A stretch of 64,000 bases of DNA from Dyadobacter flavalbus (lineage in GTDB: Bacteria; Bacteroidota; Bacteroidia; Cytophagales; Spirosomataceae): NCBI RefSeq assembly GCF_006149045.1, contig NZ_VBSN01000038.1, forward strand, positions 558,001 through 622,000, read 5' to 3'. Positions 1-64,000 of the stretch are shown piece by piece. A program made the position numbers and the translations under genes. Numbering within the stretch: position 1 is the first letter of the stretch; each line of letters begins with the position of its first letter. A model generated the notes under the pieces. It was given only the letters and a program-made list of their open reading frames with translations, made no database searches and was not told where the DNA came from.

Positions 1-2
1 AA

Positions 3-245
3 TCCATTGGTGAGCAGAAATGGCTTGCCCTATTCAGTCAGGGTCCGGAAGCCTACACGGAATGGAGAAGACTGGATTATCCGCAGCTGAAACCGGCTTA
101 TGCAGGTGTGCTGGACGGCAAAATCCCTTCCCGGCTCATTTACCCGACCGGCGAACAGGCACTGAACGGCGCCAATTACAAAGCTGCTGTCGCCAATCAG
201 GGCGAAGACCGCTTAACTACGAAATTGTGGTTTGATGTATTTTAA
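3..245 (+). CDS. C-terminal end of a SusD/RagB-family outer-membrane lipoprotein (partial)
   Basis: About 80 codons run open from the left edge to a TAA. The fragment has the pattern that closes SusD-like_2 proteins: a Tyr-Thr-Glu-Trp-Arg-Arg stretch, then Ile-Pro-Ser-Arg with Tyr-Pro, an Asn-Tyr pair, and an end in Thr-Lys-Leu-Trp-Phe-Asp-Val-Phe. SusD proteins sit on the cell surface and bind glycans or other nutrients for a partner SusC TonB-dependent channel, which would lie to the left of this window. Start, signal peptide and lipobox are outside the window. A rho-independent terminator follows about 65 bases downstream. The family call rests only on the C-terminal pattern. Confidence 0.78.
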   Translation, partial: SIGEQKWLALFSQGPEAYTEWRRLDYPQLKPAYAGVLDGKIPSRLIYPTGEQALNGANYKAAVANQGEDRLTTKLWFDVF

Positions 246-308
246 AATCGAATGTCTGTTCCGGCAAATGCAAGCGGACAGAAGTGACGGAAAAGCCTGA
301 TAAAAGAA

Positions 309-356
309 CGCCTGAAAGAATGAAGAATCCATCATTGTTTCAGGCGTCTTTATTTT
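309..356 (+). terminator. Rho-independent terminator after the SusD-like gene
   Basis: A perfect 9-bp inverted repeat (CGCCTGAAA at 309-317, TTTCAGGCG at 338-346) is followed by TCTTTATTTT. It lies 64 bases after the SusD-like stop codon and just before the end of the convergent MFS gene, so it may serve both strands. Confidence 0.75.
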
Positions 357-422
357 GGTTAGCTACTTCTGCCTTTTGTACTGAAATCCGTTTGCCTGAT
401 CTACTGTCCTGTCATTTCAAAA

Positions 423-1640
423 TTATTTTGCTCTTGCTGTTACAATGAAAGCCACCAGAAACGGAGCTGTAAATACCAGCAGGGCATTGCCGAACCCACC
501 CAGCATACTGACCAGCGAACCAATGAAGAAAACGGCCGTTGCGGTAAAAAACCGGCCGATATTAAAACAAAATCCCGTTGCAGTTCCCCGGATATTTACC
601 GGGAACAATTCAGGAATATAGCTCGACAATGCACCCTGACTGATCCCGAAGCAGAAAGACAATATTGCGGTTTCCACATAAATAATACCGGAAAATACAC
701 GGTTGGTAAGAAACAGAATACAGCACATGATGAGGCAAACAGCAAAGGTCGCCATTAAAGTGGCTTTCTTGCCAAACCTGTTGATCAGCATTCCGGAAAA
801 TAGTCCGCCGGTAATCCCTCCTGCTCCAAGCAGCACCATAATAAGGCCGCGTTCCTTTTGTCCTTCCTGACCTTCGGCGAGCAATGTCTGCACCCATGTC
901 GGCAGCCAGGAGAATATGCCCCAAAGCCCGATCAGTACGGACCCGAAAATGACCGATCCGGAAACCAGGTTAGTCCGGTTGCTTTTATGAAAAACATTTT
1001 CTTTATGGCTTTTTACGATTTTCATATGCTTCCATTTGTCTGACTCCGGCGCTGCCATCCCGATGATCAGCGCAGCGATTACGGGAATGATCCCGATGCC
1101 AAATGCCGTGCGCCAGTCGGAAAAAATCAGGTTGAGACTGCCCGTTGTGACAATGCCAACAGGAAAGCAAACGGCCAGAATGCCCAGCATCACCGCACTG
1201 CTGCGCTGCTCCCAGATTTCCGAAATGTACACGGTCGTAATCAGCAGTACGCCGCCTACGCCCATGCCCGACAGAAAACGAACGGCAAGCAGCGTGTTCA
1301 AATCCGTTACGATGGCCACCAGACAGGTACCAAATCCATACAGTGCTGTCACCAGCGCAAGGGATCTGACCCGGCCGATGTTATCACTCACAACTCCGAA
1401 AAGCAACCCGCCGCACATCCAGCCATACAGATAAACCGCATGGACATAAGCGCCTGTTTTCCCGAGTTCGGCAGGTGTTAAAGTTGCCCCTTTCAGCTCC
1501 GGAACGGCAACCGGCAAATACACCGACATCAGCGTGGAAACGGTTCCGCTCAGGATGTAACTTACGGCACACAGTGCAAAAGCAAGCCATTTTTTGCTCA
1601 TGCTGATCGTTTCAGCATTGTTTATTTCCAGTGTTTCCAT
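423..1640 (-). CDS. Major facilitator superfamily (MFS) transporter
   Basis: A 405-residue inner-membrane protein of about twelve hydrophobic segments, the usual MFS size. Between the second and third segments it has the family loop in the form SDNIGRVR, and a later Arg-Phe-Leu-Ser-Gly-Met-Gly-Val-Gly-Gly stretch resembles MFS helix 4. Substrate cannot be read from the sequence. It is the last gene of a minus-strand operon (two AhpD-like genes, TonB receptor, MFS), starting 18 bases after the receptor stop. The natural inference is that the receptor imports a solute across the outer membrane and this protein carries it across the inner membrane. An internal Met at residue 14 is an alternative start. 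Confidence 0.88.
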   Translation of the reverse strand: METLEINNAETISMSKKWLAFALCAVSYILSGTVSTLMSVYLPVAVPELKGATLTPAELGKTGAYVHAVYLYGWMCGGLLFGVVSDNIGRVRSLALVTALYGFGTCLVAIVTDLNTLLAVRFLSGMGVGGVLLITTVYISEIWEQRSSAVMLGILAVCFPVGIVTTGSLNLIFSDWRTAFGIGIIPVIAALIIGMAAPESDKWKHMKIVKSHKENVFHKSNRTNLVSGSVIFGSVLIGLWGIFSWLPTWVQTLLAEGQEGQKERGLIMVLLGAGGITGGLFSGMLINRFGKKATLMATFAVCLIMCCILFLTNRVFSGIIYVETAILSFCFGISQGALSSYIPELFPVNIRGTATGFCFNIGRFFTATAVFFIGSLVSMLGGFGNALLVFTAPFLVAFIVTARAK

Positions 1641-1658
1641 AAATGCTATATCCGCTTA

Positions 1659-4421
1659 TCAGAATAACTGATCGAAGTTGAGGCTTACATAATACAAGCC
1701 GCCGACTGCCGGTGAGCCGTATGCCTGCACGATGTACCGGTTGCCGATGTTGGAACCGCCCAGTTTTACCACTGTTTTCAGGTCGGGAATGCGGTAGCTG
1801 ACCTGCGCATCCACCAGGTTGTATGCCTGCACTTTGCCGGGCAGCATTTCAGTGAATGTTCCATACCAGTCAAAAGCGCTCTGCCAGTGCCAGGCTATGT
1901 TGAAACCCAGTTTGTCGGTCAGTCTTGAATTTCCGAACACTACATTCGTTTTCCATTTCGGTGTGTTAAAAGCCGGAATGTTGTTCGGATCAGCGTTTCT
2001 GATGTTGAAATCAATATAGGTTGCGTTGCTACTGATCTTGTAATTTTCTGGCATGGAATAAGTAATCCCTGCACTTACACCCTGGATCGAAACCTTGTCG
2101 GCGGCATTGGTATACAACTGGAACAACTGCCGGTCTGCACCCAGCAGCTCGGCAGCGGCCGCGGGATTCACCGATCCGTCTGCAAGCAGGATATTCGATT
2201 TTGCCCTTGCCACCACGGTATTGATCATAAAATCGGTATACTGGCTAAAATAATAATTTACATCAAACAGTACCTTTTTGCTGATCAGACCCTTGTAGCC
2301 GATTTCATAGCTTTTAACCTTTTCTGACTTGATATACGGCACATTGGATTTAACCAGTTTGTCTTTGTTGTTGGCAACGGCCTGTGGAAACGGCGTTCCT
2401 TTCTGCATATCTGCACCAAACGCATTGGCAAATGCAGAAAAAGAAGCAATGGTTACCGAATTTTCATATGCATTCAGTCCCTGCGAGTTCACTGGAGCGC
2501 CACCCAGAATAATGATGGGCCCGACGTTCAGCTTGATATACTGATCGCCGATTGTCGGGTTTCGGAAACCTGTCTGGTAAGAAGCGCGGAAATGGTGGTC
2601 TTCAGACGGTGAAAATACAGCCGAAGCTCTTGGCGTAAAACGTCCGGTGAAGTTTTCGTTTTTGTCATACCTGCCCGATAACGTCAGTTTCAGATGATTT
2701 TTCCAGAATGATCGGGAAGCCTGCGCAAATACGCCGTATTCTTCGTTGGTCAGCTTTTTGTCCTTGTCATCAAAGAGCGTCCCGCCGGTATTGAGGAAGT
2801 ATTTTCGGAAGTTGCCGCCTACCTGAAAGTTGATTATTTTGAATACCGGGCTGAAATCGTACATGCCTTCAATATGCCGCAGGCTGCACTGACTCAGTAT
2901 GCCCGCTCCGGCCAGGCCGCGCGTCCGGATCAGTCTTTCCCGGGCAGCATCATATGCCTCCGATCCGGGCAAAATTCTTCCTTGGTCCGCAAATGAACGG
3001 GCCGTATTGTGATCATGCGGCGTAACGCCGGTAACAATGCCTTTGTATGCGGCAGCATAGCGTTCAAACCATGTCGCGTCCGCCTTTTCCGGTGCTACCG
3101 TAGTGCCGTTCAAATCTTTAACCCATGTTCGGTTAATGTGCTGCCCCAAAGCCCGGGTGTTATAGGAATTGGTTGAATACTCGTGATTGGTGTACGCACG
3201 CAGATAAAAATTACTGCCTTTGAGTTCCAGCCTCTGCTGTACGAATTTGAAATCATTGATCACAAAGCGGTTGCTGCCGGTATACTGCGCCGTCCCCTGA
3301 TTGTAGTTTCCCTGATAAATCAATTCCAGCTTGCTGGTAATGCGGTAATGCAGCGCCCCGTTCAGTTTCAGACTGTAGACGCCGTAGGTTGCAAGGTCTT
3401 TTTCTTCATATCCCGTGCGTGACACCCGGCCGATATCGGGCAATGTCTGCGCCACTTCGTCACCATATATGTTCAGCTGGTTTTTGCCGGGATTCTGAGG
3501 TCCGCGGTTTGCAGCCGGCGTATTGGGATCGATGTCTGTATAATCGTTGGCATACCAGTCCGTTCCTTTCAGATAGGATGCATTTAACTTGAAAGCAAGC
3601 CTGTCGTTAAAAGCTTTGGCATAGCGCACGGCCAGGTCGTACAACGGCTTTGCACCCTGACCGGTGCCGTCTCCGATGTGATTTATGCCGAACTTTGTCT
3701 GAGCACTCAGCCCCTGATATTTAAAAGGATTTTTAGTACGGGTATTGAGCATTCCGTTAAAAGCAATCGGGCCATATAATGCCGAGGCTGCCCCCGGAAT
3801 CAGTTCAGCACTTTCGATATCGATGTCATGCGGGCCAAAAAGATTGCCCATTGCAAAACCCAGTCCGGACGGCTGATTGTCTACTCCGTCGACCAATTGT
3901 AAAAAGCGGCTGTTGCCCGTTGTATTGAAGCCCCGGGTATTGATTTGCTTGTAAGTAAGGCTGCTTGTGACCATATCCAGCGACTTCATGTTCACGAGAC
4001 CGTCGTAAAAATTGGCGGAAGGGGTTTGCTGGATCGTGCGGGCATCCATTTTTTCAATACTTACCGGAGAACGCATGATGTTTTCCTCCACGCGGGAAGC
4101 GGATATGACGACCTGATTGAGTTCCTCAATAACGGGTTTCAAATAAATTTTCAGGATTTCACCGGAAGAAACTTCCTTTTCCAGCCGTGCATAGCCAACC
4201 AGCGAAATGACCAATGTTGCCGGAACAGAGGATTTCAGTTCAAAATATCCGTCCGGGCCGCTGACAGTACCTCGGGTGGTTCCTTTTACGGAGATGGAAA
4301 CACCTGAAACGGGTTTTTCGGATTCCTGATCGTAAATATGTCCGGAAATTCCGGTGGCCTGTGCGCGTGCCAACTGTATACAACATACGTAAAGCAGCAA
4401 AAAGCATAAATATTTTTTCAT
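1659..4421 (-). CDS. TonB-dependent receptor with CarboxypepD_reg-like N-terminal domain
   Basis: A 920-residue outer-membrane receptor. Residues 1-20 form a signal peptide ending Ala-Arg-Ala-Gln. Residues about 24-105 are a carboxypeptidase-regulatory-like beta-sandwich (SGHIYDQESEKPVSGVSI). The plug follows at about 110-225 and the rest is a 22-strand-type barrel ending in Phe, as outer-membrane barrels do. No SusD partner is adjacent, so this is not a classical Sus pair. It lies 31 bases after the second AhpD-like gene and 18 bases before the MFS transporter, so the four genes are probably cotranscribed. The ligand is unknown; linkage to peroxidase-type proteins suggests an oxidatively sensitive or metal-bearing solute, which is inference only. 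Confidence 0.92.
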   Translation of the reverse strand: MKKYLCFLLLYVCCIQLARAQATGISGHIYDQESEKPVSGVSISVKGTTRGTVSGPDGYFELKSSVPATLVISLVGYARLEKEVSSGEILKIYLKPVIEELNQVVISASRVEENIMRSPVSIEKMDARTIQQTPSANFYDGLVNMKSLDMVTSSLTYKQINTRGFNTTGNSRFLQLVDGVDNQPSGLGFAMGNLFGPHDIDIESAELIPGAASALYGPIAFNGMLNTRTKNPFKYQGLSAQTKFGINHIGDGTGQGAKPLYDLAVRYAKAFNDRLAFKLNASYLKGTDWYANDYTDIDPNTPAANRGPQNPGKNQLNIYGDEVAQTLPDIGRVSRTGYEEKDLATYGVYSLKLNGALHYRITSKLELIYQGNYNQGTAQYTGSNRFVINDFKFVQQRLELKGSNFYLRAYTNHEYSTNSYNTRALGQHINRTWVKDLNGTTVAPEKADATWFERYAAAYKGIVTGVTPHDHNTARSFADQGRILPGSEAYDAARERLIRTRGLAGAGILSQCSLRHIEGMYDFSPVFKIINFQVGGNFRKYFLNTGGTLFDDKDKKLTNEEYGVFAQASRSFWKNHLKLTLSGRYDKNENFTGRFTPRASAVFSPSEDHHFRASYQTGFRNPTIGDQYIKLNVGPIIILGGAPVNSQGLNAYENSVTIASFSAFANAFGADMQKGTPFPQAVANNKDKLVKSNVPYIKSEKVKSYEIGYKGLISKKVLFDVNYYFSQYTDFMINTVVARAKSNILLADGSVNPAAAAELLGADRQLFQLYTNAADKVSIQGVSAGITYSMPENYKISSNATYIDFNIRNADPNNIPAFNTPKWKTNVVFGNSRLTDKLGFNIAWHWQSAFDWYGTFTEMLPGKVQAYNLVDAQVSYRIPDLKTVVKLGGSNIGNRYIVQAYGSPAVGGLYYVSLNFDQLF

Positions 4422-4452
4422 AGTCTGTTTTCAAATTTTGAGAAGGTGGATT

Positions 4453-5010
4453 CTATTTCAAATGATCGTAACCGTTTGGCAGCCGGTTGTAGCCATTACT
4501 AACCAGCCTTTCTCCAAGTCCTTTGTAGAAATCCGGATCAGTCGGTGCAACGGTCGCCATTCCGTCTACATAGCGGTTGTACAGACTAAACAAGGCTGCA
4601 ATAAGTACCGTATCATGAATTTCCAGGTCGGTAGCTCCATGATGCTTTGCTTCTGCAATGGATTCGGAAGTCACTGCTTTGCCGCTCACCTGAACCAGTT
4701 GGGCGATTTTGAGCAATGCTTTCATTTTGTTACTCACAGGAGCTGCGTCAATATCCTGCTTCATAATGTTGCAGGTCTCCGTATCGCCCAGCAGCAGGTC
4801 CGCAGCCGCAGTATGTGCGGCGGTACAAAACCTGCATTCGTTTTGGTGTGAAACGATGGTGGCAATCAGCTCGCGTTCGCCGGGTGTCAAGGTGGATGGG
4901 CCTCTCAGCAAAAGCTGGGTCAGCATGCGAATGGGCTGCGCACTTTCCTGGCTGTACTCGAGTAATCCTGTAATGCCCGGCAAGTGCCCGGGCAGCGGTA
5001 TATGTGGCAT
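4453..5010 (-). CDS. Carboxymuconolactone decarboxylase / AhpD-family protein (copy 2)
   Basis: A 185-residue protein carrying the complete AhpD catalytic signature E-X11-C-X2-C-X3-H: Glu47, Cys59, Cys62, His66. In AhpD the cysteine pair and histidine relay carry out alkyl hydroperoxide or peroxiredoxin reduction. There is no signal peptide, so it should act in the cytosol. It is a tandem paralogue of the next gene upstream; both begin Met-x-His-Ile-x-Leu-Pro and share the GERELIA segment. The spacing to that gene is 26 bases. Substrate specificity within the CMD family cannot be told apart from sequence alone. Confidence 0.88.
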   Translation of the reverse strand: MPHIPLPGHLPGITGLLEYSQESAQPIRMLTQLLLRGPSTLTPGERELIATIVSHQNECRFCTAAHTAAADLLLGDTETCNIMKQDIDAAPVSNKMKALLKIAQLVQVSGKAVTSESIAEAKHHGATDLEIHDTVLIAALFSLYNRYVDGMATVAPTDPDFYKGLGERLVSNGYNRLPNGYDHLK

Positions 5011-5036
5011 TCGGATTGATTTTTAGAAGTAAAATG

Positions 5037-5594
5037 TTAATTGGCTGTTTCATTCACGTTTCTTACATATCCTGTAAAGGCCATACGCTTCCCCATTTCA
5101 CGATATGCTTCGTTTTCCAGCGGAGCCCACGTACCAAGCCCGTCCACATACCGGTTAAACATACAGAATGCCGCAGCAATAAGGACGGTATCATGAATGG
5201 CCCGGTCGTCTGCGCCATGGGTGCGTGCAGCAGCTACATCTTCCTCTGTAACCTGCCTGCCGCTTTTCTGCACTTTGGCTGCTATGTTGAGCAATGCATG
5301 CAGCTTTGGAGTAATGGCTATTTCCTGAAAACCGTGCTTGATGTCATCGATTAAAGCCAAATCACATTTCAGGTGCGCCATTGCAGCGGAGGCGTGGGAA
5401 GTATGGCAAAAATGGCAATCGTTCAGGTGCGATACGTAAGCTGCGATCAGCTCGCGTTCTCCGCTGGTTAGAGGAGATTCTCCTCTCAGTAATGTTTCAG
5501 CGAGTAACTGCAGCGGAACGGCAGTTTCAGGTCTGAAATTGAATAATCCGACTATGCCCGGAAGCGTTTCATCGGGCAATGAAATATGTGCCAT
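5037..5594 (-). CDS. Carboxymuconolactone decarboxylase / AhpD-family protein (copy 1)
   Basis: A 185-residue protein with the same E-X11-C-X2-C-X3-H motif as its downstream paralogue (Glu48, Cys60, Cys63, His67), consistent with a redox-active peroxidase-type member of the family. It is the first gene of the operon AhpD-like, AhpD-like, TonB receptor, MFS. Its leader contains a perfect 15-bp inverted repeat at 5637-5670, a plausible operator or RNA hairpin. Tandem duplication of equal length with all catalytic residues kept suggests both copies are functional, perhaps as a heteromer. Confidence 0.88.
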   Translation of the reverse strand: MAHISLPDETLPGIVGLFNFRPETAVPLQLLAETLLRGESPLTSGERELIAAYVSHLNDCHFCHTSHASAAMAHLKCDLALIDDIKHGFQEIAITPKLHALLNIAAKVQKSGRQVTEEDVAAARTHGADDRAIHDTVLIAAAFCMFNRYVDGLGTWAPLENEAYREMGKRMAFTGYVRNVNETAN

Positions 5595-5624
5595 GTTGGA
5601 AAGGGTAATCTGTTCAGGTTATTT

Positions 5625-5670
5625 TTTGCTTTGATGCTTTGCTTTGATGTGTCTTCACATCAAAGCAAAG
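5625..5670 (-). promoter_or_regulatory. Inverted plus direct repeat in the leader of the AhpD/TonB/MFS operon
   Basis: CTTTGCTTTGATGTG (5637-5651) pairs perfectly with CACATCAAAGCAAAG (5656-5670) around a 4-base spacer. A third copy of the core, TTTGCTTTGATG, sits as a direct repeat at 5625-5636. No U-run follows on either strand, so a terminator is unlikely. A repressor or activator operator, or a 5' leader hairpin, fits better. The distance to the start codon at 5594 is 30-75 bases. Confidence 0.5.
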
Positions 5671-5791
5671 AACTTTCCTCTGGAAGAATAGCTGCATCGA
5701 AAATGCATGATATACGTGATGTTAGGGCACATCCCGTGCGTACATGCAAACAGCAGGCAATCAAACCAGTAAGAGGAAAAAGAAAAATCAG

Positions 5792-6346
5792 CTAGAACAG
5801 ATCCGGAGGCGGGAACGGGATTGCGGCAGGTATTTCAGGCAAAACCAAAAACAGAGAAGGGAACACAATCCTGGTATTTTCAAACCATTCCAGCACATAA
5901 ACTACATGCTTGCAGCCATGATTCATATACTCTTTCAGAAAGTTTTTCAGAATCACCGAGCGGGAGCCCTGTTCGGAACCGGTATAATCGTCGCTGACCT
6001 GATCATTGATTCTGGAGACAAGATCGTAAAAACGTTCACGCGCGTACTGATCATATTCGCAGACTACCAGAAGTGTGTCGTTGATGAGCTGCTTGCTCTT
6101 CAGCTGGTAAAATTTACCTTCATGCACAATCTGGCCCTCTGCCGGCTGCGGAAATTCCCAGTTGTTCTGATAAGGTACAGCCACAGGCATTCTGATGACG
6201 ATATCCTGTGATCCTGTCGATTGCTGAATAAAATCTTTCCCCATGGCACTGACCGTCTGCCTGTCTTCCAAGAGATAGACTATTGAGTAGCCTACCATAT
6301 TGTAAAGCAGCAGCACGAAAAGGAATATGGGGATAATCCTGCGCAA
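5792..6346 (-). CDS. Hypothetical membrane-anchored protein
   Basis: A 184-residue protein with one N-terminal hydrophobic segment (residues about 4-25) followed by a hydrophilic, probably periplasmic domain; a hydrophobic stretch near the C-terminus ends in Pro-rich sequence. I recognise no catalytic motif. Similar small anchored proteins occur beside TonB-dependent receptors in Bacteroidota, and this one lies about 200 bases upstream of the AhpD/TonB operon on the same strand. A regulatory break (the inverted repeat at 5637-5670) separates them. Function unknown. Confidence 0.6.
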   Translation of the reverse strand: MRRIIPIFLFVLLLYNMVGYSIVYLLEDRQTVSAMGKDFIQQSTGSQDIVIRMPVAVPYQNNWEFPQPAEGQIVHEGKFYQLKSKQLINDTLLVVCEYDQYARERFYDLVSRINDQVSDDYTGSEQGSRSVILKNFLKEYMNHGCKHVVYVLEWFENTRIVFPSLFLVLPEIPAAIPFPPPDLF

Positions 6347-6425
6347 GGTGAAAAAAGGAGTAAATTCCCTGAATGATGCAAATGTATAAAAACAAAGGAA
6401 TCCTATTCAAATTTTCACATTATTT

Positions 6426-6799
6426 TTAGAAAAAATAGAATAAAAAGCTGTTCCTATGCATCCGATCTGTAAACAAGTGTGGTACAGTACGGTTTTCAAT
6501 GGCTTTTACAACCGCTTCTGACACACTGTGAACATGCAGTTTCTAATACAGCCTTTTTACATGATTATGGACGGTATGAACCGGAATGAACAGGTCTTCG
6601 GCAATCATTTTATGGCTACGCCCTTTACGAGTTTGGCCAGCATTTCCGTTTCTTCAAAGGCTGTCTGCATGATGATGCTGGTTTCGGGATCATGCTGTTT
6701 CAGCAGCTTTTTCCCTTCTATCCCGCCGACCCTGGGCATATTGATTTCCATCAGCACGACAGCGGGCGGATCAATGGCATAGCCTAAGCTGATTAATTT
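6426..6799 (-). pseudogene. Decayed NarL/LuxR-type response regulator
   Basis: Translating the minus strand from 6799 gives a receiver-domain segment (YAIDPPAVVLMEINMP, then RVGGIEGKKLLKQ), the region that normally holds the phospho-acceptor aspartate; here the acceptor position reads Glu-Ile-Asn rather than Asp. A frame change near 6618-6624 joins it to a LuxR helix-turn-helix (KMIAEDLFIP, then TVHNHVKRLY). A TAG stop at 6543-6545 follows, then the rest of the helix-turn-helix tail in the same frame (KLHVHSVSEAVVKAIE). The first 45 or so residues of the receiver are missing. At least three independent lesions make this a remnant. It follows the sensor kinase gene by about 75 bases, so it was probably that kinase's cognate regulator. 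Confidence 0.82.
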
Positions 6800-6874
6800 T
6801 CAGTGGATTGCAAGGTATTTATTTAAAGAAATTCAATCCGTAACTGGTCTGTTCAGCCGGTTCAAACTACCGGT

Positions 6875-9800
6875 CTAGAATACAAAGCGCAGTTTGGTCC
6901 CTTTTCCGATTTCCGAAGTAATCATCAGCGTTCCTTTCAATGCATTTGCCCTGAACTGCATGTTATTGAGCCCGTTTCCGCTTTTGGCTGCCGCCACCGG
7001 ATCAAAACCTTTTCCGTCGTCTTCAATGACCAGGTGTATCTGCTGATTGCCGGTTGTCACTGTGATCCACACGTTTTTACCTTCTGCATACTTGGCAATA
7101 TTGTTAAGGGCCTCTTTGTAAATCAGATAGAAATCACGTCTTCGCTCCATTTGCAGTTTTATCTTCGATAGCGCCTCGTCGAATTGAAAGTGCAGCATAT
7201 AACCTTTTGCTTCAAAAAGCTGATATGCATGTTCGCGCATTTTAATGATGATGTTATCAAATGAATCGTTTTTGGTATTGATATTCCAGACAATGTCGTT
7301 CATCGATTCCATAATTTCAGTCGCATGTTCCGTGATTTTTTTCAGTAACGGTTCATTGTTAAAGGTTTTGCTACCGACCTGTTCATGAACGATTTTCGAG
7401 TAAATGGCAATGGTACTGATCGATGACCCGATTTCGTCGTGCAGGTCACGGGCAATGCGGTTCCGTAGCCCTTCCAGCCGCATAATCTGGTTGATCCGGT
7501 ATTTATAAAATGCATAACTCGACGATAGGATGCTGACTGTAACCAGGATATAGAACCAATACGTACGATACCACGGAGGAACGATCACAAGCAGAATGGA
7601 TGCTGTTTTGACTCCCCATGAACCGTTTTTGAACTTACCCTGCACAACAAACGTATATTTTCCGGGATCAAGATTCGTGTAAGTCGCTTCGTTTTCTTTT
7701 TCTGCATAAATCCAGTCCTTGTCAAATCCCTGCATTTTATACCGGTAAACAATCCCCTTTTTTGCCCGGAAGTCCATTCCGGCAAAGCCGAATGTAACCA
7801 CGTTTTGTGTGTAACGCAGGGTTATGGCTTTCACATAGGAAATATTCTTTCTGATCGGCGATCCCGGCCTCGTAAAATCGACCGGCTTGTTGAACAAACG
7901 AAAATCCGTAAACATCACATTGGGCGGCGGCAGTGGCTTTATTTCTTTCGGGTCAAAATAGTTCAGGCCGTTCAGGCCGCCGAATACAAATTTTCCTGCC
8001 GATGTTTTAAGATAGGAATACCGGTTAAACTCATTTCCCTGCAGGCCATCCTCCTCGTTGAAGTTCCTGATATTTCCCGACACAGGATCAAATTCGGTAA
8101 GTCCGTTGTTGGAGCTCAGCCACAATTTCCCGTTGTCGTCTGGTAAAATGCCATAAATTACGTTATTGGGAAGTCCGTTTTTGGTACTGAATTTAACGAA
8201 CAAACCGCTTTTTTTATCCAGCCGGTTAAGGCCTCCTCCTTTCGTCCCGATCCATAAATATCGGTCCGGATATTGCATATCTCTTGTCAGGGCAATTACA
8301 AAATCATTACTCAGCGAACGGCTGTTGCCCTTCTGATTTGTATAATGCCGGTTCATTTTCTCAGTTTTTGTGTCAAAACGGTATAATCCCTTGATGGTTC
8401 CAAGCCATAGCAAGTGATCATCTTCATAAATGCATTGCAGAAAATCGAAGTCCAGCATGAATTGGATGGAAGGGTATGCAAAGCGTGAAAACTCCCTGGA
8501 AACAGGATCAAACCGGACAAGGTAATTTCTGTAACCCATCCATAGCTTGTTATCTCGGTCCGTATACAGCGGAAACGGTGTTGACTCGATATCATCATAA
8601 GGAACACTGTATTTTTTCCCTTTTCCCGTTTTCACATCATGCCGATAAATCGATCCCGACATGCCAATCCAGATATTTCCCGAGGAATCGCTGGCGAGCG
8701 GAGAAACGGAAAGTGCCGTCATGTTCTGTTTTTCAATTTCCCTGATTCCGGCAATTTTACCGCCGAGATAAAGATTTCCTTTTTCCAGCCTCACGGTCTG
8801 GAGCTGATGCGTCAGAAGCGTTTCCCGATTTACTTCGAGAATCTGGTAAATGCTGGTTTCCGGTAATACATGATGAAACTGTTCCGAGTACGGATCATAT
8901 TTGAGCAGGCCGTACCCGCCCGAGGCAATCCATACAATCCCGGTCCGGTCTGTATAAAAAGCAGTTGCTATTTCCAGTATTTTCATCTGTGAAGGATACG
9001 ATGAGTATACATACCTTTCTGTACATGTTTCAGGATCAATCAGCTTAACCTGTCTCCGATCGTTTGTCCAAATGCGGCCCTGTTTGTCGATTGTCCAGCC
9101 CGGCAATTCCCTGATGGTTCCGAATGCGGGCTGAGGATCAGAAAAATTGTATTTCAGAAACCGCAAGGATTGGTGGTCATTTACATACAAGATATGACGG
9201 ACTGTATCTTCCAGAATTTCAGGAATCGGGAAAGTAGCCCTGGTGCCAAACCGGAACCTGGAAACCAGTGTATAGTTTTTTCCATCTCTGCTGAATTGCA
9301 GTTCCCATATATGCGTATGCGTGGTAACCAGAACCCTGTTTTTGCTGTCTACAAAAACTTTCTCCGCCCAGAACGCTCCTCTGTGCTGCTCAAAATCATT
9401 GTCCAGTCGGATATGCGTGAAGATATGATTCCCGTTTTTTTCAAAGACAAGTCTGTCAAGGCCGCCTTTGGTTTCGATCCAGAGCGCTCCGCTTTTGTCT
9501 TCGGTAATCTTGTTGATTTCATCCGACCTGATGCTGTTGTTATCACCCTTGCGGAAGTGCTTCGCGGTTTCCGTTTCCCGGTCGAACAAATCGATTCCGT
9601 GATTTCGGGTTCCAATCCATAGCCGTCCTTTTGAATCCTCAAAAATGCAGGACAGATCGTTGCCGCCAATGGAAGTGGAATCTTCCGGATCGTGATGATA
9701 GGTTGTTATTTTGGTTCCGTCATACCGGTTCAGCCCGTCGCTTGTGGTGATCCAGATAAACCCGTTCTTATCCTGGGTAATATCGCTGACAAACCCTTGT

Positions 9801-9961
9801 GAAAGACCATCTGTAATGCCAATGGATTCAAATTTCAGAGGCGGTGCAAGCTGGGCTGATGTATGGGTATTGATAAATAATACACACGGAAAAACAGCAA
9901 ATGTGATCGTCTTTTTCACAGCCAGCAGTACACGCACAATACAGAAGTTCTTAGCCGACAA
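6875..9961 (-). CDS. Two-component sensor histidine kinase with Reg_prop beta-propeller and Y_Y_Y domain
   Basis: 1028 residues. An N-terminal signal or membrane segment (about 17-36) is followed by a long periplasmic region of Reg_prop repeats (GFIWITTSDGLNRYDG and variants such as GRLWIGTRNHGIDLFD), two seven-bladed propellers by analogy with the family. A Y_Y_Y domain ends before a transmembrane helix (YWFYILVTVSILSSSYAFY). The cytosolic part has a HisKA_3 dimerisation domain with the phospho-acceptor His near residue 839 (ARDLHDEIGSS) and a HATPase_c domain (EDDGKGFDP). HisKA_3 kinases normally pair with LuxR-type regulators, and a ruined one lies directly downstream. The kinase itself has no visible lesion. 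It may now signal to a regulator encoded elsewhere, or be on its way to decay. Confidence 0.93.
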   Translation of the reverse strand: MSAKNFCIVRVLLAVKKTITFAVFPCVLFINTHTSAQLAPPLKFESIGITDGLSQGFVSDITQDKNGFIWITTSDGLNRYDGTKITTYHHDPEDSTSIGGNDLSCIFEDSKGRLWIGTRNHGIDLFDRETETAKHFRKGDNNSIRSDEINKITEDKSGALWIETKGGLDRLVFEKNGNHIFTHIRLDNDFEQHRGAFWAEKVFVDSKNRVLVTTHTHIWELQFSRDGKNYTLVSRFRFGTRATFPIPEILEDTVRHILYVNDHQSLRFLKYNFSDPQPAFGTIRELPGWTIDKQGRIWTNDRRQVKLIDPETCTERYVYSSYPSQMKILEIATAFYTDRTGIVWIASGGYGLLKYDPYSEQFHHVLPETSIYQILEVNRETLLTHQLQTVRLEKGNLYLGGKIAGIREIEKQNMTALSVSPLASDSSGNIWIGMSGSIYRHDVKTGKGKKYSVPYDDIESTPFPLYTDRDNKLWMGYRNYLVRFDPVSREFSRFAYPSIQFMLDFDFLQCIYEDDHLLWLGTIKGLYRFDTKTEKMNRHYTNQKGNSRSLSNDFVIALTRDMQYPDRYLWIGTKGGGLNRLDKKSGLFVKFSTKNGLPNNVIYGILPDDNGKLWLSSNNGLTEFDPVSGNIRNFNEEDGLQGNEFNRYSYLKTSAGKFVFGGLNGLNYFDPKEIKPLPPPNVMFTDFRLFNKPVDFTRPGSPIRKNISYVKAITLRYTQNVVTFGFAGMDFRAKKGIVYRYKMQGFDKDWIYAEKENEATYTNLDPGKYTFVVQGKFKNGSWGVKTASILLVIVPPWYRTYWFYILVTVSILSSSYAFYKYRINQIMRLEGLRNRIARDLHDEIGSSISTIAIYSKIVHEQVGSKTFNNEPLLKKITEHATEIMESMNDIVWNINTKNDSFDNIIIKMREHAYQLFEAKGYMLHFQFDEALSKIKLQMERRRDFYLIYKEALNNIAKYAEGKNVWITVTTGNQQIHLVIEDDGKGFDPVAAAKSGNGLNNMQFRANALKGTLMITSEIGKGTKLRFVF

Positions 9962-10280
9962 TATCGCAAATGTTCTAAAAATTGACCTAATTTTATTCAG
10001 AAAACCGGCATGAGCAAGCTGTTGAGTAATATCCTGTTGCTTTCAGCGACAAATTAATACATAAGTCGTATTCATAGGTTGGCCGTGCATTGCAGCTGTT
10101 CGTATATGGATTGCTACGTGCCGGCAAGTTCCATGGAAATTCCTGATTTCATAATCCAGCACAACCTTGAAAACACACGTCCAGCATCATGAATGCCGTT
10201 GAAAACAAAATGTGATGACGGATAGTAAATCCAGTACCGGTCATCATGCTGCTGGCAACATTTTTTTATTAAAAGGTATT
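9962..10280. other. Intergenic region between the divergent kinase and DUF4174 genes
   Basis: About 320 bases with no supported gene on either strand. It should contain the promoters of the sensor kinase (minus) and the DUF4174 gene (plus). I see no clear TAnnTTTG Bacteroidota -7 element and no strong inverted repeat. Confidence 0.5.
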
Positions 10281-10652
10281 ATGAAAACGATAACCGCACT
10301 CATGCTCATGATGATCACCATGGCCGATCAGCCCCGCAAGGTACTGCTGTTTTATAATGCCGAAGGCGAACAGCAATGGAAAGCCCAGATGAAGGTACTG
10401 GAAGCAGCCAGAAAAGAAGTCAGTGAAAGGGATATTGAAATTACGTCCGTTCCCGGCTCAGCCCGGTATGCAGACCAATGGAAAAAATGGAAAATCGACA
10501 CCTCCGAAGCATTTACTTTTATTTTGATCGGGCGGGATGGCGGCGAGAAACTGAGGTCAAATGAAATGGTAAAAACCAATCAACTTTTCGGGCTGATCGA
10601 TGCCATGCCTATGCGCAAAAGAGAAATGGAAAGTGAACATGAAAAGCCGTGA
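10281..10652 (+). CDS. DUF4174 domain-containing protein
   Basis: About 123 residues from the chosen start, an ATG preceded by AAAAGG; an upstream ATG at 10212 would add 23 residues of non-conserved sequence. A short hydrophobic N-terminus is followed by a thioredoxin-like DUF4174 fold: Arg-Lys-Val-Leu-Leu-Phe, then an alternating domain with KWKIDTSEAFTFILIGRDGG and a C-terminal LIDAMPMRKREM. The family function is not established. It stands alone, with the cupin gene convergent on the other strand. Most homologues end with the same Met-Arg-rich helix, so the protein seems intact. Confidence 0.75.
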   Translation: MKTITALMLMMITMADQPRKVLLFYNAEGEQQWKAQMKVLEAARKEVSERDIEITSVPGSARYADQWKKWKIDTSEAFTFILIGRDGGEKLRSNEMVKTNQLFGLIDAMPMRKREMESEHEKP

Positions 10653-10667
10653 TGCAACGGCCAATGC

Positions 10668-11096
10668 TCATTTTACAAAATCTTCACGCATCGGTGTAAA
10701 CATATCAATCAGTACGCCGGCTTCCTTGCACACGGCTCCATGCATGACATTGGATGGAATATAGTAGCCGTCTCCGGCCTTTAAAATCTGTTTCCTGTCC
10801 CCGATCGTAATTTCAAAAGCGCCGCTTTCCACATAGCTCATCTGCGTATGAACATGCTTGTGCGGCGTACCGATACCGCCTTTTTCAAATTCGATTTTCA
10901 CCATCATCATTGTATCATCGTAGGACATGATCTTGCGTTTCAGGCCACCGCCAAGGTCCTGCCACGAAATTTCCGAATCGACAATAAACTGTTTTCCTTT
11001 TGCTTCCATGGACGGAGATTTGGTTTGTGCAAATGATGGATTGGTTAACAATAAAGCGGTCACCAAAGTTAAACATACCTGTAAAAGCCTCTTCAT
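10668..11096 (-). CDS. Exported cupin-domain protein
   Basis: 142 residues from the start at 11096, chosen because it begins a clean signal peptide (MKRLLQVCLTLVTALLL, cleaved after Ser-Phe-Ala-Gln). An in-frame ATG at 11141 would put charged residues before it. The cupin barrel shows motif 1 as PHKHVHTQMSYVESG and motif 2 as GYYIPSNVMHGAV, supplying histidines for a metal site. The substrate is unknown; small exported cupins include dioxygenase-like and sugar-binding forms. It is convergent with the DUF4174 gene, with stops 15 bases apart. Confidence 0.85.
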   Translation of the reverse strand: MKRLLQVCLTLVTALLLTNPSFAQTKSPSMEAKGKQFIVDSEISWQDLGGGLKRKIMSYDDTMMMVKIEFEKGGIGTPHKHVHTQMSYVESGAFEITIGDRKQILKAGDGYYIPSNVMHGAVCKEAGVLIDMFTPMREDFVK

Positions 11097-11390
11097 AGTT
11101 CGGTTCGGATAAGGAGTAAATCGTCTGCAAAATGCAGGCAAATGTATACTTTATATTCTGAACCCGGTTTTTTATGCCCGATTTTTAGAATGAGAAAATA
11201 AAGGCGCATGTAATCAGAGTCGTTCGTGCTTGGATATCACGCCCGGAATTTTTGGATATGAATGTAATTTCAACCAAGTTACTGTACCTTTTTACTGACA
11301 CAATGTACGGTTCGGACGGGCCGGTTATATGACACCGGATCTCGGAGGCATGGAATTTTTGCCATTGAAATTACATTTAAAAACAGACTT

Positions 11391-11882
11391 ATGAATACTG
11401 AAAAAGCCATTCTGGCAGGCGGCTGCTTCTGGGGAGTGGAGGAATTGTTCAGGCACCAGCCGGGCGTGATTTCGACGGTTGTCGGATACACTGGCGGCGA
11501 TGTACCCCATGCTACTTACCGGAACCATGGAACGCATGCCGAAGGAATTGCAATTACATTTGATCCGGAAAAATTGAGTTACCGGAAACTGCTGGAATAT
11601 TTTTTCCAGATCCACGATCCGACTACAAGGAACCGGCAAGGCAACGACATAGGAACTTCCTACCGTTCTGCTATTTTTTATCTGGACGAAAACCAGCGCG
11701 ATGTCGCCAATACGCTGATTGCAGAAATGGAAGCATCCGGAATATGGCCGGGCAAAATTGTTACCGAAGTTGTTCCTGCTACGGACTTCTGGAATGCAGA
11801 AACGGAGCATCAGGATTATCTTCAGAAACATCCGGGCGGCTACACCTGCCACTTTGAAAGACCAAGCTGGAAGCTGAGCTGA
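11391..11882 (+). CDS. msrA: Peptide-methionine (S)-S-oxide reductase MsrA
   Basis: 163 residues with the diagnostic GGCFWG motif at residues 10-15; Cys12 is the catalytic nucleophile that reduces methionine-S-sulfoxide in proteins. The later [17 protein letters not shown] and [11 protein letters not shown] segments are also characteristic. There is no signal peptide, so it is cytosolic. A strong terminator follows directly. The gene is monocistronic. The preceding 294 bases hold nothing I can identify beyond presumed promoters. Confidence 0.97.
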
Positions 11883-11898
11883 ATTCCGATTGGTATTA

Positions 11899-11938
11899 AA
11901 ACCGGCGTTAAGCTCCTTTTAACGCCGGTTTTTTTAAT
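11899..11938 (+). terminator. Rho-independent terminator after msrA
   Basis: A perfect 13-bp stem, AAACCGGCGTTAA at 11899-11911 and TTAACGCCGGTTT at 11919-11931, is followed by further T residues. It lies 17 bases after the msrA stop. Confidence 0.9.
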
Positions 11939-12049
11939 TTCTTACGTGCCCTAATCATACTTATTCAACCTTCCTTTTGGAAAAACGACACTTCAACTAT
12001 CATTGAAAACTGATGATTATCTGTAACATTTAGAAAAAGCAGTTGCCAT

Positions 12050-12874
12050 TTATTTACGGGATTTAGGTTCAAAAATGACACGAGCCATAAAGCTCATTCC
12101 GTCGGTGCGAAAGTTTGTCGGAATTCCCGTAACCAGTCCGAGTGCCAGATTTGAAGAAAGAACCAGCTTCATTTGAGGACGTAAAACCGTATGGCGGCTC
12201 ATGGAAGAAAACTCGTCGTTAACCTCTACACCCACAAAGTTTCCGTCAGGAAGCACATAATGCATACTTGCATTGATCTGATAATACAGTTCCCGTTTCG
12301 ATTCTTCAGGTGTGAATTCCCATTCCGGACCGGTATAGATCATCGTATTTATTCTGTTGCCAAATTTTTTGGCAACGATGAAAAACGGACTGATGGAATT
12401 CCCTTTCAGCATGCCCCGGCCATGATCCATTGCGTAAAAAGAATGTGCACGAAACTCATGCATGTACCCGCCAGCCATAGACATCTGATGTTTTCCGGAG
12501 ACCAGAAAAGTATACTGAGCAGCCAGTTTCAATCCTTCAACACGGTTTTTAGGCACTTCGATTCCTTCCTTTTTACCGGCATTCCTGTAAAGCGCAAACG
12601 GGACTTCCACTTCCAGTCCAAGCCTGTTCATGGGAGAAAATTCATATTCAACGAAGGAGTGATTGATGGTGTAATCTTTATGCCCTTCGACTCCATACCC
12701 GACGTTCCACTCTTTCTCCCCTTTTCTGGCTCCAAGATCACGTATGAGGTCCATATAAAGCGGCTCGGCATGACGGATTTTCAGAGGTTTTACTTTCTGT
12801 ACGGAATCGGTCTGCGCCAGAGCGGACAAACTTGCGGCAGCAAATAACAGCGTATTAATAAGAAAATTTTTCAT
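12050..12874 (-). CDS. HAEPLYID-family exported protein
   Basis: 274 residues. A signal peptide (about 1-20, ending Leu-Ala-Gln) is followed by the segment IRHAEPLYMDLIRDLGARKG, which matches the sequence after which the HAEPLYID family is named. The remainder is rich in alternating aromatic and polar residues (for example LYYQINASMHYVLPDG), as in small outer-membrane beta-barrels, and ends Val-Ile-Phe-Glu-Pro-Lys. The role is not known. It is monocistronic, with the tandem palindrome array upstream of its start and the msrA terminator beyond its stop. Confidence 0.8.
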   Translation of the reverse strand: MKNFLINTLLFAAASLSALAQTDSVQKVKPLKIRHAEPLYMDLIRDLGARKGEKEWNVGYGVEGHKDYTINHSFVEYEFSPMNRLGLEVEVPFALYRNAGKKEGIEVPKNRVEGLKLAAQYTFLVSGKHQMSMAGGYMHEFRAHSFYAMDHGRGMLKGNSISPFFIVAKKFGNRINTMIYTGPEWEFTPEESKRELYYQINASMHYVLPDGNFVGVEVNDEFSSMSRHTVLRPQMKLVLSSNLALGLVTGIPTNFRTDGMSFMARVIFEPKSRK

Positions 12875-12934
12875 GCCTTTATTGTTTTTTTACAATGTTA
12901 AAGGCCAAAACCGGAAGAAATTGGGAATAAGTAA

Positions 12935-13800
12935 ATCAGCTCCGGAGGAGCATCATGAAAATTAATACATAATCAGGAGGCCCCGCCGGGGCCATCACAA
13001 TTAATAACATCACCTTTGCTATAAACAGGGCGCCGCGCTGCGGCGAGTTGTTTATAGCAATGAAGCGGTTTTTGGATATAATCGAAAAGATGAATTCTGG
13101 ATACCAAAAAAGCAGCTCCGGAGGAGCTGACTGTTTATAGCAGATGAAATAGGCGAAAACTATGTAGCTCCGCAGGAGCTTCCTGGCATTGACACATGAT
13201 TAGGAGGCCCCGCCGGGGCCATTATAATCAATAACGTCACCTTTGCTACAAACAGGGCGCCGCGCTGCGGCGAGTTGTTTGTAGCAATGAAGCGGTTTTT
13301 GGATATAATCGAAAAGATGAATTCTGGATATCAAAAAAGCAGCTCCGGAGGAGCTGACTGTTTATAGCAGATGAAATAGGCGAAAACTATGTAGCTCCGC
13401 AGGAGCTTCCTGGCATTGACACATGATCAGGAGGCCCCACCGGGGCCATCACAATTAACAACGTCACCTTTTGCTACAAACAGGAGGCCCCGCCGGGGCC
13501 ATCACAATTAATAACATCACCTTTGCTACAAACAGGGCGCCGCGCTGCGGCGAGTTGTTTGTAGCAATGAAGCGTTTTTGGATATAATCGAAAAGATGAA
13601 TTCTGGATATCAAAAAAGCAGCTCCGGAGGAGCTAACTGTTTATAGCAGACGAAATGGGCGAAAGTTATGGAGCTCCGCAGGAGCTTCCTGGGATTGACA
13701 CATAATCAGGAGGCCCCGACGGGGCCATCACAATTAATAACATCACCTTTGCTTCAAACAGGGCGCCGTGCTGCGGCGAGTTGTAAAATAATGAAGCGGT
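12935..13800. repeat. Tandem array of 227-bp palindrome-rich repeat units (REP/BIME-like)
   Basis: The unit start AGGAGGCCCCGCCGGGGCC occurs at 12975, 13202, 13429 (one base changed), 13482 and 13708. This gives spacings of 227, 227, 53 and 226 bases: four near-complete units plus one internal 53-base partial duplication. Each unit contains GGCCCCGCCGGGGCC, then a GCCGCGCTGCGGC hairpin flanked by the inverted sequences TTGCTATAAACAG and CTGTTTATAGCAA (or the TACAAACAG/GTTTGTAGCAA variant), then CAGCTCCGGAGGAGCTG and GTAGCTCCGCAGGAGCT. The last unit is truncated near 13790. Single hairpins with the same tail occur at 16241-16397 and 25938-26010. No transposase is present nearby. Confidence 0.88.
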
Positions 13801-14378
13801 TATATTTAATAAAAATGTAATTAACACATTAATATGCTGTTCGTGGGTGCTGTCCTGATTGTAGACCTTGCTTAAAGTCATGGAAACAAGCCGGAACAAA
13901 CGGATACAATCCGGCATCGGATGACGATAAGTAAATAAATGTGAATGCATCATCAATAATTTACTTAAATTATCAGGGCAAAATCCAAAAACAATCATGA
14001 AGGCAAGCCTGAGCTTACTTTTATTGATTAGTGGTCATATGAATGATTGATTTAAAAGAACAAATTGATTTATTGTGCCGGAATAATACTGACACCTGAT
14101 CATTAAACTAATTATTGCGTATGCTTCAGGATTCTTGCAAGAATAATCTTCTGCAACTTGAATCCTGCTGACAATACTCTAGTAAGTTTATCCGAAACAC
14201 ATTGGTCTGTTCTCGCAAGCTTCCCTCCCGTTTTGAAAAATTACCAAATATTTTATTCGCTTGTTTTAAATCTTCATGTATCGGCATTCTGACGAAGGCT
14301 CTGGTACAAGATTTATTGTAAGCGGTAAAATTTTTTGAAAGAGCTGATAAAAAGTTCTTTGTACCTAAAAAAGCGGTT
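13801..14378. other. AT-rich intergenic region with no supported gene
   Basis: Nothing convincing is coded here. The only curiosity is a 17-codon ORF at about 13997 (MKASLSLLLLISGHMND) that looks like the start of a signal peptide cut short by a stop, perhaps the remains of an exported protein gene. The promoter of the GH1/RmlD fusion gene should lie in the last 100 bases; no clear TAnnTTTG element was found. Confidence 0.4.
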
Positions 14379-16169
14379 ATGAAAAATTCTATTAACGCTG
14401 TTGAAATCTGGGGAGGGTTAGAATGTACAATTAACCGGGTTAACGACAGTTACTTTGATCAGTTGGAATACGCCGGGCATTATACGCGGGATGAGGACAT
14501 TGGCATGATCAGTTCACTTGGGATCAAAACCCTGCGGTATCCGGTATTGTGGGAAAGGCATCAGCCGGAGGTGGATACGGATATAGACTGGAGCGGCACG
14601 GAAATGAAACTTCATCAGATCAGACAGTCCGGTATGGAAGTCATTGCGGGTCTTGTGCATCACGGAAGCGGGCCCCGGCATGTTAATTTCTTTGATGGCA
14701 GTTTTGAAAAAGGATTAGCGGATTACGCAAGGCTTGTAGCGGAAAAATTTCCCTGGATTCATTACTATACTCCTGTCAACGAGCCACTTACTACTGCAAG
14801 ATTTTGCGGGCTTTACGGGCATTGGTATCCGCATCATTGCGACGAACTCAGCTTTTACAAGATACTATTAAGTGAATGCAAAGCCATAGTGATGGCCATG
14901 CAAGCCATTCGCGAGATAAATTCATCTGCCGAACTGATTCAGACGGATGATCTTGGTAAATGTTACAGTACACCTTTGCTGCAATATCAGGCCGAGTACG
15001 AGAACGAACGCAGATGGCTTTCCTATGAGCTCATCTGCGGATCACTTACGCCAGATCATTTGATGTGGAAACGTCTTGTGAAAGTTGGTATCCATCCCGA
15101 AGAACTGTACTATTTTCAATCAAATAACTGTAGACCTGCAATTGCCGGCTTTAATTATTATATTACTTCTGAACGCTATCTGGATGAGAACATTTACAAG
15201 TATGACCGTCAGTTTCATGGTGGAAACGGCATTCACACTTACAGTGATATTGAAGCAGTAAGGGTTCCGCTTTCCGTGGAAAACGGCCCGAAACTGCTGA
15301 TCCGGGAAGCCTGGGAACGTCTCGGAATTCCGATTGCCATTACAGAATGTCATTTATACAGTACAAGAGATGAACAAATGCGCTGGTTTTGCCAGATGCT
15401 GGATACAGCCGTAGCTTTAAGAAAGGAAGGAATTGATGTGCGGGCTGTCACGGCATGGGCCATTCTTGGCTTGTATGGCTGGAACCGGCTTGTAACGCAG
15501 CCCTGGGGCGATTACGAAGCCGGCATTTTCAATGTTACGGGCGGTCAGGTGCGGCCAACTGCACTGGCAGCGATGATCAAAATGCTTGCCGGCGGATTAC
15601 CCTTTCAGCATCCGGTTCTGGAAACAGAGGGCTGGTGGCAACGCAGAATACGGCTGCTTTCTACCTGCAGTGATCATTTTACCGATGAAACCGAAGAAAG
15701 AGAAAGCGCCTGTCAGCCGTTATTGATTCTGGATGAGTCCGGCACATTTACAAAAGCGATGGGAAAAATCTGTGGAGACAGGAACATCCGGTGGATTTCC
15801 ATGGATACCCGTGACATGGCACCCGAATATGCATCTTATGAATTGGAGATAAAACGCCTTAATCCGTGGGCTGTGCTCCACAGTCCTGTCGACTTTACCA
15901 ATCCCGCTTTGCATGAACAGAAACTCGCAGCCCTTGCCGGCTTATGCGGTGAACTGGATATCCGGTTTCTGTTATGGCTGTCAAACGAGGACTTTGACGC
16001 TCATGAAAATATCCTCGCTGCAAACCCGCATGCATTAATATTATATGCTTCATCGCATCCTGAACAATCATTCCATTTACTACATGAGGCACTTAACATG
16101 CTGCTGGATGAAACCACAGGCGTACACTATATGGAAAGTGGTACGATCCTGGAACGCGCATCAATCTGA
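14379..16169 (+). CDS. GH1-type glycosidase domain fused to a degenerate RmlD-like domain
   Basis: 596 residues. Residues 1 to about 425 form a glycoside hydrolase family 1-like (beta/alpha)8 barrel with both expected carboxylates: Glu135 in TPVNEP and Glu323 in AITEC. The C-terminal 150 residues resemble an N-terminal Rossmann segment of dTDP-4-dehydrorhamnose reductase (PLLILDESGTFTKAMGKIC, then LNPWAVLHSPV). The nucleotide-binding Gly-x-x-Gly-x-x-Gly is absent, however, and only about half of a reductase domain is present. GH1/RmlD fusions are known in Bacteroidota and other groups. There is no signal peptide, so it is cytosolic. The glycosidase may be active, but reductase activity is unlikely. 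It is monocistronic, with a terminator after the stop. Confidence 0.82.
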   Translation: MKNSINAVEIWGGLECTINRVNDSYFDQLEYAGHYTRDEDIGMISSLGIKTLRYPVLWERHQPEVDTDIDWSGTEMKLHQIRQSGMEVIAGLVHHGSGPRHVNFFDGSFEKGLADYARLVAEKFPWIHYYTPVNEPLTTARFCGLYGHWYPHHCDELSFYKILLSECKAIVMAMQAIREINSSAELIQTDDLGKCYSTPLLQYQAEYENERRWLSYELICGSLTPDHLMWKRLVKVGIHPEELYYFQSNNCRPAIAGFNYYITSERYLDENIYKYDRQFHGGNGIHTYSDIEAVRVPLSVENGPKLLIREAWERLGIPIAITECHLYSTRDEQMRWFCQMLDTAVALRKEGIDVRAVTAWAILGLYGWNRLVTQPWGDYEAGIFNVTGGQVRPTALAAMIKMLAGGLPFQHPVLETEGWWQRRIRLLSTCSDHFTDETEERESACQPLLILDESGTFTKAMGKICGDRNIRWISMDTRDMAPEYASYELEIKRLNPWAVLHSPVDFTNPALHEQKLAALAGLCGELDIRFLLWLSNEDFDAHENILAANPHALILYASSHPEQSFHLLHEALNMLLDETTGVHYMESGTILERASI

Positions 16170-16181
16170 GAAAAAGTAAAA

Positions 16182-16212
16182 CAGCAGCCCGGATTTCAAG
16201 GCTGCTGTTTTT
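16182..16212 (+). terminator. Rho-independent terminator after the GH1 fusion gene
   Basis: CAGCAGCC at 16182-16189 pairs with GGCTGCTG at 16200-16207, followed by TTTTTAT, 12 bases after the stop codon. Confidence 0.85.
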
Positions 16213-16240
16213 ATATCCTAAGGCTTATACTTCTTCTGTT

Positions 16241-16397
16241 ATAAACAGGATGCCCCTCCGGGGCGGCATTGGCTGATGTTTAAAAAGCCGCAGGGCGGCT
16301 TCCTGTTTGTAGCAATTGCAAATCCATGTGATATTCTCGGCTCCGGAGGAGCCTGCTGGCCGTGCTTCTGTTTTCAGGATGCCCCTCCGGGGCATTG
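16241..16397. repeat. Dispersed REP-like hairpins
   Basis: Four GC-rich palindromes occur close together: GCCCCTCCGGGGC at about 16252, AGCCGCAGGGCGGCT at about 16286 followed by TCCTGTTTGTAGCAA, GGCTCCGGAGGAGCC at about 16339, and a second GCCCCTCCGGGGC at about 16382. The ATAAACAGG and CCTGTTTGTAGCAA flanks match the arms in the 12935-13800 array, so these belong to the same repeat family. Confidence 0.75.
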
Positions 16398-16576
16398 CTG
16401 ACTTTTCCTTTACACTGAATTGAAGATTGTACCGATTCTGATCCGTTTAATAAATAGACATACCGATGTTTGCTCGTACGAAAAGAAAAGTTTTCAAAAA
16501 TCTTAGTTTTGCGACATAAGTATTTATAAGTGAGCATCCTAAATATTTTCCTACCAACTTTCAAACCTTATACCGA

Positions 16577-17572
16577 ATGAAAAAGTCCATTTTACTCTCT
16601 TTTACTACATTCCTGACTCTTGCCATCGGCATTGTTGCCTGTACCACAGACCATGTCGTACCCATTCCCGAACCGGCACGGTTTGCAGTTACAACTGTTG
16701 ATACGACATTACGTTCGCCAATCGGACTGGACATGGATGGCAGCGGGAACTTATGGATTGCAGAAATTGGAACCGGAAATGACGACGGAGCTATTGTAAT
16801 GCTTACGCCGGGTGGACAAAAGACAACTGTAATCAGTGGTTTTCATTCAACGGCCGGGCCTGAATCCAATGAAGGTTTAAGCCACATCAAATACGTTAAC
16901 GGCAAATTATACATCCTGCACGGCATTGACGGTATTTTGTATGTTGCCGATGTTTCCAATTTCAAAGCGGGAAATCCGCAGATTCCGATGGCGTCGCTGA
17001 CACAAACTGACATCGGTACTTACAGCAGGAGCCTTAATCTCACCGATCCTGTTAATTCCAACATCTTTGATATAGAATTTGATGGCGCCGGAAACTATTA
17101 TGTTGCAGATGCCGGAGCCAATGCCATTTTCAAATGGGATAAGAACACCGGAAATATTTCACTTTTTGCCAAAATCCCGTCTGTTGCAGGCGGCACCATC
17201 GACGCCGTTCCTACCGGAATCGTGTTTGACGGCAGCAAATTCCTCGTCAGTTCGCTAACCGGATTCCCGTTTGCGCCCGGCAATGCAAAGATTTTTGCAG
17301 TAGACCTGAATGGCAATGTCACCATTTACAAAGACGGCCTGACAATGTTGACGCACATTGAACTGAGTGCCAACAAAAAACCCCTTGTTATCAAATTTTC
17401 AGATTTTGCGCTGCCGAACGGATTTGTTCCTTTTAGCGGAGCGGTTCTTAATGAAGACGGAACCGTATTGGCCGGAGGGCTGATGATGCCAACCGATATT
17501 CGGAGAACCGGCGACAGACAGTTTCATGTGATCAGTTTTGCCTTGGGACATCTTTACAAACTGACTTATTAA
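16577..17572 (+). CDS. ScyD/ScyE-family beta-propeller lipoprotein
   Basis: 331 residues. The N-terminus is a lipoprotein signal with Cys at residue 22 after Gly-Ile-Val-Ala. The rest is a six-bladed NHL-like propeller: repeats such as PIGLDMDGSGNLWIAEIGTG and DIEFDGAGNYYVADAGANAI match the ScyD/ScyE family, named after cyanobacterial scytonemin genes but widespread in other bacteria. Bacteroidota members probably bind or lyse an unknown ligand in the periplasm or on the surface; the true role is unknown. The gene is monocistronic and convergent with the CHAT gene, with a shared bidirectional terminator. Confidence 0.83.
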   Translation: MKKSILLSFTTFLTLAIGIVACTTDHVVPIPEPARFAVTTVDTTLRSPIGLDMDGSGNLWIAEIGTGNDDGAIVMLTPGGQKTTVISGFHSTAGPESNEGLSHIKYVNGKLYILHGIDGILYVADVSNFKAGNPQIPMASLTQTDIGTYSRSLNLTDPVNSNIFDIEFDGAGNYYVADAGANAIFKWDKNTGNISLFAKIPSVAGGTIDAVPTGIVFDGSKFLVSSLTGFPFAPGNAKIFAVDLNGNVTIYKDGLTMLTHIELSANKKPLVIKFSDFALPNGFVPFSGAVLNEDGTVLAGGLMMPTDIRRTGDRQFHVISFALGHLYKLTY

Positions 17573-17589
17573 AGAGAAATAAAGTGCAT

Positions 17590-17626
17590 AAAAAGACGCC
17601 GTTTTTTTAAACCTGCGTCTTTTTTT
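17590..17626 (+). terminator. Bidirectional terminator between the ScyD-like and CHAT genes
   Basis: AAAAAGACGC at 17590-17599 pairs with GCGTCTTTTT at 17615-17624 around a loop containing a T-run. Because A-runs and T-runs flank the stem, it can terminate both the plus-strand ScyD/ScyE-type gene and the minus-strand CHAT gene, whose stop codon at 17625 abuts the stem. Confidence 0.85.
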
Positions 17627-20456
17627 ATTTAAATAAGGATCCGTTTGGTATTTTTGATTTGGTAAATACTTGATGATATCTCTTGTTTTCCCGATAGTAA
17701 ATACTTTTGTAAAATATAATAGCGGAAAGTATTACCAAAGCAATTAAAACCGGGATCAGCCACGCTAAAATTGAATTTCCTGCAAGATTGATCGGTTCCG
17801 GATTGCCGATTAAAATTAGATTGGCCCAGTAATACGGCAGTGACTTTTCAATATTATTTGCTGCAATAAAATCAATTTTGGCCTTTTGTAAAGCTTTATC
17901 TTTGGATAAACCCTGCGCCAGATATTTGTGAAAATGAATGGAAATATCGTAAATAGCCTGCTCATCCGCTTTCCATAAAGTGGCCGCTATGGACGGAATT
18001 CCAGCCATCGTAAAACCTCTTGCAAGGCTGTAAATTCCTTCACCCGCCGCACTTTTACCAGCATTGGTTTCACAAGCACTGAGTATCACAAGCCGTGTTG
18101 CAACCTGATGGTTTAATAACTGAAGTTCAGAAAGCCGAATGACCGAATCCTGCATATATAACATCGGTTCACTCCAGTTTTTGTCAGCTTTTGCATGCGA
18201 AAAAACATTGACGATATTATATTTTCTGATGTTATGGATAAAATTACTTTTTGTTGCTTCTTCGTTCGTAAATAACCTGGTTCTATGGTAAAAACCGGCC
18301 GCTTTTTCCAGTGAAAATGCTGCATTTTTCAGATCCGTAACTTTAAGATGTTGCTGATAACCCGACGGTGCGAATCCGGCAAAATTCCCTTTTGCCGGAA
18401 TATTACCAAAATCTTTCAGTAAATAACCTGCCGAATAAACGTAATTGAAAACATGATCTTTCAGGAGAAGCGCTTTGCCGGTTTTATCTTTGGAAAATGC
18501 TTCAAACGGAATCAGAAAATGATCGGCACATATGATGACTTTTCTGGTTTGCAATTTTAATGGCTGAACCAATGATTTATATAATTTATTGGATAAAAAG
18601 GCAAAGTCATTATAATGATTTATCAAGGTCTGCTTTTCTGAACACATTTGCGTAAAATCATCAATGCTGCACGGATCGAACTGTTCTTTTGTAAGCTTGA
18701 CGAGTTCAGCATCCCTGGCGGTAACTTTCAGCATATAGGTAACAGAATCATTCATGAAATAATGAACAAAACTGGCTTTTGCTGTTGAAAGGTACTTCTG
18801 AAGTGTGTTTAGATCCGGCACTTCCGAAGAATATTTATACTGATAATAAGCAGGATATTTTTGTTCAAGTGTTTTGATATAATGATCGAAATTTGTTTTG
18901 GCATTCAGGAATTCAGCCTGCATTTTTTCATTTTCCGTTTTGTCAATGGTGGAAGTAGTCCATTTCTGCTGTGCATTAATTACTGCCGCCCGGAATTTGT
19001 ATTCTTTTTCTGATTCCTGAATGGGCAATTTGGCAGACGCGCCGAGTTCATTCAATTGATCATTCAGTAAAACCGCCCGGCTTTTTTCCATAAAGAAAAA
19101 TGCAAGCTGAACGTCGTTGAAAAGATAACAGGCTTCAATTGCATGCTCATACATTCTATTGGTTTTCTCTCTCCAGTGAAGTTTTGACTGTTCGCCGTAT
19201 TGCTTCCAGCGCATCAGATCCACTGCTTTATCCGCTAACCGGAAAGTTTCCAAAGCCGTTTTCAGAAGCATTTTATCCTTTCTGATTTTGTAAAGATCCA
19301 GAAGCGCCTCCGCCTTATTCGACAGCAATGTGGATATAAAATAATCATTGGAAACGAGCATCAGCATTTTAGGATCCGGATTGCTTGTAATGGAAGTATT
19401 GGTGAAATGAACAGGCAAAACATTAAGTGCTTTCTGATAGAACCGCAGCGCCTGATCCAGATCTTTCTGACGATGATAAAGAAATCCCATATTGATAAAC
19501 AATCCCGATTTCTGATAGTCGTCTTTGGATTTATCGGCCATTTGCATTCCTTTTTCATATGCATTTAACGCTTTGGAAGTATCATGCAAATTGCTGTCAT
19601 ACAAGTAACCAAGATTCAACATATCGCGCGAACATTGCGCCCAGTTTCCCGTTAGTTCGTTCAGTTTATATGATTCCAGATAATATTTGACCGCCGTTTT
19701 ATCATTTCCGTTCTTTTTCATGAACTGCGCATAAACTGCGTAAGCGGTAGCAAGCCGGTTTGAATACATTGCATTTCCGTGAAAAATGGAAATTGCTTTC
19801 TGAATATTTATTTCGGCATTTTCAGAATCCTTTAATTCAATTTGTGCCTGCGCTTTCTGACATAACAATGCTCCTTCTGCCGGAACATCCTTTATTTTCC
19901 TTGCAAACAGAATGCCTTCGTCAGCGGTCTCGATTCCTTTTTCATAATCTCCGGTCTGAAAAAAAAGATATGCTTTTTGTTCATAAGCCATAAAAGCCAG
20001 AAAATATTTGGAAGGGAATTTTTTGCTTATGGCTACACATTCATCCAGCGAACGGTGGGTATATCCGTAATGGTAAATCCGGCTGTAAAACGTGCCAAGA
20101 TTAAAATAACTGTTGGCCAGAAAAGAAACGTCCGCCTTTTTACTGTTTCTGTTTACAGCAATGGCTTCTTTCGTAAAAAGTATTGCTTTTTCTATATCCC
20201 CTGTTTTACTGTAAATGCCTCCGGTTCTATGTAAAATCCGGGCATAAATACTATCCTTAACCAGGTTGCATTTCAAATACGATTGCTGCAGCAACAAAAG
20301 TTGTTCAAGATTTTCGTTATCCGGAACTGTCGTGTTTTCTTCTATCCTTTTAAGCAATTGGCGAAATTCAGAATTGGAAAGACATTGAGCATTAACCTGC
20401 TGCTTCCACAAACACAAGCAAGGAAGCAGATTGAGCAATACAAACAGCTTATACAT
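17625..20456 (-). CDS. CHAT-domain caspase-like protease with TPR repeats and C-terminal membrane anchor
   Basis: 943 residues. A signal peptide (about 1-23) is followed by tetratricopeptide-type helical repeats to about residue 460 (for example DLDQALRFYQKALNVLP) and a coiled linker. A CHAT domain (about 630-890) has the catalytic dyad visible: His754 in VNVFSHAKAD and Cys795 in VILSACETNAG, followed by the typical AAGEGIYSLARGF and IAATLWKADE. One membrane span (about 896-917) precedes a short basic tail. The protease would thus sit in the periplasm, tethered to the inner membrane. It is the last gene of the sigma/TPR/subtilase/CHAT group, 11 bases after the subtilase. Substrate unknown; the divergent peptide island is a candidate by position only. 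Confidence 0.9.
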   Translation of the reverse strand: MYKLFVLLNLLPCLCLWKQQVNAQCLSNSEFRQLLKRIEENTTVPDNENLEQLLLLQQSYLKCNLVKDSIYARILHRTGGIYSKTGDIEKAILFTKEAIAVNRNSKKADVSFLANSYFNLGTFYSRIYHYGYTHRSLDECVAISKKFPSKYFLAFMAYEQKAYLFFQTGDYEKGIETADEGILFARKIKDVPAEGALLCQKAQAQIELKDSENAEINIQKAISIFHGNAMYSNRLATAYAVYAQFMKKNGNDKTAVKYYLESYKLNELTGNWAQCSRDMLNLGYLYDSNLHDTSKALNAYEKGMQMADKSKDDYQKSGLFINMGFLYHRQKDLDQALRFYQKALNVLPVHFTNTSITSNPDPKMLMLVSNDYFISTLLSNKAEALLDLYKIRKDKMLLKTALETFRLADKAVDLMRWKQYGEQSKLHWREKTNRMYEHAIEACYLFNDVQLAFFFMEKSRAVLLNDQLNELGASAKLPIQESEKEYKFRAAVINAQQKWTTSTIDKTENEKMQAEFLNAKTNFDHYIKTLEQKYPAYYQYKYSSEVPDLNTLQKYLSTAKASFVHYFMNDSVTYMLKVTARDAELVKLTKEQFDPCSIDDFTQMCSEKQTLINHYNDFAFLSNKLYKSLVQPLKLQTRKVIICADHFLIPFEAFSKDKTGKALLLKDHVFNYVYSAGYLLKDFGNIPAKGNFAGFAPSGYQQHLKVTDLKNAAFSLEKAAGFYHRTRLFTNEEATKSNFIHNIRKYNIVNVFSHAKADKNWSEPMLYMQDSVIRLSELQLLNHQVATRLVILSACETNAGKSAAGEGIYSLARGFTMAGIPSIAATLWKADEQAIYDISIHFHKYLAQGLSKDKALQKAKIDFIAANNIEKSLPYYWANLILIGNPEPINLAGNSILAWLIPVLIALVILSAIIFYKSIYYRENKRYHQVFTKSKIPNGSLFK

Positions 20457-20467
20457 ATCCGTATCAA

Positions 20468-21895
20468 TTAATTATTTCGGGAAGTCTTCCTGGTACAGGT
20501 TCCTTTTTTGATATGCTTGAATTCAAGCTCGGGAACATCAAACATTACAGCCGGCAATAATTCCGAATCATCTACAAGCGTAAGCGTATGCAGCAATTGC
20601 GTTTTGTCAATATTTTCAAGTCTGAGTAACTTCTTTTGTGCAAAAGCTCCGATTACACCCGTTGCAATTGCCGTTGCGAAAGAAGATCCGCTGATCATGT
20701 CCCTGCACGATTTACCTTGAAACGGAACATAAAATTTCATTTCCTCATCGGCAAATACACCGAGATCAACATACCTGCGAGAAAAATTCTGGGTTGGACT
20801 TGTATTCTTTCCGTCCGTTGTAGTTACAGTCAATACGCTGTTTGGATAAACGCTGAGGTCTGCCGGATAAAAGTGATGAATTGCAAGATTCCGAAGCTGC
20901 TCATCGGTTATATTCAATCCATATTCTTTGAGATAAATTTCTTTTGCAATCAGTTCTTCATCGGCAAATTTGTTGCCTGCAGCCGTAATAAACAGTATTC
21001 CACTTTCTTTAAGTGTCTTGTTGATTAAGTTGTCGAAATAAGCAAATTGATTGCGGTAGTAATAGTAAAAACCCCAGCTTGCATTGATGATGTGGGCACC
21101 TTTTGCCATAGCGAAATGTATGGCGCAAATGATTCCGAAAAAGTCGCCTTGTCCGTTTGCCTTATGTGTTTTTAAAGGCATTATTTCAACCGCATTATTT
21201 TGGGAATTAAGAAATTCATTAATAATGAACATACTGACAACAGTACCGTGCCGATACGGATTATCATCACTGAAATCTGAATTTCCCATATTACCGGAAC
21301 TCATTTCGGAGAAATTCCAGCCGGATTCAACGTCTTTGTAACAGTCCGGACCGAAATCGTCAGGTTTGCTTTTCCATAAATAGTCCGAATCAATCAGTTT
21401 ATCGTCAAATCCGGTATCCAAGACTGCAACCACAATCTTTTCCTTGCCGGTATCAATGTCTTTCGGCTTTTGGAATAACGGATATTCATTAAAAAAACTG
21501 CCGTTTTCTTTTTCAAAAGGAGAATCATTAAAAAAGTTATGGGAATATTCGCCAACAACCGGAGGGCTCGGTACAGAGCCGACAACAACTCCTTCCCCAT
21601 TGATTACAGTATGAAATAAATCGCCGATAAACAATACGGCCAAACACCCGCAATCATCGCATTTGACAACTTCAACGTGATCGGAATCAATTCTTCTCCG
21701 GCCATTGATTTCTTTTGCAGTAACCAAAAGAAAATTTTTTACAACAGCAATGTCTTCCGCTGTTGGCAATTCCTTAAAAAAAACACAGATTTGATTTTGT
21801 TTGTATGTTTTAAGAAATAACGGAGCATACTGATCATTCCTTTTCTTGGATCGTCTGATCCAAAGCGGCAAGTCGCCGGATGGTTTCTTATCCAT
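20468..21895 (-). CDS. S8-family subtilisin-like serine protease, cytosolic
   Basis: 475 residues with an intact subtilase triad: Asp160 (VAVLDTGFDD), His216 (YRHGTVVS) and Ser405 (SGSSFATA), with the oxyanion Asn308 in AAGN. The first 140 residues form a non-catalytic domain with a Cys-Asp-Asp-Cys-Gly-Cys motif near residue 80, which could bind a metal or be redox-sensitive. No signal peptide is visible, unlike most subtilases, so it should act in the cytosol. It lies 11 bases before the CHAT gene, so the two proteases are almost certainly cotranscribed. The pairing of two unrelated proteases suggests a cascade or shared control; its target is unknown. Confidence 0.9.
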   Translation of the reverse strand: MDKKPSGDLPLWIRRSKKRNDQYAPLFLKTYKQNQICVFFKELPTAEDIAVVKNFLLVTAKEINGRRRIDSDHVEVVKCDDCGCLAVLFIGDLFHTVINGEGVVVGSVPSPPVVGEYSHNFFNDSPFEKENGSFFNEYPLFQKPKDIDTGKEKIVVAVLDTGFDDKLIDSDYLWKSKPDDFGPDCYKDVESGWNFSEMSSGNMGNSDFSDDNPYRHGTVVSMFIINEFLNSQNNAVEIMPLKTHKANGQGDFFGIICAIHFAMAKGAHIINASWGFYYYYRNQFAYFDNLINKTLKESGILFITAAGNKFADEELIAKEIYLKEYGLNITDEQLRNLAIHHFYPADLSVYPNSVLTVTTTDGKNTSPTQNFSRRYVDLGVFADEEMKFYVPFQGKSCRDMISGSSFATAIATGVIGAFAQKKLLRLENIDKTQLLHTLTLVDDSELLPAVMFDVPELEFKHIKKGTCTRKTSRNN

Positions 21896-22031
21896 ATCAA
21901 TTGCGGTTTAGTAATTATATATTTACTTAAATAATTAATCTGCAAACCAGCATCCGGAAATTATTGAAACAGTTATGAACTGCCGTTTTATTCTGTTGAT
22001 TTCAGTCCGGATTCTGTCAAACCATGCCTGA

Positions 22032-22811
22032 TTAAAAGCTTTTCAGCCATTCCCTGCTTTCCTTACTTCCTTCCGTATTTTCTCCTGCCAGTTTCTCCAT
22101 AATTTGTTTTGCTGATTGCCTGTCTCCATGATTATCGCGCATCAAAAGTGTAACGGCTTTCAAAAATGTCCCCGGGTTACTATACAGATTTTGCATTTGT
22201 GACAATTCATCAAATTCTTTTAATGCATTCGTGTAATCACGTTTGGCGAGATAAGAAAGGCCGGCATATTTTTTTGCTTCACTATTTTCCGGATGGCTTT
22301 TGTATATGCTTTTGAAATAAGACAATGCCTTGTTATAATCCTTCCTGTTATAAGCCGCAATTCCTGATTGAAGGCTGTCATCCGCATTCCCCATTGTCTG
22401 GCTCAACTGCATAAAATTCTCATTGTAGTAATTGGTTGCCAACGTTTTAACACTGTCTTTTGAAGTGAAGAAAATAAAGTAGGAAAGTAATATAATGCCG
22501 ACGGCCGCGGCCATCCCTGTAAAAAAGCGGGCTAATCTTCCCGAATAAAGCGGTACTCCTTTTTCTTCCTCCTGCTGCGAATCCGGTCTGAAATAACGCT
22601 CATTTAAAGTATGCAAAGAACTTAATAACGCACTGTGATTAACCAGGTGCATTTCCTTTTCCCGCATTGCCAATTCAACCGTCCGGTAAATTTCAAACGT
22701 GGAATACAATTCCGTATCGGAAGACAATTCAGCTTCGAAGTACGCCTTTTCCTCGCTGCTCATTTTTCCGTTCAGGTATAAATCAAACTGTTCAAATCTG
22801 TGGGTTTCCAT
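22032..22811 (-). CDS. Single-span membrane protein with anti-sigma-like N-terminus and C-terminal TPR repeats
   Basis: 259 residues. The cytosolic N-terminus (FDLYLNGKMSSEEKAYFEAEL) resembles the zinc-finger-less anti-sigma N-termini of Bacteroidota. One membrane span (about 95-115) is followed by TPR repeats (GIAAYNRKDYNKALSYFKSI, then AGLSYLAKRDYTNALKEF). It starts 6 bases after the ECF sigma gene, the usual place for an anti-sigma factor. This suggests that periplasmic TPRs sense a partner and the N-terminus holds the sigma factor. That role is inference. A 136-base gap separates it from the subtilase gene, so a second promoter there is possible. Confidence 0.75.
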   Translation of the reverse strand: METHRFEQFDLYLNGKMSSEEKAYFEAELSSDTELYSTFEIYRTVELAMREKEMHLVNHSALLSSLHTLNERYFRPDSQQEEEKGVPLYSGRLARFFTGMAAAVGIILLSYFIFFTSKDSVKTLATNYYNENFMQLSQTMGNADDSLQSGIAAYNRKDYNKALSYFKSIYKSHPENSEAKKYAGLSYLAKRDYTNALKEFDELSQMQNLYSNPGTFLKAVTLLMRDNHGDRQSAKQIMEKLAGENTEGSKESREWLKSF

Positions 22812-22817
22812 GATCTT

Positions 22818-23387
22818 TTATTTTAAAGAATTAAACCGTGAAGACGTTTTTACCAATGTGACAAGCTGCGCCATGCATTCCGATTTTTTCTTCCGTGCAT
22901 AACCGTAAGTCAATCCTGTCATCTGCGCCACTTCCTCCATCGGTTTGCCTGCCCAGCTCAGACGCAGCAGTTGCCTGCAGACAGTCCCAAGTTCTTCCAG
23001 CTTCTCCGTAATCAGGTTTAAGCGTTCCTCATGAAAATTAAAATCCTCGGCCAGTTTAAAACTGTCTTCACTAATGATTAATCCGTCGTCTTCCAAGGTT
23101 GTTACCTGGTTAAACTTCTTTTTATCCAGCTCGTTTAACCATTTCTTTTTACAGATCAGGTACAGAAATGCATCCAGCGGACAGGTTAATACAAAATCAT
23201 GCACACTCGCTTTTTTAAAGATGGAAATCAGTGCATCCTGAAAAATGTCGGCTGCTTCTGCTTCCGTTCCGTTATTTTTTAACACCATCCATTTTACCTT
23301 GCCGGAAAACTTCCGGTACAATTCATCAAGCAGTATTCTGTCATTATTTAACAGTGCGTCTATATACTTCTGATCGGGATGTGGCAT
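22818..23387 (-). CDS. ECF-type RNA polymerase sigma factor
   Basis: 189 residues with sigma-70 region 2 (GTEAEAADIFQDALISIFKKA) and region 4 (ECMAQL preceded by EEVAQMTGLTYGYARKKK). It is first in the group sigma, TPR membrane protein, subtilase, CHAT protease. ECF factors in this arrangement usually transcribe their own operon and a few targets. The divergent double-glycine peptide genes start 397 bases away and are possible targets. No conserved promoter motif shared by both sides could be identified by eye. Confidence 0.88.
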   Translation of the reverse strand: MPHPDQKYIDALLNNDRILLDELYRKFSGKVKWMVLKNNGTEAEAADIFQDALISIFKKASVHDFVLTCPLDAFLYLICKKKWLNELDKKKFNQVTTLEDDGLIISEDSFKLAEDFNFHEERLNLITEKLEELGTVCRQLLRLSWAGKPMEEVAQMTGLTYGYARKKKSECMAQLVTLVKTSSRFNSLK

Positions 23388-23783
23388 TGAATTAAACTTT
23401 AAAATACAATCCTTTATATACGCTGCCTTGCTGTTTTTTTTAAGTGCACATGTGCTTTCTAAAAGTTAAAAAATCTACTTGCAGTTACACGATATTGCAC
23501 TATGTAAAGTTAAACTGTCTGCCGGTTTTCTGTCTATTTTCAGAAACTATCTACTTGTTTACGGCCCGTTTCTTATTAAACGGTTTTCATTAATTAGTTA
23601 ACTGAAGTATAATAAGGAAGAGCGTCACTCAAAAAGAAGCAAATTCCTTATAGCGCAGCAAAGCTGTTTTAGAAAGATGAATATTTTGCAAAAAACAGGT
23701 AACAAACAGAAGGCCATCCGGATATAAACCCGAACAGTAAAAAAGGCAACTTGTTAATTAATCAAATTTTAAATCTTATCAAT
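23388..23783. other. Divergent intergenic region between the sigma operon and the peptide island
   Basis: About 400 AT-rich bases with no gene. A perfect 10-bp palindrome GCACATGTGC lies at 23446-23455, about 60 bases upstream of the sigma factor start, and may be an operator. The other side carries the leader of the first double-glycine peptide gene. A clear housekeeping promoter was not found, which is compatible with ECF-dependent promoters. Confidence 0.45.
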
Positions 23784-23927
23784 ATGGAAAAGTTAGATCA
23801 GCTTGATTTGAAAGCACTCGATGTAGATGAATTACAGGAAATCGAAGGCGGATTCATTTTTGTATTTGTGGCCGGATTCGCCGCGGGCGTTGCAGCAGGA
23901 GTAGCAGTTGCATCATTATTAAAATAA
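23784..23927 (+). CDS. Double-glycine leader peptide 1 (bacteriocin-like)
   Basis: 47 residues: an acidic leader ending in LQEIEGG (Gly-Gly at residues 22-23), then a hydrophobic core of about 24 residues full of small residues with repeated GxxxG-like spacing (AGFAAGVAAGVAVASLLK). The leader fits C39-peptidase processing by the ABC exporter encoded at 27665-29911. The core is like one partner of two-peptide class IIb bacteriocins, which form helix pairs through GxxxG. The next reading frame begins within its stop codon (TAATG). Confidence 0.8.
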   Translation: MEKLDQLDLKALDVDELQEIEGGFIFVFVAGFAAGVAAGVAVASLLK

Positions 23928-23962
23928 TGCTTCCGATTCCATTATCCAATTTTAAATCAAAA

Positions 23963-24112
23963 ATGATAAACAAGATGGAAAACTTAAATTATCCCTTATT
24001 CAAAGAACTGGATTCCCAGGAAATAAAACAGATACAAGGCGGATTTTCGCCGCTTTGGCTTCCTTTGATCGCCTATAAAATAGTCGAAATGCTTTCTGAA
24101 AAGCAAAAGTGA
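23963..24112 (+). CDS. Double-glycine leader peptide 2
   Basis: 49 residues from the chosen ATG (a second, MENLNYP, lies 12 bases on and is equally plausible; a third at 23927 is less likely). The leader ends KQIQGG and the core is about 22 residues, FSPLWLPLIAYKIVEMLSEKQK, amphipathic with a charged tail. It has the same leader logic as its neighbours (Leu, acidic residues, Glu/Gln-Ile-x-Gly-Gly). No modification enzyme is encoded nearby, so it may be exported unmodified. Confidence 0.75.
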   Translation: MINKMENLNYPLFKELDSQEIKQIQGGFSPLWLPLIAYKIVEMLSEKQK

Positions 24113-24163
24113 ACATAAATACAATAGGGTTTAAAGACATTAGCTAGCAAAATAATTTACAAA

Positions 24164-24286
24164 ATGAAAAATCCAGAACAACCTGATGCGCAAGAATTAA
24201 ATTGGGACGAATTAAAAGAAATACAAGGCGGTATATGGTGGCTTGTACCCCTGCTGATTGCATCGGTTATTATCAAAAACTGCTAG
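24164..24286 (+). CDS. Double-glycine leader peptide 3
   Basis: 40 residues: leader LNWDELKEIQGG, core of 17 residues, IWWLVPLLIASVIIKNC. The core is almost wholly hydrophobic, opens with two tryptophans and ends in cysteine. It could insert into membranes or dimerise through Cys40. It sits between leader peptide 2 and the cysteine-rich protein gene on the same strand. Confidence 0.75.
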   Translation: MKNPEQPDAQELNWDELKEIQGGIWWLVPLLIASVIIKNC

Positions 24287-24374
24287 GCATTTTACTTTTC
24301 CTTTTTTTTTGGGACGGGAATTCTGATACATGCAAATTCTCTGAAATGATGTGAATTAATTAATTTAAACAGTT

Positions 24375-24806
24375 ATGGAAAAGCAAAAAGAATCCTTGCA
24401 ATGTCCCAGTTATATTGCCAAACCCGGTGCTGATCTGTTCGGTATCGTTGGCAAGGACGGAAAGGTTGAATACCTGCATGAACCAATCAGAATCGATAAA
24501 ACATTTGTTGAATCTGCCAAAGAATATGAGGAAAATACCGGAAAATCCGCAGAAGAAAGATTCCGGTTTTCAGGAAAATGTATTGAAGGCGGATGCCATC
24601 AATGGAGCCATGAGCATGCATCGTGCAGCCTTGTCAGCAGGGTAATTGAAGCCATGAACCAAAAGGCTGAAAGGGAAGAACTGCTGGTTCCTTGTGCAAT
24701 CCGCAGCAAATGCCGCTGGTTTTCACAACAAGGTGCACTTGCATGTGCAAACTGCAATGAAATCGTTCGCAATGCTGAAAAGGAAAGGCAGTCGATTGCA
24801 GCCTGA
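24375..24806 (+). CDS. Cysteine-rich cytosolic protein of unknown function in the peptide island
   Basis: 143 residues, no signal peptide or membrane segment. Eight cysteines at about 10, 69, 74, 84, 107, 113, 124 and 127 lie in patterns suggesting metal or Fe-S binding: C-x4-C-His near CIEGGCHQW, and C-x5-C-x10-C-x2-C at the C-terminus (CRWFSQQGALACANC). Ile-Arg-Ile-Asp and Arg-Phe-Arg-Phe-Ser-Gly look like conserved family segments, but I do not recognise a named family. It lies among the leader peptide genes, so it could mature, bind or give immunity to a peptide. None of these roles is shown. Confidence 0.7.
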   Translation: MEKQKESLQCPSYIAKPGADLFGIVGKDGKVEYLHEPIRIDKTFVESAKEYEENTGKSAEERFRFSGKCIEGGCHQWSHEHASCSLVSRVIEAMNQKAEREELLVPCAIRSKCRWFSQQGALACANCNEIVRNAEKERQSIAA

Positions 24807-25002
24807 CCCAAACACCTTTACAAAAATCTTAATTTCTGCATTGCAAATAAAAACGTTTTCAATAAACGTATAAGCTATACAGTTTTACGTTCCCAGCCTG
24901 TAATTTAATCAAAAACCAATTTTTCGGCATCAGCTAAAAGCCTGTTGCCTAGGAAAGCTTTATTCTTAATTTTTATTCACAATTCAATTAAACAACTGTC
25001 CA

Positions 25003-25230
25003 ATGAAAGCAAACCAAGAAGGGATCGTAGCGGATCTGAAAGCCTCGGCTACGTCAAAAGAGGATTTTATGCGTAAACTGGCGCAAATGGAAACCGGTGA
25101 AATTTCTCCCGAATTTCAGGAAAAGATTGACGGCGGAGTCTATTCCACCTTGCCGGTTTACCGCATTCCGTTTATTTGGGGTATTATCATTAATATTGAT
25201 AAGACGCTCAATTTTAATACTCAATACTAA
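25003..25230 (+). CDS. Double-glycine leader peptide 4 (long leader)
   Basis: 75 residues. The leader is longer than in its neighbours (about 45 residues, including SKEDFMRKLAQMETGEI) and ends EKIDGG. Its helical, charged character recalls longer Nif11/NHLP-type leaders, though the resemblance is weak. The core of about 30 residues (VYSTLPVYRIPFIWGIIINI, then ten more) is aromatic and hydrophobic without cysteine. A hairpin follows at 25239-25264. Confidence 0.75.
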   Translation: MKANQEGIVADLKASATSKEDFMRKLAQMETGEISPEFQEKIDGGVYSTLPVYRIPFIWGIIINIDKTLNFNTQY

Positions 25231-25238
25231 CCATCAAG

Positions 25239-25264
25239 AACTTTCTGCTTTATGCAGGAAAGTT
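25239..25264 (+). terminator. Hairpin after leader peptide 4
   Basis: AACTTTCTGC (25239-25248) pairs with GCAGGAAAGTT (25254-25264) with one bulged base. Only a weak T-stretch follows, so it may be an attenuating or stabilising hairpin rather than a full terminator. Confidence 0.4.
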
Positions 25265-25384
25265 TGATGCAGGCAGCGTTTGTACATCTCACATCTGATT
25301 GCATAAAACAGCAGTGAAATCAGAATGCGGAGAAACTAATCATCCCATTTTTTATCTATAATTCATAATCTAAAAATTACAGTT

Positions 25385-25567
25385 ATGTATACTTATCATT
25401 CACAAACTTCAACGAAATCGCCTGAAGATCTTTTTGCAAATTATGAAGGCGGAGACCTTGTTTCATTGACAACGGATGAAATGTCGGAAGTGGACGGCGG
25501 CTTCCTGGCATTTCTTGTGGGAGTGGCCATTGGCGTAACGGTTGCCCATTACATTGCTACGCATTAA
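25385..25567 (+). CDS. Double-glycine leader peptide 5
   Basis: 60 residues: leader ending MSEVDGG (Gly-Gly at residues about 38-39) and a core of 21 residues, FLAFLVGVAIGVTVAHYIATH. The core has G-x-x-x-G spacing like leader peptide 1 and a terminal His. It is a likely bacteriocin-type helix. A second Gly-Gly in the leader (residues 22-23, YEGG) is probably not the cleavage site. Confidence 0.78.
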   Translation: MYTYHSQTSTKSPEDLFANYEGGDLVSLTTDEMSEVDGGFLAFLVGVAIGVTVAHYIATH

Positions 25568-25606
25568 TTTATATTTCATTATTTCTAATCTTTAACATTA
25601 AGAACA

Positions 25607-25750
25607 ATGAATGCTAATCTGACATATGAAAATGACGGGCTTGTATCTTTAAGCCAATCAGAATTAACCGAGACTGAAGGCGGATTACTTCAGGTACTCG
25701 TAGCAGGTTTTATTGTCGGCGTACTCGCTTATGCCGCAGTATCCAAGTAA
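25607..25750 (+). CDS. Double-glycine leader peptide 6
   Basis: 47 residues: leader ELTETEGG, core LLQVLVAGFIVGVLAYAAVSK. Core length and small-residue pattern closely parallel leader peptides 1 and 5, suggesting one family. Leader peptides 5 and 6 have matching spacing (about 40 bases apart) and both leaders contain L(V)SL(T/S), so they may be a recent duplicate pair or the two partners of one activity. A very stable hairpin follows at 25757-25786. Confidence 0.78.
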   Translation: MNANLTYENDGLVSLSQSELTETEGGLLQVLVAGFIVGVLAYAAVSK

Positions 25751-25756
25751 ACAAGT

Positions 25757-25786
25757 ATGCTCTGCTTTTTTCGAAAAGCAGAGCAT
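25757..25786 (+). terminator. 13-bp perfect hairpin with TTCG tetraloop after leader peptide 6
   Basis: ATGCTCTGCTTTT (25757-25769) pairs perfectly with AAAAGCAGAGCAT (25774-25786) around TTCG, the most stable RNA tetraloop type. It starts 6 bases after the stop of leader peptide 6. No strong U-run follows on the plus strand, so it may act as a 3'-end stabiliser or partial terminator. Confidence 0.6.
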
Positions 25787-25937
25787 CAATATCATTAAAA
25801 AATCGCAATGAGGATTAATAATAATACATGATCCATGCTGTATTAAACCGGCTTGTTTCAGGCTACATAAATAGTCTTTTTTAATTTTAAATAAAATAAA
25901 TTGTTCTGCAAACAGACGGCCTTTCCGAAGTTTATTA

Positions 25938-26010
25938 AACCGCGGAGCGGTTTCCTGTTTATAGCAATTTTAAGTGCAGTATATGATTATTAAACCCCGG
26001 ACGGGTTGCC
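25938..26010. repeat. Dispersed REP-like hairpin pair inside the peptide island
   Basis: AAACCGCGGAGCGGTTT at 25938-25954 is followed by CCTGTTTATAGCAATTT, and AACCCCGGACGGGTT lies at about 25993-26007. The first has the same GC-rich palindrome plus CCTGTTTATAGCAA tail as the array at 12935-13800. Confidence 0.7.
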
Positions 26011-26129
26011 TTTTGTTATTTTAAAATAATGACTATTATTTTTTAATAGCATGGTAACAAAACATCATTTATACGGATATAAAACAAAGCAAAAAATATA
26101 TCAATAAACTTTTATTTAAGTTAAACAAC

Positions 26130-26303
26130 ATGAAAAATCAGAAACCATTTGAATGCTGCAAAACGGAACTGAATCCGGCTCAACAGCATGACATTCATGG
26201 CGGTGTAAAAACCGGAGGCTGCGTTGGACCGTCAAAGCCTTTTGAGGAATTTCCGTTTATTCCGTTCGGGCCGCCCTGTTATCCTCCTGTAATCCGGAAT
26301 TAA
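26130..26303 (+). CDS. Double-glycine leader peptide 7 (Cys/Pro-rich core)
   Basis: 57 residues: leader ending QHDIHGG (Gly-Gly at 24-25) and a core of 32 residues unlike the other six. It has no long hydrophobic stretch, two cysteines (residues 31 and 50) that could form a disulfide, and a proline-rich aromatic end (FPFIPFGPPCYPPVIRN). A further Cys-Cys pair lies in the leader. It is the last peptide before the exporter operon. Confidence 0.75.
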   Translation: MKNQKPFECCKTELNPAQQHDIHGGVKTGGCVGPSKPFEEFPFIPFGPPCYPPVIRN

Positions 26304-26418
26304 CCTCAGTATTTGACCCGTTCCAGTATGATTAAGGTTATTTGCCCGTACTTCCCTCCTCTTTCCATTTCCATTCCTGCCGTTTTCCGGATCTTTTAAA
26401 CTCTAAAATCCCAATGCT

Positions 26419-27609
26419 ATGCAAACGCAGCTTTACCCCGCGGAAGTCATTGAGCATACTACGGAAGCATACCTTCCGCAGGTTTCTGTCCAGGGACAAA
26501 TCATTTATGTTTCGGTTGTACTCGCGGTTTTGATCGCGCTTTTGTCACTTCCGTTCATTCGTATAGACGTTTCCGTTCAGAGTTCAGGCATGGTTCGTTC
26601 CAAAGCCGAACGCAACGAGCTGCGGTCGCTGGCTGGCGGAACAATTGCGAAAGTACTGGCGCACGAAAATCAGACTGTAACAGCCGGACAACCTGTTTTT
26701 CAACTGCAAACGGCCATTCCGGACAGCAAACTGCGGTTGCTGCATGCACAGCAGGCCGAAAAGCAACTTTATATCCGTGATCTTACCTTACTGGTATCGT
26801 CCCATGGCACCAACCGCCCGGTTGCAGGATTGAAGTCTTCGCTTTATCGGCAGCAATACGAACAATACATTTTTCAGCAGGCGGAACTGGCGGAAACGGA
26901 GCGGAAAAGAAAGCGGGAACTGGAGATCAATCAAAATCTTTTTGCCGAAAAAGTAATTGCACGCCAAGAGCTTGAAGACAAGGAATTTGCATTCAACACG
27001 GCGCAGGCGCAATACCGTTCATTCATAGAACGACAAGTCAGCGACTGGCAAAATGCACTTTCTCAATACATGATGGCGCTGGACGAACTGCGGTCGCAGG
27101 AACAGCAACTTGTCAAGGAAAAAGAGCTGCTGACGATCACCGCGCCTGTTGCCGGCACCATTGGCCAGCTGGCCGGAAAGTATACAGGAAGTTATGTGCA
27201 GCCCGGAGAAATACTGGGTGTGATTTCGCCTGATTCCAACCTGATCGTGGAATGCTATGTTTCTCCAAAAGATATCGGGCTGTTGCGGCACGGCATGAAA
27301 TCCCGCATGCAGGTGGATGCTTATGATTACAATCAGTGGGGAATGGCCGAAGGAACCATCACAAGTATTTCCAATGATGTGACGGTAACAGATCAGCAGC
27401 AGACTTTTTTCAGGGTTAAATGCCGGCTCAACAAAGATCATCTTACGCTCAGGCAAGGTGTAAAAGGGTATTTAAAGAAAGGAATGACACTGCGGGCACA
27501 TTTCATCATCACCGAGCGGAGTTTGTACGATCTGCTTTACGACAAGGCCGACGACTGGCTTAATCCCAAAAATACGCCTGCCGTGCCGCGTGCAGTTGCC
27601 GCAAGATAA
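26419..27609 (+). CDS. HlyD-family periplasmic adaptor subunit
   Basis: 396 residues. One membrane span (about 28-47) is followed by a biotinyl-lipoyl-like segment (GTIAKVLAHENQTVTAGQPV), a long coiled-coil hairpin (about 110-220, rich in Gln, Glu and Arg), a second lipoyl half (ITAPVAGTIGQL) and a beta-barrel domain. It is the membrane fusion protein bridging the ABC exporter and TolC in a type I peptide secretion system. It is first in the operon HlyD, PCAT, TolC, immediately after leader peptide 7. Confidence 0.93.
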   Translation: MQTQLYPAEVIEHTTEAYLPQVSVQGQIIYVSVVLAVLIALLSLPFIRIDVSVQSSGMVRSKAERNELRSLAGGTIAKVLAHENQTVTAGQPVFQLQTAIPDSKLRLLHAQQAEKQLYIRDLTLLVSSHGTNRPVAGLKSSLYRQQYEQYIFQQAELAETERKRKRELEINQNLFAEKVIARQELEDKEFAFNTAQAQYRSFIERQVSDWQNALSQYMMALDELRSQEQQLVKEKELLTITAPVAGTIGQLAGKYTGSYVQPGEILGVISPDSNLIVECYVSPKDIGLLRHGMKSRMQVDAYDYNQWGMAEGTITSISNDVTVTDQQQTFFRVKCRLNKDHLTLRQGVKGYLKKGMTLRAHFIITERSLYDLLYDKADDWLNPKNTPAVPRAVAAR

Positions 27610-27664
27610 TGTGATTCTTAAAAGCCCGAATCAGCTTACCGTTTTATCCTAATCTTTATTTGCC

Positions 27665-29911
27665 ATGTTTAATCAAAAGAAAATCTGCGTACGTCAACAC
27701 GATATAACGGATTGCGGCGCCGCCTGTCTGGCATCCATTTGTGCATTTTACAAGCTCATGATGCCCATTGCGCGTATCCGTCAGTACGCTTCGACGGACA
27801 AAAAAGGCACCAATGTGCTCGGCATGATTGAAGCGGCGCACAAGCTCGGGTTTCAGGCCAAAGGCGTACGCGGCCATTTTGAAAATCTCGCCGGCATCCC
27901 GAAACCCGCCATTGCGCATGTGATTGTAAAAGAAGTGCTGCATCACTTTGTCGTGATTTACGAGGTTTCCGAAACGCAAATAACCGTGATGGATCCCGGA
28001 ACCGGAAAACTGGAGAAATACACGCATGATGAATTCAGAAAAATATGGACCGGCGTACTGATCCTGCTGCTTCCCGGCGAACAGTTTGAAACCGGAAACA
28101 ACAAAAAATCCGTAACAAGCCGTTTCTGGAACCTGATCAAACCCCACCGTTCTGTGATGACACAGGCTCTCTTTGGTGCCGTGATGTACACCGTACTTGG
28201 CTTGTCCACTTCCATTTACGTACAGAAAATCGTGGATAACGTCCTCGTTGAAGGCAATCGAAATTTACTTAATCTGCTGAGTACGGGCATGATCCTGATT
28301 TTGGGACTGCAGTTGTTTATAGGTTCAATGAAAAGTGTATTTGCCCTGAAAACCGGACAGCAGATTGATGCGCGGCTTATTCTGGGTTATTACAAACACC
28401 TTCTGAAACTGCCGCAGCAATTTTTTGATACCATGCGCGTCGGTGAAATTATTTCGCGTGTAAATGATGCGGTCAAAATCCGGGCGTTCATTAATGATAC
28501 GGCGCTTTCGCTCGTTGTAAACTTGTTTATCGTTGTGTTTTCATTTGGCATGATGTTCACTTACGACTGGAAACTGGCGCTGATAATGCTGGCTGTGATC
28601 CCGTTTTATGCCGCTGTATTTTTCATCATCAACCGGATCAACCGAAAAGGCCAGCGCAAGCTGATGGAAAATTCCGCTGACCTGGAATCGCAGCTTGTGG
28701 AATCGCTGAATGCCATGGGTACGATCAAACGCTTCGGGCTGGAATCGTATGCCAATGTGAAAACGGAAGTCGGGTTCATGAAGCTGCTGAAAAGTATATT
28801 TACTTCCGCTTCGGTTTCCATCTGGGCCGGAAATGCTTCTGAGCTTATATCCCGGTTATTTACGATCATTTTACTCTGGGTCGGCGCAGGTTTTGTACTG
28901 GACAACGCCATTACACCCGGCGAATTACTCTCGTTTTATGCATTGATCGGCTATTTTACAGGCCCGGCCAGCAGCCTGATCAGTTCCAATACCGTGATCC
29001 AGGATGCACTCATAGCAGCCGACCGGCTTTTTGAAATCATGGATCTGGAACGGGAATCAACCGAAAACAAGATTAAACTGACGCCTGATATGGTCGGTGA
29101 CATTACGTTCCGCCAGCTTTCATTCCGCTATGGATCAAGGGTGCAGGTTTTTCAGGACCTTAACCTGACCATACCAAACGGAAAAGTAACGGCAGTTGTA
29201 GGCGAAAGCGGTTCCGGAAAATCCACGCTCCTGTCGCTTTTACAGAATATGTATCCGCTGCAGAGCGGGTCCATTCACATCGGCGATTACGACATCAAAC
29301 ACATCAGCAACGAAAGTCTCCGGCGCATCGTCAGTGTAGTTCCGCAGCAGGTCGATTTGTTCAACGGCCATGTCATTGACAACATTGCAGTGGGTGAATT
29401 TCAGCCGGATATGCAGCGTATTCTAAAAACCTGCCAGCTGCTTGGTATCAATGACTTTATTGAAAAGCTTCCGAACGGGTTCCATACTTATCTGGGTGAA
29501 AACGGCGCCAGTTTGTCCGGCGGACAAAGACAGCGGATTGCCATTGCAAGGGCTTTATACCGCGACCCGCAGATTATCATTCTGGACGAAGCCACTTCTT
29601 CGCTGGATTCCTTGTCGGAAAAGGCCGTGCAGAATACGATTGAAAAATTGCGGGAATCCGGCAAAACGATCATCATCATTGCGCACCGCCTCAGCACCAT
29701 TATGGGTGCGGATAAAATCATGGTGATTGAAGACGGCAAGCTGATCGAAGAAGGCAGCCACGCCAGACTGCTGGCCAACCATCATGCCTATTACCGCTTG
29801 TGGGCATCCCAGTATATGATCGGTTCCGGAACAGATTTGCTCGATCATGCAAGCCTGGTGAATGTATGCGCAAACGGTACAACAGTCGCAATAGATTCCA
29901 ATGTTTCCTAA
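27665..29911 (+). CDS. Peptidase-containing ABC exporter (PCAT, C39 peptidase domain)
   Basis: 748 residues. The N-terminal C39 peptidase domain has Cys17 in DITDCGAACL, His94 in HHFVVI and Asp110 in VMDPGTG, the catalytic set that cuts after Gly-Gly. Six membrane spans follow (about 160-440), then the ATPase: Walker A GESGSGKST near 513-521, signature LSGGQRQR near 617, Walker B IIILDEATSS near 640 and the His switch IIAHRLST. It would cleave the leaders of the seven upstream peptides and export the cores. Spacing to HlyD is 55 bases; the TolC gene overlaps its end if the early start is used. Confidence 0.96.
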   Translation: MFNQKKICVRQHDITDCGAACLASICAFYKLMMPIARIRQYASTDKKGTNVLGMIEAAHKLGFQAKGVRGHFENLAGIPKPAIAHVIVKEVLHHFVVIYEVSETQITVMDPGTGKLEKYTHDEFRKIWTGVLILLLPGEQFETGNNKKSVTSRFWNLIKPHRSVMTQALFGAVMYTVLGLSTSIYVQKIVDNVLVEGNRNLLNLLSTGMILILGLQLFIGSMKSVFALKTGQQIDARLILGYYKHLLKLPQQFFDTMRVGEIISRVNDAVKIRAFINDTALSLVVNLFIVVFSFGMMFTYDWKLALIMLAVIPFYAAVFFIINRINRKGQRKLMENSADLESQLVESLNAMGTIKRFGLESYANVKTEVGFMKLLKSIFTSASVSIWAGNASELISRLFTIILLWVGAGFVLDNAITPGELLSFYALIGYFTGPASSLISSNTVIQDALIAADRLFEIMDLERESTENKIKLTPDMVGDITFRQLSFRYGSRVQVFQDLNLTIPNGKVTAVVGESGSGKSTLLSLLQNMYPLQSGSIHIGDYDIKHISNESLRRIVSVVPQQVDLFNGHVIDNIAVGEFQPDMQRILKTCQLLGINDFIEKLPNGFHTYLGENGASLSGGQRQRIAIARALYRDPQIIILDEATSSLDSLSEKAVQNTIEKLRESGKTIIIIAHRLSTIMGADKIMVIEDGKLIEEGSHARLLANHHAYYRLWASQYMIGSGTDLLDHASLVNVCANGTTVAIDSNVS

Positions 29912-29924
29912 AATTCTGAAAGCC

Positions 29925-31355
29925 ATGCATTTTTTAACAAAAAAATTATTTCAGATTTCACTTTGTACGGCACTCGCCGTTCCGGCTCGTGCACAGGACA
30001 AACTGTCGCTTACCGAATGCATCGACATGGCACTTGCCCGGAATCTCAAGATCAGGGAAGCCGAACTGGGCCTGCAGTCTACGATCAATGCACATCAGCA
30101 GACGAAAAGAGAACTTTTGCCCAGCGTGGAAGGTGTATTTAATCCCGGCTATTCGCTGGGCCGCAGCGTGGATCCATACACCAATCTGATCACCAATAAC
30201 CAGATCGGGACGAACAGCTTGTGGATCAAGGCAGACTGGATCCTTTTCAACGGGTACCAGCGGAAAAATGCCCAGGAACAGGCTGCCATGAATCTGTCGG
30301 CCAGCCAGCTTGATGTCCAGTCGTCCCGGAATTCCATTGTACTGCATGTGTTACAGGCTTATATGCAAGTACTGATGTCAAAGGAACTGCTCCATATGGC
30401 CCTGGCGCAATCGGAATCCACGCAGCAGCAAATAGACCGGACAAACAAGCAAATCCGATTACAGGTTGTACCCGAGTCCGCCTTGTACAGCCTTCAGGCG
30501 CAGCTTGCCAATGACAAAATCCAGATCACCAATGCCGGAAATGACTTGCGGATCGCCCGTATGAACCTGAACCAGTTGCTGAACAGACCTGCAACGGAAA
30601 GCGAATTTGAGCTGAACCCCGTTGAAAACAGCGATACGATTCTTGTAAATGGAAACGGGAAGGATATTTATCTTGCCTCATTGAGTTTGCTTCCTGAAAT
30701 AAAAGCAAGTGAAATACGGGTAAAGTCAGCCGAAAAAAGCCTGGAAATTGCAAGAGGGCTCAAACATCCCGTTTTCTCATTGAGCAGCTCGTTCGGAACG
30801 GCGTTTTCGTCCATCGCACGGAAAACGGTAATCAGCGAAAATTATACGGAAACGCCTATTAACGCCTTTGTAGATGTAGACGGTAAAAAGTATCAGGCAA
30901 CATCGTTCAGTCCGTCTGTGGAGCAGAAGACGATCGGCTACTTTAATCAACTGGGGCTTAACAGGGCTTTTTCACTGAATCTTTCGATCCGGATTCCGGT
31001 TTTTAACGCGACCCGTTCGTCTTACAAAATGCAGGAAGCGCGTATCCAGAAAATGATCGCAGCAAATCAGCAGTCGCAGGTCCGGCAGGCTTTGATGCAG
31101 CAGATCGAACAGGCTTTCCGAATGTTTGAAAATGCCGCAGAGCGCTACAAAACACTTTATACCCAAGTCATTGTTCTGGAAAAAGCATTGCATGCAGCCG
31201 AAATCAGACTGGCCAACGGCGTGAGCAGTCCGCTGGAATATACCCTGGCAAAAAGCAGCCTCGACCGTGCAAAAGCCAACCTGATCCAGACAAAATACGA
31301 ATGCACAGTCCGAAAAAAGGTTTTGCAGTTCTACGAAACCGGTTCTGCAGAATAG
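29925..31355 (+). CDS. TolC-family outer-membrane efflux protein
   Basis: About 476 residues from the chosen start, which opens a clean signal peptide (MHFLTKKLF to Ala-Arg-Ala-Gln). An ATG 24 bases upstream (29901) overlaps the exporter gene by 11 bases and is an alternative. Two outer-membrane-efflux repeats follow, with long helical stretches (for example LSASQLDVQSSRNSIVLHVL) and the LTECIDMALARNLKI entry typical of the family. It is the outer-membrane channel of the tripartite peptide exporter. Convergent with the eCIS ATPase gene, stops 35 bases apart. Confidence 0.93.
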   Translation: MHFLTKKLFQISLCTALAVPARAQDKLSLTECIDMALARNLKIREAELGLQSTINAHQQTKRELLPSVEGVFNPGYSLGRSVDPYTNLITNNQIGTNSLWIKADWILFNGYQRKNAQEQAAMNLSASQLDVQSSRNSIVLHVLQAYMQVLMSKELLHMALAQSESTQQQIDRTNKQIRLQVVPESALYSLQAQLANDKIQITNAGNDLRIARMNLNQLLNRPATESEFELNPVENSDTILVNGNGKDIYLASLSLLPEIKASEIRVKSAEKSLEIARGLKHPVFSLSSSFGTAFSSIARKTVISENYTETPINAFVDVDGKKYQATSFSPSVEQKTIGYFNQLGLNRAFSLNLSIRIPVFNATRSSYKMQEARIQKMIAANQQSQVRQALMQQIEQAFRMFENAAERYKTLYTQVIVLEKALHAAEIRLANGVSSPLEYTLAKSSLDRAKANLIQTKYECTVRKKVLQFYETGSAE

Positions 31356-31390
31356 TTTCAAGTGCTTGTCAGTTCATCAAAAAAAACCGC

Positions 31391-32722
31391 TTACAGCATC
31401 TTGCCTTCTTTGGCCAGTTCCTTTCGTATACTTTCCGTAATCAAAGCGTGGCTTATGCTCGTTTGCTTCGCAGCCAGCGCTTTCAGACAAACCTGCTGGA
31501 CAATGTTGATGATATTGGAACCCGTCAGTTCGTACTGCGCCGCAATGTTTTTCAATGTAACCGATTTGTCCAGCGTAAGCTGCGATGGAAGCGCATTCTG
31601 CCAGATTTTCAGACGTTCGTCGCTATGCGGTTTCGGAAAGTAAATGACCGACTGGAACCTGCGTATGAAAGCTTCGTCCATATTGTCGCGGAAATTGGAT
31701 GCCAGAATGACAAGGCCCGGATACGTTTCCACCCTCTGCAGCAAGTACGAAACTTCCTGGTTGGCATATTTGTCATGCGCATCGCGAACACCCGTACGCT
31801 TGCCGAAAAGGGCATCGGCCTCGTCAAAAAACAGGATCCATTCGTGACTTTCCGCCGTTGTGAACAAGTTGGAAAGGTTCTTCTCCGTTTCTCCGATGAA
31901 TTTGGAAACAACTGTGGAAAGATCGATTTTGTACACATCCTTTCCGGTGTACTTTCCCAGCAACGTTGCCGCCAGCGTTTTGCCGGTTCCCGGCGATCCG
32001 TAGAACAATACCCTGTAACCCGGCTTGATCATGTGCTTCATATTCCAGTCTTTCAGCAGCGTGTTGCCGTGCAAAACCCAGTTCTGCAGATCGCCTAGCT
32101 GCTGCATCGTATGCTCGTTCAGCACAAGGTCTTTCCATTCCCTTTCGGTCTCAATCAGTCTGGCCGGAAAATGAATCCCGAATCTCGGCCTGGAAATTTT
32201 CCCGGTTGTCAGGCTGTCGGTATATTCAGGTGCCATGATGATTTTTCCGCTCATGGCCGGTTCTCCTGCCGGTGCATCTTCCAGCCATAAAATGCGTTTC
32301 CGGGCAAAGAAATGATCTTCTCCAAACAGTTGCTGTATGCCAAGACGCTTTTCAAGATGGTCTCCGGCCAGTATAAACAAAACCGTTTCACCTGTTGGTA
32401 TAAACCCTCTGAACTGCTTTCCGCGAACGCCGCCGATGAGGGAAAAATCCGTCGGCTGATCAAAAAAGGCATGGATGGCATTATCGAAAAAGTCGGGTTT
32501 CAGGTGCGGTACAAGTGCGATCAACAGACAAATGATCTCGTCGAAAGACAATTCCCTGTTCTCTAAAAACAAAGCAAAAGGTTCTTTAAGTCCTGAAAAA
32601 TCCGGAAAAGGAATTTTTTCAATGCTTTTAAAATCCGTCTTTTGTTTGAAATGAATTCCCAGCCGCGTAAGGATTACCGGCTTCAAATAATCATCCAGTA
32701 AAGTGGAAAGGTAATGCGTCAT
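31391..32722 (-). CDS. AAA+ ATPase of the eCIS (Afp15-like)
   Basis: 443 residues. The C-terminal AAA+ module has Walker A GSPGTGKT near 241-248, Walker B ILFFDEADALFGKR near 292-305, sensor 1 in ILASNFRDN and an arginine finger pair in AFIRRF. The first 200 residues are a family-specific domain that includes a segment of predicted beta strands (IPTGETVLFILAGD). Afp15/Pvc15 ATPases are needed to assemble or load eCIS particles, probably unfolding cargo into the tube. It is the last gene of the minus-strand eCIS operon, 22 bases after the DUF4157 gene. Confidence 0.92.
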   Translation of the reverse strand: MTHYLSTLLDDYLKPVILTRLGIHFKQKTDFKSIEKIPFPDFSGLKEPFALFLENRELSFDEIICLLIALVPHLKPDFFDNAIHAFFDQPTDFSLIGGVRGKQFRGFIPTGETVLFILAGDHLEKRLGIQQLFGEDHFFARKRILWLEDAPAGEPAMSGKIIMAPEYTDSLTTGKISRPRFGIHFPARLIETEREWKDLVLNEHTMQQLGDLQNWVLHGNTLLKDWNMKHMIKPGYRVLFYGSPGTGKTLAATLLGKYTGKDVYKIDLSTVVSKFIGETEKNLSNLFTTAESHEWILFFDEADALFGKRTGVRDAHDKYANQEVSYLLQRVETYPGLVILASNFRDNMDEAFIRRFQSVIYFPKPHSDERLKIWQNALPSQLTLDKSVTLKNIAAQYELTGSNIINIVQQVCLKALAAKQTSISHALITESIRKELAKEGKML

Positions 32723-32744
32723 CTGGATTCACTGTAATGGACAA

Positions 32745-35700
32745 TCAAGGATTACTGCGTTCATTCATGAACGTTTTGATGCGGCTGTTCAACTGATTGT
32801 TCATGTCTTTTTTCTGAGCTTCATATGCCTGACTAACCTTGCCGGCCGCAGGCGTCGGCGGTTCTGGATTGTTTTCCGGTCCGCGGTAAATGCCGTTCTT
32901 TGTATTTTCAGCAATGATCGCCTCATTGGTCCGCTGTTTTGCATCCATCGCAAACCCGCTCAGCAGATTCGTAACAACGCTGGACATTAGAGCCAGTCCT
33001 TGCGGTATATACTTCGGATTCCTGAAAACTTCCTGAACAATTTCCTGTACAGCCTCTTTAAACACATTGATCAAATGCTGATCGCCGCCATTGTTGGTTT
33101 TTGCGTTTGCCGCACCTTTATAAATCAGAATGGTATGCATGTTTTTGTAGTCGGCGCCGCCTGCTTTTACACCGGACATGATCAATGCTTCAAATGCCTG
33201 GCTGATGATGGCGCGCGGGATAACGTGTTCGGATTCCATATACCAGACCTCAATTTTGCTGTTCCGCAATTTACTTTGCTGATTCGTATGCTTGTCTACC
33301 GTACCGATTCCGGGAGCACTCGCGCCGGGAGCTGACGCCATTTTTGCCGCCTTGATTTTCTTGATTATGATGGCCACTTTCTCATTGGCCTTTTCCTTTT
33401 TCTCGGTCGGGCTTTTTGCCAGTTTGATTGCATTCAGAAATTCTTCATAGGCCGCTCTGACTTCTTTATCGGGATGGTTGCTCAGCAAAACCGGATTTGA
33501 AGAAGACATGACAAGCTCGTATTTGCCTTTTTTGTTATTCAGTTCATGGGGCTCGCCCTCCGCTTCAAAGGATTTATGGATTTCAAAAAGTTCATCCGCT
33601 TCATCCTCGCTTTTCCCAAAAAGCTTTTCAATCCAGCCTTTGATCTTTTCCATTACCTTCCGGATGCCGTTCTCCACTTTCTGGCGCAGTTCCTGAATTA
33701 CTTCCTTCACTTTGTCCACAACGCCGTTGAGGCCAAAAAGGGAAGACATAATGGCCATCGCGACCGGGATCGCCGATGCAATGGCTGTTTCAAGTACAAC
33801 GGCTGCTTTGTCGATGATTCCCATAATGAGCGACCCGATATCGTCCAGAACGCGTTCGATCATTTCAAGGATTTCCCGGGCTTTTTCAACAACTGCCTTA
33901 AAAACGACAAATACGTCTATAACCGTCGTGATAACAGCCATAACGCCCGTCGGATCAAGCTTTTGTGCAATCCAGGCAAGTGCTTTTACCACAATCGTTT
34001 CTTCCAGCCAGCCGATTATGCCGTCCAGAACCATATCCCAGATACTTCCGACCGCAGCTTCCAGTTTGTCCCAGATACTGCCGCCTTCCGGACCTTGGTT
34101 CATCAGTTTCTGGAACCATTCCCATGCGTCGGAAATAACGCCGATGTAATTTTCTATCTTTTGTTTCAGTCCTTTTTTGCCGGTTACTTCTTCCAGCTGT
34201 TTCAGCAGCATATCGACTGTAATTCCGAGAATCTGGAAGGCCAGTTTCAGCATGGACATAAAACTGAAATCCTTGGGCATTTCGATTCCCGTTCCTTCCA
34301 GTTTGCTAAGAAGCCACGCCTGAAGCCCGCTGAGCAAGTGCGTTCCCAACTGGTTAAAGAACTGTTCGAAACCCAACTTCAACGCACTTATAAAATGCCC
34401 CAGAAAACCCAGCGGATCAGCCATGATGTCACTCAGCGACTGCGCGGCTTTGGCAATTACTCTGGTTACAAGCTGCGGCGGAATTCCGATGATATCCAGC
34501 ATGGTGCTGTAAAATGTCCAGATCGCTTTTCCAAGATCCCCGTCAATAAAAACCTGTTTCAGAGCCACAATGGCCATATCTTCGATCCGTTCCCAGATAT
34601 TTTCAGCCTGTTTGAGTTTCTGGAAAAAGGACAGCCTGCCGAGAATCTGCTCAATAAAAAACTTTTTGATCGGTTCTTTGATACAATCCGGAAGAAGAGC
34701 CCAAACCGGCCCGAGCAGGAATTCCGGCAGTTTCCCGAGCAGATCGCCAAGTGCCGAAAATATCCTTTGAAGCGCATCATAAATCGGCGTCAGGAAGCCC
34801 GACAAATACGTCAGACCGCTTTGAAGTACGTCAAAAAGTGCGGTGATCTGCGTCTGGCACCAGTCCTTGAATTCGGCAGCTTTTGTTTCCAGCCACTCGA
34901 TTGCGCTTCCTGCCATGCTTAATAACGGAATGTTCCTGACAGTGGAAAAGAAACCCGTTACAGCATTGTAAATTTCACCGACCTGCCCGTTTATCCACGC
35001 CGCAGCCTCCGAAATAGAACCTTTTAAATTATGGATGGATGCCTGGACAGCCGGTAAAATCTGGTTTCTAAGGCTCGTCTGCGCAGCTTCGTTCCCGATG
35101 TTGGAAGCGTCACCGCCCATGGCCGCCGAAGTGGCCACCACTTTGGCCAGCCAGTCCTGTATCGTCTGACGCAGGTTCAGAATGGCGCCCAGCGGAATAA
35201 AGGAGGCAATTCTTGTAACAAGCTGTCTTGCAGGCTCTATAACGGGGCGGACCAGTTCCTTGATTTCTTCCCAAACCGCCTCCACCTTGCGCTGGGCCCA
35301 TTGTATAAGCCCTTCTTCCCCGGTTTCGTCCGCGTTCAGTCCGAGCATTCTTTGCAGCCAGTCCCACGCAGCACTGACCGCATCGCGTACGGGTGAAAAC
35401 CCTTTCCAAATGAATGCGGCGACTTGTTTGATGCCTTCCCAAATGGCTGCTGCCTTGTTTTTCAGCCATTCAATGGCGGGCAACGCAATCGAATTCCAGA
35501 CTTCGGTAAAAAAGTCGATGGCCGGCTGAAAGAATTCGGTTATGGCGTCCCATGCTTCTCCCGCCATTTCGGTTACAATGCCTTTCAGTTCTTCCAGTGC
35601 TGCAAACAGCGGCTGGCAATCGCCCTGCGCCAAAGCATTGATGATCACCTGTGCGCGGTTCAGCAGCTCACCGAATTTGGGAAAAACTACAGCAATAACA

Positions 35701-36923
35701 CCGGAATTGTTCTGCAGTCCGTCAAAAATGGTGTTGACAGCGCCCAGAAGCTTGTTTTTGAAAAATTCCGCAACGCCCGCATGCTGTATTTCCCTTAAAG
35801 TAGCCGTCAAACTGCTTCCGCCGATTTTTTCCACGACTTCCCAGAAAAGCGTTTCGCTGAATTCCAGCACTTCTCCGGCTGCGTCAACCAGTTGTCCGCC
35901 CGTTGCTTTCCATGCATCGTTCAGCAAGTCACGCTGGATATGCGGCATTCCCGTATGGCCGGAAGCAATTACCGGCGTTTGCGACATGGCAAATCCGGAA
36001 TCTGCTCCGGATTTTATTTTCCGCTGAACACCGCCTTCCTGCTGCAACGTGTGCGTCAGTTCATGTGCCAGTAAATGCTGGCCTTCAGTGGAATCCGGAT
36101 TGTATTTTCCCTGATTGAAGTAAATGTTATGTCCGTAGGTAAAAGCCTGCGCGTTAACGGATTCGCTCATTTCCGCCGCTTTGCTTCCGGTATGTATGCG
36201 CACACCCGACAAATCCGCGCCCATTGAAGTTTCCATTCGGGAACGGATTCCCGCCGGCAATACGCTTCCCGAACCTTTGCTTGCGTTCAGTTTCTCCTCC
36301 AATCCGTCTTTCGGAGCTGCCGTGCTGCCCGAAGCTTTTTTCTGCACATTTTCCTCCGCAGGTTTGATCCTTCGTTTGACCTCTTTTTCCGTGTCCGCTT
36401 TCTTCGCTACTTTTTCCTCCTGGTCGCGGTCTTTCAGCTTGTGAATGGCGGGTTCTTCCTCTTTTGCGAGTTTTCGCTTTACGCTTTCTTTCTCGTTTGC
36501 TTTTCCTTTTTCAGCCTGATCCGAAGCGCGGTGAATGGCTGTAAAGGGTGCTATGCCGGCTGTTTTCCGGTGCAGATCCTTATCCTGTTCGCCTTTGGGA
36601 TTTTCCTTTCGTGAAACCTTTTCTTCGCTGGCGCAATCGGTACATTTCCGCTGAATTCCTTTTTTCCTGGCATGAACAGAAGTTTCCACTTTTTCCTGCG
36701 CCATTTTTTGGACTACGCTGCCGGCAACCGCATCCGCTTCTTTTTCATACTTGTCGCCCGGCTCGCCGATTTTCAATCGGGTTTGCACCGCCGGGAAAAA
36801 ACTTTCTGCTGAACGGGACTTTGAAGAGAAAAAGCTGTCTTTTCCGTTTTTGTCAAAAAAAGGTTTTCCGGCGGATTTTGAGCCGGTTTCCGGGTTTTTA
36901 GCAGTTTTGACGGCAGCTTGCAT
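32745..36923 (-). CDS. Giant DUF4157 (eCIS core domain) protein with possible C-terminal nuclease-like domain
   Basis: 1392 residues. The N-terminus has the eCIS-associated FFPAVQT, GEPGDKYEKEADAVA segment, a Cys-x2-Cys at 94-97 and a charged linker. DUF4157 spans about 221-303 and contains the metallopeptidase-like HELTH (287-291). About 700 residues of Trp-rich amphipathic helices follow (AIEWLKNKAAAIWEGI, WDWLQRMLG), resembling phage tail-tape proteins. The last 160 residues contain EHVIP (1232-1236), Asn1261 and His1283, an arrangement like HNH/His-Me finger nucleases; that reading is speculative. DUF4157 proteins are abundant next to eCIS and are thought to be loaded cargo. It lies between the tape-measure and ATPase genes, with 18- and 22-base gaps. 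Confidence 0.85.
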   Translation of the reverse strand: MQAAVKTAKNPETGSKSAGKPFFDKNGKDSFFSSKSRSAESFFPAVQTRLKIGEPGDKYEKEADAVAGSVVQKMAQEKVETSVHARKKGIQRKCTDCASEEKVSRKENPKGEQDKDLHRKTAGIAPFTAIHRASDQAEKGKANEKESVKRKLAKEEEPAIHKLKDRDQEEKVAKKADTEKEVKRRIKPAEENVQKKASGSTAAPKDGLEEKLNASKGSGSVLPAGIRSRMETSMGADLSGVRIHTGSKAAEMSESVNAQAFTYGHNIYFNQGKYNPDSTEGQHLLAHELTHTLQQEGGVQRKIKSGADSGFAMSQTPVIASGHTGMPHIQRDLLNDAWKATGGQLVDAAGEVLEFSETLFWEVVEKIGGSSLTATLREIQHAGVAEFFKNKLLGAVNTIFDGLQNNSGVIAVVFPKFGELLNRAQVIINALAQGDCQPLFAALEELKGIVTEMAGEAWDAITEFFQPAIDFFTEVWNSIALPAIEWLKNKAAAIWEGIKQVAAFIWKGFSPVRDAVSAAWDWLQRMLGLNADETGEEGLIQWAQRKVEAVWEEIKELVRPVIEPARQLVTRIASFIPLGAILNLRQTIQDWLAKVVATSAAMGGDASNIGNEAAQTSLRNQILPAVQASIHNLKGSISEAAAWINGQVGEIYNAVTGFFSTVRNIPLLSMAGSAIEWLETKAAEFKDWCQTQITALFDVLQSGLTYLSGFLTPIYDALQRIFSALGDLLGKLPEFLLGPVWALLPDCIKEPIKKFFIEQILGRLSFFQKLKQAENIWERIEDMAIVALKQVFIDGDLGKAIWTFYSTMLDIIGIPPQLVTRVIAKAAQSLSDIMADPLGFLGHFISALKLGFEQFFNQLGTHLLSGLQAWLLSKLEGTGIEMPKDFSFMSMLKLAFQILGITVDMLLKQLEEVTGKKGLKQKIENYIGVISDAWEWFQKLMNQGPEGGSIWDKLEAAVGSIWDMVLDGIIGWLEETIVVKALAWIAQKLDPTGVMAVITTVIDVFVVFKAVVEKAREILEMIERVLDDIGSLIMGIIDKAAVVLETAIASAIPVAMAIMSSLFGLNGVVDKVKEVIQELRQKVENGIRKVMEKIKGWIEKLFGKSEDEADELFEIHKSFEAEGEPHELNNKKGKYELVMSSSNPVLLSNHPDKEVRAAYEEFLNAIKLAKSPTEKKEKANEKVAIIIKKIKAAKMASAPGASAPGIGTVDKHTNQQSKLRNSKIEVWYMESEHVIPRAIISQAFEALIMSGVKAGGADYKNMHTILIYKGAANAKTNNGGDQHLINVFKEAVQEIVQEVFRNPKYIPQGLALMSSVVTNLLSGFAMDAKQRTNEAIIAENTKNGIYRGPENNPEPPTPAAGKVSQAYEAQKKDMNNQLNSRIKTFMNERSNP

Positions 36924-36941
36924 ACTATTGCAGTTAAAACG

Positions 36942-38903
36942 TTACATCCAGTCCACTTTCAGCATATCATCCATCCACGGCAACTTGATGATCGAAATCG
37001 GATAAGGCAAATGATCGAGCAGCATGTCAAAACTTTTTTGCTCCACAATGATTTTCCATGGTCCGTTTTCACGGTTCAGTTTCCCTTCACGTGCAAAAAA
37101 AGACGACCGCAAACCTTCCACCGACGTATTTTTCAGAATTGCCCAGTTGGCGATCAGATTTTCCAGCATCAGAACGGCTTCGTCCTTTTCCTTCTTTTTA
37201 AGCCTAGACTTTCCCACAACAGGCATATGCAGCGGCATTCCGCAGAGGAGCTTGGCAACCAGCAACTGCGGCTCTTCGGAATGGACTTTTCCCGTTGCAG
37301 CAAAAGCCAGCAAATGAACGGCACGATGCTGCAAATGCTCATTTTTAAACCTATTGTTTTCCGTAAAACCCAATATCCTGAACAAGGGCGAAAGATATGG
37401 CCAGGCCAGCAATACACCCGAATGACTTACATAATAAAAATCCGGTTCAGCCAAAAATTCACTTTTTTCAAACTGTTCAGTCGTAAGCTCCCCCTCCTTT
37501 TTGCCATCGCTCCACATTCCTCCATCCCGGCTTCTTCTTGATATTTCAGGTTCTGTTCCATCAAAAAAATCACCCCAATTACTTTTTTCCTCACCCAAAA
37601 AATGCAGCGGCCTCCCCGTTTCCAACGAAATACGTTCACCCCGTCCCCACTCTTTTCCACTAATCTCCTTCATTCCCTCCTCCCTTCCTCCTTCCTCCTT
37701 CATCCCCTCTTCCTTAATCCCTTCCTCCTTAATCCCTTCCTCCTTAATCCCCTCCTCCTTAATCCCTTCCTCCCTTTCTCCCTCCTCCTTAATCCCTCCC
37801 TCCCTTCCTTCTTCCTCCTTAATCCCTCTCTCCCTTCCTTCTTCCTCTTTTCCCACCTTCACTCCCTCCTTCCGGCCTTGGCTTTCCGAAGTCCGTTCCC
37901 GACTGGTTTCACCGGTTTTATTGTCTCTGGTTAAATGATTTTTCTCCTTTGATTTAAAGTCACTGCTTTTGCCAAACTCCTTATTTTTCAGATACTTTAT
38001 AATCAGTAATGTAACTGTATTTCGGCGGCGAACCGAAAGTTGTACAGCATTATTTAAAAGTTCATTTGCCTGCCGGTGATCTTTTCGAAGAATGGTTGTG
38101 ACATAAAATTCAATGTATTCCAATGGCCATACATCCGGTTTTGAAGATGCTTCCAGACTCATCCATTTTACTATTCCGTACCGGTCATTTTTATGACGAA
38201 ATTTGTTTTCAATTGCTTCATTCGGAACGGCTGTTGTGAAGATTGCAGACAGCTCTTTATGCAGTTTCAAAAGCAGTTTGTATTCGGAAACGAACAGCCC
38301 GGACAGAACCAGAAAATTAAAATCTGCCGTAAACTGATTGTAAAGTCTTTTCCTTGCCGGCCTGCCTGTTAATTGCTGCCTGAGTCCATGGAATTTTTCA
38401 GTTCCGTTCCGGGAAATAATATCTGTCATTTGTTTTTCTAAAGTCTTTATCGTCTGCACACGGCTGTTCCACGGCAAAATCCCGTAATCGAGAAAATAAC
38501 TGAAAGTATCCGTCCAGTGACTGCTTTCGGTGCGGTCCGCATGTGCTGCGACTTTACTAAGCCGGTTTTTTATGGCCTCGGAGAAATGCCGTTGCGTCTG
38601 CGCCGTTTCAGGGTCATTTTCAACAGTCAGTCGGCTTTGGAATATACTGTCCAGTTTTTTTTTCAGCTCCTTTTCCAGTTCGGGCAGAAAGTTTTCTTTT
38701 GTTACGGAACCAATGTTTATTTCCAGCTTGTCGATTTCAAAATGTTCTTCTTTCCCTGCATAATGATCGAAAAGCCTGACCAGTACCGGCAGAATGTTAG
38801 TTTGGTTGAATTCAGACGCGGAACGGTTCCACGACATGGCCTCCGCTTCGTTTGTGAAGTTCAGTAACAGGCTTTGTTTCTGTATTTTGTGCGTCTGTTT
38901 CAT
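36942..38903 (-). CDS. eCIS tape-measure protein (CIS_TMP family, Afp14-like)
   Basis: 653 residues. The N-terminal third is helical (KLEINIGSVTKENF). The C-terminal 170 residues carry the family signature (GVLLAWPYLSPLF, ATGKVHSEEPQLLVAKLLCG, IIKLPWMDDMLKVDW). Between them, about residues 355-430, lies a low-complexity Glu/Gly/Lys/Ile tract encoded by tandem 15-base units (several IKEEG repeats). Tape-measure proteins set tube length in contractile systems. The start overlaps the previous gene by 4 bases (ATGA, 38900-38903), indicating translational coupling. A copy-number-variable tract inside such a gene is unusual. Confidence 0.88.
   Translation of the reverse strand: MKQTHKIQKQSLLLNFTNEAEAMSWNRSASEFNQTNILPVLVRLFDHYAGKEEHFEIDKLEINIGSVTKENFLPELEKELKKKLDSIFQSRLTVENDPETAQTQRHFSEAIKNRLSKVAAHADRTESSHWTDTFSYFLDYGILPWNSRVQTIKTLEKQMTDIISRNGTEKFHGLRQQLTGRPARKRLYNQFTADFNFLVLSGLFVSEYKLLLKLHKELSAIFTTAVPNEAIENKFRHKNDRYGIVKWMSLEASSKPDVWPLEYIEFYVTTILRKDHRQANELLNNAVQLSVRRRNTVTLLIIKYLKNKEFGKSSDFKSKEKNHLTRDNKTGETSRERTSESQGRKEGVKVGKEEEGRERGIKEEEGREGGIKEEGEREEGIKEEGIKEEGIKEEGIKEEGMKEEGGREEGMKEISGKEWGRGERISLETGRPLHFLGEEKSNWGDFFDGTEPEISRRSRDGGMWSDGKKEGELTTEQFEKSEFLAEPDFYYVSHSGVLLAWPYLSPLFRILGFTENNRFKNEHLQHRAVHLLAFAATGKVHSEEPQLLVAKLLCGMPLHMPVVGKSRLKKKEKDEAVLMLENLIANWAILKNTSVEGLRSSFFAREGKLNRENGPWKIIVEQKSFDMLLDHLPYPISIIKLPWMDDMLKVDWM
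37675..37860 (-). repeat. 15-bp tandem repeat tract within the tape-measure gene
   Basis: The plus strand shows CCTTCCTCCTTAATC repeated at a 15-base pitch (clearest from about 37713 to 37790) within a nearly pure pyrimidine stretch from about 37670 to 37860. The sense strand is therefore polypurine. Because the unit is 15 bases, gain or loss of copies keeps the reading frame and adds or removes five residues (Ile-Lys-Glu-Glu-Gly). A longer unit of about 45 bases also recurs at 37797-37850. Confidence 0.85.
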
Positions 38904-41302
38904 TTTGCAGGTAAATAAATTTGCAGCAGATCCGTAAGCCAGTTTTCATACAACGCTTCAAATTCAACAATTTCCTGGTAATCAAGCCAGTAGATATAAG
39001 GCAGAATGTGTGCGGGAACTTCTTCCGCTATCATATTTTCCACAAATTCCTTTCTGTCAAACCATACCGGGTACCATTTCGGTAAAATAATCGTAAGCTG
39101 AAAAGAGTAAGGGTCCGCCGGCAAATGGTCCTGCATCAATGCCGCCAGATAATTGAAAAGCAGTCCGGCCGATTTGTTAAACCTGTTTTCGGCTTCGTTT
39201 GCACCCTTTTTCCCGATCAGCAAAATGTGTTCGACCAGGTAAAACCCCGTTGGGTCATTTCCTTTTTCCTCGCTCAGTTTCCGGTGGTTCAGCGCCGGGT
39301 TGTCGATGCCGGTCAGGCGGTAAAGCCTTTTCTGAAAACCGGACAGCATATCCTGTTCCCAGACCGCCGTTCCGTCCGCGGTAATCGGCAGCCCGGTACC
39401 CCGGTTGCGTGTAATCAGCGGAACGTCGTGCAAAAGCATTCGCAGCTTTTCCAGCTTTTCAGTTTCATCGTACGCTCCCGGCCCGGACAACCGGACAAAG
39501 GAACCTTTGGTCGCAAATCTTGCCAGCAGGTGGTTTACAACCTTTACTTGCCGGCTTGTACTAAAACCGAAATCTGCTTTCAGCTCGTTTAGTTTATCTG
39601 CATCCAGCAAACCAAGCTCTTCCAGCTCAGGAATGGCTTTTATGATTTTTTCAATCTCATGCTCCGGCGTATTGTCCTGACTTCTGACATTAAAAAGTGA
39701 TGACAAATCCGAAAGCTGCCCGAGATAACCGATCAGCAATCTTTCAAAAAAGAACAGGTATGCTTTGAACTGCCGGATTTTCGCCTGCTGCGGATCAGGA
39801 ATCCGATTTGTACTCTGGCCTTCGCCGAGCTTGTAATTTTCAGGAAAATCCTTTTGAATGGATATATATTCAGCAATTTCATCCATCAGCAACGTTCCAC
39901 TTCCGGTAAACGGACCAGGATCTGTTTCCGCTTGCTGCAAATCAGGAAAAACGGTTTCTGTAAAAGGCACCATGGAAGGCTGGGCGCCTGAGGGATTCCA
40001 GTCAACGGCCTTTTCAACGAAATGTATAATGCGTACAGACGATTTCTGTTTGCTGAAACGCGGTGCAAAATAGGTAAACGGATGTAATTCAAGATTTTCA
40101 AAAACGGCTTCTTCGCCAAGCGGAATCGTTGGAACACCGTCTATGTACAAATTCATGTTTCTGATCTTTGCCGCTTCCACTTCCTTTACTTTCGTAAGTA
40201 TTTCCTCGATGAGATTGGATGCGTACAGAATATTGTTTCTGGAAGCGGATTCGTTCCGCTTGGATTCCTTTACGATCCGGAACAGAAAGGAATCGAGCTG
40301 GTAAAAAATGTCGCTGATCACCGCATCCGGATCGTCCGTGCTGTTTTTCAGAATGACTTCAAGATCAATTCTGATTTCCTGAGTGTTCACAATCCGGAAC
40401 GATACAAAGTCCTCGCAAAGGTTCCGGAACGGGAGAATGGATCTGTGAATGTCCAGAAGCATTTGCTGCTTGTTTTTTTCCCGAAGCAGAAGCGCATCAA
40501 GTTCCTGAACAAACTCCGGACTTTCCAGCCTTGCTATGATAATTTCCTGATAATCATCAAAATTACTGAGTGCACCAAACGACTGGCCGGCATAAATGCT
40601 TCCGCGCGCTTTTACATTTATTTTACTTGCTTTCCCGTCCGTCTGCTCCTTCAATACAATTTCAAGAACCATTGAAATCTGGAAATTATACTTTTCGTAC
40701 ACAAAGAGATTGTCATCCACGGACCTGTTCCATTGGCAATTCAGCACCTTTTCAATCCGTCCCCAGTCCATTCTGCGGTTTTCTTCCGTAAAAAAAACAA
40801 TGTCCATTCCGGTCTGCCCGGCGTCCAGAACAAGCTGTATGCCGTCCGTGTTCAGTTCGCCAAGTTCGGGATGCGGCCGGAGCATCACGACAATTTCATA
40901 TGCGCCTTTGACCGCATGGCCATTGTGAAGGATTGCAGATTTCGTAAACCATGCTAGCAGCACTTCGGGACTTTCTTCCACTTTACTTTCAAAATCCCCG
41001 GCAGTCAGCGGGGCGCCCGGAAACAATTCTGTTTTATGAAAGAAATACGGATCTGTAAATTCCGGCGGAATCGTTTTTCCGGATTCAAAAATTTCTTTTA
41101 CAAGCTCGGTCCGGTAACCCAGATCGGTCAGTGCATAGCACAATACTTCCAGTGTCGTAATGCCCGGATCGTGCAGGTTATGGTCCGTCCAGCGCTTGCC
41201 GGAAAGTGCACGGATCATCGACAATCCATCTTCCCTTAATTTTTGAAAATTGAGGGACGGATTCTCAAATGGTTGTTTTGATATGCCGTTAACCGGAACC
41301 AT
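38900..41302 (-). CDS. eCIS baseplate wedge protein (Afp12-like)
   Basis: About 800 residues from the chosen start at 41302, which gives a 7-base gap from the previous gene; an in-frame start at 41344 would overlap it by 35 bases. The N-terminus has WTDHNLHDPGITTLEVLCYA, then a Thr-Asp-Leu-Gly-Tyr-Arg, a pattern I know from Bacteroidota eCIS baseplate proteins. The rest is a mixed fold with several KxLRxLL-type helices and no recognisable enzyme motif. It would form part of the baseplate together with the gp6/J-like protein. The Afp12 label is by position and size rather than by close similarity. Confidence 0.75.
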   Translation of the reverse strand: MVPVNGISKQPFENPSLNFQKLREDGLSMIRALSGKRWTDHNLHDPGITTLEVLCYALTDLGYRTELVKEIFESGKTIPPEFTDPYFFHKTELFPGAPLTAGDFESKVEESPEVLLAWFTKSAILHNGHAVKGAYEIVVMLRPHPELGELNTDGIQLVLDAGQTGMDIVFFTEENRRMDWGRIEKVLNCQWNRSVDDNLFVYEKYNFQISMVLEIVLKEQTDGKASKINVKARGSIYAGQSFGALSNFDDYQEIIIARLESPEFVQELDALLLREKNKQQMLLDIHRSILPFRNLCEDFVSFRIVNTQEIRIDLEVILKNSTDDPDAVISDIFYQLDSFLFRIVKESKRNESASRNNILYASNLIEEILTKVKEVEAAKIRNMNLYIDGVPTIPLGEEAVFENLELHPFTYFAPRFSKQKSSVRIIHFVEKAVDWNPSGAQPSMVPFTETVFPDLQQAETDPGPFTGSGTLLMDEIAEYISIQKDFPENYKLGEGQSTNRIPDPQQAKIRQFKAYLFFFERLLIGYLGQLSDLSSLFNVRSQDNTPEHEIEKIIKAIPELEELGLLDADKLNELKADFGFSTSRQVKVVNHLLARFATKGSFVRLSGPGAYDETEKLEKLRMLLHDVPLITRNRGTGLPITADGTAVWEQDMLSGFQKRLYRLTGIDNPALNHRKLSEEKGNDPTGFYLVEHILLIGKKGANEAENRFNKSAGLLFNYLAALMQDHLPADPYSFQLTIILPKWYPVWFDRKEFVENMIAEEVPAHILPYIYWLDYQEIVEFEALYENWLTDLLQIYLPAK

Positions 41303-41309
41303 ATGGGTG

Positions 41310-41960
41310 TCATCTTGAAGAAAACGTAAAACCCAAACCGCCAAATCCGATCAAAAGCAGCTTGTTATATGCTTCGGACTGATAAAAACTGCTCGGAAAA
41401 GGAATCGGTACTTTAATGTTGTAATCAAAAACGATGTCGACGGAAAGGCCGCGCCAGTTTTCCTGCGGTTTCGGATCAAACTTTACTTCAATCGCCTGCC
41501 TTCCCGTTTTTATTTCCAGATTTTCCGAAATGATTTTTTCATATCCGTTGAAGATTTCCATCCGGATGCCGATTTCAAGATGGATCGTTTTTCTGGTAGG
41601 CGGCGATTCGCTTTCCACCACTTCCAGCGGACCCATCGGCGGCAGCTGCAGATTCCATTCGATTCTGGAAAGCTGAAGACCAGCGCCCAGATTACAGGCG
41701 GGCAATGAATAATTGTAAACTCTCGTGATCTGGCCGTTCAGATTCTTGAAAACAGGCACCAGCATGGTGTCGCCGCCCTGCCTTCTGATGATCCTGGCCT
41801 CTTCGGAACTTACAAGCACATGATAGCCGGACACGAATGAAGTGTAAGTAACATCCTCGTTGTAAGAACTGTCTATAAGCTGGTGAAACTGCTCTTCATT
41901 GGGCCTTTTACCGCTTCTGAAATATTCTTTAAGAACTGTTTTGGTTACTTTGGCAGACAT
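41310..41960 (-). CDS. Uncharacterised protein within the eCIS baseplate cluster
   Basis: 216 residues, no signal peptide. The N-terminus (YFRSGKRPNEEQFHQLIDSS) resembles the start of several Bacteroidota tail-fibre-like proteins. The C-terminal two thirds is beta-rich (ENWRGLSVDIVFDYN). It is placed between the gp6/J-like gene (12-base gap) and the Afp12-like gene, so it is probably a structural component or fibre attachment protein of the particle. Function not established. Confidence 0.65.
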   Translation of the reverse strand: MSAKVTKTVLKEYFRSGKRPNEEQFHQLIDSSYNEDVTYTSFVSGYHVLVSSEEARIIRRQGGDTMLVPVFKNLNGQITRVYNYSLPACNLGAGLQLSRIEWNLQLPPMGPLEVVESESPPTRKTIHLEIGIRMEIFNGYEKIISENLEIKTGRQAIEVKFDPKPQENWRGLSVDIVFDYNIKVPIPFPSSFYQSEAYNKLLLIGFGGLGFTFSSR

Positions 41961-41972
41961 ATTGGCTAAGTT

Positions 41973-44291
41973 TTACTGCACTTCAAAATTGATATCGACC
42001 AGCATTTGCCCGATTCCCCTGTAATTCTGATAAGGCACTGTTTCTGCGGTTACAGACTTCAGATCATGCTGTCCGGAAGAAACCACAACCGATTTCTGAT
42101 CCAGGATAATTTCCTGCTCACGAACGGTCTCCCCGTTTTTTTCCCAGCTGATGCGATCTATGAAATTGATGTATTCCCTTGTTTCAATAAAGCTGATTAC
42201 GGAAGACAGATGAAGCTTGCTTCCGAGCTGGACTTCCATATCATCCCTGAATGCCCACGGGGAAAGAAAATCTTCCAGTTCTTTCTGCAGTTTATTGATG
42301 TAAAAACCTGCTTCCGTCTGATGCCTGAAACTGATCTGCGCCACAATTTTAATCTCGACAAACGCGGCATTGGTTACATCTGCCTGCACATGCGGGGATT
42401 TTACGGAATCTATAAACCTGCTGATGCTGTTCAGCAGATTCTGTCCTGCAACGGGCCTGAACAATCTGCGCCGTTCGGCATGCATGATCCTGGGAATGAA
42501 AATGATATGTACATGCCCGGGCTGCACACGGTCTGATCCGGAACGGCTGTGCCGGATGCATTTCACCTTGTATATTTCAGGAAAGTTTTCAAGAACGAGA
42601 TGTTCGAAATCCCATGCTGTAACCGCCTTGTTCTTGTGCCGGAGCATTTCACTGATCCGCATAAAACGGGCCTGATTTGTTTCAGCCGCCCGGCCTGAAA
42701 ACGACGGGTACGGCTGTTCTGTCTTTCTGATTTCCCGGATTGCCGGCAAAAAGGATTTAACCGAACCGGGCGGCAGCTTACTCAGATTATAAGTGACCGG
42801 CACGGCTTCCATTTCCCTTTTGGCCAAAATGGCGTTGGGCCTTATTTCCAGGATCCGGTCAAAATTGGCTGCGTTTTCCTCAACCGAAAATCGCAGCCAG
42901 TACTGTCCGGCAGGCATGGCCGGATTATGCATGGAAATGGTTTCCGGAAGCTGCAGCGTAATGATTCCTGTCTGCTGCAAACCCGTTGTAGTGTCGGACA
43001 AAATCTGGTTGGGTAAAAAATCCTTCCAGCTATCCTGTTCGGCAAAGGAAAAAGTGACGGTCCCTTTTTCAGCCGTACTTTCTTCCAGGACGGCAAAAAA
43101 CAGACTGATCTGAAGCGGAGGTTCCATGCCGGTAAGGCCAATGTACAAGTATCCCGAGTCCCGCACAGAATCCGTCAGCAAGGCCGGGAAACTTCCCTTC
43201 ATATCTATGCCCGGAGTCACCGGCCTGATTCCGAAGGGCTCGATATGATAAAACTGCATACCCGCTTTCTGGTCGCCGATATGCATGCATTCGGCTGCCG
43301 TATAAGAAAGCCGCACTGATTCCATCACAGGCGTGTAAGGCTCGTTGGGAATCTGCACATCTTTGCCCTGCGCCTGCTGAATGCTGGCTTTGGTAAGCAC
43401 CCTCGGAAAAAGCGCATGCCCGAATGCTTTGTCCGGCGAACTGATGGAAAGGCGAAGTAACCCGTCTTCATTCTCCCTGCCGGCCAGCGAACTTTGCTTG
43501 TTTTCAAAATAACCGGCTACATCCAGTTTCATAGGCTGCTGAAATACGGGAAACCCGGCTTCGTTTTCAGAGGCAGCAATGCTTTTCCATTCCTTGCAGC
43601 TGCGGATGGATGCGCTGACTTTAAAATCGTCATTGTTTTTTACCAGACTGTTGGTATCGCCGGTGTAGCCCTCGTAATAAATGGGAAAACCCTCTTCCGG
43701 AATCCCTTTCCATGCAATGTTGACCTGGAGCGAAAGAAGCGGCTTGTAAAAAATTTCTTCCAGACCAATATACAGACTGGAACCGACTACCGGGCTGAAC
43801 CCGAAAGCCTGGCTTGCCTTGCCGGCATCGAGCACGCCGTAATCGTTGCTCAGGAGAACCGAAGCGGCATTTTCACAGCTTACTTGAATATCAATCCTGC
43901 CAAATCTGACCGACCGGAGAAACTGATAAACTGATGCATCCGTTTTCCTGAGCCTTACACGCACGGCCGGCCATTCCCTTGCGTTTATTTCGTATCCGTG
44001 AACAGCCGGATCGAAGCCGGAAACAGCCGGCGCCGTTTCGTCCAGAACGGTGGCAAAAGAATATTTGTCACCGTCGAAAACCGGGGCGTCATTCAGTTTT
44101 GAGGAGAACCATTTACCGGCTGTTGTAAACTGCATTTCAAAAAGATCTGCAGTGAGCAGGCCGGAAGTATTGTCGGATTCCGAACTGATCTGCGAAAAGG
44201 TGATGCTGACTGTTCGTGTGCCTTCTTTCAGCAAAAGAACAGGCGAACTCAATGCCCAGCCGATTGTCGTATTTTCTCCGTCGTTTCCCAA
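41973..44291 (-). CDS. eCIS baseplate gp6/J-like protein, C-terminal part (split by an in-frame UGA)
   Basis: 772 residues if translation starts at the TTG at 44291. The C-terminal half has the baseplate-J pattern: NKAVTAWDFEHLVLENFP, then VKCIRHSRSG, GHVHIIFIPR and FLSPWAF. However, the frame is open for 55 more codons upstream (to 44456), with sequence that continues the family (FKTEKETVISLVKLTG). It is in the same frame as the preceding 155-residue ORF, separated only by the TGA at 44457-44459. A single protein of about 983 residues, the size of Bacteroidota Afp11-type baseplate proteins, is expected. The piece as listed is therefore probably a broken gene, a readthrough product, or a sequence error. 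Confidence 0.78.
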   Translation of the reverse strand: MGNDGENTTIGWALSSPVLLLKEGTRTVSITFSQISSESDNTSGLLTADLFEMQFTTAGKWFSSKLNDAPVFDGDKYSFATVLDETAPAVSGFDPAVHGYEINAREWPAVRVRLRKTDASVYQFLRSVRFGRIDIQVSCENAASVLLSNDYGVLDAGKASQAFGFSPVVGSSLYIGLEEIFYKPLLSLQVNIAWKGIPEEGFPIYYEGYTGDTNSLVKNNDDFKVSASIRSCKEWKSIAASENEAGFPVFQQPMKLDVAGYFENKQSSLAGRENEDGLLRLSISSPDKAFGHALFPRVLTKASIQQAQGKDVQIPNEPYTPVMESVRLSYTAAECMHIGDQKAGMQFYHIEPFGIRPVTPGIDMKGSFPALLTDSVRDSGYLYIGLTGMEPPLQISLFFAVLEESTAEKGTVTFSFAEQDSWKDFLPNQILSDTTTGLQQTGIITLQLPETISMHNPAMPAGQYWLRFSVEENAANFDRILEIRPNAILAKREMEAVPVTYNLSKLPPGSVKSFLPAIREIRKTEQPYPSFSGRAAETNQARFMRISEMLRHKNKAVTAWDFEHLVLENFPEIYKVKCIRHSRSGSDRVQPGHVHIIFIPRIMHAERRRLFRPVAGQNLLNSISRFIDSVKSPHVQADVTNAAFVEIKIVAQISFRHQTEAGFYINKLQKELEDFLSPWAFRDDMEVQLGSKLHLSSVISFIETREYINFIDRISWEKNGETVREQEIILDQKSVVVSSGQHDLKSVTAETVPYQNYRGIGQMLVDINFEVQ

Positions 44292-44456
44292 ACCAAACGG
44301 GTGCCAGCCCTGCCTGTCTTCGCTATGGCCAACACTGGATTCCGGAAATGATCGTATACTTTCTCCTGTTTTTTTCGGGTTGTAAACGGATTTGAAGCCG
44401 GTCAGTTTAACGAGCGAAATAACGGTTTCCTTTTCTGTTTTAAACAGGATATTGTT

Positions 44457-44459
44457 TCA
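44457..44459 (-). other. In-frame UGA stop splitting the eCIS baseplate gene
   Basis: The stop follows Asp-Glu-Asn at the end of the 155-residue ORF. After it, the same frame stays open for 827 codons. The context on the coding strand is AAT-TGA-AAC. Removing it joins a GP6-like N-terminus (IPADARILAGKDEN) to the rest (NNILFKTEKE), a point where homologous proteins run through without a break. Confidence 0.85.
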
Positions 44460-44924
44460 ATTTTCATCTTTTCCGGCCAAAATTCTTGCATCTGCAGGTA
44501 TAGGAAACTGCTGCACATTTCTGGCGAGTTCGGGAAAAATATAGATCCGGTCCGCCTGCGGCGAAATATCCTTTAAACCCAGTACATGGCGGTAAAAAAA
44601 GTCAAGATGGGCTGAAACAAGCGCGTTAAGGTCGTTCTGAACGTATTGGAACAAATTCAGAAAAGCAAGGAACAGTGCAAGATGTGGAGACACGTCGCCT
44701 TCCCGATAACTTCCCGATAGCACTTTCTCATCCAGTTCCCTGAAGAAAGGAGACCAGTTATCGCGCGCTGGGCCGGCTTCTTTCGGATAAAAAATGACAG
44801 CTTCGGCTAGCCTGCGCGTTTCGGCATAGATTTCGGATGTAGTCCTGGCATCCAACCTGAAATAGTCAGGCATCAAAGCGCTGGCATCCGCAACCCTGTC
44901 CTTTTGATTTGTGCCCTGACTCAT
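44457..44924 (-). CDS. eCIS baseplate gp6/J-like protein, N-terminal part
   Basis: 155 residues ending at the TGA at 44457. The sequence (PDYFRLDARTTSEIYAETR, HLALFLAFLNLFQYVQNDLN, HLDFFYRHVLGLK) is the usual N-terminal domain of long Bacteroidota eCIS baseplate proteins; the domain after it is encoded in the same frame beyond the stop. Its start overlaps the gp25 gene by 4 bases (44921-44924). As a stand-alone protein it lacks the J-like domain needed to form a wedge. Confidence 0.78.
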   Translation of the reverse strand: MSQGTNQKDRVADASALMPDYFRLDARTTSEIYAETRRLAEAVIFYPKEAGPARDNWSPFFRELDEKVLSGSYREGDVSPHLALFLAFLNLFQYVQNDLNALVSAHLDFFYRHVLGLKDISPQADRIYIFPELARNVQQFPIPADARILAGKDEN

Positions 44925-45352
44925 TGTCTGTCTGCATTTATACCCGCATTACTGGCTTCATGCATGTAAAACGGAAATACCATATTGGACCGGGAATTGG
45001 TTGCACTGATGATGTAAACAATGTCAAAAACCAGCGCACCGTCCAGGGCCGAACGGTCACTCACCTTTATTTCCTCCAGCACGATTCGGGGTTCGTGATA
45101 AAGGATTGCCGTTTCAATCGTATCCCGTAAATAGGTGATGGTGGTTGTATTTATTTTTTCAAAGACGAAGCTCTGAAGATTGCACCCGAACTGCGGCTGC
45201 ATGACGCGTTCGCCGGGCCGCGTGGAAAGCAGGATACGCAGCGACTGCCGGATATCTTCTTCACCCGCCGCCATGACTACCTCGCCGTCGTACAGTGAAA
45301 ATTCGGGCGGAAATGCCCAGCCATTACCCAGAAAGCCTGAATCGTCTGTCAT
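44921..45352 (-). CDS. gp25/GPW-family baseplate protein (Afp9-like)
   Basis: 143 residues of the GPW/gp25 family: GWAFPPEFSL at the start, EEDIRQSLRILLSTRPGERVMQPQFG in the core (the RPGER/FG motif is diagnostic) and TTITYLRDTIETAILYHEPRI. Together with the gp6-like protein it forms the sheath-initiating part of the baseplate. It overlaps the next gene by 4 bases. A 53-base gap precedes it. Confidence 0.92.
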   Translation of the reverse strand: MTDDSGFLGNGWAFPPEFSLYDGEVVMAAGEEDIRQSLRILLSTRPGERVMQPQFGCNLQSFVFEKINTTTITYLRDTIETAILYHEPRIVLEEIKVSDRSALDGALVFDIVYIISATNSRSNMVFPFYMHEASNAGINADRQ

Positions 45353-45405
45353 AATTTACCTTGTATCTCAGAACGGACTGTTATTCAAATAAGCTTTTTG
45401 AACAG

Positions 45406-47130
45406 TCAGTTAATCTGCACCAATGATCCTTTCAGTACGGCAATCGCTTTGGTTCTGATTTCAGCGCCGGCGTCGCCCTCCGCAACAAATTTGCCTTTTG
45501 CCTTGTTTGAAATGTTCACGCCTTCTATTTCGATTCCGGTTTTTGCACTGATCCTTAAATTGCCGGAACTTTCAATGGAAATGCCTTTTTCATTCATTTC
45601 TATCCGGTTTTTGTTCTTGTCGGTGATCGTGAGCTTTCCTGATTCCTCATTGATTTCAATGCTGTTTCCGGCGGGCGTTGAAATGGCGACAGATTTTTTT
45701 TCATCGTCCCAGATCATGCTCATGTTGCTTTTTGTAAAGTTGCCTTTCTGAACGTTTTTATCCGTTACTTTCAAAACCGGTGCGTTGGCGCTGCTGTACA
45801 TTGCGCCGATCACAATGGCTTTGCGCGGATCGTCGTTCAGAAATCCTACAATTACTTCATTCCCGATTTCGGGATAAAAGAAAAAACCGTACTGACTGCC
45901 TGCAGAAACATGGGCAACCCGCGCCCAGATCCCTTCCGTGTCATTTGCCGATGCAGACAGTTTTACCTTTATACGGAATTCACCGTCGGGATCGCCTTCC
46001 AGCGCCGTGACGGTTCCCGTATGCAGGCCTGAAATGGCAGGCAGCATCCCGCCGGCAGCAGCCGCACTGAATTCCTTCTGTTGTCCGTACTTCGTATCCG
46101 ACCAGCCAAACTGGATGTCGGAAGTCCAGTTGCCATCACTCAGTTCATGCCTGATACCGGTTACAAAAGCACGGCCGTTGAACCGATCGCCCAGACCGGC
46201 AAGCCGGATTATTTTACCCGGAAAAATAGAAGCATTCCCGCGGATGCGTACTGTTCCTGTCGCTTTGGAAAGCGCGCTTTTCGTTGCTTTGGCCTTTGTC
46301 CAGGCTTTGAGTTCTTCCAGCGGTGTTCCGTCACCGCCGGTCAATGCGTATGGGTCCGGGTTCAGCACTCCGGAAAGCTGTCCGGAACTCAGGTTTCCGA
46401 TTTCGTTTACAAATTCAGCAGTTTCTTCAGCCACAACGATTTCCTGCTCGGACGGCGACCACGACGTACTTTCAACGGCGGCAAACTGGGTTTCCGAATC
46501 AATCAGGCCGTCGAATGCAAGTACATTGATGCCATACTGACAAGTGAGCGCATCGGTGCCATCCATGGAAGGTTTTGAAATCGTGAGCTTTTCCTGATCA
46601 AACAGCATCATGCAGCCGCATGCTTCCACCCGCGACAGGATAAAATCCCAGGAAGTGCTGTCGTACTGGACCAGCTGCAAATGCCTGATTTCTTCCATTT
46701 CGTCAATAGTATATTTAATGTCCGCATCGTCCAGAATTTGTGAAACGGCATCTTTATCGCTTGCATCTCTGAAGTAACGGCTTTTCCGGACTGTTGTCAG
46801 CTTTACTACGGCATGTTTGCATTCAATTTCCAGCTGGGATTCACCCGATTCCCTGATTCGGATGGCATGCCTTACGGCTATTCCTTTGAAAACAGGATCG
46901 GCATTGCCTTCATAGCCGAGGTCAATTTCAATTTTTGCACCCGGTTCAAAATATTCCTTGCTGCTGAGTTCAAAATCCTGCCTGCTTACATTTCCGTCCA
47001 GCAGAATCAGTTTGGCACGCGGTACCCGGTTGGCTTCATTGAGCGTTATGATACTTTTTACCTTGTAGCTGGTGGCAAATTCCTCGCCGTTGATCCTGAT
47101 TTTATAACGCGTAACACTCTTCATCAGCAT
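45406..47130 (-). CDS. VgrG-like spike/baseplate hub protein (Afp8-like)
   Basis: 574 residues with the gp27-like hub domain (about 1-340), an OB-fold region (GTVTALEGDPDGEFRIKVKL, about 370-440, with the EIGNEVIVGFLNDDPRKAIVIG stretch) and a C-terminal gp5-like beta-helix (GNSIEINEESGKLTITDKNK), as in VgrG and Afp8. No extra effector domain follows, so it serves as the central spike that carries the PAAR tip. The start is ATG at 47130; an internal Met at residue 3 is possible. Confidence 0.9.
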   Translation of the reverse strand: MLMKSVTRYKIRINGEEFATSYKVKSIITLNEANRVPRAKLILLDGNVSRQDFELSSKEYFEPGAKIEIDLGYEGNADPVFKGIAVRHAIRIRESGESQLEIECKHAVVKLTTVRKSRYFRDASDKDAVSQILDDADIKYTIDEMEEIRHLQLVQYDSTSWDFILSRVEACGCMMLFDQEKLTISKPSMDGTDALTCQYGINVLAFDGLIDSETQFAAVESTSWSPSEQEIVVAEETAEFVNEIGNLSSGQLSGVLNPDPYALTGGDGTPLEELKAWTKAKATKSALSKATGTVRIRGNASIFPGKIIRLAGLGDRFNGRAFVTGIRHELSDGNWTSDIQFGWSDTKYGQQKEFSAAAAGGMLPAISGLHTGTVTALEGDPDGEFRIKVKLSASANDTEGIWARVAHVSAGSQYGFFFYPEIGNEVIVGFLNDDPRKAIVIGAMYSSANAPVLKVTDKNVQKGNFTKSNMSMIWDDEKKSVAISTPAGNSIEINEESGKLTITDKNKNRIEMNEKGISIESSGNLRISAKTGIEIEGVNISNKAKGKFVAEGDAGAEIRTKAIAVLKGSLVQIN

Positions 47131-47188
47131 ACTAATTATATGAACATCACCAAACCTTCGGGCAGGACTTATTCAGCCTTGTGTCGGC

Positions 47189-47845
47189 TCATTGGTTCAA
47201 AGGCGGAAAAACGATGCGCATGTTAGGCTTAAGGTTCCTGAAATTACTGATCCCGTTGAACTTTGCCACCTGAATATACAGCGCGGCGTTCCCGTAAATC
47301 CGGTAAGTCATCAGCGGCAGCGTGTCGCCTTCCTTTACATACCGGACATGCGTCAGGTCCGGGGAACTCGTCCGCATTTTCTTGGCGCGCAGTTCTTCTT
47401 CCACTACTTCCACAAACGTGGTGCTCAGGATCGCCCGCAATGCAGTTCCGTCCGGTTTGAAAAGCGTATAATCAATTTTAAGCTCTTTCAGTACGCAGTT
47501 GAACGACAGTTCGCCCCATAACAGTTTCAGGAATTTCGGGCGGTGAATTTCTCCGTCGAAGTTGTAAACCGCTTCCTTGAATCTGGCAACCTCGTCCCTG
47601 ACATTCTTTTTACCACTGATTACGCCGGTTCCGTCAAACAGGAATTCGAGCTGGATTTCTTCCGCAGGCGTTTTGTTGAAAGTCGGATTGCTGCCGTGTG
47701 TTCCCTGTTCCTGTTCTTCATTGTACCGGATGTTCAGCTTCCTGCTGAACCGGGCAGGATTTACCGGAACAGAAATGGAATCCACTTTGTCCTGAAAGAG
47801 GTCATCTTTGTAAACAATGATCTGAAGCTTGTTCGGGTCGGCCAT
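47189..47845 (-). CDS. LysM-domain eCIS protein (Afp7-like)
   Basis: 218 residues from the start at 47845 (MADPNKLQII); a start 51 bases upstream is possible but would overlap the preceding gene. The beta-rich N-terminal part contains SVPVNPARFSRKLNIRYN, and the C-terminus ends in a LysM-type segment (YVKEGDTLPLMTYRIYG, then NFRNLKPNMRIVFPP). Afp7-type proteins join the tube to the spike. Spacing is 2 bases from the DUF5908 gene and 58 bases to the VgrG-like gene. Confidence 0.88.
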   Translation of the reverse strand: MADPNKLQIIVYKDDLFQDKVDSISVPVNPARFSRKLNIRYNEEQEQGTHGSNPTFNKTPAEEIQLEFLFDGTGVISGKKNVRDEVARFKEAVYNFDGEIHRPKFLKLLWGELSFNCVLKELKIDYTLFKPDGTALRAILSTTFVEVVEEELRAKKMRTSSPDLTHVRYVKEGDTLPLMTYRIYGNAALYIQVAKFNGISNFRNLKPNMRIVFPPLNQ

Positions 47846-47847
47846 GC

Positions 47848-48030
47848 TTATCTTTCGCTCTGCATCCGCAAATATTCCATTACCTGTTCCATACACCGCG
47901 CCACGATCCGGTCTTCCTGCCTGGAATCCAAACCATTTTGCGCTGCCAGCTCAGGCGCATTGGTGTTTTTATTCCCCGTATGATTGTCCACCGTAGCCCT
48001 GATGATCAGTTCCCGTATTTCGATCGGCAT
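47848..48030 (-). CDS. DUF5908-family small protein (Afp6-like position)
   Basis: 60 residues starting MPIEIRELIIRATV, the pattern of DUF5908, a small family encoded between tube and LysM genes in eCIS loci. Start chosen at 48030, 1 base after the tube gene stop; a longer ORF to 48105 would overlap it. It ends in a short helix (MEQVMEYLRMQSER). Role unknown. Confidence 0.8.
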   Translation of the reverse strand: MPIEIRELIIRATVDNHTGNKNTNAPELAAQNGLDSRQEDRIVARCMEQVMEYLRMQSER

Positions 48031-48031
48031 T

Positions 48032-48478
48032 TCAGTGCTGTTTAAAGGTAAAATAATGATAATTGAGTTCGAGCGTTTCAATAAGCAGTCCGCTGCTTTC
48101 CGCATTCAGGCCGGAGCACGACCATTTTACAGGTATGGCATGCACCAGGTTCCAGGTGCAGAGCTTTTTATGTTCTTCATTCAGCAGGTTTACCGTGAGG
48201 TTTTTAGGCTCGAAATCCATTTCCTCCATGGCTTTTGTACACCAGCTTGTAATGCGGGAATCTTTAATAATGCCGCGTTTCAGCACCAGGTTATCGTAAG
48301 TGGTCCCTTTCGGGAGCTTATGCGCAAACCGGTTTTCGCCGCCTTCGGCATAATCTTCGGTAGCCACATTCTGCGACAGACCGCTTACTTCCTGAAAACT
48401 GGAATCCGTGCCGGCGGGCAGCCCTTCGAACTCAACTGAAAAATGAAATGCGACCGGCGGATAATATGCTTTTTCCAT
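48032..48478 (-). CDS. eCIS inner tube protein (Afp5-like)
   Basis: 148 residues of the gp19-type tail tube family: FHFSVEFEGLPAGTDSSFQEVSGL at the N-terminus and NLTVNLLNEEHKKLCTWNL in the second half are typical. It starts directly after the first tube gene (no gap) and is 1 base from the DUF5908 gene. In Afp the fifth protein caps the tube initiation, which is the likely role here; the first tube protein would form the bulk. Confidence 0.9.
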   Translation of the reverse strand: MEKAYYPPVAFHFSVEFEGLPAGTDSSFQEVSGLSQNVATEDYAEGGENRFAHKLPKGTTYDNLVLKRGIIKDSRITSWCTKAMEEMDFEPKNLTVNLLNEEHKKLCTWNLVHAIPVKWSCSGLNAESSGLLIETLELNYHYFTFKQH

Positions 48479-48907
48479 TTATTCAGCGGTAATTCCTTCA
48501 TGTACAACTTCCATGGTTTCAATGGCGACGCTGTTGTCATCCGATTTCAGCTCCGTTGCCTGCACTTTGGACGGCCAGGCATTCTTGATTTTCCACGAAA
48601 TAACAGGCTGATGTTCTTCATTGAGCAGACTGATCGTGATGTCCCTCCGCTTTACTGTTTCCAGCTTGTTTTCGGCCCACCATTTGTAAAATTCATTGTC
48701 GCCCTTGAACGATCCTCTTTTCAGCGTTATGTTGCTGTATTTGGCCAGTCCCGGCATTTTCAGTTTCGAGTATTCCTTGCTGGAACCTTCCCGGTATTCA
48801 ATGATTTCCCGTTCCATATCCAGACCGGTTACTTCTGTAAAAGCCATTTTTGCTCCGCCCCAATCTACCTGAAAGTGAAACTTGGGCAATGGATATTCGT
48901 TCGCCAT
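48479..48907 (-). CDS. eCIS inner tube protein (Afp1-like)
   Basis: 142 residues of the same tail tube family, with PLPKFHFQVDWGG at the start, SSKEYSKLKMPGLAKYSNITLKRG in the middle and ISLLNEEHQPVISWKIKNAWP near the end. It is the main tube subunit by order and length. Its gene ends exactly where the second tube gene begins. Confidence 0.92.
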   Translation of the reverse strand: MANEYPLPKFHFQVDWGGAKMAFTEVTGLDMEREIIEYREGSSKEYSKLKMPGLAKYSNITLKRGSFKGDNEFYKWWAENKLETVKRRDITISLLNEEHQPVISWKIKNAWPSKVQATELKSDDNSVAIETMEVVHEGITAE

Positions 48908-49072
48908 AACTATGAAAGGTTTAGAATGTGAATTGCTGTTGGCTGCCGGCTTTTAGCTTTTAGCAACTGGCTTGTAGCTGGCATGCATGTAAAATGCAGA
49001 ATGGAAGATTTTTGAGTAAAATCATATTGCAACGCATTATTCATAACAACTTGTTACAGGTCAAGATACCAG

Positions 49073-50461
49073 TCAGATTTCCTGCATTTTGTGCGTAAAG
49101 CGTAGGACCAGAAATTCGGTGGGCCGAACGACGGCAAGGCCGATTTCCACGTTCAGGATGCCGTTCAGGATGTCCTCGCTGCTCATGGTAACGCCCAGCC
49201 CTATCCGTACGTAAAATGCATCCCCGGCAGCAGCGCCGGCCAGTGCTCCCTGCCGCCACAGATTGGTCAGGAAATTTTCAATCATCGTACTGATCCGCAC
49301 CCACGTATTGGCATCGTTTGGTTCAAAAATAAATACCTGCGTAGCCTTTTTAATCGATTCCTCCACGAAATTATAGAACCGGCGGACGTTCACATATTTC
49401 CATTCATTGTCATTGCCGGCCAGCGTCCTCGCTCCCCAGACCAGAATACCAAGCCCTGTAAACGCCCGGATTGCATTAATGGACTTTCCGCCTTCTGCAT
49501 GCACGTTGAGCTCGGCCTGTTCTTCATGGGAAATCTTGCGCGTGAGACCGCTGACTGCATTCAGACTTACGTTTGCAGGCGCTTTCCAGACACCGCGGGT
49601 TGCATCCACATTGGCATAAACGCCCGCTATGGCGGCGCTTGGCGGCAAAACCAGCATTTCAGATTTAAGCCTGAGCAATATTTCCTGACGGCGGATACTG
49701 CCAGTTTCCATCTTTGCATTAACAGGCGGCTTCGGCTTTCTTTCCGGAGGCGGCGCGTCGCCCGGGGCCGGAGCGGGCGGAGGTGCAGCCGCAGCCGACG
49801 GCTCAACAAGCGAAATATCCTCATCATCCAGGGAAGCATACTTGGCAATGGAAGTTTGCAGATACGGATAATAGGCAGCACCGTATTTAAGATTGTTTAC
49901 ACCCAATCCGTTACGGAAGTTTTCAATTTCATCCTTTTTGGTTTCAGGAATGTCAATAATGACAAAACGGTCCATCAGCCTGGCGGCCTGCGCAAGTGCC
50001 TGCTGATAAAAATTCAGATAATCGGCATAAGGAAGCTGAACTGCTTCGGGCGCCAGGATCAGTGTAGGCTCATCTTCCTTTTCAATAACGGCCAGTGCAT
50101 CCTCAAAATCCTTTTTTTCAACTCCTTCCGGTTTTTTCGGGCCGAGTGAAGCGATGTAGCATTTTCCGCCGCCATTGGCAAAATACAACTGCAGATGATA
50201 ATACAGCTCATTCCTCGAAAAACTCTCTTCCCAGGTATTGTCCTGAACATTGAATTTAAGTTTCCAGTTGTCCCAGTTACAGAATTTCTGTTCAAATTCC
50301 ATCAGCGTCCGAATCTTGACTGCCGTTATCCGGGCATTATCCGGTCGTGTATCGGTATAACCTATAAAAACAGGCACGGCAGTGTCCACCGCTGCGATAG
50401 AAGGAGGAAACAACGGTACTTCCTCAATATATACCCCCGGAGTTTTTGTTACAATTGCCAT
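49073..50461 (-). CDS. eCIS tail sheath protein (single copy)
   Basis: 462 residues with the contractile sheath signature: TKTPGVYIEEVP at the start, and KSINAIRAFTGLGILVWGARTL and EPNDANTWVRISTMIENFLTNLW near the C-terminus. Only one sheath gene is present, whereas Afp/PVC loci carry three. A Pro/Ala-rich segment near residues 217-247 looks like an inserted flexible linker. It lies 156 bases after the DUF4255 gene and 165 bases before the first tube gene. Confidence 0.93.
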   Translation of the reverse strand: MAIVTKTPGVYIEEVPLFPPSIAAVDTAVPVFIGYTDTRPDNARITAVKIRTLMEFEQKFCNWDNWKLKFNVQDNTWEESFSRNELYYHLQLYFANGGGKCYIASLGPKKPEGVEKKDFEDALAVIEKEDEPTLILAPEAVQLPYADYLNFYQQALAQAARLMDRFVIIDIPETKKDEIENFRNGLGVNNLKYGAAYYPYLQTSIAKYASLDDEDISLVEPSAAAAPPPAPAPGDAPPPERKPKPPVNAKMETGSIRRQEILLRLKSEMLVLPPSAAIAGVYANVDATRGVWKAPANVSLNAVSGLTRKISHEEQAELNVHAEGGKSINAIRAFTGLGILVWGARTLAGNDNEWKYVNVRRFYNFVEESIKKATQVFIFEPNDANTWVRISTMIENFLTNLWRQGALAGAAAGDAFYVRIGLGVTMSSEDILNGILNVEIGLAVVRPTEFLVLRFTHKMQEI

Positions 50462-50617
50462 TGAATGTATTCAGATTGATTTATGAATGAAACAATAATT
50501 AGTCACTTTCAACGGGTCATCCAATCCGCAGCTCGTTCAGGCAGATCGCTGTAAAAGGCTTTTTCACAGCCGGCCCGTTTATCGCATACGCTTCCTTTCA
50601 GGTTATACAAACTTCTT

Positions 50618-51289
50618 TCAATGGTTATCCGGACGGTAGTTCACGGTCTCCATGCTGTTGCTGTTTATTTGCGGCACACCCTCTTTGTTTCTTCCTTCAA
50701 ATTCACCGAAGGTACTGTTTGAAGACAGGATAACCGGCATGGGCGTACTTTCGTGGGTATCCACCAGTTCCAGCAACCGCATTTTGTACATGACGGATGG
50801 TATCTGCTTGCTGCCGAGGCTGCTCCACATGTCAAAGGCTTCCTGAAAACCGATGTCGTGCAGTTCCAGCGTTACCTTTTGTTCCGGTAGCTGTTCATTT
50901 TCATTAAATCCTGTCTGAAAATTTTTGTGCGCCTGAAAAAAAACGATTGTATCCGAAAGCAGCTGCAGCGATTCGGCGTAGTTCTTTTTGGTTACAGAAA
51001 CCAGCAGGTACAGATTGAGAAAAACAGGCGGGTTAAACTTTCTTACTTCCTTTTCTTTTTTCCGGTCCGTTATTCTGGAATAAAACGCGGTATTCTTCAG
51101 ACTGGCTTCTTCTTCGATCTTGATGAGCGTGATGATAATCCTGTTCTGGAGGTCATTTTTTTCTTCGCTGATGTTGGCAATATTGTTCAGCTGGACAATG
51201 TCGCCGGTGCCGTTGATCGTATCTCCCCATTTCCCGTAAATGGATTTGTTCAGCCTCTCCGCAATCGCTTTAAGTGCAGGATAAATCAT
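50618..51289 (-). CDS. DUF4255-family eCIS cap protein (Afp16-like)
   Basis: 223 residues. The N-terminus is the DUF4255/Pvc16 domain (IYPALKAIAERLNKSI; LQNRIIITLIKIEEE; VFLNLYLLVSVTKKNYAESL). It caps the sheath and tube at the distal end and controls particle length with the tape measure. It is the first gene of the minus-strand eCIS run. It is divergent from the TIR-like gene at 51411, with 121 bases between the starts, so a shared promoter region is likely. Confidence 0.88.
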   Translation of the reverse strand: MIYPALKAIAERLNKSIYGKWGDTINGTGDIVQLNNIANISEEKNDLQNRIIITLIKIEEEASLKNTAFYSRITDRKKEKEVRKFNPPVFLNLYLLVSVTKKNYAESLQLLSDTIVFFQAHKNFQTGFNENEQLPEQKVTLELHDIGFQEAFDMWSSLGSKQIPSVMYKMRLLELVDTHESTPMPVILSSNSTFGEFEGRNKEGVPQINSNSMETVNYRPDNH

Positions 51290-51410
51290 AGACAGAACCG
51301 GTTAAAAAGATAGAACTGTAAGTTATAAATTTATTTACAAGAGTAGGCTATATCAATATAAATTTCCGATTTTTATTATACGGTAAATCACTCAGTAAAA
51401 AACAATTAAC

Positions 51411-53234
51411 ATGCTCAATCTGCCTACTATCTATCTGGTACACGCATCAGATGCCCCACAACATTTGTCCAGGCTGAAGAAAATTTTACAGGAGCTGGCA
51501 AACAAGCGTTCAATCGGTGATTTCGTATCACTGGACAGTAATCAGTACTACGCACTTCCTGAAGATAAAATCAGTGAAAATGATATGGTCATTATTTTAC
51601 TCAGCAATGGATTTACTGCTACCGAAGGGCTGAAAGAAGCCGTGGAAAAACGGATGACGGATCTTGCAGCCAAAAACCGGTCCCTGAAACTGGTGGAAAT
51701 CATCATTGACAGCATACCGTTCGATAAAAACTTCATGATACTTCCGGAAGACCTGCAGCCGATCCGGGAACAGGCGGACATGGACAGCGTATGGACCAGA
51801 ATCAAAAGCAGACTCGAGCAAATATACACTACCGGTAAAAAACCGGTCAATTACAGGAAGTACCTTATTTATGCTGCCATTGCACTTGTAATCTTTTTGA
51901 TCATCCGGTGGCTTTTATCACCGCCTGATTACTTACCCGTGAATGACGACGCAGCCGTGGAAACTGAAACTACTACCGCCGAAACCAAACCATATGAAAA
52001 ACTGGGCGAGTACACTTACGGCGGCGCGGGTGTCGAAAGTATTACCTCCGCAGTGGCAACTGCGGACGGAGGCGCCATGCTGGCGGGCTCATCCAACTCC
52101 GATCCGACTAACGGAAAATATGATTTTAAAGTTGTAAAAATTACTGCCGACGGAACAAAGCAGTGGGAAAAGAATTTCGGCGGTACGCAGGACGAGTTCC
52201 TGACCACCATCGTTGCCGTTCCGGGCGGTTATCTGCTGGGCGGACTGAGTTACTCCGCAGCAGAAACCGGCAAAACTGCTGCACTGTATGGTGAATGCGA
52301 TTTCTGGCTTGTGAAAATCGACAGTAACGGCAATCAGCTCTGGGACAAAACATACGGCGGTACAACCACAGATATCATTGAGGATATTATTCCGGTGCAG
52401 GATGGTTTTCTGCTCGGCGGCTATTCAAATTCCCAACCCGGGCCGGACAAGGCAGCTCCCGCTAAAAGCAGTGATTACTGGATCGTCAGAACAGATGCAC
52501 AGGGCCAGCGATTGTGGGACAAAAGCTTTGGCGGCACGGACTACGACTTTCTTTTCAGCATGGCGTACGATAAAAACAACAGGCAGATCATGCTTTCCGG
52601 TTATTCCCTTTCAGCGAAGGATCAGGATGGCAAAACTTCACAGGATTATGGCCAGGAAGATTACTGGATTGTCAAAGTAAATGAAGAGGGCGATAAACTG
52701 GCCGAGTACAGCCTTGGCGGTTCGGCAGTGGATAAAGCGGTCACATCGGCATTTGACGGTGCGCTGCTGATCGGCGGCCATTCGGATTCCAACGGCGGAA
52801 CCGGCTCCAAAAGCATGGGCATGGCCAGAAATCTGGGTAAAAATGATTTTTACGTCGGCAAATATTCCAATGACGGAGACAAGTTATGGGATAAAACCTA
52901 CGGTGGGCCCGAGGAAGATAAATTGTTGTTCATTTCGCCGGTCAGAGGCGGATTGCTGCTTGGCGGACAGTCGGCATCGAATTCATCGCAGACTAAAAGC
53001 GCACCGAATTACGGCAAACTAGATGGATGGCTTGTAAAAGTGGATTCAACCGGAAACAAACGGATGGACCTTGCATTTGGCGGAAAAGAAGATGACACGA
53101 TCAATGTCATTATAAAGCTGAAAGACGGAAATTACCTTTTATGCGGCGATTCCAGTTCACCTGAGGATGCAACCAAACAAGCCGGAAGTTTTGGTGATGC
53201 AGACTTCTGGGTAGTTAAATTAAAGTTAAACTGA
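51411..53234 (+). CDS. Membrane protein: TIR-like cytosolic domain, one membrane span, extracytoplasmic beta-propeller-like repeats
   Basis: 607 residues. Residues 1-140 form an alpha/beta domain of TIR type (IYLVHASDA at the start; VIILLSNGF; EIIIDSIPFD; LPEDLQPIRE). A single membrane span lies at about 151-169, so the first domain is cytosolic. Residues 195-607 hold about seven repeats of the form W-(D/E)-K-x-(Y/F)-G-G ... GG(Y/F)LLGG ... D(F/Y)W-(L/I)-V-K, a propeller by appearance. It is divergent from the eCIS operon and next to a paralogue. I know of no described eCIS component with this design. TIR-like status is from pattern; no NADase residue is certain. Confidence 0.78.
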   Translation: MLNLPTIYLVHASDAPQHLSRLKKILQELANKRSIGDFVSLDSNQYYALPEDKISENDMVIILLSNGFTATEGLKEAVEKRMTDLAAKNRSLKLVEIIIDSIPFDKNFMILPEDLQPIREQADMDSVWTRIKSRLEQIYTTGKKPVNYRKYLIYAAIALVIFLIIRWLLSPPDYLPVNDDAAVETETTTAETKPYEKLGEYTYGGAGVESITSAVATADGGAMLAGSSNSDPTNGKYDFKVVKITADGTKQWEKNFGGTQDEFLTTIVAVPGGYLLGGLSYSAAETGKTAALYGECDFWLVKIDSNGNQLWDKTYGGTTTDIIEDIIPVQDGFLLGGYSNSQPGPDKAAPAKSSDYWIVRTDAQGQRLWDKSFGGTDYDFLFSMAYDKNNRQIMLSGYSLSAKDQDGKTSQDYGQEDYWIVKVNEEGDKLAEYSLGGSAVDKAVTSAFDGALLIGGHSDSNGGTGSKSMGMARNLGKNDFYVGKYSNDGDKLWDKTYGGPEEDKLLFISPVRGGLLLGGQSASNSSQTKSAPNYGKLDGWLVKVDSTGNKRMDLAFGGKEDDTINVIIKLKDGNYLLCGDSSSPEDATKQAGSFGDADFWVVKLKLN

Positions 53235-53429
53235 CCCGGCTATACGCAGCCGGCAGCTTTGCACATCGGACCGTGGATTGAACCGGTCTGATGCGCATGA
53301 CCGTATACTAAATATTTGGTATTTTGAACATATGACCCTATTTATCTGATTAAATTTAGGAAGCTGCACAGAACAGGATTCGTCAGAAATAGCAACGAGA
53401 TTATCTGAACATTTTAATTCATCCTTGAT

Positions 53430-54836
53430 ATGGCTAACCGTCCTAACGTTTATCTGATTCATGCCTCCGATGCTGTTCAACATGTGGATTACATAAAGGA
53501 AATACTGAACCGCCTGAAAACCGGAAACCGGATCAGCGGTTTTATCCCGGTGGAAGGTGCCGCAGCATGGACACTCCCTGAAAAAAACCTGCTGGCCGGC
53601 GATGCGGTTATCGTTTTACTGACCAATCAGATCATCCCGTTTAAAGATGAAGGTGAAAAGTACCTTAAAAGCCTGCATAACAAAGAGCTGAAAGTAATTG
53701 AAATCATTATCGACAGCATTCCTTACGATTCCGGATTTTACTTTTTTCCGGACGATGCACAGCCGATCCGGGAAAAGGGTAAAATGGACGAAGCCTGGAA
53801 CAAAATTGAAAAAGGGCTGGAACAGATGTTTCCGCCGGTAAATGCAAAAGAGAAGCAGTTTGTTTTTGGAAAATACCTTAAATACGCTGCCGCCGCTGTC
53901 GGTTTATTGTTGTTGATCTGGCTTGTTCCGAAGCTTTTCAATCAGGATGAAGTAAACTTTACTTTCAGGGTACAGGATGCATTGATGAAGCAGAAAAAAG
54001 ACACTACGTCGTGCTATCAGCCATGTCTTGCCAGCTTTTATGCGGAATCGGACCATCCTGAAAACCTGGTCTGGGATTTCGGCGATACTTTGCAAAAAGC
54101 TGTAATTACAGGCCAATATCCGGAATATCTGTTTACACAGGCCGGAACTTACACGATAAAACTGGCTACAGGGAAAGAAGACAATGCCGCAAGTATGGAA
54201 AAGAAACTGGTGGTCAAACCCGTACCGCAAGCTGACTTTGAAGTAGTGAACAATGGATGTGTGGCACCGTGCCAGCTTACATTCATCAACAGATCCAGTT
54301 ATGCCGATCAGTATTCCTGGGACTTGGGCAACGGCACAGCGACAACTGAAAAAGATGCGAAAAATATCCATTACGCGGCCAGCGGAAATTTTACTGTTCG
54401 CCTGACCGCTTCCAATAAGGACGGTATCAGGCTGGATACTTCCAAATCCGTAACAATCGCCGTTGACGAATCACCTTTTGCTCAATTTTCCGTGAGTTAT
54501 ACAGGTGATGTACAGCATCCATACAGAATGACTTTTAAAAATAATTCCAAATACAGCAATGAGTATACATGGTCATTCGGCGATGGCAGCACCATATTAA
54601 AAAAGAATAGTCAGGAACCCATTCCGCATGATTTCCCTGAACTGAAAACCTACAGGGTAACACTCGTAGCATCCAATAACCAATCGGCAATGGACAGCTT
54701 TTTCTATGACGTTTACCCGAAAAGTTACATCTTGCCTATCAGGGATCTCATGAAAACTGTAATTAGAACCAATCCGGCATACAGCGAGGAAATAAAAAAA
54801 TATTCCATTAAAGATGCAGCCCGATTTCCGAGGTAA
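53430..54836 (+). CDS. Membrane protein: TIR-like cytosolic domain, one membrane span, three PKD-like domains
   Basis: 468 residues. The first 140 residues align with the protein upstream (VYLIHASDAVQHV; AVIVLLTN; EIIIDSIPYD; DDAQPIRE). A span at about 150-168 is followed by three PKD-type beta-sandwiches (WDFGDT; SWDLGNG; TWSFGDGST). Cys pairs in CYQPC and CVAPC mark the first two PKD-like units and suggest disulfides, which fits an extracytoplasmic location. Spacing to the first gene is 195 bases. It is convergent with the PAAR gene, stops 24 bases apart. The two proteins probably form a pair. Confidence 0.82.
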   Translation: MANRPNVYLIHASDAVQHVDYIKEILNRLKTGNRISGFIPVEGAAAWTLPEKNLLAGDAVIVLLTNQIIPFKDEGEKYLKSLHNKELKVIEIIIDSIPYDSGFYFFPDDAQPIREKGKMDEAWNKIEKGLEQMFPPVNAKEKQFVFGKYLKYAAAAVGLLLLIWLVPKLFNQDEVNFTFRVQDALMKQKKDTTSCYQPCLASFYAESDHPENLVWDFGDTLQKAVITGQYPEYLFTQAGTYTIKLATGKEDNAASMEKKLVVKPVPQADFEVVNNGCVAPCQLTFINRSSYADQYSWDLGNGTATTEKDAKNIHYAASGNFTVRLTASNKDGIRLDTSKSVTIAVDESPFAQFSVSYTGDVQHPYRMTFKNNSKYSNEYTWSFGDGSTILKKNSQEPIPHDFPELKTYRVTLVASNNQSAMDSFFYDVYPKSYILPIRDLMKTVIRTNPAYSEEIKKYSIKDAARFPR

Positions 54837-54860
54837 TGCTGCATACTTTATACAACACCG

Positions 54861-55154
54861 TTACCCGATCAACACCGTCATACATCCCTGCAGGATTGTA
54901 CCGCCATGGGCCGTAGTGTCGCCCACCCGGGCGGCCGGCTTTCCTCCGATGAGTACCGTACCGGAACCCACGGCAATCATGTCGGGCGGCCCTGCGCAGG
55001 TACAAAGGCTGGTTACCGTTGCTGCCGGCATGCCACCGATCAGGACGGTTGAAACCCCGGGCGGCATCACTGGCCCACCGACGTGCGGAACCAATGCTGT
55101 TATCATCGGACAAACATGCATATCTCCTGCTCTTGCTGCTGGCAGTCCCATCAT
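54861..55154 (-). CDS. PAAR-domain spike tip protein (Afp10-like)
   Basis: About 97 residues from the start chosen at 55154; a start 30 bases earlier is possible. The body is a PAAR repeat protein (PAARAGDMHVCPM; VLIGGMPAATVTSLC; VLIGGKPAARVGDTTAHGG). PAAR proteins sharpen the VgrG tip and bind metal through His/Cys. In other eCIS loci PAAR (afp10) sits next to VgrG; here it lies beyond the two TIR-like genes, some 9 kb away. Confidence 0.85.
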   Translation of the reverse strand: MMGLPAARAGDMHVCPMITALVPHVGGPVMPPGVSTVLIGGMPAATVTSLCTCAGPPDMIAVGSGTVLIGGKPAARVGDTTAHGGTILQGCMTVLIG

Positions 55155-55776
55155 TGCCGGTTGAATGGTTTGAAAACAAGTCACGATTGCAGGCTCTGAT
55201 CAGACGGGAAAGTCAAATAATGCCTTTTATAAATGTAAAAATAAATTTTTGTGCATTTTTAATAAGATCAGATCATTTCCGGTAAATATGGCCGGATCCA
55301 TCATACGTAAAATAAAATCTACAAATTAATTATAGATACTTATGCACTTTTGTCGTATTTTTCTGTTATTAAAATACAGCCGAACATTGGAGCTGTTCTT
55401 TTTACCAGTTCTGTCTGTAAAAGTTTGTTCCTGAACCGGCCGGTTATCATACGATTTTCAGCATAATATAATAACATTCATCACAACTGTAAAATGGCGA
55501 TTTTTCTGATCCGCGATGTCAACATTCTGAGAACTTTTTACGTAACTACTTATAAATGTTTGCATTTTGTTGAGAATTTAAATCGCTTTTTTTGAAACCG
55601 ACAATTATTTTATGTATATTTTGAATAAAGGCGCGTTTTTTGTTGTTATCCAACATACTACGCATTAATCAGACATCAAGTATTGCAAAAAGCCATCAAA
55701 CAAAGCCCCTGATTCCGGAAGCCTTGTTTTTTAAATCACACTACAATCATTTCTATATTGCTCGTAATAATATCAT
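55155..55776. other. Intergenic region upstream of the fibre-like gene
   Basis: About 620 AT-rich bases without a supported gene on either strand. The left part should hold the promoter of the PAAR gene. The right part carries a candidate -33/-7 promoter (55592-55623) for the 748-residue protein. Confidence 0.5.
55592..55623 (+). promoter_or_regulatory. Candidate Bacteroidota promoter for the fibre-like gene
   Basis: TTG at 55592-55594 (in TTTTTTTGAAA) lies about 20 bases upstream of TATATTTTG at 55615-55623, one base longer than the Bacteroidota -7 consensus TAnnTTTG. The start codon is about 150 bases further down, so a long leader would follow. Confidence 0.35.
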
Positions 55777-58023
55777 ATGGATGCAGAAAATCTACTCCCT
55801 CTAAAAGCATTTGATTTTAGGCATGTCCCTCTTTCTATGAACACTGACCTTTCTTTTTCAAGGGAAGGTGAAGCCTCTTTTTATGGATCCGACGGTTATC
55901 TGCATTTTGCACTTCCCGGAACAAACTGGCTGATCGACAGCCTCAGAATGACTGATCTGCCGTGGAGCAACATCGGCGTAACAGTTTCAGAAATCAACGA
56001 CAAGAACATTTCAGGGAACTTCAACTTTGTAAAAAAGCTGGCCGAGTCGAACGGAACGGGAGAACACAGAATGTCACAGGAAGTGAATGTAACCATGGAT
56101 ATTCCGCTGACGATCAGTGTTTACGTTAAGGCCGGTACCAGAAATATGGTACAGTTCAGCTTTCTGAATGCCGCCACTTACACCGGAGGAAATCCGGGGA
56201 TGCGGGTTAACCTGACGGACGGAACCATTACTTCGAAAAGCTCCAATATTATTTCCTGCGAAGCCGTTGACAGCGGAAACGGCTGGTGGCGGCTTGCTGT
56301 TACCGGCGTTCCGGATCTGGGAACGGAATCCGGGCTTCACATTTATATACTCGATGAAAGCAACGCCGTCAGCTATAATGGAAATCCTGATAAGTACATT
56401 TATATATGGGGCGCGCAGTTTGAACAGGGGTTCAAGCCATCGGCTTTTACACCGACAACGACGGCTCCCTATTTTGGATTAAGATACAATTACACTCCTG
56501 CTTCCAAGCCTGTTCTGGCCGGCGTACTCATAGAACCTGCGGGTACAAACCTGTTTTTATATTCGCATACATTTAATCAGAATGCCTGGAAAACGAAGGA
56601 TACCAGGCTTAATCTCGTTTCGGAACGCTCGCCGGACGGGACATTGAATGCTTACAAATTAACCGAGGTCGCCGGTTATTCTTCCCATTATCTGATTCCG
56701 GAACCGATGGTGGAAACGGAACTGGGAGGTGTTTATACCATCAGCGTTTTTCTGAAGGCAGCCGGACGCAACTGGGCCTATTTCAACATCAACGGCGTTA
56801 CGGCACATTTCAATCTTGCAAACGGCATCCTTGGAAATCTGAGCTTTAAAATTGAATCTGCTGCAATGGAAAGCGCAGGTAACGGCTGGTACCGATGCTC
56901 GTCCACGTTTGTTTCGGTGACACCGGTTGCTTCCATCAGGATCGGTACCGAAATTGAAAATGCGGAAATGGTCTATACCGGAAACGGCACAGCCGGAATG
57001 CTGATCTGGGGTGCCCAGCTGGAAAAAGGCGATAAAACGACAAGCTATATCCGGACCACTGATAAGCCTGCTTCAAGGAGTGCAGACAAGGTTGTACTGG
57101 CCCGCCCTTCATCCAGTGTTCCGCTTGACATGTACATTCAAAGAAAGAACGGCGGTATCTGGATGAGTGAACAAACTGACGATCATGAAGTTACAACTTC
57201 CAACAGTGAAGTTCAGCTTATACAATACTATAATCCGGAAATGCCGGATGTTAAAAAAGAAGAAATATCCCAAAGCCTTTTTCCGCAGGAGTATGGCTAC
57301 TTTGCAGATGATTCCGCACAGGTAATGATTTTTGGTACCGAGTACAAAGCACAAACACCGAACAAGCCGTGGTCGCTGCAGAAAGCCTACAACAAAACTT
57401 CTCCTACTTTTAGACTGCAGGTTAAAAATGGCGACAGGTGGAGCGGTGATATCAAAACCATGCGGTCGCGGGAACGTTCCGAAATGTATCAGAAGAGCGC
57501 CAACCTACCTTTCGATCAGGATGTCTGGGTTTCTTTTGCAATTAAAATAGAACCGGGTGAGGCGCTCAATCTTTCTGACAATGATTTTTGCATTATCGGC
57601 CAGTTTCATGCGAGTGAAGATGCTGACGATGTAAGTTCCGCGCCTATTCTCGGCCTGCGGATGGAAGGAGCTGATACCATACGTCTGTATACGTGTTCCA
57701 CAACCGAAAACCCGCACACGGTAGGACCGCCAATCGTTCCGAGAGCATTCAGCAGATTTACCCGCGGCATATGGCACCGAATCGTTATCCGGGCGAAATT
57801 TTCACCTACCAATGCAGAACTGCAATGGTGGAAAAACGGCGAAGAACTGATTAATCTTACCGGCATTGGCATGGGTTTTCCGGACAAAACCGGTCCATAC
57901 TGGAAATTTGGCGTATACCGGTCCACGATGCGGCAGACACTTGCTGTGGAGTATTCAAATATGGAACTGAGCTACACAACCTCGCTTCTCCCGCGGGTAA
58001 AGCAACCACTGATCATTATATAG
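55777..58023 (+). CDS. Signal-less fibre-like protein with a polysaccharide-lyase-type C-terminal domain
   Basis: 748 residues with no signal peptide or membrane span. Two repeated beta-sandwich modules each end in a phage-tail-like motif: WGAQFEQGFKPSAFTPT near 211 and WGAQLEKGDKTTSYIRTT near 411. The C-terminal 240 residues resemble the polysaccharide lyase/concanavalin-like fold of the heparin lyase I type (RFTRGIWHRIVIRAKF, LQWWKNGEEL, PYWKFGVYR near 706-714). Without a secretion signal it should leave the cell only as part of the injection particle, so a tail-fibre or cell-binding role is likely. The fibre gene expected in eCIS (Afp13) is otherwise missing from the cluster. Catalytic residues are not certain. 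Confidence 0.68.
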   Translation: MDAENLLPLKAFDFRHVPLSMNTDLSFSREGEASFYGSDGYLHFALPGTNWLIDSLRMTDLPWSNIGVTVSEINDKNISGNFNFVKKLAESNGTGEHRMSQEVNVTMDIPLTISVYVKAGTRNMVQFSFLNAATYTGGNPGMRVNLTDGTITSKSSNIISCEAVDSGNGWWRLAVTGVPDLGTESGLHIYILDESNAVSYNGNPDKYIYIWGAQFEQGFKPSAFTPTTTAPYFGLRYNYTPASKPVLAGVLIEPAGTNLFLYSHTFNQNAWKTKDTRLNLVSERSPDGTLNAYKLTEVAGYSSHYLIPEPMVETELGGVYTISVFLKAAGRNWAYFNINGVTAHFNLANGILGNLSFKIESAAMESAGNGWYRCSSTFVSVTPVASIRIGTEIENAEMVYTGNGTAGMLIWGAQLEKGDKTTSYIRTTDKPASRSADKVVLARPSSSVPLDMYIQRKNGGIWMSEQTDDHEVTTSNSEVQLIQYYNPEMPDVKKEEISQSLFPQEYGYFADDSAQVMIFGTEYKAQTPNKPWSLQKAYNKTSPTFRLQVKNGDRWSGDIKTMRSRERSEMYQKSANLPFDQDVWVSFAIKIEPGEALNLSDNDFCIIGQFHASEDADDVSSAPILGLRMEGADTIRLYTCSTTENPHTVGPPIVPRAFSRFTRGIWHRIVIRAKFSPTNAELQWWKNGEELINLTGIGMGFPDKTGPYWKFGVYRSTMRQTLAVEYSNMELSYTTSLLPRVKQPLIII

Positions 58024-58041
58024 CGTTTCTGAACATTGGAA

Positions 58042-58077
58042 AAAAAGACTGTCTCGCAAACTGGGGCAGTCTTTTTC
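58042..58077 (+). terminator. Rho-independent terminator after the fibre-like gene
   Basis: AAAAAGACTG (58042-58051) pairs with CAGTCTTTTT (58067-58076), 20 bases after the stop codon. Confidence 0.88.
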
Positions 58078-58169
58078 ATACATTCAACAACAGCCGGAAG
58101 TTCATTTTAAGATTTCAGTGGGATTTTTCATCCGCAATATGGATTTCAGGATCGTCCGTTTAGACAGGC

Positions 58170-58195
58170 AAAGCTGGCTTGTAAGCCAGCTTTTT
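58170..58195 (+). terminator. Second hairpin before the delta-60-repeat gene end
   Basis: AAAGCTGGCTT (58170-58180) pairs with AAGCCAGCTTT (58183-58193), followed on the plus strand by TTTACTTTTT. It abuts the stop codon of the minus-strand gene that ends at 58194. It may be a second-chance terminator for the fibre-like gene. Confidence 0.65.
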
Positions 58196-60032
58196 ACTTT
58201 TTCACAATCTGGTGCCTACTTCCGGAGCCATCCTGTTTGGTTATGAACAACGTATACAATCCAGCCTGCAAATGCCGGATTTCAATTTCACTAACAGGTA
58301 AGTCAGACTTAAACACCTGCTTTCCGACTGTTGAAAGTAAGGCTATATTTTTTATTAAATTCCTATCCGCAGCTTCAATATAGATCTTTTCTTGTGACGG
58401 ATTAGGATAAACTGAAAAAGATGATCCGGATATTTCAACATCTACGTTCTGAATGCGGCTGTAAGTAAAAGTCCGGTCCTGATCAATCATTTTCAGCCTG
58501 TACAAATTCCTGCCTTCCGCAGCAGCATTATCAATAAAAGAATAATCGCTTTCTGCTTTGGAGTTGCCGGCAGATTGTACACTGCCAATTGTGAACCACT
58601 GTTTTCCATTATGGCTGCGTTGGACTTCAAAGCTATTGCTGTTTTCTTCACTCGCAGTTTTCCATTCCAGTTGTACATTTCTTTCAACTGCCTCGGCTGT
58701 GAAGCTGATTAGTTCTACCGGGAGAACTACATCATTATTGTAACGCGCAAGTGCAAAATCGTAATCATTGCCATTCTTAGTATAACCGGCAACAACGATT
58801 TTCCCATTTTTCTGAAGAGCCATACTGGTTCCAAAATCCCAATTGCCTCCAAAGTCAGTCATGACTTTCCCTCCGATACCAAAGGTATTATCTAGGGTTC
58901 CATCCGTATTATAACGTGCAAGTGCAAAGTCCAGAGTAGTTCCGTTATTTCTGGCTGTAAATCCAAATGCCAGAATTTTCTGATCCGATTGCAGTACCAT
59001 AGAGGCAGGAATATCATCTGTATTATCAAATGTAGTTAGTACTATACCGTTGTTACCAAAAGTATTATCTATACTGCCGTCACTATTGTATCGAACTAGT
59101 GCAAAATCATCAAAGCCGTTATACCAAGGATTTGCTTGGCCTAGTAAAAGAATTTTGTTGTCAGCCTGGACGGCCAACGAAAGGCCTATATCATGTTTTT
59201 TTACCAATGTTTGAACAATTCCACTATTGCCAAAGCCATTGTCAAGATCACCATTGGAGTTAAGCCTCAGTAAAACAAACCTATAATCATAATTTCCAGT
59301 TTCTTTATCAATATACACTTCTGTAAAACCAGTTGCCAATATTTTCCCATCGTTCTGTAATTCAGCAGATCTAATTGATTGCCATGAACCCGATTCTCCA
59401 ATGTTAAATGAAACTTTACCGGATGAACCAAAAGTGTTGTCAAGAGTACCATTTGGAAGGTATCTTGCAAAAGCAACGTTTACGTCAAAGCTTATATCTG
59501 AAATTCCACACATTATAATTTTACCATCCGGCTGCAAAAGAACCTTATTTGCTTTTTCATTGGTATTATTAAAATCTGTTGTAACAACGCCGCCAGTTCC
59601 AAAACCCAGATCTCTGCTGCCATTGGAATTGTATCTAACCATTGCAAAGTCATAATTGGCACCATTCCAGCTGTAACCTGCAGCTATAATTTTCCCATCA
59701 GATTGAAGTACAATCGAGTATGGAATGTCTTCATTAATGCCAACCGGAGGACGTACGATTCCTGCATTACCGAATGAATTATCCAGAGTTCCATCTGTGT
59801 TATAGCGAACCAGTGTAAAATAAGCATTATAATCTACTGGAGTACAGTACCCGCCTACTACAATCTTTCCGTCAGGTTGTATCAGCATGGATGTAGCGAT
59901 ATTTCTTGTCTGATCAATGTTTGTAATAACCTTTCCATTCTGTCCGAACGTTGGGTCCAAGGTGCCTGATTGTGCAAATAAGTGAGTTGTGATTATAAAA
60001 ACTGAAAATGTGATGAGGAAAAGTCTGATCAT
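58194..60032 (-). CDS. Delta-60 repeat protein with type IX secretion sorting domain
   Basis: 612 residues. A signal peptide (about 1-20, ending Leu-Phe-Ala-Gln) is followed by seven or so delta-60 repeats of about 55 residues (GTLDPTFGQNGKVITNI ... IQPDGKIVVGGY), forming a propeller-like fold. A fibronectin-like segment (VQLEWKTASEENSNSFEVQRS) and a C-terminal type IX sorting domain follow (FSVYPNPSQEKIYIEA, then LLSTVGKQV to IVKK). It is therefore exported through the Sec pathway and the type IX machinery to the surface. Its repeats superficially recall the propeller repeats of the 51411 protein, but the motifs differ. Confidence 0.9.
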   Translation of the reverse strand: MIRLFLITFSVFIITTHLFAQSGTLDPTFGQNGKVITNIDQTRNIATSMLIQPDGKIVVGGYCTPVDYNAYFTLVRYNTDGTLDNSFGNAGIVRPPVGINEDIPYSIVLQSDGKIIAAGYSWNGANYDFAMVRYNSNGSRDLGFGTGGVVTTDFNNTNEKANKVLLQPDGKIIMCGISDISFDVNVAFARYLPNGTLDNTFGSSGKVSFNIGESGSWQSIRSAELQNDGKILATGFTEVYIDKETGNYDYRFVLLRLNSNGDLDNGFGNSGIVQTLVKKHDIGLSLAVQADNKILLLGQANPWYNGFDDFALVRYNSDGSIDNTFGNNGIVLTTFDNTDDIPASMVLQSDQKILAFGFTARNNGTTLDFALARYNTDGTLDNTFGIGGKVMTDFGGNWDFGTSMALQKNGKIVVAGYTKNGNDYDFALARYNNDVVLPVELISFTAEAVERNVQLEWKTASEENSNSFEVQRSHNGKQWFTIGSVQSAGNSKAESDYSFIDNAAAEGRNLYRLKMIDQDRTFTYSRIQNVDVEISGSSFSVYPNPSQEKIYIEAADRNLIKNIALLSTVGKQVFKSDLPVSEIEIRHLQAGLYTLFITKQDGSGSRHQIVKK

Positions 60033-60386
60033 AAGATTCGTATTTTAAGCGTGTGCAAATGGTTTTGTTTAATACCCGAGTGGAAGTAGCAATTCGAGTT
60101 GATGGATTAAAGAAACCTAAACTTTATGAATCCGGAAATCACCAAGCCTTGTCAGTTTTCAACCGGTAATTATGATTATCCGAAAGGGGTTTTAAAATCT
60201 TAAAAATGGAGCCGAGGAGCGCGGGTAGAAAGTTTAACACAAAATCACAAACGTTCTCAATACAGCATGAAAAAGCCCCGTTCTGCAAGCGAACGAGGCT
60301 TTTCAATAGTTTAGACTTTGTTTCGGATGAATATTTTTGTCCTTTGATTTTCAGCTTATTAAGCAACAAAAATCAACTTTATCCCA
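60033..60386. other. Intergenic region between delta-60 gene and SDR gene
   Basis: About 350 bases with no supported gene. It holds the SDR terminator at 60271-60303 and, to the left, presumably the promoter of the delta-60-repeat gene. Confidence 0.5.
60271..60303 (-). terminator. Rho-independent terminator after the SDR gene
   Basis: AAAAGCC at 60271-60277 pairs with GGCTTTT at 60297-60303, with an inner CGTTC/GAACG stem. On the minus strand the stem is followed by a T-run. It lies 84 bases after the SDR stop. Confidence 0.8.
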
Positions 60387-61277
60387 TTAAATTGTCGGTG
60401 TACCGCCTGTAACCTGTATCGTGGAAGCCGTCATGTAGCTGGAATCTTGAGAAGCCAGCAATACATAAGCAGGTGCAAGTTCCGCAGGCTGTCCGGCGCG
60501 CTGCAACGGGGTATCCGAACCAAAAGATTTCACTTTTTCAGGCGGCATGGTCGATGGAATCAGCGGCGTCCAGATCGGGCCGGGCGCCACACAATTGACA
60601 CGGATGCCTTTTTCTCCCCACAACTGTCCCAAACCGGCAGTAAAATTCTGAATGGCGCCTTTGGTAGAAGCATAAGCCAATAATCCGGGCGATGGCCTGT
60701 ACGCATTTACAGAAGTAGTATTGATAACGGTACTGCCAGGCTTAAGATGCGGCTCGGCTGCCTTGCACAAGTAGAACATCGCAAAGATATTGGTCCTGAA
60801 AGTGCGGTCGAGTTCTTCGGCACTCAGTTCCTGCAGAGATTCGTGCGACATCTGGAAAGCTGCATTGTTCACCAGAATATCCAGTCCGCCAAGTTCATTC
60901 ACGGCACGTTCCACAATTTGCTTGCAATGCTCCTCTTCCTGAATATCGCCGGGAACCAATATTGCTTTTCTGCCGGCCTGCTCTACATATTTGGCTGTTT
61001 CTCTGGCATCTTCGTCTTCATTCAGATAGGAAATCAGTACGTCGGCGCCTTCACGTGCAAAGGCTATGGCAACGGCTCTTCCAATTCCCGAGTCACCGCC
61101 GGTAATGATTGCTTTTCTGCCCGTCAACTTGCCGGAGCCTTTGTAGGAAGTTTCTCCATGGTCTGCCTGCGGGGTAAGCTGCTCTTCGTAGCCCGGAACC
61201 GGCTGTTCCTGATCCGGAAACGGCGGTTTTTCATATTGCTCTAACGGATTCTGCATTTCGTTGCTGCTGTTTTCCAT
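60387..61277 (-). CDS. SDR-family oxidoreductase (stress-protein-39 / YghA type)
   Basis: 296 residues. A 50-residue polar N-terminal extension (PPFPDQEQPVPG) precedes a Rossmann fold with TGGDSGIGR (59-67), an Asn-Asn-Ala-Ala after NLGGLDILVNN, and the catalytic Ser189, Tyr202 and Lys206 (YASTKGA). The long N-terminal extension and TPLQRAGQPAELAPAYVLLAS place it with the general-stress-protein 39/YghA group. Cofactor NAD(P) is likely; substrate unknown. The gene is monocistronic. Confidence 0.93.
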   Translation of the reverse strand: MENSSNEMQNPLEQYEKPPFPDQEQPVPGYEEQLTPQADHGETSYKGSGKLTGRKAIITGGDSGIGRAVAIAFAREGADVLISYLNEDEDARETAKYVEQAGRKAILVPGDIQEEEHCKQIVERAVNELGGLDILVNNAAFQMSHESLQELSAEELDRTFRTNIFAMFYLCKAAEPHLKPGSTVINTTSVNAYRPSPGLLAYASTKGAIQNFTAGLGQLWGEKGIRVNCVAPGPIWTPLIPSTMPPEKVKSFGSDTPLQRAGQPAELAPAYVLLASQDSSYMTASTIQVTGGTPTI

Positions 61278-61585
61278 AATGGTAAGTTTTAGTTAAAAAT
61301 TGATAACGGCAATCGTATTGCCAACAGAATTCACAAGAAAGAAAATCACAGTTTTCACACAACGCTTTGCATGGCATACCTTTGATTTTCATCTTTCCGG
61401 CTACTTTTAACCGAATGCACTCTGCCCTACAAATATGATGCCGCAATCCGAACGCAATGCTTTAAACAATTCCTGTTTATCCTGTTTGACAAAAATCATT
61501 ATTCAGGAATTCCGGGTTTTGATGCCGGCAACGCAGTATATTTCACTTTTATAAGTAAATTGACGCTTTTAACTTATAAGCTTGT
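61278..61585. other. Intergenic region between SDR and DUF1080 genes
   Basis: About 310 bases without a gene. It should hold divergent promoters. A small inverted repeat TTATAAGT (61549-61556) / ACTTATAA (61572-61579) lies just before the DUF1080 start and might be an operator, though it is weak. Confidence 0.4.
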
Positions 61586-62563
61586 ATGAACCAATTATTC
61601 CAGACCAACCTGCACCGGCGTTTCCGGTTTTCTCTTTTACCCGCACTTACTCTGCTGCTGGCCGTATTTACGCTGAATACTTACGGCTATGCATCCAAAT
61701 CTTTGGCTTCTCCGCTGGAAGGACGGTGGGATATCACCATTGATGTTTCCGGCAAACCTTCTCCTTCGTGGCTGGAAGTGAGGCATTCCGGAACACATAC
61801 GCTCGTCGGGCAGTTTACCGGGATTTCCGGAAGCGCCCGCCCTATTTCCGAAGTCCATTTCAAGGATGGAAAAATGAGCTTTGAAATTCCGCCGCAATGG
61901 GAAAGAGGCGACAAAAACCTGACTGTGGAAGGAACGCTCGCCGGGGAAAAATTATCGGGCACACTCACAACGCCTGACGGAAAAACGTACAGCTGGAACG
62001 GCGTACGTGCGCCTTCTCTGAGACGGCAGTCGCAGCCTTCATGGGGAAAACCAATCAAGCTGACAGAAGGAAATACAATCAAAGGCTGGCATGCAGCAGG
62101 TGAAAACCAGTGGATTGCAGAAAACGGCATTCTGCGCAGCCCGAAATCCGGTGCCAACCTGATTACAGATGAAAAATTCAATGACTTCAAACTGCATGTG
62201 GAATTCCGTATTCCGAAAGGAAGCAACAGCGGCGTGTATCTGCGCGGCCGCTACGAAGTGCAGGTTACAGACAGCAAAGGCATGGAACCGGCGCTGGATC
62301 AGCTTGGCGCCATTTACGGCTTCATCAGCCCTACGGAAATGATGGCCAAAGATCCGGGTGAATGGCAGTCATTTGATATTACACTGGTGGGCAGAATGCT
62401 GACGCTGGTTACAAACGGTAAAACGGTGATCTGCGGACAGGAAATCCCCGGCATAACAGGCGGTGCACTGGACAGCAACGAAGGCGAAGCCGGCCCGTTG
62501 TACATTCAGGGCGATCACGGCCCGGTGGAATACCGCAATATTGTGATTACTCCTGCCAAGTAA
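61586..62563 (+). CDS. DUF1080 (3-keto-disaccharide hydrolase) domain protein
   Basis: 325 residues. Signal peptide (about 1-36, ending Tyr-Ala-Ser). An N-terminal beta-domain (SPLEGRWDITIDVSGKP, about 42-150) is followed by a concanavalin-like DUF1080 module with FNDFKLHVEFRIPKGSNSG and the conserved VYLRGRYEVQV and YIQGDHGPVEYRNI. DUF1080 domains hydrolyse 3-keto-glycosides in the periplasm. The partner 3-dehydrogenase is often of the Gfo/Idh/MocA type, and one such gene lies next to this one. A strong bidirectional terminator separates them. Confidence 0.88.
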   Translation: MNQLFQTNLHRRFRFSLLPALTLLLAVFTLNTYGYASKSLASPLEGRWDITIDVSGKPSPSWLEVRHSGTHTLVGQFTGISGSARPISEVHFKDGKMSFEIPPQWERGDKNLTVEGTLAGEKLSGTLTTPDGKTYSWNGVRAPSLRRQSQPSWGKPIKLTEGNTIKGWHAAGENQWIAENGILRSPKSGANLITDEKFNDFKLHVEFRIPKGSNSGVYLRGRYEVQVTDSKGMEPALDQLGAIYGFISPTEMMAKDPGEWQSFDITLVGRMLTLVTNGKTVICGQEIPGITGGALDSNEGEAGPLYIQGDHGPVEYRNIVITPAK

Positions 62564-62583
62564 TTTCAGACATGTTTTTCAAA

Positions 62584-62617
62584 CGCAAAAAGCAGCCGTT
62601 CCCGGCTGCTTTTTGCG
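62584..62617. terminator. Bidirectional terminator between DUF1080 and Gfo/Idh/MocA genes
   Basis: A 15-bp perfect stem, CGCAAAAAGCAGCCG (62584-62598) and CGGCTGCTTTTTGCG (62603-62617), has a TTCC loop. A-run and T-run flank the GC core, so both converging genes can use it. Confidence 0.92.
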
Positions 62618-62635
62618 TTAATGACCTTTATATTT

Positions 62636-63991
62636 TCAGCCGATTTCCGGTTCCGGACCGCGGTGTTCCGCCACTTTAACGGCAGCATTTATTTTTACAG
62701 GCTTTCCTTCCCGGGCCGACTGATAAATGGCTTCCATCAGCAAATGATCCTGCAGACCTTCTTCTCCCGGCGTAAAAGGCTTTGTATTTTTAAGGATACA
62801 TTCTGAAAAATGATCTATTTCAGCAGCAAACTGGTTGTTTTCTGCCATGCCGATATTTTCATGCAGTTCCAGCTTGCCGTTTGCCTTGGCGGTCGTAAGA
62901 TCCTGTCCTTTATAGGCGTATGCTTTATCCATATTGAGCCAGCCACGTTCGCAATGTACGCGGTAACGACGGCTTTCATGCACGTTATAATTCGTAGCGC
63001 AACTGGCAATGACACCGCTCGGAAAGCGCATTTGCCAGGAAATAAATTCCTCCACTTCCGTAAATAACGGATTTCCGGGCGTGCTGTACTGATAAGCAAA
63101 TATTTCAGTCGGTTCTTCGCCGAGGATAAAACGGGTTGTATTCAGGCAGTACAGGCCGATGTCGGGCAAGGCGCCGCCTCCGGCCAGTTTCTTTTTATGC
63201 CGCCAGTGATCCGGATTTGCGCTGCTCTGACAATTGGCAGCCTCCACAAATTTTGCCGGGCCGAATTCCTTTTTCTGAAGCAATTCTCTCAGTTTTCTGT
63301 TATGCGGCTGATACTGGATACGGTAGGCAATCATCAGTTTCACGTTTGCCTTGTTGCAGGCATCAATCATTTCCCGGCATTCTTCGGAAGTATTTGCCAT
63401 TGGCTTTTCACATAAAATGTGTTTTCCTGCTTTGGCACCGCGTACGGTATATTCCTTGTGCATACCGTTTGGTAAAACAATGTAAATGACATCTACTTCC
63501 TGGTTGTTTTTAATCTGGTCGTACGTTTCGTAGCTGTAACAGTTTTCCGGTTTCACGCCGTATTGCGCGGCTACTTTCTTCATTTTGTCCGGAGTACCGC
63601 TCACAAGCGCAGCCAGTTTTGACTTTTTACAGGTATGGATAGCCGGTATGATTTCTTCCAGTGACAAATGCCCGAGCCCTACAATGGCATAACCGATGCG
63701 CTGATCCGGCGGAAGCGGCATGGGTACCGGTGCAGATTGCTGATCGTACTCCGATTTCCATTTTTCCAGCACAATCTGATCTTCCTGCTTGTACGGGACC
63801 ATTGTTGCAGGCGAAACCGGTTTTTTAACCGTTTGTGCAAGAACCCTGTCTTTACCGCTTGTGGCCACCAGATTTCCCATTGCTCCGATTGCAACATACT
63901 TTCCCGTCATGGACAAAAAACCTTTGCGGGAAATATTTTCCTTTTCCTTGATGTTTGTTGATGAAGTATCAGTCAGTTCATTTTCTTTCAT
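62636..63991 (-). CDS. Gfo/Idh/MocA-family oxidoreductase, exported glucose-fructose-oxidoreductase type
   Basis: 451 residues. The N-terminus has ISRKGFLSMTGKYVA, a Tat-like signal in which the second Arg is Lys, so export is likely but not certain. The NAD(P)-binding motif is GYAIVGLGHLSLEEIIPAI; EKPMA is the family motif, and HWRHKKKLAGGGALPDIGLYC belongs to the catalytic domain. Such enzymes oxidise or dehydrogenate sugars, often to 3-keto-sugars. It is convergent with the DUF1080 gene. A joint keto-sugar pathway is a fair inference. Its start is 9 bases before the right edge. Confidence 0.92.
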   Translation of the reverse strand: MKENELTDTSSTNIKEKENISRKGFLSMTGKYVAIGAMGNLVATSGKDRVLAQTVKKPVSPATMVPYKQEDQIVLEKWKSEYDQQSAPVPMPLPPDQRIGYAIVGLGHLSLEEIIPAIHTCKKSKLAALVSGTPDKMKKVAAQYGVKPENCYSYETYDQIKNNQEVDVIYIVLPNGMHKEYTVRGAKAGKHILCEKPMANTSEECREMIDACNKANVKLMIAYRIQYQPHNRKLRELLQKKEFGPAKFVEAANCQSSANPDHWRHKKKLAGGGALPDIGLYCLNTTRFILGEEPTEIFAYQYSTPGNPLFTEVEEFISWQMRFPSGVIASCATNYNVHESRRYRVHCERGWLNMDKAYAYKGQDLTTAKANGKLELHENIGMAENNQFAAEIDHFSECILKNTKPFTPGEEGLQDHLLMEAIYQSAREGKPVKINAAVKVAEHRGPEPEIG

Positions 63992-64000
63992 TATAAAATT

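Follow-up and report, generated by a model that had tools for sequence, protein, structure and literature searches.

Two predicted membrane proteins beside an eCIS operon

The window analyzed is a stretch of 64,000 nucleotides from Dyadobacter flavalbus. Genes for the sheath, tube, cap, hub, gp25, tape measure, eCIS_core, and AAA proteins of an eCIS were found together in it by Pfam, and two further genes, P1 and P2, lie between the cap/sheath-side end of this operon and its PAAR gene. A sequence-only reading of the same DNA had proposed this pair, its placement, and its divergence from the cap gene. All three were confirmed: both open reading frames were recovered at exactly the proposed positions, and an N-terminal domain (N-domain) and one membrane span are common to the two proteins. 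The features are as follows.

31391..47896, minus strand: rest of the eCIS operon, with CIS_tube, VgrG-like hub, gp25, baseplate-type, tape measure, eCIS_core, and AAA ATPase genes (Pfam; the baseplate-type call is a match to NCBIfam TIGR02243 under the cut-off)
48032..48907, minus strand: two gp19-type tube proteins (Pfam)
49073..50461, minus strand: eCIS sheath (Pfam)
50618..51289, minus strand: eCIS cap protein, Pvc16_N family (Pfam E 4.7e-28), 121 bp from P1 and divergent from it
51411..53234, plus strand: P1, 607 aa, with a TIR-like domain (aa 1-140), a membrane span (aa ~152-170), and a seven-repeat beta-propeller (aa 203-607)
51411..51830, plus strand: P1 TIR-like N-domain, with the motif HASDAPQH and A77 in the column aligning with the TIR catalytic Glu
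51864..51920, plus strand: P1 membrane span, predicted N-in (hydropathy and charge rule)
52017..53231, plus strand: P1 ectodomain, expected to be a seven-bladed beta-propeller (seven repeats; CylK propeller match, E 1.7e-23)
53430..54836, plus strand: P2, 468 aa, with a TIR-like domain (aa 1-137), a membrane span (aa ~152-170), three PKD domains, and a C-terminal tail
53430..53840, plus strand: P2 TIR-like N-domain, with the motif HASDAVQH and E74 in the TIR catalytic-Glu column
53883..53939, plus strand: P2 membrane span, predicted N-in (hydropathy and charge rule)
53982..54704, plus strand: P2 ectodomain, three PKD domains (three Pfam stretches, outer borders set by eye), with C-x3-C pairs at residues 195 and 277
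54705..54833, plus strand: P2 C-terminal tail, partly like that of one Chryseolinea homologue (PIRD...NPA)
54861..55184, minus strand: PAAR tip protein (Pfam E 4.6e-25), after P2

The N-domains of P1 and P2 are 43-44% identical. Each protein has one hydrophobic stretch, with residues 152-170 as the best 19-residue window, and none near the N-terminus. According to the positive-inside rule, the charge flanking a membrane span predicts its orientation. The 15 residues before the span hold four K/R in both proteins and zero (P1) or one (P2) D/E, whereas the 15 residues after it hold zero or one K/R and four or three D/E, respectively. Since K/R precede the span and D/E follow it, the N-termini of both proteins are predicted to be cytosolic.

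The two ectodomains are of different types. From residue 203, P1 carries seven [YFL]GG...D repeats at a spacing of 53-62 aa, the repeat type of the C-terminal propeller of CylK and of the SBBP propeller of LipL53. The NCBIfam LipL53-type model was matched at E 1.3e-16 but with 60 of 400 bits, far under the family cut-off, and Pfam DUF5122 only at E 0.013. In P1, unlike CylK and LipL53, the propeller is preceded by a TIR-like domain and a membrane span. In P2, the PKD stretches matched Pfam PKD_4 (E 1.7e-23), with residues 263-343 as the best stretch. P2, and not P1, thereby recalls the published description of TssP, a protein of the Bacteroidota T6SSiii membrane complex (TssNQOPR) with one transmembrane segment and PKD-like periplasmic domains (PMC10781749), since it too has one span followed by PKD-like domains and is associated with a contractile machine. 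As described, however, the transmembrane segment of TssP is N-terminal and comes without a cytosolic TIR-like domain, whereas about 150 residues precede the span in P1 and P2 and the machine here is an eCIS.

Elsewhere in the window, a fibre-like gene was found at 55777-58023, and a CHAT-TPR gene and a subtilase gene lie about 9.5-14 kb beyond the eCIS AAA gene, with a type I secretion set between the CHAT gene and the eCIS. PADLOC gave no match. Scans for promoter-like sites (15, compared with 10.7, sd 3.5, in shuffles) and terminator-like sites (5, compared with 6.1 in shuffles) gave nothing clear.

Relation of the N-domain to TIR domains

Next, the N-domain was compared with known domains. 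An hhalign comparison with 30 TIR_2 domains (PF13676) scored 28.5 (E 2.7e-4), with a probability of only 42%; the best of 200 column shuffles scored 19.85, the reversed profile 13.4, and a response-regulator control 14.65. The distant similarity to TIR_2 and SEFIR covers 82-96 columns in order, and the aligned part begins at residue 22, after the HASDAxQH motif that stands at the first strand of the N-domain and sets it apart from those families. None of the N-domain members scanned matched a Pfam TIR family above the cut-off, SEFIR was matched only at E 0.07-0.09, and a search of the N-domain profile against solved structures returned no believable match (best E 0.11). The TIR-like assignment made in the sequence-only reading thus survives as collinear profile similarity above that of the shuffles, although not as a Pfam TIR model match, and a distant kinship with TIR domains is probable.

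The column of the TIR catalytic Glu was variable. It holds four E, one D, and two A in the seven N-domains, compared with E in 28 of the 30 TIR_2 domains; P2 has E there, P1 has A, and one Chryseolinea copy has D. The conserved Glu expected of a TIR NADase was therefore not found, with the qualification that a nearby column holds E in five of the seven and the alignment may be shifted. Because the column is not conserved, NADase activity of these domains is doubtful. What the sequence-only reading had made of the locus stands in part: the pair, its probable TIR kinship, and its association with an eCIS remain, whereas an NADase or death-effector role is at most possible, given this column, and its proposals of anchoring, contact sensing, or coupling to firing are inferences.

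Distribution of the N-domain among eCIS loci

Full-length P2 matched 149 of 222 family genomes, mostly unrelated PKD proteins found through the PKD part, and thus homologues were sought with the N-domain only. The N-domain was found in five genomes: two Dyadobacter, a Chryseolinea MAG (three copies), a Bacteroidales MAG, and one genome with a truncated remnant (G878). All seven full N-domains sit in proteins with at least one hydrophobic span. In 5/5 of these genomes eCIS genes lie within 4 kb, so the domain is not one found mostly without an eCIS, a possibility that the sequence-only reading had raised against itself. Weak matches in three other genomes of the phylum sample (G394, G425, and G441) proved to be ordinary TIR domains of other proteins and were left out of the count. 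The G394 match is about 445 kb from the tape-measure gene, in G425 the match and that gene are on different contigs, and the 75 genomes with a tape-measure gene do not include G441.

In Dyadobacter sediminis (G075), the P1 counterpart is 92% identical and in the same place, and the P2 counterpart is 82% identical. With dN/dS values of 0.09 (P1) and 0.24 (P2) against these orthologues, both genes are under purifying selection. The Chryseolinea MAG encodes a P2-like homologue over nearly the full length (34% identity over P2 residues 1-457 of 468, E 2.7e-88). Orthology of this PKD protein to P2 was not borne out by the N-domain tree, in which Dyadobacter P1 groups with P2 and two Chryseolinea copies group together, with good support for one of the four inner branches; it is counted as a homologue only. 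Since copies group within lineages, the simpler reading of this tree is lineage-wise duplication and not an old pair with fixed roles. Both Dyadobacter genomes retain two copies and the Chryseolinea MAG has three, as would fit a multi-subunit membrane assembly.

In both the cap tree (100/99) and the sheath tree (100/100), a single eCIS clade holds four of the five loci, whose hosts are labelled Dyadobacter, Chryseolinea, and Bacteroidales; the eCIS adjoining the G878 remnant falls outside it. The N-domain was absent from 74 regions (40 cap-side and 34 tape-measure-side) of 40 other eCIS loci, and in the phylum sample it was present in 1 of the 75 eCIS genomes, defined as those with a tape-measure gene. 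Viral contigs held no homologue, nor did plasmids searched with the P2 N-domain. The genes adjoin the cap gene in Dyadobacter and G878 and lie beyond the AAA gene in the Chryseolinea and Bacteroidales MAGs, which rules out a fixed position within the eCIS locus.

Possible roles of the pair

Since four of the five loci fall in one clade and the 74 regions elsewhere lack the domain, the pair looks like a membrane module belonging to that clade. As its role we tentatively favor an inner-membrane tether or envelope sensor for the particle, the likeliest of those considered. P1 and P2 would be bitopic inner-membrane proteins whose cytosolic TIR-like domains, most likely protein-protein modules and in P1 probably non-enzymatic, would recruit to the cytoplasmic membrane either the cytosolic particle or its cap, baseplate, or AAA ATPase. 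The periplasmic propeller of P1 and the PKD stalk of P2 would read or hold the envelope, and the two proteins, acting jointly, might position the particle or trigger its release or firing upon an envelope signal. The pair may thus link a phage-tail-like injection machine to the membrane of the producing cell or to a signal there.

A membrane protein coded with a CIS has been described in Streptomyces coelicolor, where CisA (SCO4242), a single-pass, N-in protein, is required for function and firing; its N-terminus is largely unstructured and its C-domain resembles periplasmic substrate-binding domains (PMC12237407). P1 and P2 are likewise coded with a CIS and, by hydropathy and charge prediction, single-pass and N-in. 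Going by that description, they differ in combining a TIR-like domain with a propeller or PKD domains, with no C-domain like a substrate-binding protein, and they would be comparable to CisA by function and not by shown homology.

Several observations count against a tether: the Dyadobacter genes are divergent from the eCIS operon, the end of the eCIS locus at which the genes lie varies between genomes, most eCIS examined are without N-domain genes, the G878 remnant adjoins an eCIS outside the clade, and the N-domain tree points to lineage-wise duplication. The fibre-like gene suggests that the particle may act extracellularly through ordinary fibre binding, in which case no inner-membrane tether would be needed.

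A second explanation, which we consider unlikely, is a TIR-type signaling or death module: stress would be sensed by the domains in the envelope, the TIR-like domains would produce or control a nucleotide signal or bring in caspase-like proteases, and lysis of the cell would free the particles. In the Chryseolinea MAG, two Peptidase_C14 caspase genes (E 1.2e-18 and 2.6e-21) separate the TIR-like array from the eCIS AAA gene, but such adjacency was seen at one locus only. The CHAT-TPR and subtilase genes of the window also favor this explanation and both recur in D. sediminis, although the type I secretion set separates the CHAT gene from the eCIS, and subtilase-like genes were also seen close to two other eCIS loci, as was a metallo-beta-lactamase-like gene close to one. 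In favor of the explanation, phmmer searches with the caspase and CHAT domains had no match at E 1e-3 among the 1025 ORFs of the 74 regions of other eCIS loci; by the same result, caspases as a general eCIS neighbor were rejected. The Glu of P2 at the catalytic column would suit an enzyme, whereas the A of P1 and the D of one Chryseolinea copy would not. A TIR/caspase death output is at most possible. The combined scheme is quite improbable: a distinct eCIS clade of Bacteroidota held at the membrane by bitopic proteins of TIR fold and coupled to caspase-like proteases, so that an envelope signal would lead both to firing or release of the particle and to death of the producing cell. If true, it would be the Gram-negative equivalent of the cytoplasmic CIS linked to cell death in Streptomyces, triggered through an immune-type signaling domain.

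It is also unlikely that the pair is a plain envelope sensor that regulates eCIS expression without contacting the particle. The predicted bitopic topology, the sensor- or adhesive-type ectodomains, and the divergence of the Dyadobacter genes from the operon would agree with such a regulator, but Pfam detected no known regulator output domain and, to our knowledge, TIR-like domains are not usual transcriptional outputs.

Loading of P1 and P2 into the particle as cargo, as TIR effectors with membrane and binding domains, is very unlikely. The precedent is EAT15 of Aquimarina atlantica, an eCIS-associated TIR toxin with an essential Glu (E83), described in a paper whose main text does not contain the word "transmembrane" (PMC11297309). 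By this description, the likeness is a TIR-type domain coded with an eCIS; P1 and P2 differ from the toxin in their membrane span and variable Glu column, and a central span, large ectodomains, and such a column are ill-suited to a tube-loaded enzyme toxin. Least probable, and disfavored, is that these are unrelated surface genes adjoining an eCIS by chance: PKD proteins are common in these genomes, as the matches to full-length P2 illustrate, but the N-domain is rare, was found only near eCIS genes, and falls mostly in one eCIS clade in distant hosts.

Two adjacent proteins with a shared N-terminal domain

Two neighboring genes of the window encode proteins with a TIR-like N-terminal domain (N-domain) ahead of a membrane span:

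51411-53234 (+): P1, 607 aa
53430-54836 (+): P2, 468 aa

The P1 and P2 N-domains are 43-44% identical. Hydropathy analysis found one hydrophobic stretch per protein (best window, residues 152-170) and no hydrophobic N-terminus in either. With 4 K/R on the N-side of the span and 3-4 D/E on its C-side, hydropathy and charge together give the predicted membrane topology. Beyond the span, P1 carries seven GG-type repeats, spaced 53-62 residues apart and matching the CylK propeller. P2 carries three PKD stretches and a short tail, with one C-x3-C pair at residue 195 and another at 277. Both proteins are under constraint, P2 more loosely, since dN/dS between the two Dyadobacter species was 0.09 for P1 and 0.24 for P2, with sheath and cap at 0.07 and 0.18, respectively.

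Probable kinship of the N-domain to TIR

The sequence-only reading had called the cytosolic domain TIR-like, and this was upheld in part. No TIR model in Pfam matched the N-domain, and no TIR_2 match was found in D. flavalbus at E 1e-8. A first profile, built from four N-domains, was searched against 395 phylum genomes (E up to 0.001); its three matches outside D. flavalbus (E 3e-6 to 2.2e-5) were rejected as homologues, being ordinary TIR domains. When six usable N-domains were compared by profile with 30 TIR_2 domains taken from genomes of Cytophagales, the probability was 57% (E 1.1e-4, residues 5-112); it fell to 42% (E 2.7e-4, residues 22-112) once a seventh, more diverged N-domain was added. 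Although this probability is only moderate, the seven-sequence score was 28.5, against 19.85 for the highest-scoring of 200 column shuffles, 13.4 for the profile in reverse and 14.65 for a response-regulator control, suggesting kinship to TIR above chance.

In the seven-sequence alignment with TIR_2, the catalytic-Glu column holds E74 in P2, A77 in P1 and E, D and E in three Chryseolinea copies; it is E in 28/30 TIR_2 domains. Across nine aligned rows, D14, A15 and Q17 of the HASDAxQH motif are invariant, H11 and H18 deviate only in a remnant from genome G878, and A12 deviates only in the third Chryseolinea copy.

Occurrence near eCIS genes

A genome-contig scan, in which 315 stretches with a pattern match were examined, found three loci with the N-domain, in Dyadobacter sediminis and in one MAG each of Chryseolinea and Bacteroidales. 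Among overlapping genome samples, matches were seen in 3/390 of the order (D. flavalbus, D. sediminis and G878), 4/395 of the phylum (D. flavalbus and the three ordinary TIRs) and 1/227 of the class (D. flavalbus). The neighborhood of such a domain and an eCIS, raised from the window sequence, recurred elsewhere: every N-domain homologue found lies close to eCIS genes (five loci). Homologues were few, and truncation affects two of these five loci. The Bacteroidales homologue, cut by a contig end, follows an AAA gene adjoining the cap. The G878 remnant has 41 residues (L048 16255-16377) and directly adjoins a DUF6909 gene; the cap 0.75 kb away belongs to a different eCIS lineage.

Tape-measure genes were found in 75/395 phylum genomes and 34/222 family genomes. 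An N-domain search of the 75 (E up to 10) gave some match in 25, near an eCIS in D. flavalbus only. Of the other listed matches, the one closest to a tape-measure gene (genome G343, E 0.83) was still ~51 kb away, and the rest were farther off or on another contig, which in draft genomes is a weak exclusion of proximity. Regions were also fetched from 40 other eCIS loci, 40 cap-side (caps recognized in 34) and 34 tape-measure-side; the cap-side set comprised 32 family loci (every one apart from those of the window and D. sediminis) plus 8 from the phylum sample. No N-domain was found at E 10 among 1025 non-overlapping ORFs of at least 90 aa in these 74 regions.

Cap (38) and sheath (43) trees both included all five TIR-like loci; of the 40 others, 7 were left out of the cap tree (absent or short cap) and 2 out of the sheath tree (no sheath match). 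The window, D. sediminis, Chryseolinea and Bacteroidales loci formed one clade (100/99, cap; 100/100, sheath), separate from sampled eCIS of other genus and family members. Over 460-461 columns, the window sheath shares 63% identity with those of the Chryseolinea and Bacteroidales loci; sheaths of other loci aligned either at 37-48% over longer spans or at 50-69% over some 190-220 columns. From these clades and identities, this eCIS type and the module seem to accompany each other across orders, in three lineages. The G878 locus fell outside the clade in both trees, and its remnant is either a second gain or a relic.

The Chryseolinea array

The Chryseolinea MAG has three tandem copies starting 3.6 kb past the AAA gene, with two caspase-domain genes in between (L041 5204-8718). 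The first copy, with five hydrophobic spans, matches nothing in Pfam at E 0.01. The second is split between two contig ends that overlap exactly for 141 bases; joined, it is 34% identical to P2 across residues 1-457 of 468 (E 2.7e-88). The third, 570 aa long and also with three PKD stretches, matches P2 residues 1-422 (E 7.9e-61). In an N-domain tree in which a single inner branch out of four had good support, Dyadobacter P1 grouped with P2 (94/94) and both Chryseolinea PKD proteins grouped together (92/89). The PKD form thus recurs, but the tree lends no support to one-to-one descent of the P1/P2 pair. Past the array (L151 1280-7388) lie genes for a metallo-beta-lactamase-fold protein, a subtilase, and a protein with PG-binding and zinc-peptidase-like domains.

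Possible role

Proteins of the P1/P2 kind resemble components of a complex that would serve the particle from the membrane side: they are membrane proteins, present at two to three per locus, with a common cytosolic module and differing outer parts, in one eCIS clade. The best analogues, likened by description rather than sequence, are CisA, which the cytosolic CIS of Streptomyces needs in order to function and fire (PMC12237407), and TssP, a TM-plus-PKD component of the Bacteroidota T6SS membrane complex (PMC10781749). PMC12998442 reports Roseiflexus without close cisA homologues. A signaling role for the TIR-like pair is kept as a rival to the membrane-side complex; the caspase genes at the Chryseolinea locus speak for it, as do the CHAT and subtilase genes in the vicinity of the locus in each Dyadobacter, but such adjacency is thin evidence. 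Nothing similar to the Chryseolinea caspases was found by phmmer (E 1e-3) in the 74 regions of other eCIS loci.

In open-access main texts, the only report found of an eCIS with a TIR domain was that of the toxin EAT15. Among the matches listed, CIS with PKD gave phage papers only, and no title for CIS with caspase named an eCIS-coded caspase. The sole listed matches for TIR with PKD and for CIS with Dyadobacter concerned cnidarians and Pvc15, respectively; CIS, caspase and TIR together gave nothing in the open literature. TIR, PKD, caspase and propeller were all absent as words from the main text of the eCIS survey PMC8213781.

Other genes of the window

A CHAT-TPR gene and a subtilase gene (17625-21895, -) lie some 9.5-14 kb away from the AAA gene of the eCIS. 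Directly adjoining the eCIS operon is a type I secretion set (26419-31355) of HlyD, a C39-peptidase ABC transporter and an outer-membrane efflux protein. Both groups of genes are also present in D. sediminis. Just beyond the PAAR gene, 55777-58023 encodes phage/GTA spike-fiber domains and a C-terminal polysaccharide-lyase-like domain, and its product may be the particle's fiber.
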